NCBI GenBank assembly: GCA_947568835.1
Contig: OX387603.1
Location: forward strand, 28,854,651-28,918,650
Direction of reading: 5' to 3'
From: Protonemura montana
Lineage: Eukaryota; Arthropoda; Insecta; Plecoptera; Nemouridae
DNA length: 64,000 bases
Part shown: positions 1 to 64,000 of the stretch, one piece after another
Layout: the number at the start of each line of letters is the position of its first letter
Numbering within the stretch: position 1 is the first letter of the stretch
Position numbers and translations under genes: made by a program
Notes under the pieces: generated by a model
Databases searched by the model: none
Told to the model about the DNA's origin: nothing
What the model saw: only the letters and a program-made list of their open reading frames with translations

Positions 1-1464
1 GACCACAATCTAAACAATACAAAACACAGAGATAACAGATGCTGCACATGGTTGATACCAGACCCTTGTGATGGCACATCATGTGAGACCACAATCTAAA
101 CAATACAAAACACAGAGATAACAGATGCCGCACATGGTTGATACCAGACCCTTGTGATGGCACATCATGTGAGACCACAATCTAAACAATACAAAACACA
201 GAGATAACAGATGCTGCACATGGTTGATACCAGACCCTTGTGAAGGCACATCATGTGAGACCACAATCTAAACAATACAAAACACAGAGATAACATATGC
301 TGCACATGGTTGATACCAGACCCTTGTGATGGCACATCATGTGAGACCACAATCTAAACAATACAAAACACAGAGATAACAGATGCTGCACATGGTTGAT
401 ACCAGACCCTTGTGATGGCACATCATGTGAGACCACAATCTAAACAATACAAAACACAGAGATAACAGATGCTGCACATGGTTGATACCAGACCCTTGTG
501 ATGGCACATCATGTGATACCACAATCTAAACAATACAAAACACAGAGATAACAGATGCTGCACATGGTTGATACCAGACCCTTGTGATGGCACATCATGT
601 GAGACCACAATCTAAACAATACAAAACACAGAGATAACAGATGCTGCACATGGTTGATACCAGACCCTTGTGATGGCACATCATGTGAGACCACAATCTA
701 AACAATACAAAACACAGAGATAACAGATGCTGCACATGGTTGATACCAGACCCTTGTGATGGCACATCATGTGAGACCACAATCTAAACAATACAAAACA
801 CAGAGATAACAGATGCTGCACATGGTTGATACCAGACCCTTGTGAAGGCACATCATGTGAGACCACAATCTAAACAATACAAAACACAGAGATAACAGAT
901 GCTGCACATGGTTGATACCAGACCCTTGTGATGGCACATCATGTGAGACCACAATCTAAACAATACAAAACACAGAGATAACAGATGCTGCACATGGTTG
1001 ATACCAGACCCTTGTGATGGCACATCATGTGAGACCACAATCTAAACAATACAAAACACAGAGATAACAGATGCTGCACATGGTTGATACCAGACCCTTG
1101 TGATGGCACATCATGTGAGACCATAATCTAAACAATACAAAACACAGAGATAACAGATGCTGCACATGGTTGATACCAGACCCTTGTGATGGCACATCAT
1201 GTGAGACCACAATCTAAACAATACAAAACACAGAGATAACAGATGCTGCACATGGTTGATATCAGACCCTTGTGATGGCACATCATGTGAGACCATAATC
1301 TAAACAATACAAAACACAGAGATAACAGATGCTGCACATGGTTGATACCAGACCCTTGTGATGGCACATCATGTGAGACCACAATCTAAACAATACAAAA
1401 CACAGAGATAACAGATGCTGCACATGGTTGATACCAGACCCTTGTGATGGCACATCATGTGAGA
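1..1464. repeat. 86-bp tandem array, 17 copies
   Basis: Nearly identical 86-bp units (seed gaccacaatctaaacaat) with a few single-base variants, cut by the left edge. Read on the minus strand each unit holds a pyrimidine-rich stretch ending gtattgtttag, followed by codons for LWSHMMCHH. This fits a 3' splice site plus the second half of zinc finger 20 of the neighbouring gene. The short open frames in it overlap head to tail and are not genes. Confidence 0.97.
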
Positions 1465-2009
1465 GCTCATCTGAAAGCTAATTAAATTCTCCACTTGAAT
1501 ATATAATAATATGTACCACTTGGTTGACAGCTAATTTATCTTGATTTTCTAAGTCTGCATTTTCAAAAAATGCTACTGGAAAAAACCCTCCCCTTTAATT
1601 TACCTTAAAAATTTATTAAAGTTGACAACATATGAATTAATATTTGTGCTAAAATTCAGAGTTAGCCCTCCACAGCTTTTCAAGAAAAAATATATCTTGT
1701 GAAATTTTTTTTTTCTGGTAGTTCTAGAGCATAGATCTTATACCCACAATGTGTAAAATTGTGCTTTTAGCTCAGGCTTTTATCAACATGGTGAGGAAAG
1801 CTCATTTTAAATTTAATTGTGTTTGTTCCACTTTTTAATTCACGTTTATTTTTGAAAGCACACTTTCATCAAGTGGCATAATAAAACTAGAAATGTGTGC
1901 AGAAGTCTAGCTGCAGAAGTGCTAAGGTAACATCAAGTAGACATGAGTCTTATAACAAAACATACAGCCGTGTTATTATTTGTGTTGCCGGTGCCGCCCC
2001 CCGACTCAC
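1465..2009. other. AT-rich intron sequence of the ZAD gene
   Basis: Unique AT-rich DNA between exon 16 and the 86-bp array. A fragment of the foldback family (tcaagtagacatgagtct) is seen near 1932-1950. No exon seen. Confidence 0.6.
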
Positions 2010-2299
2010 CTGGCAGGTACGGCGCAGACCTCCCCGCAGGTCTCGCAGTAGAGAGCGTTGTCCATAGCAACGTGCTGCGCAACATGCGTTGCAAGATCAG
2101 CTGATGTACGCACGAAGACTGTGCAGGTATCGCAACGTAGTTCAACATGTTCTGCTTGAACGTGAGCGAGCAACGCAGCACGTGACGGGAATGACTCCAC
2201 GCAAAGCTCGCAGCCTGCCCCGCTCGAGTGCACGGAACGACCCGTTCTCTTCGCACAGAACGCAGAGTGGCGCTTCATTGTCACGGCCTTGCTGAACAC
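2010..2299 (-). CDS. ZAD gene exon 16 (fingers 17-19, start of 20)
   Basis: 96 codons plus 2 bases; acceptor tgttgcag|GTGTTC, donor GCCAG|GTGAGT. Completes finger 17 (VFSKAVTMKRH-SAF-C, a C2HC form), fingers 18 (CELC...HVQAEH) and 19 (CDTC...HVAQH), and opens finger 20 (YCETCGEVC). The remainder of finger 20 must be in an exon further left. Confidence 0.9.
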
Positions 2300-5200
2300 C
2301 TGCAACATTACCTTCCATTTGTTTCTCACATTCAAGACATAATACTGACACTAATCGGGAAGATGCCCCCTGTATTACACAGGGGGCAGGTATTACACAG
2401 GGGGCAGGTATTACCTTGTTGCACAGGGGGCAGGTATAACCTTGTTGCACAGGGGGCAGGTTTTACACAGGGGGCAGGTATAACCTTGTTGCACAGGGGG
2501 TAGGTATTACCTTGTTGCACAGGGGGCAGGTATTACCTTGTTGCACAGGGCGCAGGTATTACCTTGTTGCACAGGGGGCACGTATAACCTTGTTGCACAG
2601 GGGGCAGGTATTACCTTGTTGCACAGGGGGTAGGTATTACCTTGTTGCACAGGGGGCAGGTATTACCTTGTTGCACAGGGGGCAGGTATTACTTGTTGCA
2701 CAGGGGGCAGGTATTACCTTGTTGCACAGGGGGCAGGTATAACCTTGTTGCACAGGGGGCAGGTATAACCTTGTTGCACAGGGGGCAGGTATTACCTTGT
2801 TGCACAGGGGGCAGGTATTACCTTGTTGCACAGGGGGCAGGTATAACACAGGGGGCAGGTATTACCTTGTTGCACAGGGGGCAGGTATAACACAGGGGGC
2901 AGGTATTACCTTGTTGCACAGGGGGCAGGTATGCAGTTGCAGTCGATGGGTCTCGGGATCGGAACACGGATCGTCTGGAAACTCGGCTCGGTATTCGTCG
3001 CGATGCATCTTGCGCAGGTGTACCACCCGCTGCGCAGACGTCGCGCTGACCTGCAGGCAACAACGTATTGCATTGACAACTTGGATTTTCTAGTGAGTAG
3101 AAACAATTGACATCACAATGTTGTAATTGATATGTTTCTGTGAGTTATTATTATGAAGCTAAGACTGGTGTGTACCGGTTAATAACAGAGAATGTACAGG
3201 TGAGTTGCCGTGGGTTACCTTTAGACAGACAGCGCATGTGATGGCTGGGTTACCGCGGTGCTTCTTGTTTACATGTTTCCAGAGATGTGAGTTGCGACCG
3301 TAGAACTTGGTACAAAGATCGCAAGGATGCAGTGCATGTTGGATCCGACGATGTGCGGCCAGAAGCTCTCGGGTCGCGTACGCTGTCTGCGTTGGACACA
3401 GCTCGCACCTGGCAGACAAAACAAACCACAATAGAAACACATCAATAATACATCGTTTATTTTGTTTTAATAGTAATTCTGAAGATTGAATCGTAATGAT
3501 GATCAAGATTAATTTCACAGTTGTTCTGCAGTCAAAGTCAATCTTAACCGGGAAACTTGTTTACTGCTTTAACAAAAATTATTTCAACTGGGTTTTCAAT
3601 GCTAAGTGAAGAACAACTAAATTTCCCAACGTTTCATAACTTGTACCTGTTACTTTATCAAGGGTAAGAGCAGTAATCTTATGTTTTAATTTGTTCGGGA
3701 TTTTATTTCAGAAAATACAAAATACGTTAGTTTTTAAGTTATTGACCCTGATTATTTTATTTAGATGCATTTAGGAAGCTTGAACTTGGTAATTGTTATA
3801 ATTTTATGTGGTTTTTTTGTTATTGGAAAATTGTCAGGACTGCTCTTACCCTTCAAGAAGTAACAGGTACAAGTTACGAAACGTTGGGAAATTTAGTTGT
3901 TCTTTACTTAGCATTGAAAACCAAGTTGAAATAGTTTTTGTTAAAACTAGTGCTAAGTTTACATCAAGTAGACTTGAGTCTAAAAACAATATATGTAGAC
4001 TGCTGTTTCTGTTTTCTCTCCGTACCCATTTACAGGAGAGACCGACATCGAATCAGATTAAAATGTGAGCTTGTCTTACCAGAGAACATCTTCCTTGGAA
4101 GAAAGCAAAGCCTTCTTGATGTTGGGCGTGTTCAGGATGACTGCTTTCTTCACGACCACCTCCTGTACGGACACAAAACATGCCGATGCTGATAGCGTTT
4201 TGTTGATGGGATATAATTACCATTTAGAGAACCAACCTTTGGAGTCAAACACAATCATCCATCAGCTTTAACATTCTCTTCAATGTATAACAATCCCATG
4301 TTGCTGATCTGTCTTTTGCTCATCTAACAAATTATCACAAGCAATCATCACAACCAGGCCCAGGCACAAATAATAGCTTAGTTGACATTAAAACAGAGAA
4401 ATAACACTGGGAGTTACCAAGGTAACGCTACGGATCTTCCATATAATAACGGTACCAGTGTAAAGAGAGAGACAGACAGAATACTGACCTCAGGTAAGGG
4501 CACCGGGCAGTCAACGGCCGGGCGATGGATCTTCTCGTGTCTCGTGCACTTTGATTGGTTGGAATACTGACGAGCACAAACTCGGCAGTGGAAGCTGTTA
4601 GCGTCGAGCGTGTGAACTGTCTGGACGTGGTACACCATACTCTCAGTCTCACCAAACATCTGCAAGCATAGAGTCACCGTAGCAACAATCAACATAACCG
4701 CAGACATTGTACAAGTACCTGTACAAGTACTTGTACAAGTACCTGTACAAGTACCTGTATAAGTACCTGTACAAGTACCTGTACAAGTACCTGTACAAGT
4801 ACCTGTACAAGTACCTGTACAAGTACCTGTACAAGTACCTGTACAAGTACCTGTACAAGTACCTGTACAAGTACCTGTACAAGTACCTGTACAAGTACCT
4901 GTACAAGTACCTGTACAAGTACCTGTACAAGTACCTGTACAAGTACCTGTACAAGTACAAGTACCTGTACAAGTACCTGTACAAGTACCTGTACAGGTAC
5001 TAACACACAGCCTACTACAGCCTAACAGCCTACTAACAGCCTACTACAGGTACTTGTACAGGTACTTGTACAGGTACTTGTACAGGTACTTGTACAGGTA
5101 CTTGTACAGGTACTTGTACAGGTACTTGTACAGGTACTTGTACAGGTACTTGTACAGGTAGAGCACTTGAATTGTATCTTGGTTTGGTTGGACAGTTTTC

Positions 5201-8200
5201 CAGTCCAGCTTCACTTTCATTCAAAGGACTCAAGACACGTCCATTGTTGCATCAACAATCAACATAACCAACCGTACACAAAGTCAATGACCGTACACAA
5301 AGTCAATGACCGTACACAAAGTCAATGACCGTAGACAAAGTCACTGACCGTAGACAAAGTCACTGACCGTACAAGTAGTTTGGGAAAGCAATTAATTTTG
5401 TACTGACCTTGAGACATATACCGCAGACGTGAGCCAGCATATCGGCGTGTACGCCCTGTACGTGCTTCCAGTACTCCACTCGTGAGTTCCACAACTTCCC
5501 ACAGAGCTCGCATGTGTTGGGCAGGTTGCCCTGAAGCCTGTTGGCAAACAAACCAATCAGAACAAGCAGCCAATGTTTGACAAAGCACCGAGCTCCAAGA
5601 GTTGAAAGTTTGCAGCCAACGAAGAGGGAAATAATTAACTTTCAGTCGGGAGAAAGTAAATCGCAGCAAACAGCACCAACAAGATCACTGGGATCGCATC
5701 TATTTTAGATGTTGAGTTGTAAGACTTTGTTGGTTGAAAATCAAGGTTGGTAACACTGGAGGATCACTTGAAACCTCGGTTACTATGGTAACGTACCTAT
5801 GATGTTCACGGTGTTCTGTGCACATGCCCGGTGAAACAAAGATCTTCCCACAAGCCTCGTAGTCGCAGCGGATGGTTGACTCATCTGCGTGGAAACGATT
5901 CACGTGGCGCCAACGCTCGGACTTGGTCGGGTGCGAGCTGCGGCAGAACTCACAGAAGTAGTACGACGAGTACGTAGACGACTCATCCATCTTGTGCGCC
6001 CCCTTCTTGTGCTTCACCAGACAGTCTTCCGAGACAAACGATTTGTTGCATACCTGCCAACCAAACAACATGACACGCTCAGTGAGGTTTCATTTCAGAA
6101 CATGTTTCCCATAGAAATACCATTTTGAAAGAACCCTAAAGAATTTTTTTATTAATATGAACTCTATAACCATCTCAAAAATTGATGCCCAAACGGGGAC
6201 TCGAACCCCGATCTCAAAAAGTGTGTGCTGCACCTGTTATCACTCATTTCAAATAACCTGGATACCAGTCCCTGATATTGAGTTTCCTTTAAATGCTTGT
6301 GTTATTTTAAATATTTGTATCAAAAGTTACCATGGATTTCTTGGTTTTAACCACTTCTTATGGTTGAAAATTTGACATGAAAACATTAAAGATCAGCTGA
6401 CTGGATCCTATGTTCTATCCAGGTTATTTGAGATCAGCTGACTGGATCCTATGCTCTATCCAGGTTATTTGAGATCAGCTGACTGGATCCTATGCTCTAT
6501 CCAGGTTATTTGAGATCAGCTGGCTGGATCCTTTGTTCTATCCAGGTTATTTGAGATCAGCTGGCTGGATCCTATGCTCTATCCAGGTTATTTGAGATCA
6601 GCTGGCTGGATCCTATGCTCTATCCAGGTTATTTGAGATCAGCTGGCTGGATCCTATGCTCTATCCAGGTTATTTGAGATCAGCTGGCAGGATCCTATGC
6701 TCTATCCTGGTTATTTAAGATCAGCTGGCTGGATCCTATGTTCTATCCAGGTTATTTGAGATCAGCTGTCTGGATCCTATGTTCTATCCAGGTTATTTGA
6801 GATGAGCTGGCTGGATGCTCTACTCTATGCAGGTTATTTGAGATGAGCTGGCTGGATGCTATGCTCTATGCAGGTTCTATACCAACCTCGCAAGGGTGTA
6901 GGAAGTCATCTGCAGATGATAATGCAGCTCCCTTGCACATGGCTTGATGCCTCTCTACCCCTGCTGCACTATCAAATGCAGCCTGGCATGAAGGGCAGTA
7001 GAATGTATCGGTGGCTACATCCACCAAGGGTTCAAACGGATTGAATGGTTCAGCGAGCATGTGAGAGCCGTCGAAGTGTTCTGACGTAACGTGCCGCATC
7101 AGCTGTTGTTCTGAGTCGAACGCCTGAAACCCGAGGATGTTTTATTACAGTCATGTTTTGTTATGTAACAATACCAGCAGTTGTTCAACAATAAACCCAA
7201 GCTTGAGCTATTTTCTAGTTCCAATCAACATTATTAATAAAGATCTGCTATAAAACATCAAAGCAAACAATATTGTTTTATGTAAATAGGATGTCAAGAA
7301 GATCGACATTTGCTGCAAGTTGAAGGAGGAGTGAACTTTGTGGTGAATTTGTCAAAGTTAAGCAGAACTTTTTTAATAATAAGTAAGGCATCTCGCCAAA
7401 TCAAGTAAAATCCCAGGATTTTAACAAATTTCTCGACATGTGCACCACATGACGCCATCTCTCTTTCCTTCCTAACAGGCCCTAAGATGTAGTCGCCAAA
7501 GCTGAAGAAACGTCAATTTCTTACGTCTACTTTAGGATCGGAAGTCAATCTCAACAGAGCAAGTTTGTCACTCACTATACATTCACCCACGGCTCTGAAT
7601 CACTTCAACAAAACAATCATCAGTTATATTTTCCACAAAAGTGCAGATAAAAACAGAACTTGACATTTATTGATGAGATATGAGCAGTGAAAACTGGAGA
7701 GGAGCGGCAAGAATTATGAAAACAAAGTGAATGCATTATTACTGGATTGTACCTGTTGGCAAACATTGCAGGTGACATGTTTGTGAACATTGCGTCGATG
7801 TTTTGTCAGAGTCTCAGCGCTCTCGAACGCCTTGAAGCAAAGTGAACACGGATGGTAAGCTTCAGATGCGTCGGCAAACTCCTGCGGCAAGAAGTCGAGG
7901 TCATCGTCCAAATCTGCATCTGCTCGGTGCTCTGAGTTTGCAAGCACCAGCGAGTCAAGGTCAACACCCGACGGCAAGGAGTGGATCCGTAGATGATTAC
8001 ACAGCTTCTTGCGGCTACAGGAACAAAACATAATACACAATTACAAGGCCCATACAGAGAATAGCTTGCCAAGAGGCTAGATATTGTGAATAGGATGCCA
8101 AGAGGCTGGACATTGTGAATAGGGTGCCAAGAGGCTGGATATTGTGAATAGGATGCGAAGAGGCTGGATATTGTGAATAGGGTGGCAAGAGGCTGGATAT

Positions 8201-11200
8201 TGTGAATAGGGTGCCAAGAGGCTGGATATTGTGAATAGGGTGCCAAGAGGCTGGGTATTGTGAATAGGATGCCAAGAGGCTGGATATTGTGAATAGGATG
8301 GCAAGAGGCTGGATATTGTGAATAGGATGCCAAGAGGCTGGATATTGTGAATAGGATGCCAAGAGACTGGATATTGTGAATAGGGTGGCAAGAGGCTGGA
8401 TATTGTGAATAGGATGCCAAGAGACTGGATATTGTGAATAGGATGCCAAGAGACTGGATATTGTGAATAGGGTGGCAAGAGGCTGGATATTGTGAATAGG
8501 GTGGCAAGAGGCTGGATATTGTGAATAGGGTGGCAAGAGGCTGGATATTGTGAATAGGGTGCCAAGAGGCTGGATATTGTGAATAGGATGCCAAGAGACT
8601 GGATATTGTGAATAGGATGCCAAGAGACTGGATATTGTGAATAGGGTGGCAAGAGGCTGGATATTGTGAATAGGGTGGCAAGAGGCTGGATATTGTGAAT
8701 AGGGTGGCAAGAGGCTGGATATTGTTATAAGAGTGAATCAGGGCCCACCTGTTGTCCTGCCTGCCGCAGATCTGACAGGAGTAGCGCTTGTCGAAGCTGT
8801 GTCCGGCGGGAAAGTGTTTGCGCCAATGAGACATGAGAGCCTCGTTGCTTGTGCTAAGTTGGAGGCAGACACCGCACGCCAGCGGAGCTTCCTGCTTGTG
8901 TGAGTAGAGCAGGTGCAGCCACAGCGAGGCTCGGTCGTTGAATGTTCGTGAACACACCTAGGACATGATCGATCGATTGATTGATTTGTGTTGTTTAACA
9001 ACGCACTGTTTTGACAACGGGCCATGCGGCACTGGTCTAATGGCATCAGTCAATGAGAGGATGATGATGAACCTAACCTAGCCTAGAAGGGAGGAGGGGA
9101 AACAACAAAAGCACCAAGGGGACCACCGGCTTAACATCCCTTCCGAAGGACGGTACAACGCGAACAACAGGATTCCTTCACAAATCCATTCTGTCGAGAG
9201 GTTGATAAGCAAGGCGAGTGAAGTTGCTGTACTAACTTTCATCCCTCCAACCTCTCTCCCAAACAGAACTGGTCATGTGTATGATGGCCACCCATCCAAT
9301 ACCTGACCCAGTGCAGTGTTGCTTAACTTTCATCCCTCCAACCTCTCTCCCAAACAGAACTGGTCATGTGTATGATGGTCACCCATCCAATACCTGACCC
9401 AGTGCAGTGTTGCTTAACTTTCATCCCTCCAACCTCTCTCCCAAACAGAACTGGTCATGTGTATGATGGTCACCCATCCAATACCTGAACCAGCGCAGTG
9501 TTGCTCAACTTCGGTGATGTAACGAGAACCGGTGTTTCCAACACGCCAACCGTTTTGGTTAATACTATGATTTATCACTTGCTCCTTACAATTATAACAT
9601 TGTTGAAAAACAGCAAGATAATTAATAAATGATAGACCATCATTAATTTGATGTCAACAAGATTCGAAGAATGGTCCATGAAAGTTTGCAGTGTAAGTAA
9701 AACTGTACCTGGGATCCAACGAGCAAAGAGGTCATAGGAGTTAATGGACCAAGACTGGGTTGTGTTGATGAAATCTTATTTAAATTGCAAACGCTTGCAA
9801 TGCGCGGGGTATTTTATCATTAACACTAAAATCGTCTCAAAAATGTATGCCCAAACAGGGATTTCAACCTCGATCTCCACCTGTCGTGGGTGTTGCTCTT
9901 TGAGCTACTTGTACACTGGCTTTTTGAGACGATTTTAGTGTATTTGATGAGAATGACGGATCTCAATCAAGAATAACGGAGCTCAATTGGTTAGCGCAAC
10001 ACCTGCGACAGGTGGAGATCGGGGTTTGGGTGTCCGTTTGGGTATCAATTTTTGAGACGATTAAAGTGTTAATGATGAAATACTGGGTTGTGTTACCTCG
10101 CAGTAATGGGTCTGCCCTGGATCCTCGTCAAGTTGCTCTTCATCGCGAGCTGCAGGGTTCTGATTGGTTGGGACTGCTGCCGCCTGCATCGTTGGCAGCG
10201 CCAGCTCAGACCCGTGGTTGGCGTTGAAATGCCGCGACAGAGCATTCTTTAGCACAAACGACTTGTCACAGTGCATACATGCAAACGGCTTGGCACCGTC
10301 CACTTCTCCTGGAATTCATACTTTGTTGAGAGCAAAGTCAAGAGACAAAACTTTACAACAACCAAGAAAAGAAGGAAGGTCTCACCACGTGCAAGTTTCC
10401 GTGGCTTGGCGGATTTCCGTCGGCTAGCTCCGCCCTCTTCTTCTGACTGTCCGAGATGGTCTTCAGCATCGGAGGAGCTTGAGTGACGGCGTTTGTCTAC
10501 TGACTTCAGCAGTGATTCTGCACAAAGAAATGAAACCAATTAAGACATGACAGCTTCATGGCATTTGTTGAAACGTTAAGAGAAAACTATCTCATTTCAC
10601 GTCATCTAGACAGTTGTTTCGTGGGAGGTAGGTACGTCCAATATATCTGTGTATTTAGGCAACTGTCATATCCCTTTAGATGGAATGTAGGGTGATTATA
10701 ATGCTTTACCTTTAAGCAGACTCTGGTGAGGTTGCCTCTTAGTTCCGTTGCTTCTTCTGGCTTGCACTACTTTATCTGTTAAGTCAACTACTTTGATCAC
10801 ATCAGCTTCTATCTTGACAAGAGAAACGGCAGGCTTTTGCTTTGATGCCGAAGCTGAAGCAAGTGCTCGAGCTAGCACTTGGCTGGCACTTGGCTTCTTG
10901 CTTACCTGTAACTGCTACAAATCATACAACATAATGTGGACATTCAATGCACAAAGCGCCCACTAGTTTTATTTATGTTATAAAAATCAATGGTGGTTTT
11001 GTTAATTTATTTTTGGTTACACAAACAACATTTTAAAAATGCTATGTGTTGTGCTGATAGATTGTTCAGTGAATTATACAATCTCGTACCTGAGGTTCTA
11101 GTTTTGGCATAGAATCTTGAGCTGCTGAATCTGACAAGACTTCCTGCTTGACTGAAACCTGCTGGTACAAAATGACAATCTTAATTGGCAATCCCACCAA

Positions 11201-11852
11201 GAGAGGTTAAGTGGCAATAGTTACATAGACCTTGGAGAGTATAAAGCCAATGGCAGAGATGATATTTGTTTACTTACTGTTTCTGTTTGCATGGCAGGAA
11301 CATTCGCAGACGTCTCCAGCATCTGCGCAGTGTCGAGACAACATTGTCTGAAGTCGTAGAACTTCTCCAGCAAATACATACAGCGATAGCATAATGACTT
11401 GGGCAACTTGTCTCCAGAGGAAACCTGAATTGTACGAAGATGGCAGTTGCAATTAAAAATATATAAATTATTTCTTAAAGACAAGCCTAATACCTAGTAA
11501 TAAGACCTTAGGGTCAACACAGAGTGACATATCAGAAGTGTCACAGGCCATGCTCCTAGTCCTAGGTCAATGAACTAGTGACTACTTGATCGTTATTCCA
11601 AAGTGAAGCTAGTTTCTGAAAAGAGTTTGTTGTATTTAGCAACATTGGTGCCGTCACTTTTGTATGGTCACATTCATTTATAGGTCAAAAACAATTGGCT
11701 GCAGGTACCTTCAGTGGCAGGCATGTTTGAATCTTGTCAGCCAACTTTTTTGTTCTGCCTTCAACACTGAAGATGTCCACATTTATGTTCTCGTCCGCAG
11801 CACAAAGTCGACAACGTGATTCCGGACTAACTTCGGTAGCTTCGGCGTCCAT
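2010..11852 (-). CDS. ZAD multi-C2H2 zinc-finger protein, 3' end outside window
   Basis: Probable nuclear DNA-binding regulator. Sixteen coding exons join in phase (11709-11852, 11278-11424, 11090-11161, 10710-10905, 10386-10517, 10097-10308, 8749-8957, 7753-8014, 6887-7123, 5797-6053, 5408-5537, 4489-4659, 4080-4162, 3219-3408, 2910-3050, 2010-2299), giving 957 codons plus two bases. Residues 14-63 form a ZAD with Cys pairs C14/C17 and C60/C63, a domain known in insects as a dimerisation module. Residues about 98-230 are a basic and acidic linker without fingers. From about residue 239 there are some 20 fingers of C-x2-C...H-x3-5-H type; two end in H-x3/4-C. The last exon stops inside finger 20, so the gene continues left, probably into the 86-bp array. 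The family is secure (ZAD plus fingers); the target and orthologue are not recognised. Confidence 0.88.
2370..2935. repeat. 26-bp tandem array, about 21 copies
   Basis: Unit seed ttgttgcacagggggcaggt plus attacc, with shorter partial units lacking the ttgttg part. On the minus strand it reads CCTGCCCCCTGTGCAACAAG then GTAATA: the end of ZAD gene exon 15 and its splice donor. Confidence 0.95.
2910..3050 (-). CDS. ZAD gene exon 15 (end of finger 16, knuckle of 17)
   Basis: 47 codons, phase 0; acceptor cctgcag|GTCAGC. Completes finger 16 (HLRKMH) and ends HTCPLCNK, the knuckle of finger 17. The donor AACAAG|GTAATA is the first of about 20 near-identical copies, since the 26-bp array starts inside this exon end. 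The first copy is chosen because it gives the right phase into exon 16. Confidence 0.85.
3219..3408 (-). CDS. ZAD gene exon 14 (fingers 14-15, start of 16)
   Basis: 1 base plus 63 codons; acceptor tgccag|GTGCGA, donor AAAG|GTAACC. Finger 14 (CELC...HRRIQH), finger 15 (CDLC...HVNKKH) and the CAVCLK knuckle of finger 16. Confidence 0.9.
3562..3995. mobile_element. Foldback (inverted-repeat) element, copy 1
   Basis: Left arm (about 3562-3670, tttcaactgggttttcaatg ... gttactttatcaaggg) is repeated as its reverse complement in the right arm (about 3830-3995), around a core of about 160 bases. The same arms and core recur at 52906-53405. No coding capacity. Lies in the ZAD gene intron between exons 13 and 14. 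Confidence 0.8.
4080..4162 (-). CDS. ZAD gene exon 13 (linker)
   Basis: 27 codons plus 2 bases; acceptor ccgtacag|GAGGTG, donor CTCTG|GTAAGA. Lys/Val-rich linker with no finger. Kept because both flanking phases fit and the splice sites are strong. Confidence 0.78.
4489..4659 (-). CDS. ZAD gene exon 12 (end of finger 12, finger 13)
   Basis: 57 codons, phase 0 to 0; acceptor tgcttgcag|ATGTTT, donor GAG|GTCAGT. Completes finger 12 (HVQTVH) and contains finger 13 (CRVCARQY...HEKIH), then a Pro-rich tail. A 12-bp array lies about 47 bases upstream of its acceptor. Confidence 0.9.
4707..5000. repeat. 12-bp tandem array (gtacctgtacaa), about 24 copies
   Basis: Period-12 array with rare variants, upstream of the acceptor of ZAD exon 12. 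It makes long open frames (YLYR, YKYL) on both strands that are artefacts. Confidence 0.97.
5046..5160. repeat. 12-bp array in inverted orientation, about 9 copies
   Basis: Unit gtacttgtacag is the reverse complement of the array at 4707-5000, 45 bases away, so the two can pair as a long hairpin. The spacer carries its own short ctactacagc repeats. Confidence 0.95.
5271..5371. repeat. 19-bp tandem repeat, about 5 copies
   Basis: Unit cgtacacaaagtcaatgac, with later copies changed to cgtagacaaagtcactgac. Ends about 37 bases from the donor of ZAD exon 11. Confidence 0.9.
5408..5537 (-). CDS. ZAD gene exon 11 (finger 11, start of 12)
   Basis: 1 base plus 43 codons; acceptor gccaacag|GCTTCA, donor AAG|GTCAGT. 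Finger 11 is CELCGKLW...HVQGVH; the exon ends CGICLK, the knuckle of finger 12. Confidence 0.9.
5797..6053 (-). CDS. ZAD gene exon 10 (fingers 8-10)
   Basis: 85 codons plus 2 bases; acceptor ttggcag|GTATGC, donor CATAG|GTACGT. Completes finger 8 (VCNKSF...HKKGAH), then finger 9 (CEFC...HVNRFH) and finger 10 (C-x4-C spacing, CDYEAC...HREHH). Confidence 0.9.
6176..6232 (-). mobile_element. Truncated tRNA-derived SINE fragment
   Basis: On the minus strand it reads gatcggggttcgagtccccg then tttgggcatcaatttttgag: a T-arm-like B box and the SINE tail, with the A-box half missing. Confidence 0.75.
6391..6876. repeat. 41-bp tandem array, about 12 copies
   Basis: Unit seed gatcagctggctggatccta, then tgctctatccaggttatttga. 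Ends about 11 bases from the donor of ZAD exon 9. The same unit occurs inverted at 41942-42188. Confidence 0.95.
6887..7123 (-). CDS. ZAD gene exon 9 (end of finger 6, finger 7, start of 8)
   Basis: 79 codons, phase 0 to 0. Completes finger 6 (HVTSEH), an aromatic/acidic linker, finger 7 (CPSC...HQAMC, a C2HC variant) and HPCE, the first Cys of finger 8. Donor GAG|GTTGGT is weaker than the others, and a 41-bp array begins about 11 bases after it. Confidence 0.88.
7124..7752. other. Unique intron between ZAD exons 8 and 9
   Basis: AT-rich sequence without repeats or exon signals that I can support. Confidence 0.5.
7753..8014 (-). CDS. ZAD gene exon 8 (end of finger 4, finger 5, start of 6)
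   Basis: 1 base plus 87 codons; acceptor cctgtag|CCGCAAG, donor CAACAG|GTACAA. Completes finger 4 (HLRIH), then an acidic linker (DADLDDDLDFL), finger 5 (CSLCFKAF...HRRNVH) and the knuckle CNVCQQ of finger 6. Confidence 0.9.
8068..8725. repeat. 29-bp tandem array, about 23 copies
   Basis: Unit seed gccaagaggctggatattgt, then gaatagggt, with point variants. It gives three long minus-strand open frames (HPIHNIQPL type) that are artefacts. The same unit occurs inverted at 44534-45191. Confidence 0.97.
8749..8957 (-). CDS. ZAD gene exon 7 (fingers 2-3, start of finger 4)
   Basis: 69 codons plus 2 bases, acceptor gtcctag|GTGTGT, donor AACAG|GTGGGC. Completes finger 2 (VCSRTF...HLLYSH), contains finger 3 (CGVC...HWRKH) and the CQIC knuckle of finger 4. 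A 29-bp array starts about 24 bases past the donor. Confidence 0.9.
8968..9560 (-). mobile_element. 5S-rRNA-derived retroposon, copy 1
   Basis: On the minus strand it begins with 5S-like sequence (aacaccggttctcgtta, caccgaagttgagcaac, attggatgggtgaccat), covering the 5S internal promoter region. A non-5S body follows (accggtggtccccttggtgc, ctaggctaggttaggttcat). The 5S-proximal 91-92 bp is tandemly repeated three times (about 9232-9510). This is the SINE3 type of organisation. It lies in the ZAD intron between exons 6 and 7. Confidence 0.75.
9737..10095. mobile_element. Two tRNA-derived SINE copies, head to head
   Basis: A minus-strand copy (about 9760-9930) and a plus-strand copy (about 9975-10095) face each other. 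Both show the A-box-like agctcaattggttagcgc or its complement, the gacaggtggagatcggg core and the tail atcaatttttgagacgatt. The second copy ends at the donor of ZAD exon 6. Confidence 0.75.
10097..10308 (-). CDS. ZAD gene exon 6 (finger 1, start of finger 2)
   Basis: Phase 1 in, phase 0 out. Finger 1 is FACMHCDKSF...H-x4-H. The exon ends HYCE, the first cysteine of finger 2; the second Cys is the second codon of exon 7. A tRNA-derived SINE begins only a few bases downstream of the donor GAG|GTAACA. Confidence 0.9.
10386..10517 (-). CDS. ZAD gene exon 5 (Ser/Glu then basic linker)
   Basis: Phase 1 in, phase 1 out (2 + 43 codons + 1). A Ser run and acidic SEEEGG stretch are followed by a basic SRRKSAKPRK segment that could act as a nuclear localisation signal (inference). 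Acceptor ttgtgcag, donor GTGAGA. Confidence 0.82.
10710..10905 (-). CDS. ZAD gene exon 4 (basic Ser/Ala-rich linker)
   Basis: 65 codons plus one base; acceptor ttacag|GTAAGC, donor AAAG|GTAAAG. Ala/Ser/Lys-rich, with VKIEAD as a second sumoylation-like motif. No finger. Coding is supported by phase agreement with exons 3 and 5. Confidence 0.82.
11090..11161 (-). CDS. ZAD gene exon 3 (linker)
   Basis: 24 codons, phase 0 to phase 0. The acceptor is a tandem CAGCAG, so the first codon (Gln) may be included or skipped (start 11161 or 11158). Contains VKQE, a sumoylation-like motif (psi-K-x-E); that role is inference. Confidence 0.8.
11278..11424 (-). CDS. ZAD gene exon 2 (second half of ZAD)
   Basis: 49 codons, phase 0 on both sides, acceptor ttcag|GTTTCC and donor ACA|GTAAGT. 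Contains CYRC (residues 60-63), the second zinc pair of the ZAD, followed by the helical LLEKFYDFRQ segment typical of the domain's end. Confidence 0.9.
11709..11852 (-). CDS. ZAD gene exon 1 (start codon, first half of ZAD)
   Basis: 48 codons beginning at the ATG complementary to 11850-11852; phase 0 donor AAG|GTACCT. It holds the first ZAD cysteine pair, CRLC at residues 14-17. The start is chosen because it is the first Met placed a normal short distance (13 residues) before the ZAD; an upstream in-frame Met at 11922-11924 would add 24 hydrophobic residues not expected in this family. Confidence 0.88.
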
Positions 11853-13014
11853 CACGACGCCGGAAAGTGAGATATATACGACGCAGGGAAGAATATTACC
11901 CGGGTATGGCACTAACTCCCACAAACATTGACGGCCATGTTTTGTGGACGCTGCAAACTAAACCGGCTAGTTTTCTTCGCTGTTGAACAGGTAGCAGCAC
12001 TGAAGGCATTGTTTTAGGACTGGCGCCAAAAGCCTATCATGAAGTCGTTCGATAAATTTCCCCCAAGATTCAACAATTCTCTGCCTAGAAGGCAATCAAT
12101 ACGCCTGCTAAGTCTAGAATGGTTTTATTAATTTTCACAACGCAACAAAATATCTATTTCATACATAAATATATAGAATAATTGTAATAAAAGGTTCATG
12201 ATTAGACTGTCCAGGAAGTGAAAAACGGCATAACATCATAAGGTGCCAGTTTCTTCACTCAAAAACTTTTCATACAATTTTATTAAAACCGCAAGGCACG
12301 CATGCCTGCATCACAGATCATTTTGGTCATTTATTTGCCTTTCAGATATCTTCTTGAAAATTGTTTACAATATTAATACTCATATACTCCAAAGGTAATA
12401 TTTGATATTTATGCATAATCCACTATACTAAAAATATAAAATAGGAATATTTAAGCAACATTAAAGCATAATTGATATAATAATATGTCGTCATTTTTCA
12501 GCTAGGGTTAAATAAGTCCCCTTTTCGAGAGCTTGATGCAAAATCGAAACCTAAATATGGATAGCGTGGCGCTGCAAGCGGCTTGAGCTTTAGGCTTCGA
12601 CTTTGATCCCATTTAAGTAACAAGCTAACAAATACTTAACGACCTCACCTCTAATAGGGTCTATTTGTTTGCCGCAATCATTTTTAGTCTTTTCTTACGT
12701 ATTCAAGTACATTTTTGTCAAAGTTTAATCTACAAAGAAGCCAAGTACAGAAAATATCAAAAGATTTGATACAAAAAACGCCTATTAAAGGTAATACCAA
12801 AAATAACATCCATAAAAGGTGTAGGTAATACAATTTTAACTAAAATGGGTCTTTGATTATGTGCACTTTCAGTGCAATGGAAATGAAGAGATTAAATGAG
12901 ATTGAACATTGCATTGTCAACAGAGCAGTGAACTTCGTAGAGTAGAATTCTCGCCCAAGTAACAAAGTTTCAAGCACGTATTTAAAGTAAAATATTTCTA
13001 GCACATCTCTATGC
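11853..13014. other. Intergenic: ZAD gene 5' region and LIM gene 3' UTR
   Basis: Holds the 5' flank of the ZAD gene (11853 to about 12050) and probable 3' UTR of the LIM gene. AATAAA on the minus strand is present several times, for example the complement of 12124-12129. I cannot say which is used. The genes are head to tail, with possibly only a few hundred bases between transcripts. Confidence 0.5.
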
Positions 13015-13346
13015 CAAGTATAATTGAAAGCCGTTTTGCTTCGTGATACAGTTCTACCGATCAGCAACTGCAGTCAAGGAGAGCAGAATGTCGCTGTCAA
13101 GTATAATTGAAAGCCGTGTTGCTTCGTGATACAGTTCTACCGATCAGCAACTGCAGTCAAGGAGAGCAGAATGTCGCTGTCAAGTATAATTGAAAGCCGT
13201 GTTGCTTCGTGATACAGTTCTACCGATCAGCAACTGCAGTCAAGGAGAGCAGAATGTCGCTGTCAAGTATAATTGAAAGCCGTGTTGCTTCGTGATACAG
13301 TTCTACCGATCAGCAACTGCAGTCAAGGAGAGCAGAATGTCGCTGT
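13015..13346. repeat. 83-bp tandem repeat, 4 copies, including the LIM stop codon
   Basis: Copies start at 13015, 13098, 13181 and 13264. The copy at 13264 contains the last 14 codons and TAG of the LIM gene (DSDILLSLTAVADR); the other three lie in its 3' UTR with near-identical sequence. Confidence 0.95.
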
Positions 13347-13483
13347 CACGTTTATCTAAAGCCCACTTGCGCTTGTGTTGATCAGCTCCAAACCCCTCGT
13401 CGTAGTTTCCTCGTGTGAAGAAACCTTGCTTGAAATGAGGCAAGCAGTACAGGCGGCCACCGTTCAACGTGTATGTGTCCATC
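13303..13483 (-). CDS. LIMA1: LIM gene exon 22 (second half of LIM2, stop)
   Basis: 1 base plus 59 codons and TAG (complement of 13303-13305); acceptor gatgcttgcag|GATGG. Completes LIM2 with CLPH (C1432, H1435), then FFTRGNYDEGFG and KRKW. The last coding bases lie in the first of four 83-bp tandem copies. Confidence 0.93.
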
Positions 13484-16400
13484 CTGCAAGCATCATGTAT
13501 TGTTACCACCTTCAATTTTTCACAGATATTCCATCCTGGGCTCCAATTTACACACAAAAATTCAGAGTGAAGGAGCCTTAAAATTGACAAAAAACTATTT
13601 CGACTGGGTTTTGAATGCTAAATAAAGAAAACTATAGTAAAGTATTCTATACAATAATACAGTATTCTATAGTAAAGAATACTTAGCATTCAAAACCCAG
13701 TTCAAATAGATTTTGTCAAAACTAGTGCTAAGGTTAAATCAAGTATACATAAATCTAAAAACAATCATTGAGCCTTAAAATGTTTACTGCTTGCTGAAAT
13801 AGTTTGAACTTCTTCCGATGGATGGCGTTGTTTGCAATTTAGTCTTCTTTCATTTTCACTGCCCAGCACCAAAACGGTTTCTCCTACGATTGCACTGCTA
13901 ACGAGCTGGATCATAAAAGAACACCGGGTCACTGCCCAGCATCAAAACAGTTTCTCCTACGATTGCACTGCTAACGAGCTGGATCATAAAAGAACACCGG
14001 GTCACTGCCCAGCATCAAAACAGTTTCTCCTACGATTGCACTGCTAACGAGCTGGATCATAAAAGAACACCGGGTCACTGCCCAGCATCAAAACAGTTTC
14101 TCCTACGATTGCACTGCTAACGAGCTGGATCATAAAAGAACACCGGGTCACTGCCCAGCATCAAAACAGTTTCTCCTACAATTGCACTGCTAACGAGCTG
14201 GATCATAAAAGAACACCGGGTCACTGCCCAGCATCAAAACAGTTTCTCCTACGATTGCACTGCTAACGAGCTGGATCATAAAAGAACACCGGGTCACTGC
14301 CCAGCATCAAAACAGTTTCTCCTACAATTGCACTGCTAACGAGCTGGATCATAAAAGAACACCGGGTCACTGCCCAGCATCAAAACAGTTTCTCCTACGA
14401 TTGCACTGCTAACGAGCTGGATCATAAAAGAACACCGGGTCACTGCCCAGCATCAAAACAGTTTCTCCTACGATTGCACTGCTAACGAGCTGGATCATAA
14501 AAGAACACCGGGTCACTGCCCAGCATCAAAACAGTTTCTCCTACAATTGCACTGCTAACGAGCTGGATCATAAAAGAACACCGGGTCACTGCCCAGCATC
14601 AAAACAGTTTCTCCTACGATTGCACTGCTAACGAGCTGGATCATAAAAGAACACCGGGTCACTGCCCAGCATCAAAACAGTTTCTCCTACAATTGCACTG
14701 CTAACGAGCTGGATCATAAAAGAACACCGGGTCACTGCCCAGCATCAAAACAGTTTCTCCTACGATTGCACTGCTAACGAGCTGGATCATAAAAGAACAC
14801 CGGGTCACTGCCCAGCATCAAAACAGTTTCTCCTACGATTGCACTGCTAACGAGCTGGATCATAAAAGAACACCGGGTCACTGCCCAGCATCAAAACAGT
14901 TTCTCCTACGATTGCACTGCTAACGAGCTGGATCATAAAAGAACACCGGGTCACTGCCCAGCATCAAAACAGTTTCTCCTACGATTGCACTGCTAACGAG
15001 CTGGATCATAAAAGAAAGCCGGGGCCAACTTCTGCCAACTTCTTTAGGATAATCAAAGCTGAGCTGGAGTCGGTTCATTCTTCGCAGCCAGTTTATAAAC
15101 ATAATACGTCCCATAACAAACATGAACTACGACAAGAACGTTTATCGTTTATCAAGAAATGCACCACGGCATTTTTTTAGCACTTTTAACTGCTATTAAT
15201 TTCCAATATGCAAGTTTAATTCAAGGCTATCTTTGGCCCCTGCATTAGTATTTGCTCAAGCGTTGGCAGGGACTGACCTGAGCACACAGTTACACTGCAT
15301 GCATCGGAAGCAGTTCTTGTGGAAGATCTTTCCTCCGGTCTCCACCTTCTCAAGGTGGTACACCTTCTTGTCACAGCCGCTACAGAATTCTGCCGTCGAA
15401 GTCTGGATCTCCTGCAATATTAGGGAACTTTTAGCTCATTTTAGTGGCACTCGTATACTTTTATAGTTAGCTCAATGCTTATCAAATTTACAATATTTGT
15501 TTATTAACAATTTAGGATTACTCCGGTGGTCGTTAGACGATTGATATACACGACATTATATCAATGAAAGTACAAGTAAATATTGTCAGGCAACAGTTTA
15601 GCATTTGCCGAGATATAATCGGGGAATATTGTCAGGCAACAGTTTAGCATTTGCCGAGATATAATCGGGGAATGTTGTCTGAAGCAACGGCCAGAGTTGG
15701 GGAAGATAGTTTTGAAATCAATCTTTTAAAAAGATCAAGATCGTTGTCAAAAAACAATCGCGATCAAAGATCGAACTGCGCAATCGTTTTTTTTTTTTTA
15801 AGATCAAATTCAGATCAAGTTCATTTAAAAGATCATTTTTGAAAAAAAAAACCTTTGTGATCTCTGAAAAAAAAGGTGTTTTTTAGCAGCGTTGGGCGCT
15901 GGAAAATGCAATATTAATATAGAAATAGTAGGAATACAATGCGACGAGGACTTAGACTTAAAGTCAAGAATACAAGAAGATAATTAACAGTCTGTTAAAA
16001 CTTAACAGTCTGTTAACACTTAACAGGAACAAGAATGCCTTGCATTTTGTCTACAACAAACAGTGGTCAGTGGAACATAACAGAAAGTGGGCCTCGAATC
16101 TCGATGATACAATTTGAGAAAAGCTGTGGTCGTAGACAGGCACGGCAGACAAACTAGGCAGCATTTGCACGCATTAATAAAACTAATAAAACTAAAACTA
16201 ATAACCGGTTGGAATCATGGAAACACTTTCAAGTCTTTGAAGGAAACTGAAAGCTATGATAAATATTTCCATTTGCCAAATTCAAATTTCAATTGTCAAG
16301 TGTTGTACAACAACAAGCACCACGAAAAGAACGACTGTGCAAACGATCTTGATCTTTTAAAAAGATCGTGGTCAATCCGATCGCGGTCGAATTAAAAGAT

Positions 16401-19400
16401 CGTGAGATACAAAAAAGATCGCGATTAGATGAAGATCACTAAAAAAAGATCGCAATCGCACGATCGTGATCTTTTTAAAAGATCCTTCCACAACTATGAC
16501 AACAGCCTGATAAATAATTTCAAGGACCCAGCAAACTTGTAAGCAAACTCAATGACATCGCTGTACCAATTTACTGTCAAAATACTGCAACTAAACAATG
16601 CATTTAATGTTTTAAATTGTCTGTATTGCCAAGATATTAGACAGTATGGGATGAGACTGGAATAAAGGAAATAGAAGAAATGTTAACAACGCAGAGAATT
16701 TAAATATTGAACATTTTAAGAAAGTATTAGAACTTAATTGCATTAAGTTATCGCTATAAGGTTACAATACTCATCAGCACCTAAATCTCAGAAACAGCTG
16801 ATTTTCTCTGCCTGCGCTTGGTTGTTGCCATGGCACTTAATTAACTCTCACTTTATCTAGGAGTTAAGAACATTTAAATACTATACCTTATTACTAATTA
16901 TATATACCTTATCATCCTTCATAAAATTATATTTTGCAAGAAGATTACAAAAATATATGTAATTTGGATAAATTTACTGCCAAGATGAGTGTGTGGAGTA
17001 CAAATGAGAGTCATTAACCTCAGATGTACCAAACATTTCCTTACGCCATGATTACTGATACCACGTGGGTGATACCATCTCCCGTATGGGCTGGACTTTT
17101 CAACAAATGAAGCAAAGCAGGTAGAAACATTCTTCCAACAACTGCCTCCAAATCACCCAGGAGTTGGCTGCACTTCTTACTTCAAGACCAGGTGATATTA
17201 CACATAGCAAAAACATCAAGACTAGATAATTCAACCTGCTGGATGTTGATAGGAGAGGGTTTTCTTCAAATGGGTACCTTGTGATCAAGACTAGATAATT
17301 CAACCTGCTGGATGTTTCTAGGAGAGGGTTTTCTTCAAATGGGTACCTTGTGATCAAGACTAGATAATTCAACCTGCTGGATGTTTCTAGGAGAGGGTTT
17401 TCTTCAAATGGGTACCTTGTGATCAAGACTAGATAATTCAACCTGCTGGATGTTGCTAGGAGAGGGTTTTCTTCAAATGGGTACCTTGTGATCAAGACTA
17501 GATAATACAACCTGCTGGATGTTGCTAGGAGAGGGTTTTCTTCAAATGGGTACCTTGTGATCAAGACTAGATAATTCAACCTGCTGGATGTTGCTAGGAG
17601 AGGGTTTTCTTCAAATGGGTACCTTGTGATCAAGACTAGATAATTCAACCTGCTGGATGTTTCTAGGAGAGGGTTTTCTTCAAATGGGTACCTTGTGATC
17701 AAGACTAGATAATTCAACCTGCTGGATGTTTCTAGGAGATGGTTTTCTTCAAATGGGTACCTTGTGATCAAGACTAGATAATTCAACCTGCTGGATGTTT
17801 CTAGGAGAGGGTTTTCTTCAAATGGGTACCTTGTGATCAAGACTAGATAATTCAACCTGCTGGATGTTGCTAGGAGAGGGTTTTCTTCAAATGGGTACCT
17901 TGTGATCAAGACTAGATAATTCAACCTGCTGGATGTTGCTAGGAGAGGGTTTTCTTCAAATGGGTACCTTGTGATCAAGACTAGATAATTCAACCTGCTG
18001 GATGTTTCTAGGAGGGGGTTTTCTTCAAATGGGTACCTTGTGATCAAGACTAGATAATTCAACCTGCTGGATGTTGCTAGGAGAGGGTTTTCTTCAAATG
18101 GGTACCTTGTGATCAAGACTAGATAATTCAACCTGCTGGATGTTGCTAGGAGAGGGTTTTCTTCAAATGGGTACCTTGTGATCAAGACTAGATAATTCAA
18201 CCTGCTGGATGTTGCTAGGAGAGGGTTTTCTTCAAATGGGTACCTTGTGTTAGGCGAGTTGTAGAGCAGGCACTGGCAGGTGCATGGGAAGGTTAGGTTG
18301 CATACCCATTTCAGTAGCAGGAGATTGCAGCAAAATTATACTTTTTTTCTCAAGATATAAGTTGCAAAGCATCTTTCTAGAATAAGGAAATAAGGCAAGG
18401 AAACAAGCAGTGAACATCTGTGAAATAAATAACAGTCACACATTATTCATAGTTAAAAACTACATCAAACGATAATTTATTTCTTACAAAATCGTTGGCA
18501 CTTTAAAACATGTATAGTGTTAGAACATATCAATAATAATAATAATAATATAGATATAATAATTAATTAATAGAGATAATAGTGAATCAATCACAACAAT
18601 AAGTAAGTAGATTCTACCGAGCAGTTTTGAAAATATTGCACGCTCAAATTTTACCGCCTCTTTGAAGAGCTAACATTCAACGTCTAGGCTACAGCTGTTG
18701 GTACTCCTGATGGAGCATTTCAATATTTCTACCACTTTACATGGGGAGAGCTATTCAGGGGGGTGATAGAAACAAATTGGGCAAGTGCCCGAAGTTGAAT
18801 GTACACAACAAACATCAGCAGTGGAACCTCGATAGTAGGTACTAGGTTTTTGCCAAACATTTTTCACGCTCAAATACAATTATTTTGTGTTCTTATTTTC
18901 AGAGACACTCGAATGATGTAGTCTATCATAGGATAAGTATCTCCCCGAACGCTGGAAGAGCGTAACCGTTTCTCACATGCGTAATACTTTTCCGACCCCT
19001 GATGGTATTGAAGGTTCATATTGTGTTTGTCTCTCACATTGAATTTAAAGACATACTATCTTGGCTGCACCATCATAGAAAGAAACAAACGCTAGATGAC
19101 AATCTTTCACTAAGAATCCCACGGCACTGAAGAGGTTATTCTAGAAGTTTAATTTACAAATTAATGTAAACGACTCGGAAACCTACAAAAACCGTTACAT
19201 ACCTGTAAAAATTACGTCTATTCCAAAATGTAATTGCAAATCTAGTTCTAGTAATTCATTGGCTACGTGGTGTTTCGACGATAGGTTGCTTAATGACAAC
19301 TGCAAGGACATTTTAATACAAGCATCTAAAATGTTTTGAGCACATTCTGTGAAATATCTTCATCATTATTTTGGCACAAACCTGAGGTCCCTCGCATTAC

Positions 19401-22400
19401 ATTCACCAAATGAAATCAAATCTTGCATTGAAAGCCACGACTTGCCGCGACTGTTTTAAGGCGACTGTTTTTTTTAATCAATTGAGACAGACTCAAACCA
19501 GTTATAACTTCGCATCCAAAGGAAACTAGTTAACTCGTGAGATGTCCACATACCTAACCTCTAAAACAATGTGACTTTGTCCCAACACAAACTAGCTGTA
19601 CAAAGAAGTAGCCAGCATCCAAACCATAAACACCAATAAAATATTTTGTCTCTCAACTACACAATCCATAACAAAATAACGAGCATTGCATTAAAGACCC
19701 ATCGCGTTCCTCTTAAGTCTGGCTCAATTGATTGCAGCAAAATTAATTTCTCTCAAACTCGGAAGAAAAGAAACTGCCCAATGGACAACACTGGTGGAAA
19801 CGAGGATTCTGCTTCAACGTAAAAAAGTGCTACAAGTCGACGCTTCCAAGCAAGGTTTGGCGCTAAAGTATTGGCCAGGAGCACCAACGTCTTCGAGACC
19901 CGAGGTGGCCAGCGCTACCAACACGAGATTGCCGTTGTGGATATGTGATAGCAAACGCAGCGCCGTCTTGATGGGGAAGACACAGCCTTCTTTAGTCGCT
20001 TACTGGAAACAAACTTGAATATTAGTCGGAACAGAGCAAGACCTAGTTATAATCATTCCTCTGTTAACCATTGATTAGTGGGATTTAACGAGAAACTGTT
20101 TTGACAACGGGCCATGTGGTGGTCTAATGGCATCCCTATATATCTTTAACTGGCCTAAACAACTATTTTAAACCTGAACAGAGCAAATTTGTGATGAAAA
20201 CCGGAAGCTATGTCGATTGCACCTTCACTTATTTGCACCTAACATGTGATGTGCTCTGACTTGTTACAGTGGTAGCCATTTTAACCGGATTTTACTGTCA
20301 ACATTGAATCACACGATTGAAAGAAACAGTATTTTCTTGGACAATCTGGATTTTCTGGACAACTGGCTGGTAAAACCTTCATACCAATGCTTCTAGCAGA
20401 TTGTCTGGCTAACAACACTATTGCTTGCAATAGCTTCATGGAGATGAAGGCAACTTGTCCTGGACAACTGGCTGGTAAAACCTTCATACCAATGCTTCTA
20501 GCAGATTGTCTGGCTAACAACACTATTGCTTGCAATAGCTTCATGGAGATGAAGGCAACTTGTCCTGGACAACTGGCTGGTAAAACCTTCATACCAATGC
20601 TTCTAGCAGATTGTCTGGCTAACAACACTATTGCTTGCAATAGCTTCATGGAGATGAAGGCAACTTGTCCTGGACAACTGGCTGGTAAAACCTTCATACC
20701 AATGCTTCTAGCAGATTGTCTGGCTAACAACACTATTGCTTGCAATAGCTTCATGGAGATGAAGGCAACTTGTCCTGGACAACTGGCTGGTAAAACCTTC
20801 ATACCAATGCTTCTAGCAGATTGTCTGGCTAACAACACTATTGCTTGCAATAGCTTCATGGAGATGTCAGAGAATATGAAACAGCTGATATAGAAACCAG
20901 AGTCAAAAGTTGTTTACTCAAACATAGAAAAACAAATAAAACTACAACATAAATGAATGACACAGTTCAAACCACTAAAAAGAAAACAAAGTAAAAGCAA
21001 ATGGTTAGTAATTCAAGGTCAAATTAATAACTTTGCAAAATCTGTTAGCAAACGAAAAGAAAAATGTTAAAAACGATACTTAGCATCATGCGGATGAATC
21101 TTCTTTCTTCGTATCGTGGCAAGCGCATCACACAATCGTGCACACAACAACAATTACAACAATGAAAACAATGAAAACGCTCATGTAAAAGAGCCGATGC
21201 TACCAACCTTACTCTGTCAGTGAGACAACGCAGCAATCGCAAGAGAAACAACATCAAGGTGAAAACGTTGTTTATTACAAATAAAGAGGTTATAAAAATA
21301 AATAAAAAGTACGGCGATTGAAGGTTAGGAGCTCATTTACTCGGGGTATTTGGTGGCGAAAGGTTGGCCGCTGTGGGTTGCAATGTGACAGGAAACTGTG
21401 GAGTAATCCGGGGTGTTAGGGAATTGGTTGGACTCATTTCAAAGATTGGTTGTGTCAATGAAATGACAAATTTTACGTGACAGACAACAGCTGAGGATTA
21501 TTAGAGTTTACGGTCGACAAAATTCAGGTCAAGATTAATTTTTCAGGACATGTTTGGAAAACTCCCCAAAGATTGGCCTGAAGTAACATTTCTTTACTAC
21601 TTTTCAACTCTAAAAAGGATAGTTACTTCATAAAACCGTGATTATTGACACGAATAACGGAGGTACACTAGGATTAATTTAAGTTTGCCACTTTCTGGGG
21701 TGCTTGTACCAACCTAGAAAACATGACACCATGATGCTACTGTTACACTAGGATTAATTTGAGTTTGCCACTTTCTGGGCTGCTTGTACCAACCTAGAAA
21801 ACATGACACCATGATGCTACTGTTAACTCCCCGATTTAAAAGCAACAAAATAATGTTTTTCTTTGGTTGAAACATTTAATAACTTCAGGAAAACAAAATA
21901 TTTAATGAAAAACAATACATTTTTATCAACCAAAGTTCAACTAATATATTTTGGATTACTTTTAACTTTTATCAGGTTTAGGCAGGAAACCAAGCTCGCA
22001 AACTGCTTTTTGGCAGCCATTGCTAGAATCCGCTAGTGTACGGTAGGTATTTAGCAGAAGTCATTAGGACTTTTAGTTTTGCATTTAAGTTCTTATTTTT
22101 CAATAGAATTAATTTCACGTAAATAAACTGATAAATCCACAAAGAATTTAAGTGCATGATGCATTGTTTGGTCATAATTTTCTGGTTAATTTCAAACTCC
22201 CCGGTGAAGACTGACTTTATTTTGCATTCTAAAGTTGGCAATGTGTAATCAGAGTCCACTAGCTTGTGGCAAGGTAAGACTAACACAACTGTACCAACAC
22301 GTAGAGCGCAAAGTCACAAACTACACGACCACACCAACATATTCTACTTTCAGCAAAAAAAGAAAGAAAAACACAAATGAAAACAAAACAAAACACATGG

Positions 22401-25400
22401 GGCTTGCTACACAAAGCAGAGTCTGCCAAATGTTTCCAACCAACAAAACACGTGGAAAAGCAACAGGCTTTTTATTATTATCAACAGTATAAGCGTCTCA
22501 AAACTTGATGCCCAAACGCGGACTCGAACCCCGATCTCCACCTGTCGCAGGTGTTGCTGTAACCAAATGAGCTACTTGGACCCCGATCTCCACCTGTCGC
22601 AGGTGTTGCTGTAACCAATTGAGCTACTTGGACCCCGATCTCCACCTGTCGCAGGTGTTGCTGTAACCAATTGAGCTACTTGGACCCCGATCTCCACCTA
22701 TCGCGGGTGTTGCTGTAACCAATTGAGCTACTTGAACCCCGATCTCCACCTGTCGCAGATGTTGCTGTAACCAATTGAGCTACTTGGACCCCGATCTCCA
22801 CCTGTCGCGGGTGTTGCTCTAACCAATTGAGCTACTTGGACCCCGATCTCCACCTGTCGCGGGTGTTGCTCTAACCAATTGAGCTACTTGGACCCCGATC
22901 TCCACCTGTCGCGGGTGTTGCTCTAACCAATTGAGCTACTTGGACCCCGATCTCCACCTGTCGCAGGTGTTGCTGTAACCAATTGAGATACTTGGACCCC
23001 GATCTCCACCTGTCGCAGGTGTTGCTGTAACCAATTGAGCTACTTGGACCCCGATCTCCACCTGTCGCGGGTGTTGCTCTAACCAATTGAGCTACTTGGA
23101 CCCCGATCTCCAACTGTCGCGGGTGTTGCTCTAACCAATTGAGCTACTTGGACCCCGATCTCCACCTGTCACGGGTGTTGCTCCAACTAATTGAGCTACT
23201 TGGACCCCGATCTCAACCTGTCGCGGGTGTTGCTCTAACCAATTGAGCTACTTGGACCCCGATCTCCACCTGTCGCGGGTGTTGCTCTAACCAATTGAGC
23301 TACTTGGACCCCGATCTCCACCTGTCGCAGGTGTTGCTGTAACCAATTGAGCTACTTGGACCCCGATCTCCACCTGTCGCAGGTGTTGCTCTAACCAATT
23401 GAGCTACTTGGACCCCGATCTCCACCTGTCGCGGGTGTTGCTCTAACCAATTGAGCTACTTGGACCCCGATCTCCACCTGTCGCAGGTGTTGCTCTAACC
23501 AATTGAGCTACTTGGACCCCGATCTCCACCTGTCGCAGGTGTTGCTCTAACCAATTGAGCTACTTGGACCCCGATCTCCACCTGTCGCGGGTGTTGCTCT
23601 AACCAATTGAGCTACTTGGGCCGTGATCTCCACCTGTCGCGGGTGTTGCTCTAACCAATTGAGCTACTTGGGCCGTGATCTCCACCTGTCACAGGTGTTG
23701 CCCTAACCAATTAAATAACTTGGACACTGGCTTTTTGAGACGATTTTAGTGTATTTGATGAGAATGACGGATAGTAAAATACCCCACGCATTGCAAGCGT
23801 TTGCAATTTAAATCAAATTTCATCAAAAAGCAACGTCCTCTTTGAGAGATCTCAAAATCGGAGACTTTCAAGATGGCGGCCTTAGCTTCCTAATCAGGTT
23901 ATGGTTATGGTGCAGGTTATGAGAGATGCAGTAGTCAGTAAAACTGTGCCTTGTGGAAGATGCTCTTGTCAAATGCTCGGTCCACTTACCACGAAGCGGT
24001 TCACCTTGGTACGCGGCTGTTTGTCTGCCGCGCGGTCCACCTCGTGTGACATGGACTCAAACCGGGCTCGCAGAGATCGCGTTGAGTCCAGGCTGGGCGT
24101 GTCTCCGTCCAGCGCAGTGGGCGTGGCTACATCGGTCGACGCCTTCTCCCGCTCGATCTCACGTTCCTCCCATCGTTCGAACTTCGCACGCAGGGACTTG
24201 GCGCGCACCGCCGCGCTCTGGGCCTGTCAGGTTCAAGGTCAGGTTAGTCTCACAATATTGATACGTGAATATCAATCGTTGAGGTAAACATTGATGGAGA
24301 TTTTTTGAGTATGAAAAGTCTCAAAAGCGAGTTAACCTACGAGAGATATCGAAATTAAATTTCATACGACAGTGGCTCCACATAACGTGATGTTACAGTA
24401 CTCTGCATTTTTGTCGGTAAGGTAGTCATTTGGCGGCCATCTTTCACGCAGAGACTGTAACATTGACGTTGTTTCTCTACCTTGAACCTGCTCACAACGG
24501 TTTAACATTAACGTTCTGTCTCTACCTAGAACCTGCACACTCAACGGTTTAACATTAACGTTCTGTCTCTACCTAGAACCTGCACACTCAACAGTTTAAC
24601 ATTAACGTTCTGTCTCTACCTAGAACCTGCACACTCAACGGTTTAACATTAACGTTCTGTCTCTACCTAGAACCTACACACTCAACGGTTTAACATTAAC
24701 GTTCTGTCTCTACCTAGAACCTGCACACTCAACGGTTTAACATTAACGTTCTGTCTCTACCTATAACCTGCACACTTAACAGTTTAACATCAACATTCTG
24801 TCTCTACCTAGAACCTGCACACTCAACGGTTTAACATTAACGTTCTGTCTCTACCTATAACCTGCACACTCAACGGTTTAACATTAACGTTCTGTCTCTA
24901 CCTAGAACCTGCACTCAACGGTTTAACATTAACGTTCTGTCTCTACCTAGAACCTGCACTCAACGGTTTAACATTAACGTTCTGTCTCTACCTAGAACCT
25001 GCACACTCAACGGTTTAACATTAACGTTCTGTCTCTACCTAGAACCTGCACACTCAACGGTTTAACATGAACGTTCTGTCTCTACCTAGAACCTGCACAC
25101 TCAACGGTTTAACATTAACGTTCTGTCTCTACCTAGAACCTGCACACTCAACGGTTTAACATGAACGTTCTGTGTCTACCTAGAACCTGCACACTCAACG
25201 GTTTAACATTAGCGTTCTATCTCTACCTAGAACCTGCACACTCAAGGGTTTAACATTAACGTTCTGTCTCTACCTAGAACCTGCACACTCAACGGTTTAA
25301 CATTAACGTTCTGTCTCTACCTAGAACCTGCACACTCAACGGTTTAACATTAACGTTCTGTCTCTACCTAGAACCTGCATACTCAACGGTTTAACATTGA

Positions 25401-28400
25401 CGTTCTGTCTCTACCTAGAACCTGCACACTCAGCGGTTCAACATTAACGTTCTGTCTCTACCTAGAACCTGCACACTCAACGGTTTAACATTAACGTTCT
25501 GTCTCTACCTAGAACCTGCACACTCAACGGTTTAACATTAACGTTCTGTCTCTACCTAGAACCTGCACACTCAATGGTTTAATATTAACGTTCTGTCTCT
25601 ACCTAGAACCTGCACACTCAACGGTTTAACATTAACGTTCTGTCTCTACCTAGAACCTGCACACTCAACGGTTTAACATTAACGTTCTGTCTCTACCTAG
25701 AACCTGCACACTCAACGGTTTAACATTAACGTTCTGTCTCTACCTAGAACCTGCACACTCAACGGTTTAACATTAACGTTCTGTCTCTCCCTAGAACATG
25801 CACACTCAACGGTTTAACATTAACGTTCTGTCTCTACCTAGAACCTGCACACTCAATGGTTTAATATTAACGTTCTGTCTCAACCTAGAACCTGCACACG
25901 CAACGGTTTAACATTAACGTTCTGTCTCTACCTCGAACCTGCACACTCAACGGTTTAACAATAACGTTCTGTCTCTACCTAGAACCTGCACACTCAACGG
26001 TTTAACATTAACGTTCTGTCTCTACCTAGAACCTGCACACTCAACGGTTTAACATTAACGTTCTGTCTCTACCTAGAACCTGCACACTCAACGGTTTAAC
26101 ATTAACGTTCTGTCTCTACCTAGAACCTGCATACTCAACGGTTTAACATTGACGTTCTGTCTCTACCTAGAACCTGCACACTCAGCGGTTCAACATTAAC
26201 GTTCTGTCTCTACCTAGAACCTGCACACTCAACGGTTTAACATTAACGTTCTGTCTCTACCTAGAACCTGCACACTCAACGGTTTAACATTAACGTTCTG
26301 TCTCTACCTAGAACCTGCACACTCAACGGTTTAACATTAACGTTCTGTCTCTACCTAGAACCTGCACACTCAATGGTTTAATATTAACGTTCTGTCTCTA
26401 CCTAGAACCTGCACACTCAACGGTTTAACATTAACGTTCTGTCTCTACCTAGAACCTGCACACTCAACGGTTTAACATTAACGTTCTGTCTCTACCTAGA
26501 ACCTGCACACTCAACGGTTTAACATTAACGTTCTGTCCCTACCTAGAACCTGCACACTCAACGGTTTAACATTAACGTTCTGTCTCTCCCTAGAACATGC
26601 ACACTCAACGGTTTAACATTAACGTTCTGTCTCTACCTAGAACCTGCACACTCAATGGTTTAATATTAACGTTCTGTCTCTACCTAGAACCTGCACACGC
26701 AACGGTTTAACATTAACGTTCTGTCTCTACCTCGAACCTGCACACTCAACGGTTTAACAATAACGTTCTGTCTCTACCTAGAACCTGCACACTCAACGGT
26801 TTAACATTAACGTTCTGTCTCTACCTAGAACCTGCACACTCAACGGTTTAACATTAACGTTCTGTCTCTACCTAGAACCTGCACACTCAACGGTTTAACA
26901 TTAATATTGGATTAAATATGAGTTTGTTTTAGTCACCTCTTTGAGGAAGGCATCTTCCATCTTGTCTGAGGCCCTGACGATGCTGGGGTCGTGTCCTTCT
27001 TCTTCTGGGTCCTCGTCCTCCTCCTCACTGCTCTCACCCTCCTCTTCGGAGCTCTCAGACTCATTGCGGTTCAACTCACAGTCTGGAGGCGGAGTGAACC
27101 TCTTCAACGGCTTCAGACCTGCAACAAGCAGCCAGGCATTCCAAGCTAGTTAGCCATTCTACGCTATCTAGGCATACAACTCTAGTCAGGCATACAACTC
27201 TAGTCAGGCATACCACTCTAGTCAGGCATACAACTCTAGTCAGGCATACAACTCTAGTCAGGCATACAACTCTAGTCAGGCATACCACTCTAGTCAGGCA
27301 TACCACTCTAGTCAGGCATACAACTCTAGTCAGGCATACAACTCTAGTCAGGCATACCACTCTAGTCAGGCATACCACTCTAGTCAGGCATACCACTCTA
27401 GTCAGGCATACCACTCTAGTCAGGCATACCACTCTAGTCAGGCATACCACTCTAGTCAGGCATACAACTCTAGTCAGGCATACAACTCTAGTCAGGCATA
27501 CCACTCTAGTCAGGCATACCACTCTAGTCAGGCATACCACTCTAGTCAGGCATACCACTCTAGTCAGGCATACCACTCTAGTCAGGCATACCACTCTAGT
27601 CAGGCATACCACTCTAGTCAGGCATACCACTCTAGTCAGGCATACCACTCTAGATGGACTTACCCTGAGGCTTGTCTGGCTCAGCAGCTTCCATGTGCTT
27701 GAAGAACGACAACATCTTGCTTGCAGTTTGACTTCTAAGCACCTGCGTCTCTTCCAACGGATCATCTCCACGAACTATTGTTGGGTCGCGGTAGATCTCA
27801 CGTTCGGGAGACCCACCCTGGTGGCGGGAAGACAGAACTATACATTAGCACACCATCCCATGTCATGTCTATCACATGTCATGTCTAGCCCATGTCATGT
27901 CCAGCCCATGTCATGTCTATCCCATGTCATGTCTATCCCATGTCATGTCTATCCCATGTCATGTCTATCCCATGTCATGTCCAGCCCATGTCATGTCCAG
28001 CCCATGTCATATCTATCCCATGTCATGTCCAGCCCATATCATGTCCAGCCCATGTCATGTCCAGCCCATGTCATGTCTATCCCATGTCATGTCTATCCCA
28101 TGTCATGTCCAGCCCATGTCATGTCTATCCCATGTCATGTCTATCCCATGTCATGTATATCCCATGTCATGTCTATCCCATGTCATGTCCAGCCCATGTC
28201 ATGTCTATCCCATGTCCAGCCCATGTCATGTCTATCCCATGTCATGTCCAGCCCGTGTCATGTCTATCCCATGTCATGTCCAGCCCATGTCATGTCTATC
28301 CCATGTCATGTCCAGCCCATGTCATGTCTATCCCATGTCATGTCTATCCCATGTCATGTCTATCCCATGTCATGTCTATCCCATGTCATGTCTATCCCAT

Positions 28401-31400
28401 GTCCAGCCCATGTCATGTCCAGCCCATGTCATGTCCAGCCCGTGTCATGTCCAGCCCGTGTCATGTCTATCCCATGTCATGCCCAGCCCATGTCATGTCT
28501 ATCCCATGTCATGTCCAGCCCATGTCATGTCTATCCCATGTCATGTCTATCCCATGTCATGTTTATCCCATGTCATGTCTATCCCATGTCCAGCCCATGT
28601 CATGTCCAGCCCATGTCATGTCCAGCCCATGTCATGTCCAGCCCGTGTCATGTCTATCCCATGTCATGCCCAGCCCATGTCATGTCTATCCCATGTCATG
28701 TCCAGCCCATGTCATGTCTATCCCATGTCATGTCCAGCCCATGTCATGTCTATCCCATGTCATGTCCAGCCCATGTCATGTCCAGCCCATGTCATGTCTA
28801 TCCCATGTCATGTCCAGCCCATGTCATGTCTATCCCATGTCATGTCCAGCCCATGTCATGTCCAGCCCGTGTCATGTCTATCCCATGTCATGTCCAGCCC
28901 ATGTCATGTCCATCCCATGTCATGTCTATCCCATGTCATGTCCAGCCCATGTCATGTCCAGCCCATGTCATGTCTATCCCATGTCATGTCTATGTCAATA
29001 TCGACAGCGTTATCAAAATGGTCAACACATACAAAATGAAAACAATGAAAGTACAAAACAAGCTACGCACAAAATGCACATGCAACTTGAATGGATTAAC
29101 ATAAAACAAATGGGATCCTATTAACAATCTAACCTCAATGTTAACATTTTGTTTTCCATTTACTCAATCAACAAATTCACATTCAAGTTGAGAGGTTGAT
29201 GAACCCCATAAACCACTCAACTCTAAAGCAATCCTGAAAATGTTGGGTAACTCTGTCAAAGCATCTGGTTGTCACATTTTTGAGGTTAAAAGTCTGGTTA
29301 AAACATGGCTAGAAAAACCAAAGGTTATATAAAAGTATCTCAGGTTAGTAGCACTATGGACAATGGTGGGTTCTGCACAGAAGCAACATTGGGTTTGTTA
29401 TTCAGAACAACTGTAGCAGCACATAAACAAAGTAACAATGCGATGGAACAGTTGGAGGCCCCTCCTAAAAGTTAGAGCGGTTACAACAGGAGCAACGTAG
29501 CGGAACGTTCCACTAAAACAAGGCCAGCAACGTTTGACGGTAAATTTCACCAACGTCCAGCAAACTTAGTTTACGCTCAAGTTGAAGATCATATTACGAT
29601 CTTTTGAAAAAGTTAAAAATACGATAATTACAAAAATACTAACAAGAAACAAGGAAGTGTAAATTCATATGTGATATTCAAGAAGGCGCTGGTCTGTTGC
29701 AACAAAACAAAGTTACTTTTGTAGCTGTCAATATTTTGTCCTTGTGTTACATTCAAAATGTAAGTCTAGAGCCACGGAGATTGAAGTTTAAACGACTCGT
29801 TAAGTTCAAGGAAAATACTGCCATGAGTAACATAACCTAATTATATGTCAACCTAACCTTCACTATTAAAATAAACTCTGGGCGTCTTACGTTTCTTGCC
29901 TAAATTTACTTGCTTAATGTTTGTAAAATGTCATTGATTTAGAGAATATTTATATTCTCATATAATAATTATTATAAATATTTATGAATATTTATATATT
30001 TACTGACCTAGCAACAACCAATATCATCTTATACTGTGTTGAAATGTGTGTCAAAGTTGTGAAAATAAATAAATAAATAATCAATTTAAAAATTTAAAAA
30101 TTAAACAAAAATTAAAACTTGAGTTTTAACTGAGTTCGGTCCGCCGTTAGAGAAATTGCATTCCGTCGCCTAGCCTGGTCAACGTGGACGAAGATTACGG
30201 AAAGTCCCGCCACAGCTCCAACAAAGCAACACAAATCTGCCCGCAAGTCGCGCTGGTGACCTTGACGGTGCCGTCACGTGGGGGCGTGATACGGAAAGTC
30301 CGGCGCTGAACCGTCTCGGGTTGATACGTCTCGAAGAACTTGAACTTGCTGCCGATCTCCGCAGTCTCAACGCGAACCTCCTCCGTCGCATCTGAAGCTC
30401 GCACGACTTCACCTTGCGATGTTTGCCGAGCCAACATCGGCTGACAAACCAGACAAACACTGAGCTTCTATCACATCTAACTACTCTAGCGACATGGGCC
30501 ATTAAGCCATCCCTAGGTACAATAGCGACATGGGCCATCAAGTCTTCTTGTACCTCCCTGGGTACAATAGCGACATGGGCCATCAAGCCTTCTTGTACCT
30601 CCCTAGCTACAATAGCAACATGGGCCATCAAGCCTTCTTGTACCTCCCTAGGTACAATAGCGACATGGGCCATCAAGCCTTCTTGTACCTCCCTCGGTAC
30701 AATAGCGACATGGGCCATCAAGCCTTCTTGTACCTCCCTAGGTACAATAGCGACATGGGCCATCAAGCCTTCTTGTACCTCCCTAGGTACAATAGCGACA
30801 TGGGCCATCAAGCCTTCTTGTACCTCCCTAGGTACAATAGCGACATGGGCCATCAAGCCTTCTTGTACCTCCCTAGGTACAATAGCGACATGGGCCATCA
30901 AGCCTTCTTGTACCTCCCTAGGTACAATAGCGACATGGGCCATCAAGCCTTCCCTAGGTACAATAGTGACATGGGCCATCAAGTCTTCCCTAGGTACAAT
31001 AGCGACATGGGCCATCAAGCCTTCTTGGCCCGATCAACTAGACTGTGGAATGCGCTGCCCCATGAACATGATGACATTTCCAAAAACATGTCAAATACCA
31101 TTGTAAATTTATAAACTAACCACTAAATTCTATGTAATTATATTGTAAATTCTATAAACGTTATTGTAATTCTATTAGCCTCAGGTAATTATTGTAATAA
31201 CAAAGCTAATAATAAACAAATAAATAATAATAATAATAAAATGAAAGAGGAATATGGAAATGAGAAACTGTGAGCCAACATTTAGCAACAGTTGTTGGGT
31301 TTTGTTTGTCCAAGATAATCTTGTAGCAGCTCAACTAAACCAGGTCCTCAGCAGTAGAACCAGGATTGACAAAAGATTGTAGGAGACTCTTGATGTGAGA

Positions 31401-34400
31401 TGTGAAACTCTTGTCAAGCGGGTGACGTGACTTACCGTGTTAACTCTGTTGCGGAAACTCTCGTCCCTGCCGAGTGGTTTGCCCCCCAAGGTCGGCATCG
31501 AGGCCGTCTTGGCTGCGCTGGCGTCCAACTCAAGGAACAGCGAGCGAGACTTCTTAGAGTAGCCGGCGTCGACCAGATCCTCATCCAACAACAAACTCTT
31601 CGGCTGACCTTCTCCTTCCTCCTCATCGTTTACCTGGTTGGCAATAATACAGACACTCCTGCTATCAGAGGATCACAAAACTAGATTAAAACAACTTCTT
31701 CACTCCAAGTTTCACACCAGCAAAGATGCGGGCAGCAAAAGATTAAAGCTAATATCTGATAGAGTTGCCAATCTGAGACACATCAACATCTGAGCTATCT
31801 GAAAAAAGTATGACCCACGTTAGAATACGCAGCAGCACCAGGCAGGTGTCATGAACGTTCCTGATCCAGTCCCTGGTCTCTCATGTCCGGGCCCATCATG
31901 CGACAGCAGGGTTACGAACCTGTCCACGCTCAAAACGTTCCTTGATGCATCGAGCTCGATCTCCTCCGACCTCAACGTCACGTTTCCCAGGCGATGTGGC
32001 CGTAGATTCAGAAACAGCTGCTTGATAGGCTTCCTTCATCTTGCCCTGGTGGCCCTAAAACACACCATCATAACATGGCTAGAGTCCAGCAATACCCTTT
32101 CATGCTTACATAGCGTTCAATCTTCATGTCAAATCTTCATGTCAATCAAAAATTGAAATGCTTTTTGGAGATCTGTCATTCTCATCAAAATGCACTAATA
32201 TCTTATCAAAGATAAAGTGTCCAAGTAGCTCAATTGGTTAGAGCAACACCCGCGACAGGTGGAGATTGGGGTCCAAGTAGCTCAATTGGTTAGAGCAACA
32301 CCAGCGACAGGTGGAGATCGGGGTCCAAGTAGCTTAATTGGTTAGAGCTACACCCGTGACAGGTGGAGATCGGGGTCCAAGTAGCTCAATTGGTTAGAGC
32401 AACACCTGCGACAGGTGGAGATCGGGGTCCAAGTAGCTCAATTGGTTAGAGCAACACCCGCGACAGGTGGAGATCGGGGTCCAAGTAGCTCAATTGGTTA
32501 GAGCAACACCTGCGACAGGTGGAGATCGGGGTCCAAGTAGCTCAATTGGTTAGAGCAACACCCGCGACAGGTGGAGATCGGGGTCCAAGTAGCTCAATTG
32601 TTTAGAGCAACACCCGCGACAGGTGGAGATTGGGGTCCAAGTAGCTCAATTGGTTAGAGCAACACCCGCGACAGGTGGAGATCGGGGTCCAAGTAGCTCA
32701 ATTGGTTAGAACAACACCTGCGACAGGTGGATATCGGGGTCCAAGTAGCTCAATTGGTTAGAGCAACACCCGCGACAGGAAAAGATTGGTATTCGAGTCC
32801 CCGTTTGGGCATCAATTTTTGAGAGATTAAAAGTATTGCTAATAATAAAAAGAATCAAGTTTCTTATCTAACCTGGAAGAGTCGTGAACGAATGGTGGAG
32901 ATCTCCAGCTTTCGTTCTTCCCTACGTTCCTCCTTGCTCTTGGTGGTCCCGGCTTCCCAGCGACCCTTCACATCTGACATCTGCGCAAACGTCACGGGTC
33001 TCTCCTTATGCTTCCTGTTGGCACGCACCATGCTGCCCTCCTCCTGGTCATCCTCTTCCTCCTCCGAGCTGGACTCATCTGATGGAGGGGATCCGTTCAA
33101 CGCAGAGTCGGCCACGCCCACGTCACCGCCTCCGCCGGCCTGGAACCTGATTGACCGAGAGACAGAATTACATCGCTGTCGTGCTCTAAACATCGGGCAA
33201 ATATGGTCGATGTTTTGTCAGGGTCCGGTATTTTAACAAGTTTGATGATTGCCAAGCTGAATTGTGCATCTTTTATCATAAAAAATAATTCCAGAAATTC
33301 TTTGTTTTTTTTTCTTAGTTAAATGTTGAATTGTGACAAAGTCTTGAATCGTCCTGGTAAAGAGAAGACAAGACGCCAGCGTGAACTTGTTGCATCTGCT
33401 ATTCAAACAACTGCAACGCAGTGAAGCAAACTTAATTCATTGATACATATTATTGGATAAATTCCAGGGTTAATCAGCATAACTTAACGTGATAACATTA
33501 TCTAGTTACCCAGGAGCTGGCTTGGGAGGTAACATTCCTTGTACATCTTTTGTTTATAGGGTTAAACATATCGGTGTAGACAAAGTGATGAGTAAGTTTT
33601 GTTGAAGTGCCGGTCCATGTGCTGGTCCATGTGCTGGTCCATGTGTCAGTCCATGTGCTGGTCCATGTGCCGGTCCATGTGTCGGTCCATGTGCCGGTCC
33701 ATGTGTCGGTCCATGTGCTGGTCCATGTGTCAGTCCATGTGCTGGTCCATGTGTCAGTCCATGTGCTGGTCCATGTGCTGGTCCATGTGCTGGTCCATGT
33801 GCTGGTCCATGTGCTGGTCCATGTGCTGGTCCATGTGCTGGTCCATGTGCTGGTCCATGTGCTGGTCCATGTGCTGGTCCATGTGCTGGTCCATGTGTCA
33901 GTCCATGTGTCAGTCCATGTGCTGGTCCATGTGCTGGTCCATGTGCTGGTCCATGTGCTGGTCCATGTGCTGGTCCATGTGCTGGTCCATGTGCTGGTCC
34001 ATGTGCTGGTCCATGTGCTGGTCCATGTGCTGGTCCATGTGCCGGTCCATGTGTCAGTCCATGTGCCGGTCCATGTGCCGGTCCATGTGCCGGTCCATGT
34101 GCTGGTCCATGTGTCAGTCCATGTGCTGGTCCATGTGTCAGTCCATGTGTTGGTCCATGTGCTGGTCCATGTGTCAGTCCATGTGCTGGTCCATGTGTCG
34201 GTCCATGTGTCAGTCCATGTGCCGGTCCATGTGTCAGTCCATGTGCTGGTCCATGTGTCAGTCCATGTGCCGGTCCATGTGCCGGTCCATGTGCTGGTCC
34301 ATGTGTCAGTCCATGTGCTGGTCCATGTCTCAGTCCATGTGTTGGTCCATGTGCTGGTCCATGTGCTGGTCCATGTGCTGGTCCATGTGCTGGTCCATGT

Positions 34401-37400
34401 GCTGGTCCATGTGCTGGTCCATGTGTCGGTCCATGTGCTGGTCCATGTGTCGGTCCATGTGCTGGTCCATGTGTCAGTCCATGTGCTGGTCCATGTGCTG
34501 GTCCATGTGTCGGTCCATGTGTCAGTCCATGTGTCAGTCCATGTGCTGGTCCATGTGCTGGTCCATGTGCTGGTCCATGTGCCGGTCCATGTGTTGGTCC
34601 ATGTGCTGGTCCATGTGTCAGTCCATGTGCTGGTCCATGTGTCAGTCCATGTGCCGGTCCATGTGCCGGTCCATGTGCTGGTCCATGTGCTGGTCCATGT
34701 GTCAGTCCATGTGCTGGTCCATGTGTCAGTCCATGTGTTGGTCCATGTGTCGGTCCATGTGCTGGTCCATGTGCTGGTCCATGTGTCAGTCCATGTGCTG
34801 GTCCATGTGCTGGTCCATGTGCTGGTCCATGTGCCGGTCCATGTGCTGGTCCATGTGTCAGTCCATGTGCTGGTCCATGTGCTGGTCCATGTGCTGGTCC
34901 ATGTGTCAGTCCATGTGTCAGTCCATGTGCTGGTCCATGTGCTGGTCCATGTGCTGGTCCATGTGCTGGTCCATGTGCTGGTCCATGTGCTGGTCCATGT
35001 GTCGGTCCATGTGCTGGTCCATGTGCTGGTCCATGTGTCAGTCCATGTGCTGGTCCATGTGTCAGTCCATGTGCTGGTCCATGTGCTGGTCCATGTGTCG
35101 GTCCATGTGCTGGTCCATGTGCTGGTCCATGTGCTGGTCCATGTGTCAGTCCATGTGCTGGTCCATGTGCTGGTCAATGTGCTGGTCCATGTGTCAGTCC
35201 ATGTGTCGGTCCATGTGTCGGTCCATGTGCCGGTCCATGTGTCAGTCCATGTGCCGGTCCATGTGTCAGTCCATGTGCTGGTCCATGTGTCGGTCCATGT
35301 GCTGGTCCATGTGTCGGTCCATGTGCTGGTCCATGTGTCAGTCCATGTGCTGGTCCATGTGTCAGTCCATGTGTTGGTCCATGTGCTGGTCCATGTGCTG
35401 GTCCATGTGCTGGTCCATGTGCTGGTCCATGTGCTGGTCCATGTGCCGGTCCATGTGCTGGTCCATGTGCTGGTCCATGTGCTGGTCCATGTGCTGGTCC
35501 ATGTGCCGGTCCATGTGCTGGTCCATGTGCTGGTCCATGTGTCGGTCCATGTGTCGGTCCATGTGCTGGTCCATGTGCTGGTCCATGTGCTGGTCCATGT
35601 GCTGGTCCATGTGCTGGTCCATGTGCTGGTCCATGTGCTGGTCCATGTGCTGGTCCATGTGTCGGTCCATGTGCCGGTCCATGTGCTGGTCCATGTGCTG
35701 GTCCATGTGCTGGTCCATGTGCTGGTCCATGTGCTGGTCCATGTGCTGGTCCATGTGCTGGTCCATGTGTTGGTCCATGTGCTGGTCCATGTGCTGGTCC
35801 ATGTGTCAGTCCATGTGCTGGTCCATGTGCTGGTCCATGTGTTGGTTCATGTGCCGGTCCATGTGCTGGTCCATGTGCTGGTCCATGTGTCAGTCCATGT
35901 GCTGGTCCATGTGCTGGTCCATGTGCTGGTCCATGTGCTGGTCCATGTGTCAGTCCATGTGTCAGTCCATGTGTTGGTCCATGTGCTGGTCCATGTGCTG
36001 GTCCATGTGTCAGTCCATGTGTCAGTCCATGTGCTGGTCCATGTGCTGGTCCATGTGCTGGTCCATGTGCTGGTCCATGTGTCAGTCCATGTGTCAGTCC
36101 ATGTGCTGGTCCATGTGCTGGTCCATGTGCCGGTCCATGTGCTGGTCCATGTGCTGGTCCATGTGCCGGTCCATGTGCTGGTCCATGTGTTGGTCCATGT
36201 GCTGGTCCATGTGCTGGTCCATGTGCCGGTCCATGTGTCAGTCCATGTGCTGGTCCATGTGCCGGTCCATGTGCCGGTCCATGTGCCGGTCCATGTGTCA
36301 GTCCATGTGTTGGTCCATGTGCTGGTCCATGTGCTGGTCCATGTGCTGGTCCATGTGCTGGTCCATGTGTCAGTCCATGTGTCAGTCCATGTGCCGGTCC
36401 ATGTGCTGGTCCATGTGCTGGTCCATGTGCTGGTCCATGTGCTGGTCCATGTGCTGGTCCATGTGTCAGTCCATGTGTCAGTCCATGTGCCGGTCCATGT
36501 GCTGGTCCATGTGCTGGTCCATGTGCTGGTCCATGTGCTGGTCCATGTGTCGGTCCATGTGTCGGTCCATGTGCTGGTCCATGTGCTGGTCCATGTGCTG
36601 GTCCATGTGCTGGTCCATGTGCCGGTCCATGTGCTGGTCCATGTGCTGGTCCATGTGCTGGTCCATGTGCTGGTCCATGTGTCAGTCCATGTGCTGGTCC
36701 ATGTGCCGGTCCATGTGCCGGTCCATGTGCCGGTCCATGTGCTGGTCCATGTGCTGGTCCATGTGCTGGTCCATGTGTTGGTCCATGTGCTGGTCCATGT
36801 GTCGGTCCATGTGTCAGTCCATGTGTCAGTCCATGTGCCGGTCCATGTGCTGGTCCATGTGCTGGTCCATGTGCTGGTCCATGTGTCGGTCCATGTGCCG
36901 GTCCATGTGTCAGTCCATGTGCTGGTCCATGTGCTGGTCCATGTGCTGGTCCATGTGTCAGTCCATGTGCCGGTCCATGTGCTGGTCCATGTGCTGGTCC
37001 ATGTGCTGGTCCATGTGCTGGTCCATGTGCTGGTCCATGTGCCGGTCCATGTGTCGGTCCATGTGCCGGTCCATGTGTCGGTCCATGTGCTGGTCCATGT
37101 GCTGGTCCATGTGCTGGTCCATGTGCTGGTCCATGTGTCGGTCCATGTGCTGGTCCATGTGCTGGTCCATGTGCCGGTCCATGTGCTGGTCCATGTGCTG
37201 GTCCATGTGCTGGTCCATGTGCTGGTCCATGTGCTGGTCCATGTGCTGGTCCATGTGCTGGTCCATGTGCTGGTCCATGTGTCAGTCCATGTGTCAGTCC
37301 ATGTGCTGGTCCATGTGTCAGTCCATGTGCTGGTCCATGTGCTGGTCCATGTGCTGGTCCATGTGTCAGTCCATGTGTCAGTCCATGTGCTGGTCCATGT

Positions 37401-40400
37401 GTCAGTCCATGTGTTGGTCCATGTGTCGGTCCATGTGTCGGTCCATGTGTCAGTCCATGTGTCAGTCCATGTGCTGGTCCATGTGTCGGTCCATGTGCTG
37501 GTCCATGTGTCAGTCCATGTGTCAGTCCATGTGCTGGTCCATGTGTCAGTCCATGTGTCAGTCCATGTGTCAGTCCATGTGCTGGTCCATGTGTCGGTCC
37601 ATGTGCTGGTCCATGTGCTGGTCCATGTGCTGGTCCATGTGCTGGTCCATGTGCTGGTCCATGTGCTGGTCCATGTGTCAGTCCATGTGTCAGTCCATGT
37701 GCCGGTCCATGTGCTGGTCCATGTGCCGGTCCATGTGCCGGTCCATGTGCCGGTCCATGTGCTGGTCCATGTGCTGGTCCATGTGCTGGTCCATGTGTCG
37801 GTCCATGTGCTGGTCCATGTGTCAGTCCATGTGCTGGTCCATGTGCTGGTCCATGTGCTGGTCCATGTGTCGGTCCATGTGCTGGTCCATGTGCCGGTCC
37901 ATGTGTCGGTCCATGTGCTGGTCCATGTGCTGGTCCATGTGCTGGTCCATGTGCTGGTCCATGTGCTGGTCCATGTGCTGGTCCATGTGCTGGTCCATGT
38001 GCTGGTCCATGTGCTGGTCCATGTGCTGGTCCATGTGTCAGTCCATGTGCTGGTCCATGTGCTGGTCCATGTGCTGGTCCATGTGTCGGTCCATGTGCTG
38101 GTCCATGTGCTGGTCCATGTGTCGGTCCATGTGCTGGTCCATGTGCTGGTCCATGTGCTGGTCCATGTGCTGGTCCATGTGTCAGTCCATGTGTCAGTCC
38201 ATGTGCTGGTCCATGTGTCAGTCCATGTGTCAGTCCATGTGCCGGTCCATGTGCTGGTCCATGTGTCGGTCCATGTGCCGGTCCATGTGCCGGTCCATGT
38301 GCTGGTCCATGTGCTGGTCCATGTGCCGGTCCATGTGCTGGTCCATGTGTCAGTCCATGTGCTGGTCCATGTGCTGGTCCATGTGTCAGTCCATGTGCTG
38401 GTCCATGTGTCGGTCCATGTGTCGGTCCATGTGTCGGTCCATGTGTCAGTCCATGTGCCGGTCCATGTGCTGGTCCATGTGCTGGTCCATGTGCTGGTCC
38501 ATGTGCTGGTCCATGTGTCGGTCCATGTGCTGGTCCATGTGCTGGTCCATGTGCTGGTCCATGTGCCGGTCCATGTGCTGGTCCATGTGCCGGTCCATGT
38601 GCTGGTCCATGTGCCGGTGCTACGTACCTAGCCAGTTTGCTGAGGATGCTCGGTGACCTCTTCACCGTTACGGCGACGCCTCCTACCGAGGGGGCTTCCT
38701 CCGATGCCTTCTCAAACGCTTGGAATCGTGACTTGACGTTGAGTTGTGACAGTTCCTCCAGTCCAAGATCAGGCTTGTCAGATCCTGCAAGACAAGCCAA
38801 GAGTTACTTCATGTTTCCAACACTGGGACTGGTGACAAGGTAGCCAAGAGTTACTTCAACTTTCCAACACTGGGACTGGTGACAAGGTAGCCAAGAGTTG
38901 CTTCAACTTTCCAACACTGGGACTCGTGACAAGGTAGCCAAGAGTTGCTTCAACTTTCCAACACTGGGACTGGTGACAAGGTAGCCAAGAGTTGCTTCAT
39001 GAGAAACATTACAGGTTAGTTCCAAAGAGACGGCAGGAAAACAAGTCGTAGAATGAAATGGTTTTTAACTCAAGTCTTAAATTCATGACAATGGGAAGTA
39101 TGAAGTTTGAGCAAAGAGACTTTGAGAGAAGATCAAACTCATTTTATGTGCTTCTTTTGTTATTGGAAAATTGCCAGGACTGCTTTAACCCTTGATAAAG
39201 TAACAGGTACAAGTTACGAAACATTGTTCTTCACTTAGCATTCAAAACCCAGTTGAAATAATTGTAGAATGATCATACACAAGCTTCAAGCAAATGTTGA
39301 AACTAATGTACGTTTCCTTTCTGCACAAATTTTGTATTGACGTGAGTGAAGTGAAATGATTAACATAAAAATTGTGTCAACTGTCAAAAAAACTGGATAA
39401 ATGCATGCATATTAGACAGAGAAACAACGACTGGTTTCACCTGATGCCAAGAAGTTATTGAATTTAGCTAAAGTCAAGCTTCAAACGCGTCATAAAACAG
39501 ACATATTACTAACAAATTACAATTCACCATTAAATTACAAAGAACAGAAGCAAAGTTCAATTAACTGATTGGAAGGCGGTGAAATCTGGCCAAACGACAG
39601 AGAGATGACGAGCATAAGCAGCAACGGGATTAAAGGCACTAATCATTGAGTCTCAACGACCACTTGTTAAACTTGCCACAACGGATTAGACAACCAATAA
39701 ACCTATGACACTTAAAACCCATGACAACACGACCCTATAAACTGCTGCCAACTGTGGGATCATTGTTAGATGAACCAACAAATATATCAACTTATGGCTA
39801 ATTTATTAATGGTGCTATGAATCAACTCTTCTCAAACTGACAATGACGGGAATTTATCATTTTTGATTAATTTTTGGTGTCGATTGAATATCGCTGCACT
39901 TTCAACGAACGTGTCATAGTTTTAGTAACTACCAAGACTTTATAAACTAACCATCGACAACTTTATGCTGTCAAGCAATAATCACTGTTAAACTTCACAA
40001 ACTTCACATCGAGTTATGGTCGGTCAAGCAATAATCACTGTTAAACTTCACATCGAGTTATGGTCGGTCAAGCAATAATCACTGTTAAACTTCACATCGA
40101 GTTATGGTCCGTCAAGCAACAAAATTAAGCTGTTAAGTCAAGACAAACCACAAAGTCTATTCTTTAACTTGGTAAGAATGGTAAATATCATGGACATCCC
40201 TTTTACTCCAAGTTGACAGAATAGCCTAGCGTAGAGTAAACCAATAGTGCATCCAGTGCAACATTGGTTTTACCATACTCTTAGCTGTAGGTCAAGTAAT
40301 TAACTCCCAGAAACAAATAACCCTGCATGTTTAGCTGCAGTTTAACTTGTTCCACTCGGGTGTTAAGAAAGTCCCGAGGCCGGCCATGTTATCGCAACAT

Positions 40401-43400
40401 TCTGACTCAAGAAAGAGGCCTATAAACGGACAAATCGGGGACAGTGATACCTCGGACCACCTCTGGTGGCAGCTCTGTCGGCTGATTCTCACTGATGATG
40501 GGACCAGCCTTGCGGCGTCGTACTGAAACCATCACCCACATCGTGTAACAGTCATCTTCTGGCCTGACATTCTATTACTAGGATACGATATCTCCGCCAA
40601 GTCAAGATTATATCAACCCAACAATACACATTAAAAGTCTTCCCACAATTGATATCTAGCAACAAGCACAGCGACACTATCACCGGCCACCTTGAGTTTC
40701 AAATCTGGTGCTAAACAAAGTAGGCTTTATCTCAGCTGTCACTTGTTCATTTGAGGTTATATTTAAGTATCTTACATGTTTATAGTAAGATTGCTACAAA
40801 ATTCCATGTGTAATTTTATTGGTTGACTAATTTCATGAAGTAAAAGGCAGAGAGTAACGGTTTTTGACCATCTGTAGTAAGCACAGAACAGAAAGAAGTT
40901 GGAGTTTTTCAAGAGTGCTAAATGCTATGCTTGTGTGCTATGCACTTTGTGTTGATTGTGTGCAGTCCCATATGATGACCAAGTTTTAAATCCCCATGAG
41001 CTCTTGCTATGTCAATTGTGTGCAGTCCCAAATGATAACCAAGTTATAAGATCCTTGTGTGCTATGCTTGTGCTTAATGCTATGTCAATTGTGTGCAGTC
41101 CCATATGATAACCAAGTTTTTAAATCCCGATAAGCTTTTGCTATGTCAATTGTGTGCAGTCCCATAAGATAACCAAGTTTTAAGATCCTTGTGTGCTATG
41201 CTTGTGCTTATTGCTATGTCAATTGTGTGCAGTCCCATATGATAACCAAGTTTTAAGATCCTTGTGCGCTATGCTTGTGCTTATTGCTATGTCAATTGTG
41301 TGCAGTCCCATATGATAACCAAGTTTTAAGATCCTTGTGCGCTATGCTTGTGCTTATTGCTATGTCAATTGTGTGCAGTCCCATATGATAACCAAGTTTT
41401 AAGATCCTTGTGTGCTATGCTTGTGCTTATTGCTATGTCAATTGTGTGCAGTCCCATATGATAACCAAGTTTTTAAATCCCCATAAGCTCTTGCTATGTC
41501 AATTGTGTGTAGACCTTAAGATATATTTCAATCCAGCAAGTAAATAAGGTACACAGTTCCAATGTCTTGTTTCTTAACACTCGTTGTTTGATTTTGGAGC
41601 TGCAAGTCTTGTTGGAAACCGAGCAAGCAAAAGTAGTAAGAAGCCACGCCTTACCAGGAGCTTCGTCTTCCACGACTGCCTTTGGCTTGAAAAGCTCCTT
41701 GAAGTGAGGTTTGCAGTAAACGACGCCCTCGTGGCTGCTGTAAATGTCCACGCTGTCGGGGCAAAGATGGAACACCAGGTTAGTGAAAAGATACAGAATG
41801 CTATTCGCTAGCTTGGTCAGCCGTTGCTTTATACCCCATTCAATCACTCAAATTTTCTCCATAAATTTCATTAAGTATTCAAAACCTTTTTGCTTCAAAA
41901 AACAAAAAAATACTATTCAAATGCTTGAAGCTACGGATCTGAAATAACCTGGATAGAGCATAGGATCCAGCCAGCTGATCTCAAATAACCTGAATAGAGG
42001 ATAGGATCCTGCCAGCTTATCTCAAATAACCTGAATAGAGCATAGGATCCTGCCAGCTCATCTCAAATAACCTGGATAGAGCATAGGATCCAGCCAGCTG
42101 ATCTCAAATAACCTGGATAGAGTATTGGATCCAGCCAGCTGGTCTCAAATAACCTGGATAGAGCAAAGGATCCAGCCAGCTGATCTCAATTGATGACAGG
42201 CAATCCATTATTTCCAAGTTTTTTTTTATTATTTCAATGCTAATTTTATAGTTTTTCTCAAACTATGGATGAAAACAGCTAAGATAGCCGGGCACTTTCA
42301 GAGAACTCAACATGAGGGACTCTCAAGATGGCGGCCTCGGCTTCAAAGTGTCTCAATGGTTATATGAGAAGATTGTTTGTGTAACTCACGTGAGCTGTTT
42401 GTTACAATCATGACAACGGAAGCAGTTTTTGTGCCAGACGCTACGCTCGGCCTTGACTTGCTCCATCTGGAACACTTGTTTTCCACACGACCGACAAGTG
42501 CTGCTGCCAACGTCACCACTGCTGGCCTGCAAATAAATCACACACACCACGGTCAAGACCAGCACGATTGGAGATTACATAACAAGCAAGTTGTTGAGTA
42601 GTTGTTGAAATATTGATAGAGTTGATTAATGACTGCACTAGAGTAAACAAACTCCCCGGTTTTGTCAACCCAATGTTTCCCAACGTAAGGTCCTCGTACC
42701 CCCCCGGCTACGCAAAGAGTTCAGTTGGGCACGTGATGCACTTTACTTGAGAACTTATCTTAACTTCTAAACACATTTCACAAATATTTCTATTGAATTC
42801 TAAGCCACGGGCAACAACATTAAATCAATTTCTATGTTTCCATACATTTTTTGTCTCAATGTCTCATTATTTCACTGACTGATTTTAGACTAGGTCTCAA
42901 TGTCTCATTATTTCACTGACTGATTTTAGACTAGGTCTCAATGTCTCATTATTTCACTGACTGATTTTAGACTAGGTCTCAATGTCTCATTATTTCACTG
43001 ACTGATTTTAGACTAGGTCTCAATGTCTCATTATTTCACTGACTGATTTTAGACTAGGTCTCAATGTCTCATTATTTCACTGACTGATTTTAGACTAGGT
43101 CTCAATGTCTCATTATTTCACTGACTGATTTTAGACTAGGTCTCAATGTCTCATTATTTCACTGACTGATTTTAGACTAGGTCTCAATGTCTCATTATTT
43201 CACTGACTGATTTTAGACTAGGTCTCAATGTCTCATTATTTCACTGACTGATTTTAGACTAGGTCTCAATGTCTCATTATTTCACTGACTGATTTTAGAC
43301 TAGGTCTCAATGTCTCATTATTTCACTGACTGATTTTAGACTAGGTCTCAATGTCTCATTATTTCACTGACTGATTTTAGACTAGGTCTCAATGTCTCAT

Positions 43401-46400
43401 TATTTCACTGACTGATTTTAGACTAGGTCTCAATGTCTCATTATTTCACTGACTGATTTTAGACTAGGTCTCAATGTCTCATTATTTCACTGACTGACTG
43501 ACTGACTGATCTTGAAGTGGTCGTTGAATTGAAAGAAAGTATTACATCTCTACATCACAAGACCAGTGCTAAAATGTGTATTTTTTTCCCTCTACGTGTT
43601 GTCGTAATTTCCTTGCTTCGTGTTTGCAAAATGCCATTGAATGAGTAAATCACATGAGATTTAATTTGGACTTGTGTCTCACCTGTGAGAACTGCTTCTG
43701 TGCCTTGGAAGCGTCTCCCGATCGAACGTGTAGTACCGTCTTCTTCGACAGAGCGTCGAACTTGGAGAAACTTGATTTCTGCAACCAAATGCATCAGCAT
43801 CCACGTCAACGACAAACAATCGTAGGACCACGTATTTACCTTAACCTAACATTCATTCACATTTTGCTGTCATAGGAAGAAACATACTTTTCAACCACTA
43901 GAAACAAAACCAGACTTGATTTAAATTAAGACATTGCGAAACAAGCGATGGTGGATCTGTCTGGTGCCGCGTGCTGGTGTCGTCATTGAGTCTTCTCTTA
44001 CATTTCAAACAAAGTGAATATCATTGTGCAGCAAATCCATGGAAAGATCGACAAAAAGCCTCAACTTTGTGAATTCCAAGCTGGCAAAAAGCTAACTGTA
44101 GCAAGGTGAAATCTCAATCAATGGAATGAACGCTGCAGGAAATGAGTGACATTTGTGTGAGTTTGTTTACCTCTGGAGACGTTGGTGCCGGCGGAGAGAT
44201 TGGGTGCAAGTCCTTGTGTTGTACCACCGTGCAATAACTCGCTGCCTGGTGTAGCATGCGTTCAAGAAAAGCCACGTGCAGACATGCATGTTAAAACACC
44301 AACCAATGGAACAAGTTTTAGTGGAGGAAACAGAGAAAACTATCAAAAGTTGAAGTAAAACAGCAAATCTTTGCCTCGCGGCATTTCGAATGAAGAAACA
44401 GCGATTAAAGGCATAATTTGATCAGACTTGTGAGCATCCAACGAGCAAGCAGTTGACAGAGAAGTTCTGGTAATTAATGTTGAGATTAGAGACTAGAGCT
44501 GGTTCACAATAACTCTTCTTTACTAAAGTAAAAAGCCTCTTGCCATCCTATTCACAATACCCAGCCTCTTGCCATCCTATTCACAATACCCATCCTCTTG
44601 CCATCCTATTCACAATATCCAGCCTCTTGGCACCCTATTCACAATATCCAGCCTCTTGTCACCCTATTCACAATATCCAGCCTCTTGCCACCCTATTCAC
44701 AATATCCAGCCTCTTGCCACCCTATTCACAATATCCAGCCTCTTGCCACCCTATTCACAATATCCGGCCTCTTGGCATCCTATTCACAATATCCAGCCTC
44801 TTGCCACCCTATTCACAATATCCAGCCTCTTAGCACCCTATTCACAATATCCAGCCTCTTGTCACCCTATTCACAATATCCAGCCTCTTGGCATCCTATT
44901 CACAATATCCAGCCTCTTGGCACCCTATTCACAATATCCAGCCTCTTGGCATCCTATTCACAATATCCAGCCTCTTGGCACCCTATTCACAATACCCAGC
45001 CTCTTGCCACCCTATTCACAACATCCAGCCTCTTGGCATCCTATTCACAATATCCAGCCTCTTGCCACCCTATTCACAATATCCAGCCTCTTGGCACCCT
45101 ATTCACAATATCCAGCCTTTTGCCACCCTATTCACAATATCCAGTCTCTTGGCATCCTATTCACAATATCCAGCCTCTTGGCACCCTATTCGCATTGTAT
45201 ATTTTCAAAACATGATAAACAAACCATTTATACCACTAAAGTGTGAACTAATACCGTGAAAGTATTTGATAAAGTTATTAAATCTGTGCAAGGGAAATGT
45301 TCCCAGATGAAGCCCCAGTGACAGGAGGCAGTGAAAACGTAGCAAACTATCCAAGATTGTGAACCGTCTTTAGGGCAGAAAGCCGAGTTCCCTCCACCGT
45401 GGTAAGAACACGTGTTAAACCTCCGTACGTACCAACGCCATGACGGAAATGCCCGTGTGAATCGGCGGCTTCTCTCGATCCAACGAGCCGTTGGAACGGA
45501 ATGCGGCGGGGAACGAACGTAGGTCACCGAGGGACCGCGCTCTCTGCTCCCAACCAGCGTTAGTTAAAACTCATGCAATCGCAACATCGTTACCTCAGAA
45601 CTCCAAGCACTACTAGCATTGCAGGGAAATATTCTGTCCCTTAACCTAACTTCTGCAAACATAACCAAGGCAATGACACAAGTCCAAGCACTGATATGTC
45701 CATACATGCAGCTAACAGACATTCCAATTGTCTCAAGAATAACTTCCAAGTTTAAAGCTAACTCCTAACTCCTAAATATGAGCAAGAAGTTACTACAATT
45801 ATTTCCATTCTGTTAGCTGTAGATTGACATTTGAAGCCTTGCGCTGGGCAGAGATAGCCGTTAGTAGGGTTGCATATTGATAGAGCAAGCTTGGCTACCT
45901 TGGCTACCTGATAATCAAATCCTCCGGCAAGATTAGTAAGATACCAATTTGTTAAGTTTGATATGTTATTACAAACACAGCAATTGCAAACAACAGTTCT
46001 TAGAAAAACTTGGTAGAATCTGCAATGCAACCGACTTTCAATAAGACTTAATTAACAATAAGCATAAAGCTTTAAAATCCAGTTGAAATAGTTTTTGTCA
46101 AGGACAGAACGAGAGTAAATACTTGATTCTACTAAATTCTTTAAGAATTGTCAAGATTAGTAAGCTGTTAGTGACATGTTAGGTATGGTAAGCTACTCAC
46201 CCAAGCAATGTTGTTGCCGCCTCGTCCTCGTAAAAGCTTGAGCTCGGAGAGAGTGGGAGGTTTCCTTTCTGTTTCCAGCGACTTGCATGCGTTGGAGTCA
46301 CAGTCCTTGGTCATGCAAAAACTTGACAATCTCTAGACTATGCCACGCCATGCACTCTAACACACAAAGTCTAACTTCACGAATATCTCCTTCAATCGCA

Positions 46401-49400
46401 AGTGACACTTGCAATCTCTAGGCTGGTCGAAAACACCAATTGTTTTATGACAAAATGAGATTGTAATCAAACTTTTACTTCAAGAAGGCTTTGAAAAGTC
46501 TTCAGATTGAAGAGTATTTGAAGTCCAAGTAGGGTATTAAAGAAGCTCCGCGGAGAATTCAAAAATATTTTCTTATTGTTGAGAGCATTGTTGAACATTT
46601 TCATCTACTGCAATTAAACTGCAGTTAAAACAATCTTATAAATTAGAACTTAGAACTTTATATGGTTAAAACTGTTGATATTAAATTTTGAGTTTCACTC
46701 TTGGCTTTTTGATTCAGTGCCTAGCCTAGCATTGAAAGTGCGTGACTCATCATGCTCGACTAAGCAAGCAAATAAGCAGAAAAACTCGTGCATAAGAAAG
46801 TAATTTGCATAGAACTTCATGGTGACTCTGTTCCCTAAGCGGTATTTTCCTCGCAGCCCTTCTCCACGCCAACAATTCTACCAAATCCCACCAGATTTTC
46901 ACAAATCTTGGTACTCACATTGTCGGGAGTCTCCAGATCGTCAAGGTTGGTCAGGTCACCGAAACTGCGTCGCTGTCGAATGTTAGGACACGGAGTTAGT
47001 AACAAAACACAACACAACACAAAGTAGGGTTAACTTTCATCCACAACGTGGAAAGTTGCATCAACTTCTGTTAAAACTGAACACAATCAGACGCTGATTC
47101 ATCGGATGTTGGTTAAAAAACTTGCAATATCTTGTCTCTGTTGGTCAGAAATATTCACAACACAAAAGTGAACCTGCATACGACAGAACTTTACCATTAT
47201 TATGTTTCGTAGTGAAAAATTTCTTTGCTGTAAAATGGTGTCTGATAATTTGTTGTTTTATTTACGAACTTATTCGGCTAGAATCATAACTCAGTAAAAC
47301 TTTCTTTCAAATTTCTTTCAATATTGGAACTTGTTGAATTAGATGTGCAGAGTTACTCAAATAAAATGGTCATGTATATCAAAATGAATACCAAGGATAC
47401 AATTAATAATTGTAAAAATGTAACCAAAGTGAAAGTGTGAATACCCAAGAAAAGTGTGAGATGGCAACTGTTAAATGTGGATGATCCGCTTGGCTAGGAA
47501 ACAATCGGAATGTAACCTGATTGACAAGAAGAAATGCCACACGTCAATGTTGAAAACACAAACAGCTCGTGTCACTTGTTTGCTGAGTTCTTGCAATGCA
47601 CAGGTAAGCAAATTAACTGAATGCTTGGGCTGACAAGGCTTGGCAAGGCTGACTGGGCATATGACAGGAAGTACCTAACCTATAACCAGACCACAAGCAA
47701 CAACAGGAAACAAGCTTGCATTTCACAAACATATCTAGATTGTAGTTGTTTAGCAGTTATCTAACAGTTAATATACTTGGGGCAGGAAGTGCCACACAAA
47801 CTCTATTTAGTCTTGAGAAAGAGAAGTCTCTATACACTATCGGTTTTAAAACCTGATGTTTTGAAATTATTTGATTGCAGCTTGTATTGCAAGGTTTAAC
47901 TGTTTGCAGTCTCTTCTAGGCTAGACAGTCCCTTTCTGAGCACACTCAACTGTCATCTTTCTCAATATAAAACTGAGTTTAGGATAATATTGCTCAGTAG
48001 GCCAATAGATGAAGCTGATCGATGAATATTAAAGATTGATCTAATGTTTACTTTGAAAAGTTAGAGATGAAAATGTATTTCTTTGAGGGTCTTTATATTG
48101 TAGAAATGCTTTGCAAGCTGAATGATCAGCTGTATGGGTCCTTGGCTCATAAAAGCAAGCACGTAGTTTTTAAATTGCAGTCTTTTATTAACAAGAATTC
48201 TTTCTGTCAGTTTCTTGCATAAATCCCAATGGCAAACATAACATTGGCTTGGACTGTACAACGCTATCAATCAATTACAAGGAGTGACATTGTGTTGTGA
48301 ACTGTTTTGACAGCAAATTTACCAACATATTACAAGGTAAAAAATATCATGAATTGAAAATGTTAAAAATTTGCCAATGCAGAAAATCTATCGAAATTAG
48401 CTAAAAAAGTGGCATTTCTAAAACAAATGAAAACTCCCATCAAGAACAAAATAAAGCTTCCTCCTAGATTGTTAAGACAAGAATGTTATGTGATGTTTCC
48501 AACATGTCTTCAAGTTGAAACAGTTCTAGAAGATGCACTCAAGAAATGTCATTCAAATCTTTGGCTGCATCTTCGAGCAAATGACAGTTGTCAGGCATTT
48601 GTTGAGACCGAAGTCAAGCCAGAGGAATGCAGGAACAAGCAGCAGCCAAAGGTTAACAATATTATTAGCAAGCAACGGTCAAGCTTCAAAGATTGTTACG
48701 AAACCTTGAGATGACAGATACCAACCTTACCAAGACGTTGTGGCAACTACTGAACTCTTCCTATTATTTACAACAAACCTTCAACCCTTCATGCAACACT
48801 CAATCTGTAGCTACTTTAAACAAAACAACAAAACAGATACCAAAAGAAAAAACAAAGAGAAAATAAAACAAGGTTTGATTGACAAGGGAAGACCAGCGCC
48901 CAGCTTGAGATCTGCAGCAATACCACGTTGATATAATCATCAAGAGAATAGAACTACAATAGAAAAAAAATATATCAAGTGATTGTTGCACAATTTAAAT
49001 GCCAATAATCTTAAATTGTTTTTTTTTTTAATAATTATTTTTAAAGAAATCTCTTTCCACAAGCCAACTAATGAAGTCAATTATTTAATATTGCAGTTAG
49101 GAAAGGTGTACCAACCCCCGATCCAAGGTTTGTTGATAGGATTCGAGTCGTCCAGATTGGATGCAATCCACTCACCAGTTGTAGAATTGAAACTCCAGTC
49201 TTGGGGCGATCTCGGATCACAGAATTGCTGCGCATGAAACTCTTCTCCGCTTCCGCGCGGTACGAATGGGTCTACATGCAACAAGCAACGAGGAAAACCA
49301 TGCACTCAACGGCCAAAACTACGCACAAGCATCTATCCATGGATAGCCTAGAATCCAGTCAAGTCTACGCACAAGCAGGTCTATGTGATGCCATCTAAAT

Positions 49401-52400
49401 GGCACTAGATGGCACTACTAGGTATTGGGTGTAGAAGAAAGGCTATTTGAAACTTTCAACTTGCACTTAAGAATTTTAACTTAATTTGAGGCCATCAATT
49501 TGAATAGGTTTGTCAAGTTTTAATTTCCAAAAGGCTCTGCCTACATCGTGTTTAGCTTCATGTGTTTGCATTTGATCCTGGAGTCCAGAGTGAATCTGTT
49601 TCAGTAGCAGGTTTCTAGGAGGGAGCTTCAAACTACCATGCAGTCTCTACAAATCCACTTCAATATTACCGGCAACATTACCGGCAACATTACCGCAAAG
49701 ACAAATACACTTGTATTGCTCTCGGATGTCAATTTAAAAACTAGTCGGTTAATTTTACCGACGTATTGAATCGCACTTGGACAAACATTTAGTTCACGCA
49801 ATCAAGACAAAGATGTCAATTTGAGATGAGGTCGGGTGATTTGTTTGAGATGACAAACAAGAATATCAGACTCTTTTGTTAACTTTACTTTCAAGCAAAA
49901 CAACAAAATGCTATCAAAGTCGAGTACATTTAAAACGTCTTGTTCACTGGATATATTGCGACAATATCAAGAAGGTGAAGATGGGACGGGATCATCTAAA
50001 TTCAATATTAACCTCTGATGCCAATAGTTTGCTGATAGATTATGCAACAATAAAGAAGACATAAAGTCCATGCTAACACGCAACTCACCAGTTCTTTGAC
50101 GGAAACATTGGAAAGATGGGTGGCGTCTTCGAGCAACACTTCGCTGGGTGTTGAGCTTGCCGAACCAAACTGCGAGTCCTGCTACAAGAACACAAAGCAC
50201 CAACACACAATTTTAACTTCACACCATGCAGGCAAACACTGGGAAGATATCAAACAGGAAGGAAGCTTTTTCAATTAGTCAAAATTTGAGTATTTTGTTT
50301 GTTTTACTTAGCATTCAAAACCCCAAGTTTGTTGCTCAAGTTGGGTAAAGTAGACGTGAGTCTCATAACCATACTTTTAAGGGCTTTTATTTAAGGGGAG
50401 TTGTAGCACCTCCATCTTATTTTTCCAGGGAATGCAGGGAACAAAATCATATTTCTCATTCTTCAATAGGGTTTTGATAAAAACTGTTTCAGCAACTAAA
50501 ATAATCTCTTTCTTCTAGGAAATCCATTCTAAAAAAATATATGTAAGCTTGAGATACAATTAATAAGGAAGGCTTTTCAAAATATTTGGCTCTAGTATTT
50601 TGATTTATGTGTAGTTTGGAAGTGTTGACAGATTGATATTCATCTGCTAGCAAGTTTAGTTTGCAAGTTTAGAGCGAGCAGGATTTTTGAATGATTTGAA
50701 TCGCTCCCGATTGCAAGGCAGACGCTGCAATTGTCGCAACAATCGAGGCTGCCAAAGTGCATTTCAATCAGAATCAATTTGCAATCAGTGCCAAGTGTCA
50801 ATTGTGTTGGTTTGTCAATTGGTAATTTTAATAAAGCAACAAGTACACTCAGTTTCAATCAGCCCTGGACCCTGCACTTGTTTGAAACCATAGACCAATT
50901 GCTCTTGTCTCACATTTCAACAACTTTAAGAAACAACAAAACATACGCCACCTTGATCGCTAAATTAGGTTCAGCAATTTCCGATTGCCAGATAAGGGAA
51001 TGAGACCTTGTCGTAGCCTTCTAACAATCATGTGTTTGAAAATAATTATTACTGCCATGTATGGTATCAGTAAATTACAACTTAATTGCTTTGTGGAAGG
51101 CAAGAAAAAAAAACCGTTGGGTTATTTTAGATAAATGTAAACTGCATCAGACAATAGTCAAAAGTACCAAGAAGTGAGTGGTGGACCCGTGGTAACATAA
51201 GACAGCAGAATTGAGAAGCTCTGTCAGGCAATCTCAGCATCTCCATGGCTACCAAACGTTGAATCTACCATTGAACCTCCTATGCTAGGCCATGATATAC
51301 CCGTGGTAACATAAGATAGCAGAATTGAGAAGCTCTGTCAGGTGATCTCAGCATCTCCATGGCTACCAAACGTTGAATCTACCATTGAACCTCCTATGCT
51401 AGGCTATGATATACCCGTGGTAACATAAGATAGCAGAATTGAGAAGCTCTGTCAGGTGATGTCAGCATCTCCATGGCTACCAAACGTTGAATCTACCATT
51501 GAACCTCCTATGCTAGGCCATGATATACCTGTGGTAACATAAGATAGCAGAATTGAGAAGCTCTGTCAGGCGATCTCAGCATCTCCATGGCTACCAAACG
51601 TTGAATCTACCATTGAACCTCCTATGCTAGGCCATGATATACCCGTGGTAACATAAGATAGCAGAATTGAGAAGCTCTGTCAGGCAATCTCAGCATCTCC
51701 ATGGCTACCAAACGTTGAATCTACCATTGAACCTTCTATGCTTGATAGTTATTTTGTTTTAAAATGTGAGTATCAAAATGTTTTGTCAGATGCTGGACTA
51801 CAACATAAACCACTCTTTAAACAGTCTTTACAGCTGCAGCTGATTTAACTTGATTATTAATATTATTATTACAATTAATATTATTATTACAATTAATATT
51901 ATTATTACAATTAATATTATTATTACAATTAATAGTATTATTACAATTAATATTATTATCACAATTAATATTATTATTACAGAATAAAACCTTGCTCTCG
52001 GACTGTCTCTTGCACTGCCTTGTTGAACTATTATAACAAATTGAACTTGTTCGACTTCTTTCCAAGCAAGCTCTATTCTGATCAGTCACACAACTGCAAT
52101 GTAGCATCACTTGATTAGCATTAATCAACTCTTACTAATTGCAAACAAATACCTGACATTGTTGCCAAACTGCCTCACGTGCCTCTTCACTCACTGGGTA
52201 ATTCAATATTTTAATTGCCAGAAGTTGGCACCATTGAACATCTTGCTTCAAAGTATAATGAAAGATATAAGACCGTGAGCTTTGATTGGACGATATTTCT
52301 AGAGAATGTGCATAGAAAATATATATTGTCATACCGTACAGCTGAAAGCAAAGAGCCTCAGGTCTACGTCCCATTTCACCAACACCGAACTTAACTTGCT

Positions 52401-55400
52401 TAGAGGGTCAAATTCAGTTGAAGGAAATTCACATTCAAATGGAGTTTTTTTTTTCTAGAAGTTCTGCCATGTTAAAAATTTAAACCACTCTTCATATTCA
52501 AAGAAAACAAAACATGCCATTTTATTTGAACTTCATCCTGAAAAATAGATTTTACTCGCATTACGTTTGTTGCCTGAATTGACTTGCCGACGTTGTCAAA
52601 ATGCCATTGATTTATGACGCATAAAATCTTGAACCTGAACCAACTTAAGTCAAATGTTGATGAAACGAGCGCTTGACAATTCCATCTCAATTAGACAGGA
52701 TTTATATTTACTGTCACTCACCACTGAAATATTCTCCTTCTCCTCCTTCTTGGTCTTCTTTGTTCTCTTGGTCTTGGTTTCCCCGACATCGATCTTCTTC
52801 TTCTTCTTCTTCTCGTCATTCACAGAGTTGTCCTGCAACATTCACAGCCACCAGGTGAGACAAACATGAAGAGTATCCATTCAATCGAGATCAACTAAAC
52901 AAACCAGGACATTTTGTTTTTAAACTCAAGTCTACTCGATGTAAACTTAGCACTAGTTTCAACAAAAACTATTTCAACTGGGTTTTGAATGCCAAGTGAA
53001 GAACAACTGAATTTCCCAACGTTTCGTAACTTGTACCTGTTACTTTATCAAGGGTAAGAGCATTAAAGAAGTAAAATAAAGTATTATATTTAAAAAAAAA
53101 TGTGACAAAATTTTGAGATGACAAAAACTAGTAAAAAACGCTAATTTGTTTGGGGTTATATTTCAGAAAATACAAAATACGTTAGTTTTTAAGTTATTGG
53201 CCCTGATTAGTTTATTTAGATGCATTTAGGAAGCTTGAACTTGGTAATTAATATAACTCTGTGTAGTTCTTTTGTTATTGGAAAATTGTCAGGACTGCTC
53301 TTACCCTTGATAAAGTAACAGGTACAAGTTACAAAACGTTGGGAAATTCAGTTGTTCTTTACTTAGCATTCAAAACCCAGTTGAAATAGTTTTTGTTAAA
53401 GCTTGACTTTTTTTCTTGAGTCATCTCCATCTTTTATCCTAGACGGAGTATATGTACTTTCATCACAATTATTTCATACAATTATTATACAATTAAAATC
53501 TAACTTTGACTGCTAACATGCATGTGTACCTTCTCAAGAACTTTATTACAAAGTTAATTAAATTCCTTGCCCGACTCTACCCGTATCTACATAAAGAATA
53601 TAAAGCTCTGTAGAACTGAGCGAATAGATTTCATTCTCCACTTTGAGGTTAGTTGACGCAGAAGCAGCCGTCAAAGCAAAGACGGTCCCGTTACTCGTTT
53701 CAAACTTGTTCGGGAACTCAGGGACGGCAAAGAGCAGACAGAATCCAATTAGCACGCGCTAAGTGCTGTTAAATTAATTACAAAACTAATTGTAAACAGA
53801 AAGTGCATCTATACCTTGAGCCCAGTTAGTTGACAATCAACAACAATGTCTGTCAATTCAATTGTTGGAATATTCTTCGAGAGAATGTTTTCTAAAATGT
53901 TAGGTTATGAGATTTATTAAAGGGGTTTTAGCAGCTCAAAACAACTCACAAACTCAACAAACAAAATAACTCAGAATTTAGCCTCTCGTAGACTTATAAT
54001 TAGTTTTGATTGATCGTTCAATCAATTGTCTGGCAGGTTTTGATCAATACATGACAACGACCAATCCACAAGAAAAACATTAACCTAACTTTGACAGCTG
54101 ACCAGCATCGCTTTGCTTTTCTCAATAAACTAACCACCACATTATACTATGCATATCCAACCTTGTGGCACACAATGCATGGAAATAACATGGCAAGGTA
54201 TGCAACTCTCACCTAACTTTTTCGTTAGAGATTACGAGCATTATTTCGGTAAATTCCAGGGTTGATAAACGTAATTTACAGAGACATTGTTTGTGATTGC
54301 CAAGGTATCTGTTCCATTAACGAGTAGATTTTCTTAAAAGAATGTGATTGTACATTTTGTATGACTACGTGATGTTTAAAGATACCATGCAATTATGTAT
54401 TTGTCACCATTTTCTCTTTTTATAAATATCCTGACAATTTCCAACGCCTGTTTTACCAAAAGTTGTGAGAAACATTATGGCATGCATAAAAAAACAAGGG
54501 AAAATGAATGCAACTACAAATACATGATCCCTAATCTGGAGTATCTAGGTTAAATAAAGACGCCACAAAGCGAACAAACTCACGCTACGGTCATGCTCGG
54601 GACTCGAAGGCATCTCGATGTCGTCGTCCACGACAACGATCGGACACAGCCCATTGGTCGAGATTCCGTTGGTCTTTACTTCGTGTGAAGTAAACCCGTT
54701 AGAAACCACTCCATGGGACTGTGTACCGTAAGTCGTAGCTTCTCTCACAGCAGCGGCGGAATCACACAGGTTACGACTGTTAGCAGCACTCACGTCTACG
54801 AGGTTAGTCTCAAACGACAAGTAGTTAGTGTCAAACAGGTCACGGTTAGTTTCCACAACGATGCCGTTATTGTCGGATATTTTGGTCTTGGTTTCGCTTG
54901 GAAGTACTGGGATCGTTTCAGCCGCAGCGTAAGAAAACGAGTCGGCTTCAAAAGGGGGCGGCTCAAAAAGCGGGCTCTCGACATCGTCGGCCTCGAAAAG
55001 TGGGGCATCGGCCTCGGAAAGTGGGGCGTCAGCTTCGAAAAGTGGGGCTTCGGCCTCTAAAAGTGGGGCGTCGGCTTCTGAGAGCGGCGGTGACATCTCA
55101 AACACTGGGCTTTGTTTCTCAGAGATGGAAGCGCTCGGGTCTGAGCTGGGACTGCCCAGATCTGGGCTGTCTGCGTCCAGTCCGGTAATGAGATCCGGGA
55201 AAGCCGGAGCTGGTTCAGGCTCGGCAGGCGCGCTCTCCGGCTCAATTTCGGGCTCGGCAATCGGACTTTCGGGTTCTACCGAAGGGCTCGTCAGCTCTGC
55301 AGGCGGGCTGTCCACGTGGACCAGGCCCTGCACGAACGGCATCTCGATCGACGGAGACTCCAGCTCGGGAACGGCAATCGTAGCGAACGGATCAAACCCG

Positions 55401-56170
55401 CCGCTCTTGGGCGACGCCCCTTCGCTGGGCGAGCTCAGAAACTCATCGCCGTTGCTCTGCACTTGATTGAACGTGTTGAAGAACAAAATGTCCGCCTGCG
55501 TCAACTCGCCCTGCTGCTCCGCCAGGATGAACAACGTGTTGACATCGTCGCTTGCCGGTTTCTCCGCGGCTCTGACGGGAATATCGGCAGACGAAGAAGA
55601 CAAAGTGTTGACCGGGGAATCAAAGTCCTGGCTCGTGTCGTCCACTAGCAGGTCCGTCTTGACCACGCCCACATCCAGCTCCGTCTTGGCCACGCCCACA
55701 TCCAGCTCCGTCTTGACCACGCCCACATCCAGCGTGTCGTCACGCAACGAGTCCAAGATGTCGTCGTAGATCGCAGAATCGATGGTCGTAGCAGAGTTTG
55801 GCGGAAGTCTGTCCGGGAGACTGAAGTCCGACGGAGGATCTTCGTCTGCGTTGGGCAGCGACTTGTGTTCAGGAGAATCTGATAGATCTTCGTCTGCGAT
55901 CTTCAGGTCGAGGAGGTCAAGTTTAATGGGGACCGGTGGCTCTATTGCGATGTCCTCGGCGATGTCATCTTCGATGGTATCCGTGGATACACGCAGGGCA
56001 AGCTCCGAGTCTATCAGGTCTTGAAGGCTGATTGCGTCTTCGTGGAAGCTGAGCTCAACGAACGAGTCGCTTGAGTTGGATGAGTCGTTGTGGTGGTCAG
56101 ACTGGGGGCAGGACTCGGTACTTACTCCGTTCTGCTGCTTGGCCGATGCCGCCGACGTGGAGTCAGACAT
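13303..56170 (-). CDS. LIMA1: LIMA1/EPLIN-like protein with two LIM domains
   Basis: Family-level call: LIM-containing actin-filament regulator of the LIMA1/EPLIN group, acting at actin bundles and adhesion sites in known members. Twenty-two coding exons join in phase to 1478 residues and a stop (1486 with the longer exon 6). Layout: acidic, Pro/Glu-rich N terminus (1-529); lysine-rich and modular segments (530-767); LIM1 (778-829); a conserved-looking coiled/charged middle with KSRFQAFEK, KGRWEAG, RSRLF, KFKFFETY and FTPPP blocks (870-1374); LIM2 (1384-1435), followed by GNYDEGFG-x4-HK-x-KW, which matches the EPLIN LIM tail; short C terminus. Vertebrate LIMA1 has one LIM, so two is notable. 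The 5' untranslated exons were not found. The symbol denotes family, not proven orthology. Confidence 0.85.
13577..13770. mobile_element. Foldback-family fragment (arms only)
   Basis: aactatttcgactgggtttt and its inverted partner aaaacccagttcaaatag flank a short AT-rich middle, then ctagtgctaaggttaaatca, matching the foldback arms at 3562-3995 with the core missing. Confidence 0.7.
13860..15019. repeat. 73-bp tandem array, about 16 copies
   Basis: Unit seed ctgcccagcatcaaaacagt, very homogeneous; an acgattgc/acaattgc variant is scattered through it. Fills most of the intron that splits LIM2. Confidence 0.97.
15278..15411 (-). CDS. LIMA1: LIM gene exon 21 (first half of LIM2)
   Basis: 44 codons plus 2 bases; acceptor aatattgcag|GAGATC, donor CTCAG|GTCAGT. 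CSGC, 17 residues, HKNC, FRC, MQC: zinc ligands 1-6 of LIM2 (1384-1414). Confidence 0.93.
15581..15672. repeat. 45-46-bp direct duplication
   Basis: Two copies of a segment beginning attgtcaggcaacagtttag, just left of the hAT-like element. Confidence 0.9.
15692..16498. mobile_element. hAT-like nonautonomous DNA element
   Basis: Ends cagagttggggaagat and (reverse complement) catagttgtggaaggat match at most positions. They are flanked by possible 8-bp target duplications (gcaacggc and acaacagc, 6 of 8). Both subterminal regions are crowded with GATC-containing palindromes such as tttaaaaagatc. No transposase. A degenerate copy. Confidence 0.55.
17214..18249. repeat. 69-bp tandem array, 15 copies
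   Basis: Unit seed gatcaagactagataattca, with gttgctagg/gtttctagg variants. 69 is divisible by 3, so a 366-codon minus-strand open frame appears; it is an artefact. Confidence 0.97.
18250..20356. other. Unique intron sequence (LIM intron 20)
   Basis: AT-rich intron with an (aat) microsatellite near 18533-18550, a 5S-element fragment at about 20094-20135 (ctgttttgacaacgggccat) and the unassigned open frame at 19814-19999. Nothing else seen. Confidence 0.5.
19814..19999 (-). other. Unassigned coding-like open frame in LIM intron 20
   Basis: 62 codons with a protein-like composition (ALRLLSHIHNGNLVLVALAT, then SGLEDVGAPGQYF) between a TAA at 20000-20002 and a TGA at 19814-19816. No Met start and no clear splice donor. 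CpG content is higher than in flanking intron. It could be a retroposed fragment or a host exon; no family recognised. Confidence 0.25.
20357..20866. repeat. 105-bp tandem array, about 5 copies
   Basis: Unit seed ggacaactggctggtaaaac. Unit length is a multiple of 3 and both strands are stop-free, giving 168- and 192-codon open frames. Copies are virtually identical, so amplification is recent. Confidence 0.95.
20867..22500. other. Unique intron with an ~80-bp duplication
   Basis: A direct duplication (about 21663-21823, seed tacactaggattaattt) is the only structure seen; otherwise AT-rich intron. Confidence 0.5.
22503..23725 (-). repeat. tRNA-like SINE, 52-bp core amplified about 23 times
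   Basis: On the minus strand each unit is tagctcaattggttagagca, then acaccygcgacaggtggag, then atcggggtccaag. It covers the D-arm (A box) and anticodon-arm region of the SINE but lacks the T-arm. Only the 22503 end has the complete tRNA-like 3' part (cggggttcgagtccgcgt), and only the far end has the SINE tail (23720-23860). Confidence 0.93.
23990..24223 (-). CDS. LIMA1: LIM gene exon 20
   Basis: 78 codons, phase 0/0; acceptor aacctgacag|GCCCAG, donor TTCGTG|GTAAGT. Two related helical blocks, SLRAKFERWE and SLRARFESMS, then a basic linker into LIM2. High CpG relative to its surroundings. Confidence 0.9.
24440..26903. repeat. 47-bp tandem array, about 52 copies
   Basis: Unit seed ggtttaacattaacgttctg, then tctctacctagaacctgcac, with marker variants (tccctagaacatg, ctcaatggtttaat, cacacgcaac, ctcgaacc) that recur in the same order about 750-800 bases apart. 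Located in LIM intron 19, starting about 34 bases past the donor. Confidence 0.97.
26937..27118 (-). CDS. LIMA1: LIM gene exon 19
   Basis: 2 bases plus 60 codons; acceptor cttgttgcag|GTCTGA, donor AAAGAG|GTGACT. KRFTPPP, then a strongly acidic SSEEE-rich stretch and PSIVRASDK. The 47-bp array begins about 34 bases after the donor. Confidence 0.9.
27166..27652. repeat. 18-bp tandem array, about 27 copies
   Basis: Unit ctagtcaggcataccact with a cataca/catacc variant. Fills the intron between LIM exons 18 and 19 almost entirely; open on the minus strand as a VVCLTR repeat, an artefact. Confidence 0.96.
27664..27817 (-). CDS. LIMA1: LIM gene exon 18
   Basis: 51 codons plus 1 base; acceptor ccgccaccag|GGTGGG, donor CAGG|GTAAGT. 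Encodes GGSPEREIYRDP and TASKMLSFFKHME. It is flanked on both sides by arrays (16-bp on the acceptor side, 18-bp about 11 bases beyond the donor). Confidence 0.9.
27856..28990. repeat. 16-bp tandem array, about 71 copies
   Basis: Unit cccatgtcatgtctat alternating irregularly with cccatgtcatgtccag. Because 16 is not a multiple of 3 but no frame has a stop, all three plus frames stay open for 380-470 codons; artefacts. Confidence 0.97.
28991..30260. other. Unique AT-rich intron (LIM intron 17)
   Basis: No repeats or exons seen apart from short AT-rich runs near 29940-30110. Confidence 0.5.
30261..30440 (-). CDS. LIMA1: LIM gene exon 17
   Basis: 60 codons, phase 0/0; acceptor ggtttgtcag|CCGATG. 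Encodes EVVRASDATEE, SKFKFFETYQPE and FRITPPRDG, blocks I recognise from insect LIMA1-like proteins. The donor AAG|GTCACC is weak but gives the required phase to exon 18. A 45-bp array sits about 50 bases from the acceptor. Confidence 0.85.
30495..31020. repeat. 45-bp tandem array, about 11 copies
   Basis: Unit seed gggccatcaagccttcttgt, then acctccctaggtacaatagcgacat; open on both strands. Its right end fuses directly to a retrotransposon tail. Confidence 0.96.
31021..31215 (+). mobile_element. Non-LTR retrotransposon 3' tail with RT C-terminal remnant
   Basis: Encodes ARSTRLWNALP and ends at a TAA at 31112-31114, the signature C terminus of non-LTR reverse-transcriptase proteins (R-x-x-RLWN-x-LP). 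An AT-rich 3' UTR follows, finishing in an aataataa microsatellite as such elements often do. The upstream pol region is absent, replaced by the 45-bp array. Confidence 0.65.
31436..31633 (-). CDS. LIMA1: LIM gene exon 16
   Basis: 66 codons, phase 0/0; acceptor gccaaccag|GTAAAC, donor AACACG|GTAAGT. Encodes KKSRSLFLELDASAAK, a charged helical stretch. Confidence 0.87.
31920..32054 (-). CDS. LIMA1: LIM gene exon 15
   Basis: 45 codons, phase 0/0; acceptor gtgttttag|GGCCAC, donor GGACAG|GTTCGT. Encodes GKMKEAYQAAV, continuing the RSRLF helix, and RARCIKERFERG. Confidence 0.87.
32216..32845 (+). repeat. tRNA-like SINE core amplified about 11 times, plus strand
   Basis: Same 52-bp core as at 22.5-23.7 kb but in the opposite orientation. 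It ends in the intact SINE 3' part (attcgagtccccgtttgggc, then atcaatttttgagag), about 30 bases before the donor of LIM exon 14. Confidence 0.93.
32873..33146 (-). CDS. LIMA1: LIM gene exon 14
   Basis: 1 base plus 91 codons; acceptor gtcaatcag|GTTCCA, donor TTCCAG|GTTAGA. Gly-rich start, acidic SSSEEEEDDQEE patch, then MSDVKGRWEAG and the helical REERKLEISTIRSRLF. Confidence 0.9.
33607..38619. repeat. 12-bp tandem array, about 418 copies (5 kb)
   Basis: Consensus gtgctggtccat, with gtgtcagtccat, gtgccggtccat, gtgtcggtccat and gtgttggtccat variants mixed throughout. It occupies nearly the whole of LIM intron 13, from about 9 bases after the donor. Yields open frames of 1685, 1674, 1208 and 559 codons that are artefacts. 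Confidence 0.98.
38628..38784 (-). CDS. LIMA1: LIM gene exon 13
   Basis: 157 bases; acceptor gtcttgcag|GATCTG, donor GCTAG|GTACGT. Encodes SDKPDLGLEELSQLNVKSR then FQAFEKASEE and SILSKLAR, a block I associate with insect LIMA1-like proteins. The 5-kb 12-bp array starts about 9 bases after the donor, and a 47-bp array abuts the acceptor side. Confidence 0.9.
38797..38998. repeat. 47-bp tandem repeat, about 4 copies
   Basis: Unit seed ccaagagttgcttcaacttt; begins about 12 bases from the acceptor of LIM exon 13. Confidence 0.93.
39150..39268. mobile_element. Foldback-family fragment (one arm)
   Basis: ttgttattggaaaattgcca ... aaagtaacaggtacaagtta ... cattcaaaacccagttgaaa, matching the right arm of the copies at 3.6-4.0 and 52.9-53.4 kb. 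Confidence 0.75.
39971..40112. repeat. 44-bp tandem repeat, 3 copies
   Basis: Unit seed tcaagcaataatcactgtta; the first copy has a 12-base insertion. Confidence 0.85.
40451..40522 (-). CDS. LIMA1: LIM gene exon 12
   Basis: 72 bases; acceptor gtttcag|TACGAC, donor CCGAG|GTATCA. Encodes RRRKAGPIISENQPTELPPE; phase 1 in and out. Confidence 0.85.
40935..41512. repeat. ~73-bp degenerate tandem array, about 8 copies
   Basis: Unit seed gctatgtcaattgtgtgcag, then tcccatatgataaccaag; some units are shortened. LIM intron 11. Confidence 0.9.
41655..41752 (-). CDS. LIMA1: LIM gene exon 11 (second half of LIM1)
   Basis: 98 bases; acceptor cccgacag|CGTGGA, donor CCTG|GTAAGG. Completes LIM1 with CKPH (C826, H829), then FKELFKPKAVVEDEAP. 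Confidence 0.92.
41942..42188. repeat. 41-bp tandem array, 6 copies (inverted relative to 6.4 kb)
   Basis: Unit seed tcaaataacctggatagagc, then ataggatccagccagctga: reverse complement of the unit at 6391-6876. Lies in the intron splitting LIM1. Confidence 0.93.
42390..42526 (-). CDS. LIMA1: LIM gene exon 10 (first half of LIM1)
   Basis: 45 codons plus 2 bases; acceptor atttgcag|GCCAGC, donor CTCAC|GTGAGT. Holds CRSC, 17 residues, HKNC, FRC and HDC: zinc ligands 1-6 of LIM1 (residues 778-808). Confidence 0.92.
42855..43500. repeat. 41-bp tandem array, about 16 copies
   Basis: Unit seed tctcaatgtctcattatttc, then actgactgattttagactagg; almost no variation. Ends in a short (actg) run. LIM intron 9; unrelated to the other 41-bp family. 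Confidence 0.96.
43683..43778 (-). CDS. LIMA1: LIM gene exon 9
   Basis: 32 codons, phase 0/0; acceptor ttggttgcag|AAATCA, donor TCACAG|GTGAGA. Encodes SKFDALSKKTVLHVRSGD, a basic linker just before LIM1. Confidence 0.8.
44171..44245 (-). CDS. LIMA1: LIM gene exon 8
   Basis: 25 codons, phase 0/0; acceptor ctacaccag|GCAGCG, donor CCAGAG|GTAAAC. Encodes VVQHKDLHPISPPAPTSPE, a Pro-rich linker. Confidence 0.72.
44534..45191. repeat. 29-bp tandem array, about 23 copies (inverted relative to 8.1 kb)
   Basis: Unit seed attcacaatatccagcctct, then tgccaccct: reverse complement of the 8068-8725 unit. LIM intron 7. Plus-strand open frames here are artefacts. Confidence 0.96.
45433..45543 (-). CDS. LIMA1: LIM gene exon 7
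   Basis: 37 codons, phase 0/0; acceptor gggagcag|AGAGCG, donor GCGTTG|GTACGT. Encodes RARSLGDLRSFPAAF and a linker. The correct frame is not the longest open frame here; it is fixed by both splice phases. Confidence 0.78.
46201..46281 (-). CDS. LIMA1: LIM gene exon 6
   Basis: 27 codons, phase 0/0; donor GCTTGG|GTGAGT. Encodes ETERKPPTLSELKLLRGRGG. The acceptor is ambiguous: gcatgcaag|TCG (start 46281) or accaag|GAC (start 46305, adding eight codons in the same frame). Neither has a strong pyrimidine tract. Confidence 0.75.
46919..46972 (-). CDS. LIMA1: LIM gene exon 5 (microexon-like)
   Basis: 18 codons, phase 0/0; acceptor attcgacag|CGACGC, donor GACAAT|GTGAGT. Encodes RRSFGDLTNLDDLE, resembling the start of exon 7 (RARSLGDL). 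Confidence 0.78.
46982..49175. other. Unique AT-rich intron (LIM intron 4)
   Basis: No repeats and no exon that I can support. The plus-strand open frame at 48409-48714 is Lys/Gln-rich and unsupported. Confidence 0.45.
49176..49271 (-). CDS. LIMA1: LIM gene exon 4
   Basis: 32 codons, phase 0/0; acceptor gttgcatgtag|ACC, donor CAACTG|GTGAGT. Charged segment RAEAEKSFMRSNSVIRDRP. No known domain. Confidence 0.78.
50089..50178 (-). CDS. LIMA1: LIM gene exon 3
   Basis: 30 codons, phase 0/0; acceptor cttgtagcag|GAC, donor GAACTG|GTGAGT. Ends LSNVSVKEL, a short block of the kind that recurs at module ends in cytoskeletal linkers. Confidence 0.85.
51186..51747. repeat. 114-bp tandem array, about 5 copies
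   Basis: Unit seed cccgtggtaacataagatag; copies at 51186, 51300, 51414 and onward, each with the same handful of ggcga/ggtga/ggcaa variants. LIM intron 2. Confidence 0.95.
51858..51982. repeat. 18-bp AT-rich tandem repeat, about 7 copies
   Basis: Unit acaattaatattattatt, a short minisatellite close to a (att) microsatellite. Confidence 0.92.
52722..52832 (-). CDS. LIMA1: LIM gene exon 2 (Lys-rich)
   Basis: 37 codons, phase 0/0; acceptor aatgttgcag|GAC, donor TCAGTG|GTGAGT. Encodes DNSVNDE followed by K6 and further Lys/Glu, a polybasic segment. Confidence 0.82.
52906..53405. mobile_element. Foldback (inverted-repeat) element, copy 2
   Basis: Left arm (tcaagtctactcgatgtaaa, tttcaactgggttttgaatg, gttactttatcaagggtaag) and its reverse-complement right arm flank a core containing gaaaatacaaaatacgttag. 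The core is shared with copy 1. About 500 bp, in LIM intron 1. Confidence 0.82.
53406..54583. other. Unique intron sequence (LIM intron 1, 5' part)
   Basis: AT-rich; contains only the weak exon candidate at 53558-53755. Confidence 0.5.
53558..53755 (-). other. Weak candidate extra exon in LIM gene intron 1
   Basis: An open stretch with FPNKFETSNGTVFALTAAS follows a pyrimidine-rich ccctgag acceptor in phase 0. No good donor is visible, and the stop near 53558 would end the protein. It could be an alternative exon or chance; I did not include it in the gene model. Confidence 0.2.
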
Positions 56171-56181
56171 CTTGTTGAAAG
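54584..56181 (-). CDS. LIMA1: LIM gene exon 1 (first coding exon)
   Basis: The exon opens at an acceptor (ccgttgtttgcag) and has 11 untranslated bases before the ATG at 56168-56170, so at least one upstream noncoding exon exists. 529 codons, donor CGTAGC|GTGAGT. Strongly acidic and rich in Ser, Pro and Glu; low complexity, probably disordered. It contains a 27-bp triplicated segment near residues 146-174 (DVGVVKTEL type) and an EADAPL-type repeat at about 360-403. The longer open frame up to 56227 is intron read-through. Confidence 0.9.
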
Positions 56182-56249
56182 CTGCAAACAACGGAGAGAA
56201 CACAATTAGGTTACTGGCAACTGCCACAAGTCGGCATATTCATTTGTGG

Positions 56250-57240
56250 TGATTAACATAGCACTGTTTTGACATCTGGCCATGCGGCACTGGTCTAATG
56301 GCGTCGGTGAATGAGTGGATGATGATGAACCTAACCTAGCCTAGAAGGGAGGAGGGGAAACCCGGTGCCGGCACGTAGCCTACTCCTGTCGAAGAGCACC
56401 AAGGGGACCACCGGCTTAACTTCCCTTCCGAAGGACGGTACAACTCGAACAACAGGATTCCTCCACAAATCCATGCTGTCGAGAGGTTGATAAGCAAGGC
56501 GAGTGAAGTTGCTGTACTAACTTTCATCCCTCCAACCTCTCTCCCGAACAGAACTGGTCATGTGTATGATGGTCACCCATCTAATACCTGACCCAGCACA
56601 GTGTTGCTTAACTTTCATCCCTCCAACCTCTCTCCCGAACAGAACTGGTCATGTGTATGATGGTCTTGTGTATGATGGTCACCCATCCAGTACCTGACCC
56701 AGCGCAGTGTTGTTTAACTTTCATCCCTCCAACCTCTCTCCCGAATAGAACTGGTCATGTGTATGATGGACACCCATCCAATACCTGACCCAGCGCAGTG
56801 TTGCTTAACTTTCATCCCTCCAACCTCTCTCCCAAACAGAACTGGTCATGTGTATGATGGTCACCCATCCAATACCTGACCCAGCACAGTGTTGCTTAAC
56901 TTTCATCCCTTCAACCTCTCTCCCGAATAGAACTGGTCATGTGTATGATGGTCACCCATCCAATACCTGACCCAGCGCAGTGTTACTTAACTTTCATTCC
57001 TCCAACCTCTCTCCCGAACAGAACTGGTCATGTGTATGATGGTCACCCATCCAATACCTGACCCAGCACAGTGTTGATTAACTTTCATCCCTCCAACCTC
57101 TCTCCCAAACAGAACTGGTCATGTGTATGATTGTCACCCATCCAATACCTGACCCAGCGCAGTGTTGCTTAACTTTCATCCCTCCAACCTCTCTCCCGAA
57201 CAGAACTGGTCATGTGTATGATGGTCACCCATCCAATACC
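56250..57240 (-). mobile_element. 5S-rRNA-derived retroposon, copy 2
   Basis: Same body as the 8968-9560 copy (gatgatgaacctaacctagc, accaaggggaccaccggctt) and eight tandem copies (56518-57237) of the 5S-proximal 91-92-bp unit. One of them carries a 14-16-base internal duplication (tgtgtatgatggtct). It retains a segment (ggtgccggcacgtagcctac) missing from copy 1. Confidence 0.75.
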
Positions 57241-58746
57241 TTAGACCACGTTAGACCACTTGTCTGATCCAGGTGACGTCACGGTCCACGACTAGACTAA
57301 CACAACAGAGTTTAGGAAGCCAACTATGTTATAGCCTCCTATTGTAGGTACAAGAGACTTGATTGGGAGCAAGGTCCTGGTGCTGGCATCGCTCCTAGGT
57401 ACAACTCCACGCTCCACTTGCTGGTGTTGGCAAGTTCCAGGTTTGCTCGAGTGACGTTACTTAGCGGACAGGAATAGATACCAGTGGCGTGCGTGGACTT
57501 CTCGGTGTCCGGTATCGAACACCAAGTGTCAGTTGGAGATGTTGGCAGGAACATGTGTCTGCTTTACTAGGACTTGGTCCATTTGTATGATCGAAGTCAG
57601 AAACCCAGAGCACGTCCTCCGAGCTCAGGTCTACAAGTGCAGATTCCTCCAGCAATCCAAGCTATCGTAACATTACTGAAGATAGAACTGGAGACATCTT
57701 AGACTCATCTGAAGCCACATGAAGAAAAACCCGCAGCAACAATTGCACACATTCGCTTGTGTGGCCAGCAGCTTCTTTGTCGATCGCATTTATTAAGAAA
57801 ATCAAGCGAAGTCGTCACAGTTTGTAGCTCTGTTCAAGATCTGTGGGATCTGCACGACGCCACTGACGAGCGGGAAGAAACACCGACGCTATTTCTGGAC
57901 GTCGCGACGCATACCGCCGCATTTCCTTGTGCTAAGTACGACGTGGACGTGGATTGGCTGGGAGGGTCGGTGCTTGGAACAAGTTCTGTTCACTACTGCG
58001 TCATATAATCCTAGAGACCGGTCTGTTTCAACACACGTGTCTGATATTTATTGTCTTTCCAGGTGTTAACCTAACCGGCATAAGGTTAGAGGTTGTCATG
58101 ACAACGTGATTGACATGAACACCCAACTTCATAGTTACAATACCACGCAAAACTTTGTCAATCTAATCATGAGCGAACAGAAATAGCATAAAAACCACTG
58201 AAACTATTTAGCACATCCATTACGATCGCAAATTATAATTGAACCCGAATGAAAATGTCTCTTTCCTGTAGTTGATCTGGGTTTTGAAATGCGGTCTCTC
58301 GTCGTCACGTGACAACGACATGAAAGGACCGCAAGATCGACGGGAAGTGCGAGCTCAACGCGGACGTCTAACGTTGTTATGCGTCGTTTCTAAAACAAGG
58401 TACGAACGTCGTGAAACGCCTCCACTTGATCTCGGAGAGTGCAACGCCCCAAGATCGTTCATCCCTTCGATCGTACGCTAGGATCGCTGCCAACTGAACT
58501 CACGTAGTTTTCAATTCCGTTCTACTTTGGCTACAGTTGGATTCATTGTAATAAATCATAATAATTAACATGGTATTAAGTTGGTACCAATCATGTTCAG
58601 TGTCCTCATCTATCAGAGCGTTTCGATGAAAGCCAAAGAGTCGTTTGGCCAAATGAATAAGTTTGATAAAATCATCCCTGCGGAAGCGAGCGTTCCCATT
58701 GGCTGTTGCAAAGTCTAGTTTGTTCTTTGTTGCAACCCATTGGTCC
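57241..58746. promoter_or_regulatory. CpG-richer unique region upstream of the LIM gene
   Basis: The only sizeable unique, CpG-rich DNA upstream of LIM exon 1, densest at about 57840-57960 and 58290-58460. A noncoding first exon and promoter of the LIM gene could lie here. One donor-like CTAC|GTGAGT exists on the minus strand near 58499-58505. No core promoter element is convincing. Confidence 0.25.
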
Positions 58747-58973
58747 AAGACAAGACAAGTTCTAGACAAGTTCTAGACAAGTTCTAGACAAGTTCTAGAC
58801 AAGTTCTAGACAAGTTCTAGACAAGTTCTAGACAAGTTCTAGACAAGTTCTAGACAAGTTCTAGACAAGTTCTAGACAAGTTCTAGACAAGTTCTAGACA
58901 AGTTCTAGACAAGTTCTAGACAAGTTCTAGACAAGTTCTAGACAAGTTCTAGACAAGTTCTAGACAAGTTCTA
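58747..58973. repeat. 11-bp tandem array (acaagttctag), about 21 copies
   Basis: Perfect period-11 array. The unit contains the TTCTAGA-like overlap ttctagac; no function implied. Confidence 0.97.
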
Positions 58974-59490
58974 AGTGAGTTGTTCCACTGGGCGAGGAAA
59001 CAGCTGCTGTCATCGTAATGAACAATTCAGATTCAACCACAAGTTTTCCTTGAGACTGTACAAACCAAGAAGCAGTGACTTAATGCGTCACGCGAAACTG
59101 ACGTCACACTGGCCTGGTGTACAGACCTCATCTCTCAGTAACAGGTGCAGTCCAGATGACGTGACATCCTCCCTTCCCTTCCCTTCCCTCCCCTTCCCTT
59201 ACCAACCCGTCCCTTCCTGTCTAGGATTCATGTCATATTCTCTAGCCTCTTATCTGTTGATAACGCTCCCTGACTCATATCCAGTACCTAGCATTGAAAG
59301 GAGACTAAACCGTCGCTACTTCCGCTCATAGCACACCACGCTATGCTAAGATAATAAAACAGATTCGGGGGAAGACCAATTACTAATTGATTGCTTCTTT
59401 GGTAAATGAGTTGAGCAGTTTTAATTGCTGAACGCCAAGCAGTTGGCACTAAGTATAATTACAAGGCAAAGAAGGAATCTTTAACTTTAC
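58974..59490. other. Unique spacer with a pyrimidine run
   Basis: Contains a ccttcccttccc-type run near 59170-59215; otherwise nothing recognised. Confidence 0.5.
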
Positions 59491-61446
59491 CTAATCGAAC
59501 AATGTTGGTAGCTTGTATCCTGTACCTAATCGAACAATGTTGGTAGCTTGTATCCTGTACCTAATCGAACAATGTTGGTAGCTTGTATCCTGTACCTAAT
59601 CGAACAATGTTGGTAGCTTGTATCCTGTACCTAATCGAACAATGTTGGTAGCTTGTATCATGTACCTAATCGAACAATGTTGGTAGCTTGTATCCTGTAC
59701 CTAATCGAACAATGTTGGTAGCTTGTATCCTGTACCTAATCGAACAATGTTGGTAGCTTGTATCCTGTACCTAATCGAACAATGTTGGTAGCTTGTATCC
59801 TGTACCTAATCGAACAATGTTGGTAGCTTGTATCCTGTACCTAATCGAACAATGTTGGTAGCTTGTATCCTGTACCTAATCGAACAATGTTGGTAGCTTG
59901 TATCCTGTACCTAATCGAACAATGTTGGTAGCTTGTATCCTGAACCTAATCGAACAAGGTTGGTAGCTTGTATCCTGTACCTAATCGAACAATGTTGGTA
60001 GCTTGTATCCTGTACCTAATCGAACAATGTTGGTAGCTTGTATCCTGTACCTAATCGAACAATGTTGGTAGCTTGTATCCTGTACCTAATCGAACAATGT
60101 TGGTAGCTTGTATCCTGTACCTAATCGAACAATGTTGGTAGCTTGTATCCTGTACCTAATCGAACAATGTTGGTAGCTTGTATCCTGTACCTAATCGAAC
60201 AATGTTGGTAGCTTGTATCCTGTACCTAATCGAACAATGTTGGTAGCTTGTATCCTGTACCTAATCGAACAATGTTGGTAGCTTGTATCCTGTACCTAAT
60301 CGAACAATGTTGGTAGCTTGTATCATGTACCTAATCGAACAATGTTGGTAGCTTGTATCCTGAACCTAATCGAACAATGTTGGTAGCTTGTATCCTGTAC
60401 CTAATCGAACAATGTTGGTAGCTTGTATCATGTACCTAATCGAACAATGTTGGTAGCTTGTATCATGTACCTAATCGAACAATGTTGGTAGCTTGTATCC
60501 TGAACCTAATCGAACAATGTTGGTAGCTTGTATCCTGTACCTAATCGAACAATGTTGGTAGCTTGTATCCTGTACCTAATCGAACAATGTTGGTAGCTTG
60601 TATCCTGTACCTAATCGAACAATGTTGGTAGCTTGTATCCTGTACCTAATCGAACAATGTTGGTAGCTTGTATCCTGTACCTAATCGAAGAATGTTGGTA
60701 GCTTGTATCCTGTACCTAATCGAACAATGTTGGTAGCTTGTATCCTGTACCTAATCGAACAATGTTGGTAGCTTGTATCCTGTACCTAATCGAACAATGT
60801 TGGTAGCTTGTATCCTGTACCTAATCGAACAAGGTTGGTAGCTTGTATCCTGTACCTAATCGAACAATGTTGGTAGCTTGTATCCTGTACCTAATCGAAC
60901 AATGTTGGTAGCTTGTATCCTGTACCTAATCGAACAATGTTGGTAGCTTGTATCCTGTACCTAATCGAACAATGTTGGTAGCTTGTATCATGTACCTAAT
61001 CGAACAATGTTGGTAGCTTGTATCCTGTACCTAATCGAACAATGTTGGTAGCTTGTATCCTGTACCTAATCGAACAATGTTGGTAGCTTGTATCCTGTAC
61101 CTAATCGAACAATGTTGGTAGCTTGTATCCTGTACCTAATCGAACAATGTTGGTAGCTTGTATCCTGTACCTAATCGAACAATGTTGGTAGTTTGTATCC
61201 TGTACCTAATCGAACAATGTTGGTAGCTTGTATCCTGTACCTAATCGAACAATGTTGGTAGCTTGTATCCTGTACCTAATCGAACAATGTTGGTAGCTTG
61301 TATCCTGTACCTAATCGAACAATGTTGGTAGCTTGTATCATGTACCTAATCGAACAATGTTGGTAGCTTGTATCCTGTACCTAATCGAACAATGTTGGTA
61401 GCTTGTATCCTGTACCTAATCGAACAATGTTGGTAGCTTGTATCCC
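59491..61446. repeat. 35-bp tandem array, about 56 copies
   Basis: Unit seed ctaatcgaacaatgttggta, then gcttgtatcctgtac, with rare tcatg and tgaac variants. Confidence 0.98.
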
Positions 61447-61547
61447 AAATAAATGTCATCTTGTTTGAATGAAACAAACAATTGTAAAATTACCCAGGAA
61501 TGATGGACAACGAAAACACAATTACTGTGATTATTCATTAACCACTG

Positions 61548-64000
61548 GTGGCAAGGGACAGTGACTTGTGTGACGTAGCAAGGGACAGTGACTTGTGTGA
61601 CGTAGCAAGGGACAGTGACTTGTGTGACGTAGCAAGGGACAGTGACTTGTGTGACGTAGCAAGGGACAGTGACTTGTGTGACGTAGCAAGGGACAGTGAC
61701 TTGTGTGACGTAGCAAGGGACAGTGACTTGTGTGACGTAGCAAGGGACAGTGACTTGTGTGACGTAGCAAGGGACAGTGACTTGTGTGACGTAGCAAGGG
61801 ACAGTGACTCGTGTGACGTAGCAAGGGACAGTGACTTGTGTGACGTAGCAAGGGACAGTGACTTGTGTGACGTAGCAAGGGACAGTGACTTGTGTGACGT
61901 AGCAAGGGACAGTGACTCGTGTGACGTAGCAAGGGACAGTGACTTGTGTGACGTAGCAAGGGACAATGACTTGTGTGACGTAGCAAGGGACAGTGACTCG
62001 TGTGACGTAGCAAGGGACAGTGACTTGTGTGACGTAGCAAGGGACAGTGACTTGTGTGACGTAGCAAGGGACAGTGACTTGTGTGACGTAGCAAGGGACA
62101 GTGACTTGTGTGACGTAGCAAGGGACAGTGACTTGTGTGACGTAGCAAGGGACAGTGACTTGTGTGACGTAGCAAGGGACAGTGACTTGTGTGACGTAGC
62201 AAGGGACAGTGACTTGTGTGACGTAGCAAGGGACAGTGACTTGTGTGACGTAGCAAGGGACAGTGACTTGTGCGACTTGTGTGACGTAGCAAGGGACAGT
62301 GACTTGTGTGACGTAGCAAGGGACAGTGACTTGTGTGACGTAGCAAGGGACAGTGACTTGTGTGACGTAGCAAGGGACAGTGACTTGTGTGACGTAGCAA
62401 GGGACAGTGACTTGTGTGACGTAGCAAGGGACAGTGACTTGTGTGACGTAGCAAGGGACAGTGACTTGTGTGACGTAGCAAGGGACAGTGACTTGTGTGA
62501 CGTAGCAAGGGACAGTGACTTGTGTGACGTAGCAAGGGACAGTGACTTGTGTGACGTAGCAAGGGACAGTGACTTGTGTGACGTAGCAAGGGACAGTGAC
62601 TTGTGTGACGTAGCAAGGGACAGTGACTTGTGTGACGTAGCAAGGGACAGTGACTTGTGTGACGTAGCAAGGGACAGTGACTTGTGTGACGTAGCAAGGG
62701 ACAGTGACTTGTGTGACGTGGCAAGGGACAGTGACTTGTGTGACGTAGCAAGGGACAGTGACTTGTGTGACGTAGCAAGGGACAGTGACTTGTGTGACGT
62801 AGCAAGGGACAGTGACTTGTGTGACGTAGCAAGGGACAGTGACTTGTGTGACGTAGCAAGGGACAGTGACTTGTGTGACGTAGCAAGGGACAGTGACTTG
62901 TGTGACGTAGCAAGGGACAGTGACTTGTGTGACGTAGCAAGGGACAGTGACTTGTGTGACGTAGCAAGGGACAGTGACTTGTGTGACGTAGCAAGGGACA
63001 GTGACTTGTGTGACGTAGCAAGGGACCTTGACTCGTGTGACGTAGCAAGGGACAGTGACTTGTGTGACGTAGCAAGGGACAGTGACTTGTGTGACGTAGC
63101 AAGGGACAGTGACTTGTGTGACGTAGCAAGGGACAGTGACTTGTGTGACGTAGCAAGGGACAGTGACTTGTGTGACGTAGCAAGGGACAGTGACTTGTGT
63201 GACGTAGCAAGGGACAGTGACTTGTGTGACGTAGCAAGGGACAGTGACTTGTGTGACGTAGCAAGGGACAGTGACTTGTGTGACGTAGCAAGGGACAGTG
63301 ACTTGTGTGACGTAGCAAGGGACAGTGACTTGTGTGACGTAGCAAGGGACAGTGACTTGTGTGACGTAGCAAGGGACAGTGACTTGTGTGACGTAGCAAG
63401 GGACAGTGACTTGTGTGACGTAGCAAGGGACAGTGACTTGTGTGACGTAGCAAGGGACAGTGACTTGTGTGACGTAGCAAGGGACAGTGACTTGTGTGAC
63501 GTAGCAAGGGACAGTGACTTGTGTGACGTAGCAAGGGACAGTGATTCGTGTGACGTAGCAAGGGACAATGACTTGTGTGACGTAGCAAGGGACAGTGACT
63601 TGTGTGACGTAGCAAGGGACAGTGACTTGTGTGACGTAGCAAGGGACAGTGACTTGTGTGACGTAGCAAGGACAGTGACTTGTGTGACTTGTGTGACGTA
63701 GCAAGGGACAGTGACTTGTGTGACGTAGCAAGGGACAGTGACTCGTGTGACGTAGCAAGGGACAGTGACTTGTGTGACGTAGCAAGGGACAGTGACTTGT
63801 GTGACGTAGCAAGGGACAGTGACTTGTGTGACGCAGCAAGGGACAGTGACTCGTGTGACGGAGCAAGGGACAGTGACTTGTGTGACGTAGCAAGGGACAG
63901 TGACTTGTGTGACGTAGCAAGGGACAGTGACTTGTGTGACGTAGCAAGGGACAGTGACTTGTGTGACGTAGCAAGGGACAGTGACTTGTGTGACGTAGCA
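61548..64000. repeat. 27-bp tandem array, about 91 copies, runs off the right edge
   Basis: Unit gtagcaagggacagtgac, then ttgtgtgac, separated from the 35-bp array by about 100 unique bases. Divisible by 3, so four frames stay open for 670-850 codons; artefacts. Confidence 0.98.

Follow-up and report, generated by a model that had tools for sequence, protein, structure and literature searches.

A minisatellite that copies the 5' splice site of a zinc-finger exon in the stonefly Protonemura montana

In a 64,000-nucleotide stretch of the P. montana genome (GenBank assembly GCA_947568835.1, contig OX387603.1, positions 28,854,651 to 28,918,650; hereafter the window, whose numbering is used below), an exon of a zinc-finger gene is followed directly by tandem copies of its own end, including its 5' splice site. 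The question raised by this locus is which of these donors is used, and whether the others could contribute to the protein.

Architecture of the minisatellite at the exon end

The exon in question (2910..3050, minus strand) starts at base 3050 after a CAG|GTCAGC acceptor and has an open frame over its 141 nt. It was listed as exon 15 in the preliminary description, which had it ending in HTCPLCNK followed by GTAATA; both were found at 2910/2909 on the minus strand. The authentic donor AAG|GTAATA (2904..2909, minus strand) is in phase 0. A 26-bp minisatellite with the unit ATACCTGCCCCCTGTGCAACAAG|GTA extends approximately over 2372..2932 (minus strand), including the last 23 exon bases, as determined by TRF, the repeat rows and a count of cores. 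ATACCTGCCCCCTGTGCAACAAG is identical to these 23 bases, and 12 exact copies of it follow within the 540 bases beyond the exon, whereas ~1e-11 would be expected by chance when equal base frequencies are assumed. Because the 23 exon bases are repeated exactly, each 26-bp unit consists of 23 exonic bases plus GTA, and the donor GT at 2909 sits within the first repeat unit. The proposal that the exon end and its 5' splice site were tandemly amplified into the intron is correct.

The CCTGTG core was counted 23 times with the exon's own copy; successive cores are spaced at 26 bp in 17 intervals, at 25 bp in one and at 18 bp in four, and the terminal core completes the count. The splice signal is kept in 17 of the 22 cores beyond the exon, and AAG|GT is absent from five, namely the terminal core and the four 18-bp units, which are 8 bases shorter and have lost the donor. 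The 26-bp array is thus confirmed, with copied donors numbering 17 and not 20 as estimated. A 44-bp higher-order unit (26+18) is present at 2803..2932 (minus strand) in three copies that are 100% alike by TRF and by letter-by-letter comparison, the latter taking in two copies completely and the third over 42 bases. The first of these copies contains the exon end. Since the exon end lies inside an identical block, recent sequence exchanges probably included it. The mixture of 26-, 25- and 18-bp units together with the 44-bp block suggests past exchange, as read from one assembly.

Distally, the array terminates in an inverted unit fragment, ACAGGGGGCA (2364..2373, minus strand, seen in the sequence), which pairs with array sequence in the predicted fold of the intron. 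When a 34-base piece of the unit was searched against the genome with up to 3 mismatches, it matched this locus only, in 17 places. Apart from the locus itself, a genome search with the array matched a single site (C15:1654058-1654386, with 70% similarity and E 3.3e-20). This may or may not be a relative of the present array: it is an array of a 24-bp unit (CCCCTGTGCAAGGTGTGTACCTAT x 13.5) with no finger in front of it by eye, and a unit-against-unit comparison of the two gave no match at E 1e-6.

Copied donors, reading frame and the probable productive junction

The exon downstream of the array-bearing intron (2010..2299, minus strand) starts with VFSKAVTMKRHSAFC at 2299, ends in AVPAR, and has the acceptor TTGCAG|GTG and the donor CAG|GTGAGT. 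The first exons of the gene encode a ZAD domain (zf-AD, E 1.1e-15, over two exons joined by eye). Joining 2909 to 2299 restores a zf-C2H2 domain (whole-protein E 1.9e-9, three stretches), the best stretch of which, 40-58, crosses the exon join at 47/48; by eye, the junction reads C-x2-C-x3-F-x5-M-x2-H-x3-C. No zinc-finger match was obtained in the read-through protein at E up to 1. That the finger is restored across the join argues most strongly for 2909->2299 as the productive junction, and we infer the choice of donor from it. A paralogue search with the exon pair returned 17 matches besides the locus itself, with 25-34% identity and mostly in long open frames; these matches give no date for the intron.

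The 17 copied donors (2409..2865, minus strand) were taken from the site list and evaluated by U1 duplex energies. Their GTs lie, on the minus strand, at 2865, 2821, 2795, 2769, 2743, 2717, 2692, 2666, 2640, 2614, 2588, 2562, 2536, 2510, 2484, 2440 and 2414. A separate donor-run comparison again recovered 16 of the 17 together with the authentic site. Eleven copies read AAG|GTAATA (-6.6 kcal/mol), five AAG|GTTATA (-4.1 kcal/mol) and one CAA|GTAATA (-3.0 kcal/mol). The eleven match the authentic donor, which also pairs with U1 at -6.6 kcal/mol, over nine bases, and local strength therefore cannot explain a preference for the authentic site. For comparison, ten other exon-end donors of this gene gave U1 energies of -5.6 to -12.2, three being weaker and seven stronger than the authentic donor; these ten were placed by eye from 12 exon-end tails, two of which had no GT, with some doubt about where the CQICGRQ exon ends. 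A donor-like site outside the array, AAG|GTAATG (-6.8), lies at 2311, 12 bases upstream of the acceptor.

Reading the exon frame into the array gives the 15 residues VIPAPCVIPAPCATR and then an in-frame TAA 15 codons past the junction (2862..2864, minus strand; ORF 2862..3089). The copied donor at 2865 (+44) precedes this TAA but shifts the frame, and the other 16 lie behind it, so that none of the 17 copied donors preserves the protein. The preliminary description had held that every third donor is in frame. This is correct by length, for 6 of the 17, but all six lie beyond the TAA at 2864-2862. It had also described three-unit runs as stop-free in many places; among the exact 78-base runs bounded by AAG|GTWATA, two of seven are stop-free and the other five hold TAA. 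The stop-free runs are real, but in a frame other than the one in which the exon enters the array. Its model, that in-frame array donors add blocks of 26 residues with further CPLCNK knuckles, draws on these two runs and six donors, and on an array in the CCT4 gene of the same genome (see below) whose five extra copied donors all keep the frame and meet no stop. We consider this model barely credible at the present locus, since the TAA is reached before any in-frame copied donor in this allele, in which 0/17 preserve the frame, and an insert between CPLC and the F/H part of the finger would break the finger. Enumeration of every GT from the authentic donor to the acceptor (n = 53, including the authentic one) left a sole in-frame, stop-free site among the 52 others, TGT|GTTATA at +18 (2891). 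It is weak (U1 -1.3 vs -6.6 kcal/mol) and would put six residues inside the finger. The exon-like part of some distal units carries non-synonymous changes, among them Cys to Tyr (two units) and Pro to Ala (one unit), so that the copies give no sign of upkeep as protein.

Probable origin and consequences of the array

We favor, with a probability of roughly 0.8, the explanation that the array is a 'mirage' minisatellite that arose from tandem duplication across the exon-intron boundary and that productive splicing still uses the exon-proximal donor. The array would have been born by slippage or unequal exchange across this boundary and would have grown outward into the intron, leaving the original exon end intact. 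Duplications on the donor side would be harmless to the protein only if they grow outward and the first donor stays in use. The near-identical downstream donors would then be mostly ignored, and mRNA made from an array donor, with its premature stop or frameshift, would probably be degraded. The array itself would not code for protein and would lower output modestly at most. Splicing is expected to join mostly 2909 to 2299 and to leave a small fraction of unproductive mRNA, the likeliest side effect being that the next exon is skipped. Experiments with duplicated donors often show preference for the intron-proximal site, which counts against use of the exon-proximal donor. Our search of open-license papers found none on the choice between duplicated identical donors.

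The structure of the array is of an already known type, the donor-copying minisatellite. In amphioxus, mirages are described in Adh3, the globins BflGb6 and BflGb9, and troponin C, with similar imperfect repeats in PGBD5, and regular splicing of the mirage genes is reported (PMC3087553, PMC3902484). Like these mirages, the present array spans the exon-intron boundary, has a splice signal in many of its units and leaves the authentic exon intact. The two differ in that the amphioxus cluster boundaries are described as left out of homogenization (PMC3087553), whereas the most uniform units here are exon-proximal and the 44-bp block includes the exon end.

The other known case is a human 25-bp VNTR in intron 18 of ABCA7, which begins at the exon 18 donor (PMC5954066). 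Both repeats lie directly at the exon and start with or include its donor GT, and in both the donor of the next unit shifts the frame and leads to a premature stop. The ABCA7 array starts at the GT, whereas the present unit is exonic in 23 of its 26 bases; ABCA7 is backed by allele and isoform data, whereas the present array is known from its sequence. In ABCA7, alternative transcripts together exceed the canonical one in 90% of BA10 cortex cases, and expression falls and next-exon skipping rises with VNTR length (PMC5954066). These effects indicate that the ABCA7 array is not harmless, and we counted them against the harmless reading of the present one.

The same effects favor the idea that the array acts as a length-dependent brake, in which more donors would yield more stop-containing or mis-spliced transcripts and the amount of zinc-finger protein would be set by the length of the allele. 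By frame, all 17 copied donors would give unproductive mRNA, and the predicted fold of the array-bearing intron is tighter than that of any of 20 shuffled versions (z -2.05). Yet in ABCA7, retention of one unit accounts for 2 +/- 1% of isoforms and is unaffected by VNTR size, so use of the next-unit donor is unchanged with length (PMC5954066), and we regard such a brake as unlikely, though less so than the other alternatives. Very improbable, in our estimate, is an intron gain underway, in which a new intron would take its two ends from duplicates of an AGGT segment. The unit does contain AAG|GT, tandem copies with AG|GT are shared with intron gain by AGGT duplication (PMC4974935), and the amphioxus mirages (PMC3087553) and a potato RdRp gene (PMC4974935) are used to argue for such routes. 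In that process both splice sites would come from unit copies, whereas TTGCAG|GTGTTC, the acceptor at 2299, falls beyond the array and does not copy its unit, and the zf-C2H2 match crosses exactly the 2909->2299 junction. Beyond lancelets and human ABCA7, we found no donor-copying minisatellites in a few searches of open-license literature, which is weak evidence of their absence. The present array and the one in CCT4 (see below) together suggest that boundary minisatellites extend beyond those two cases.

Genomic setting and a second case in CCT4

Unlike the amphioxus mirages, the array sits in a genome whose mitochondrial gene order matches the pancrustacean ground pattern. The mitochondrial contig (C34, 15,885 bp) reads I-Q-M-nad2-W-C-Y-cox1-L(taa)-cox2-K-D-atp6-cox3-G-nad3, followed by A-R-N-S-E-F-nad5-H-nad4-T-P-nad6-cob-S-nad1-L-rRNA-V; tRNAs were placed by ARAGORN (23 rows, from which Leu(aag) inside cox1 was dropped as spurious) and protein genes by eye. 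A COX1 match on a large nuclear contig (G000:C4:5760925-5762262) scores equal to that of C34 and represents either mitochondrial DNA that was recently copied into the nucleus or a join made in assembly. The vertebrate-type telomere repeat TTAGGG x4 occurs in three places, all within contig C2.

The zinc-finger array is located on the 29.8-Mb contig C2, ~0.95 Mb short of its end. Minisatellites with units of at least 12 bp and 2.5 or more copies make up 42% of the window. When the window's arrays were scanned for exon-donor arrays by comparing sites one TRF period apart, four rows were obtained, none with a recognized exon; the scan missed the present array itself, so that its negative outcome carries little weight. 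Across the genome, a 29-bp family of the window matches 3,674 times with at most 2 mismatches. Among the matches listed (the first 100 of the 3,674 in contig order, all exact), those on C1 (n = 40) fall either short of 0.29 Mb or beyond 27.8 of 33.1 Mb, those on C2 (n = 56) below 3.4 or above 26.3 of 29.8 Mb, and those on C3 (n = 4) at 0.3-0.4 Mb.

Several minisatellite monomers recur as distant separate arrays, several of them inverted and some inside introns: 8059-8725 and 44534-45191; 6390-6876 and 41936-42189; 9233-9511 and 56661-57241; 22528-23712 and 32219-32779; and 40955-41480 with L002:1-672 and L045:3632-4981. Such monomers may be carried by mobile elements. The 52-bp unit of 22528-23712 and 32219-32779 looks similar to a tRNA 5' half (AGCTCAATTGGTTAGAGC, an A-box-like stretch) and is perhaps a tandemly repeated SINE head; ARAGORN found no tRNA genes in the window. 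At 4708-5160, upstream of an exon near 4660-4490, a 12-bp array of the nearly self-complementary TGTACAAGTACC is broken by a stretch of ACAGCCTACTA and runs in the opposite orientation thereafter. Another 12-bp unit, GTGCTGGTCCAT, is repeated ~418 times across 5 kb at 33607-38618.

TRF was also run on 12 regions holding 53 matches to the Cpn60_TCP1 chaperonin family, which correspond roughly to exons. Eight regions had no such minisatellites, among them L049 on C1, 1.6 Mb from the contig end; two had a single short array (63 and 70 bp), and two, less than 0.7 Mb from the ends of C2, had kilobases of arrays. An array across an exon end was present at one of the 53 matches, the sample from which the frequency of such arrays is taken. 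This array belongs to the CCT delta gene (CCT4; best match E 3.4e-95), 0.37 Mb from the C2 start, so that both donor-copying arrays lie less than 1 Mb from a contig end. The intron opens with a 42-bp unit x 5.6, 100% alike (L045 5196-5431, C2 ~368.7 kb), which begins CCCAG|GTACAA and copies the donor CAG|GTACAA. Two further arrays, L045 2909-3306 and L048 3089-5520, stop ~5 to 25 bases short of an exon.

The HAQ|GDK junction formed by the first CCT4 donor aligned without gaps to solved CCT delta chains in two alignments, and such an array can therefore occupy a conserved gene. Each of the five in-frame, stop-free extra donors would add 14 residues, VQTPCIISTATWTQ, and CCT4 is thus a better place than the zinc-finger array to test the idea of in-frame addition. 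Just past the array, at 5446, lies a frame-shifting donor-like CAG|GTTAGT that is stronger (-9.3 vs -7.1). That donor-copying arrays recur in genes at minisatellite-rich contig ends, and that units which are multiples of three and stop-free, as in CCT4, give graded, length-dependent isoforms, is a proposal we hold to be improbable.

The CCT4 array offers the same test of donor choice as the zinc-finger array, with an in-frame read-out. In the zinc-finger gene, 17 donor copies, eleven of them identical over nine bases, stand beside one real site and constitute a natural test of 5' splice site choice. Because little but position can differ between the real donor and copies equal to it, what is tested there is how the spliceosome chooses among equal sites.
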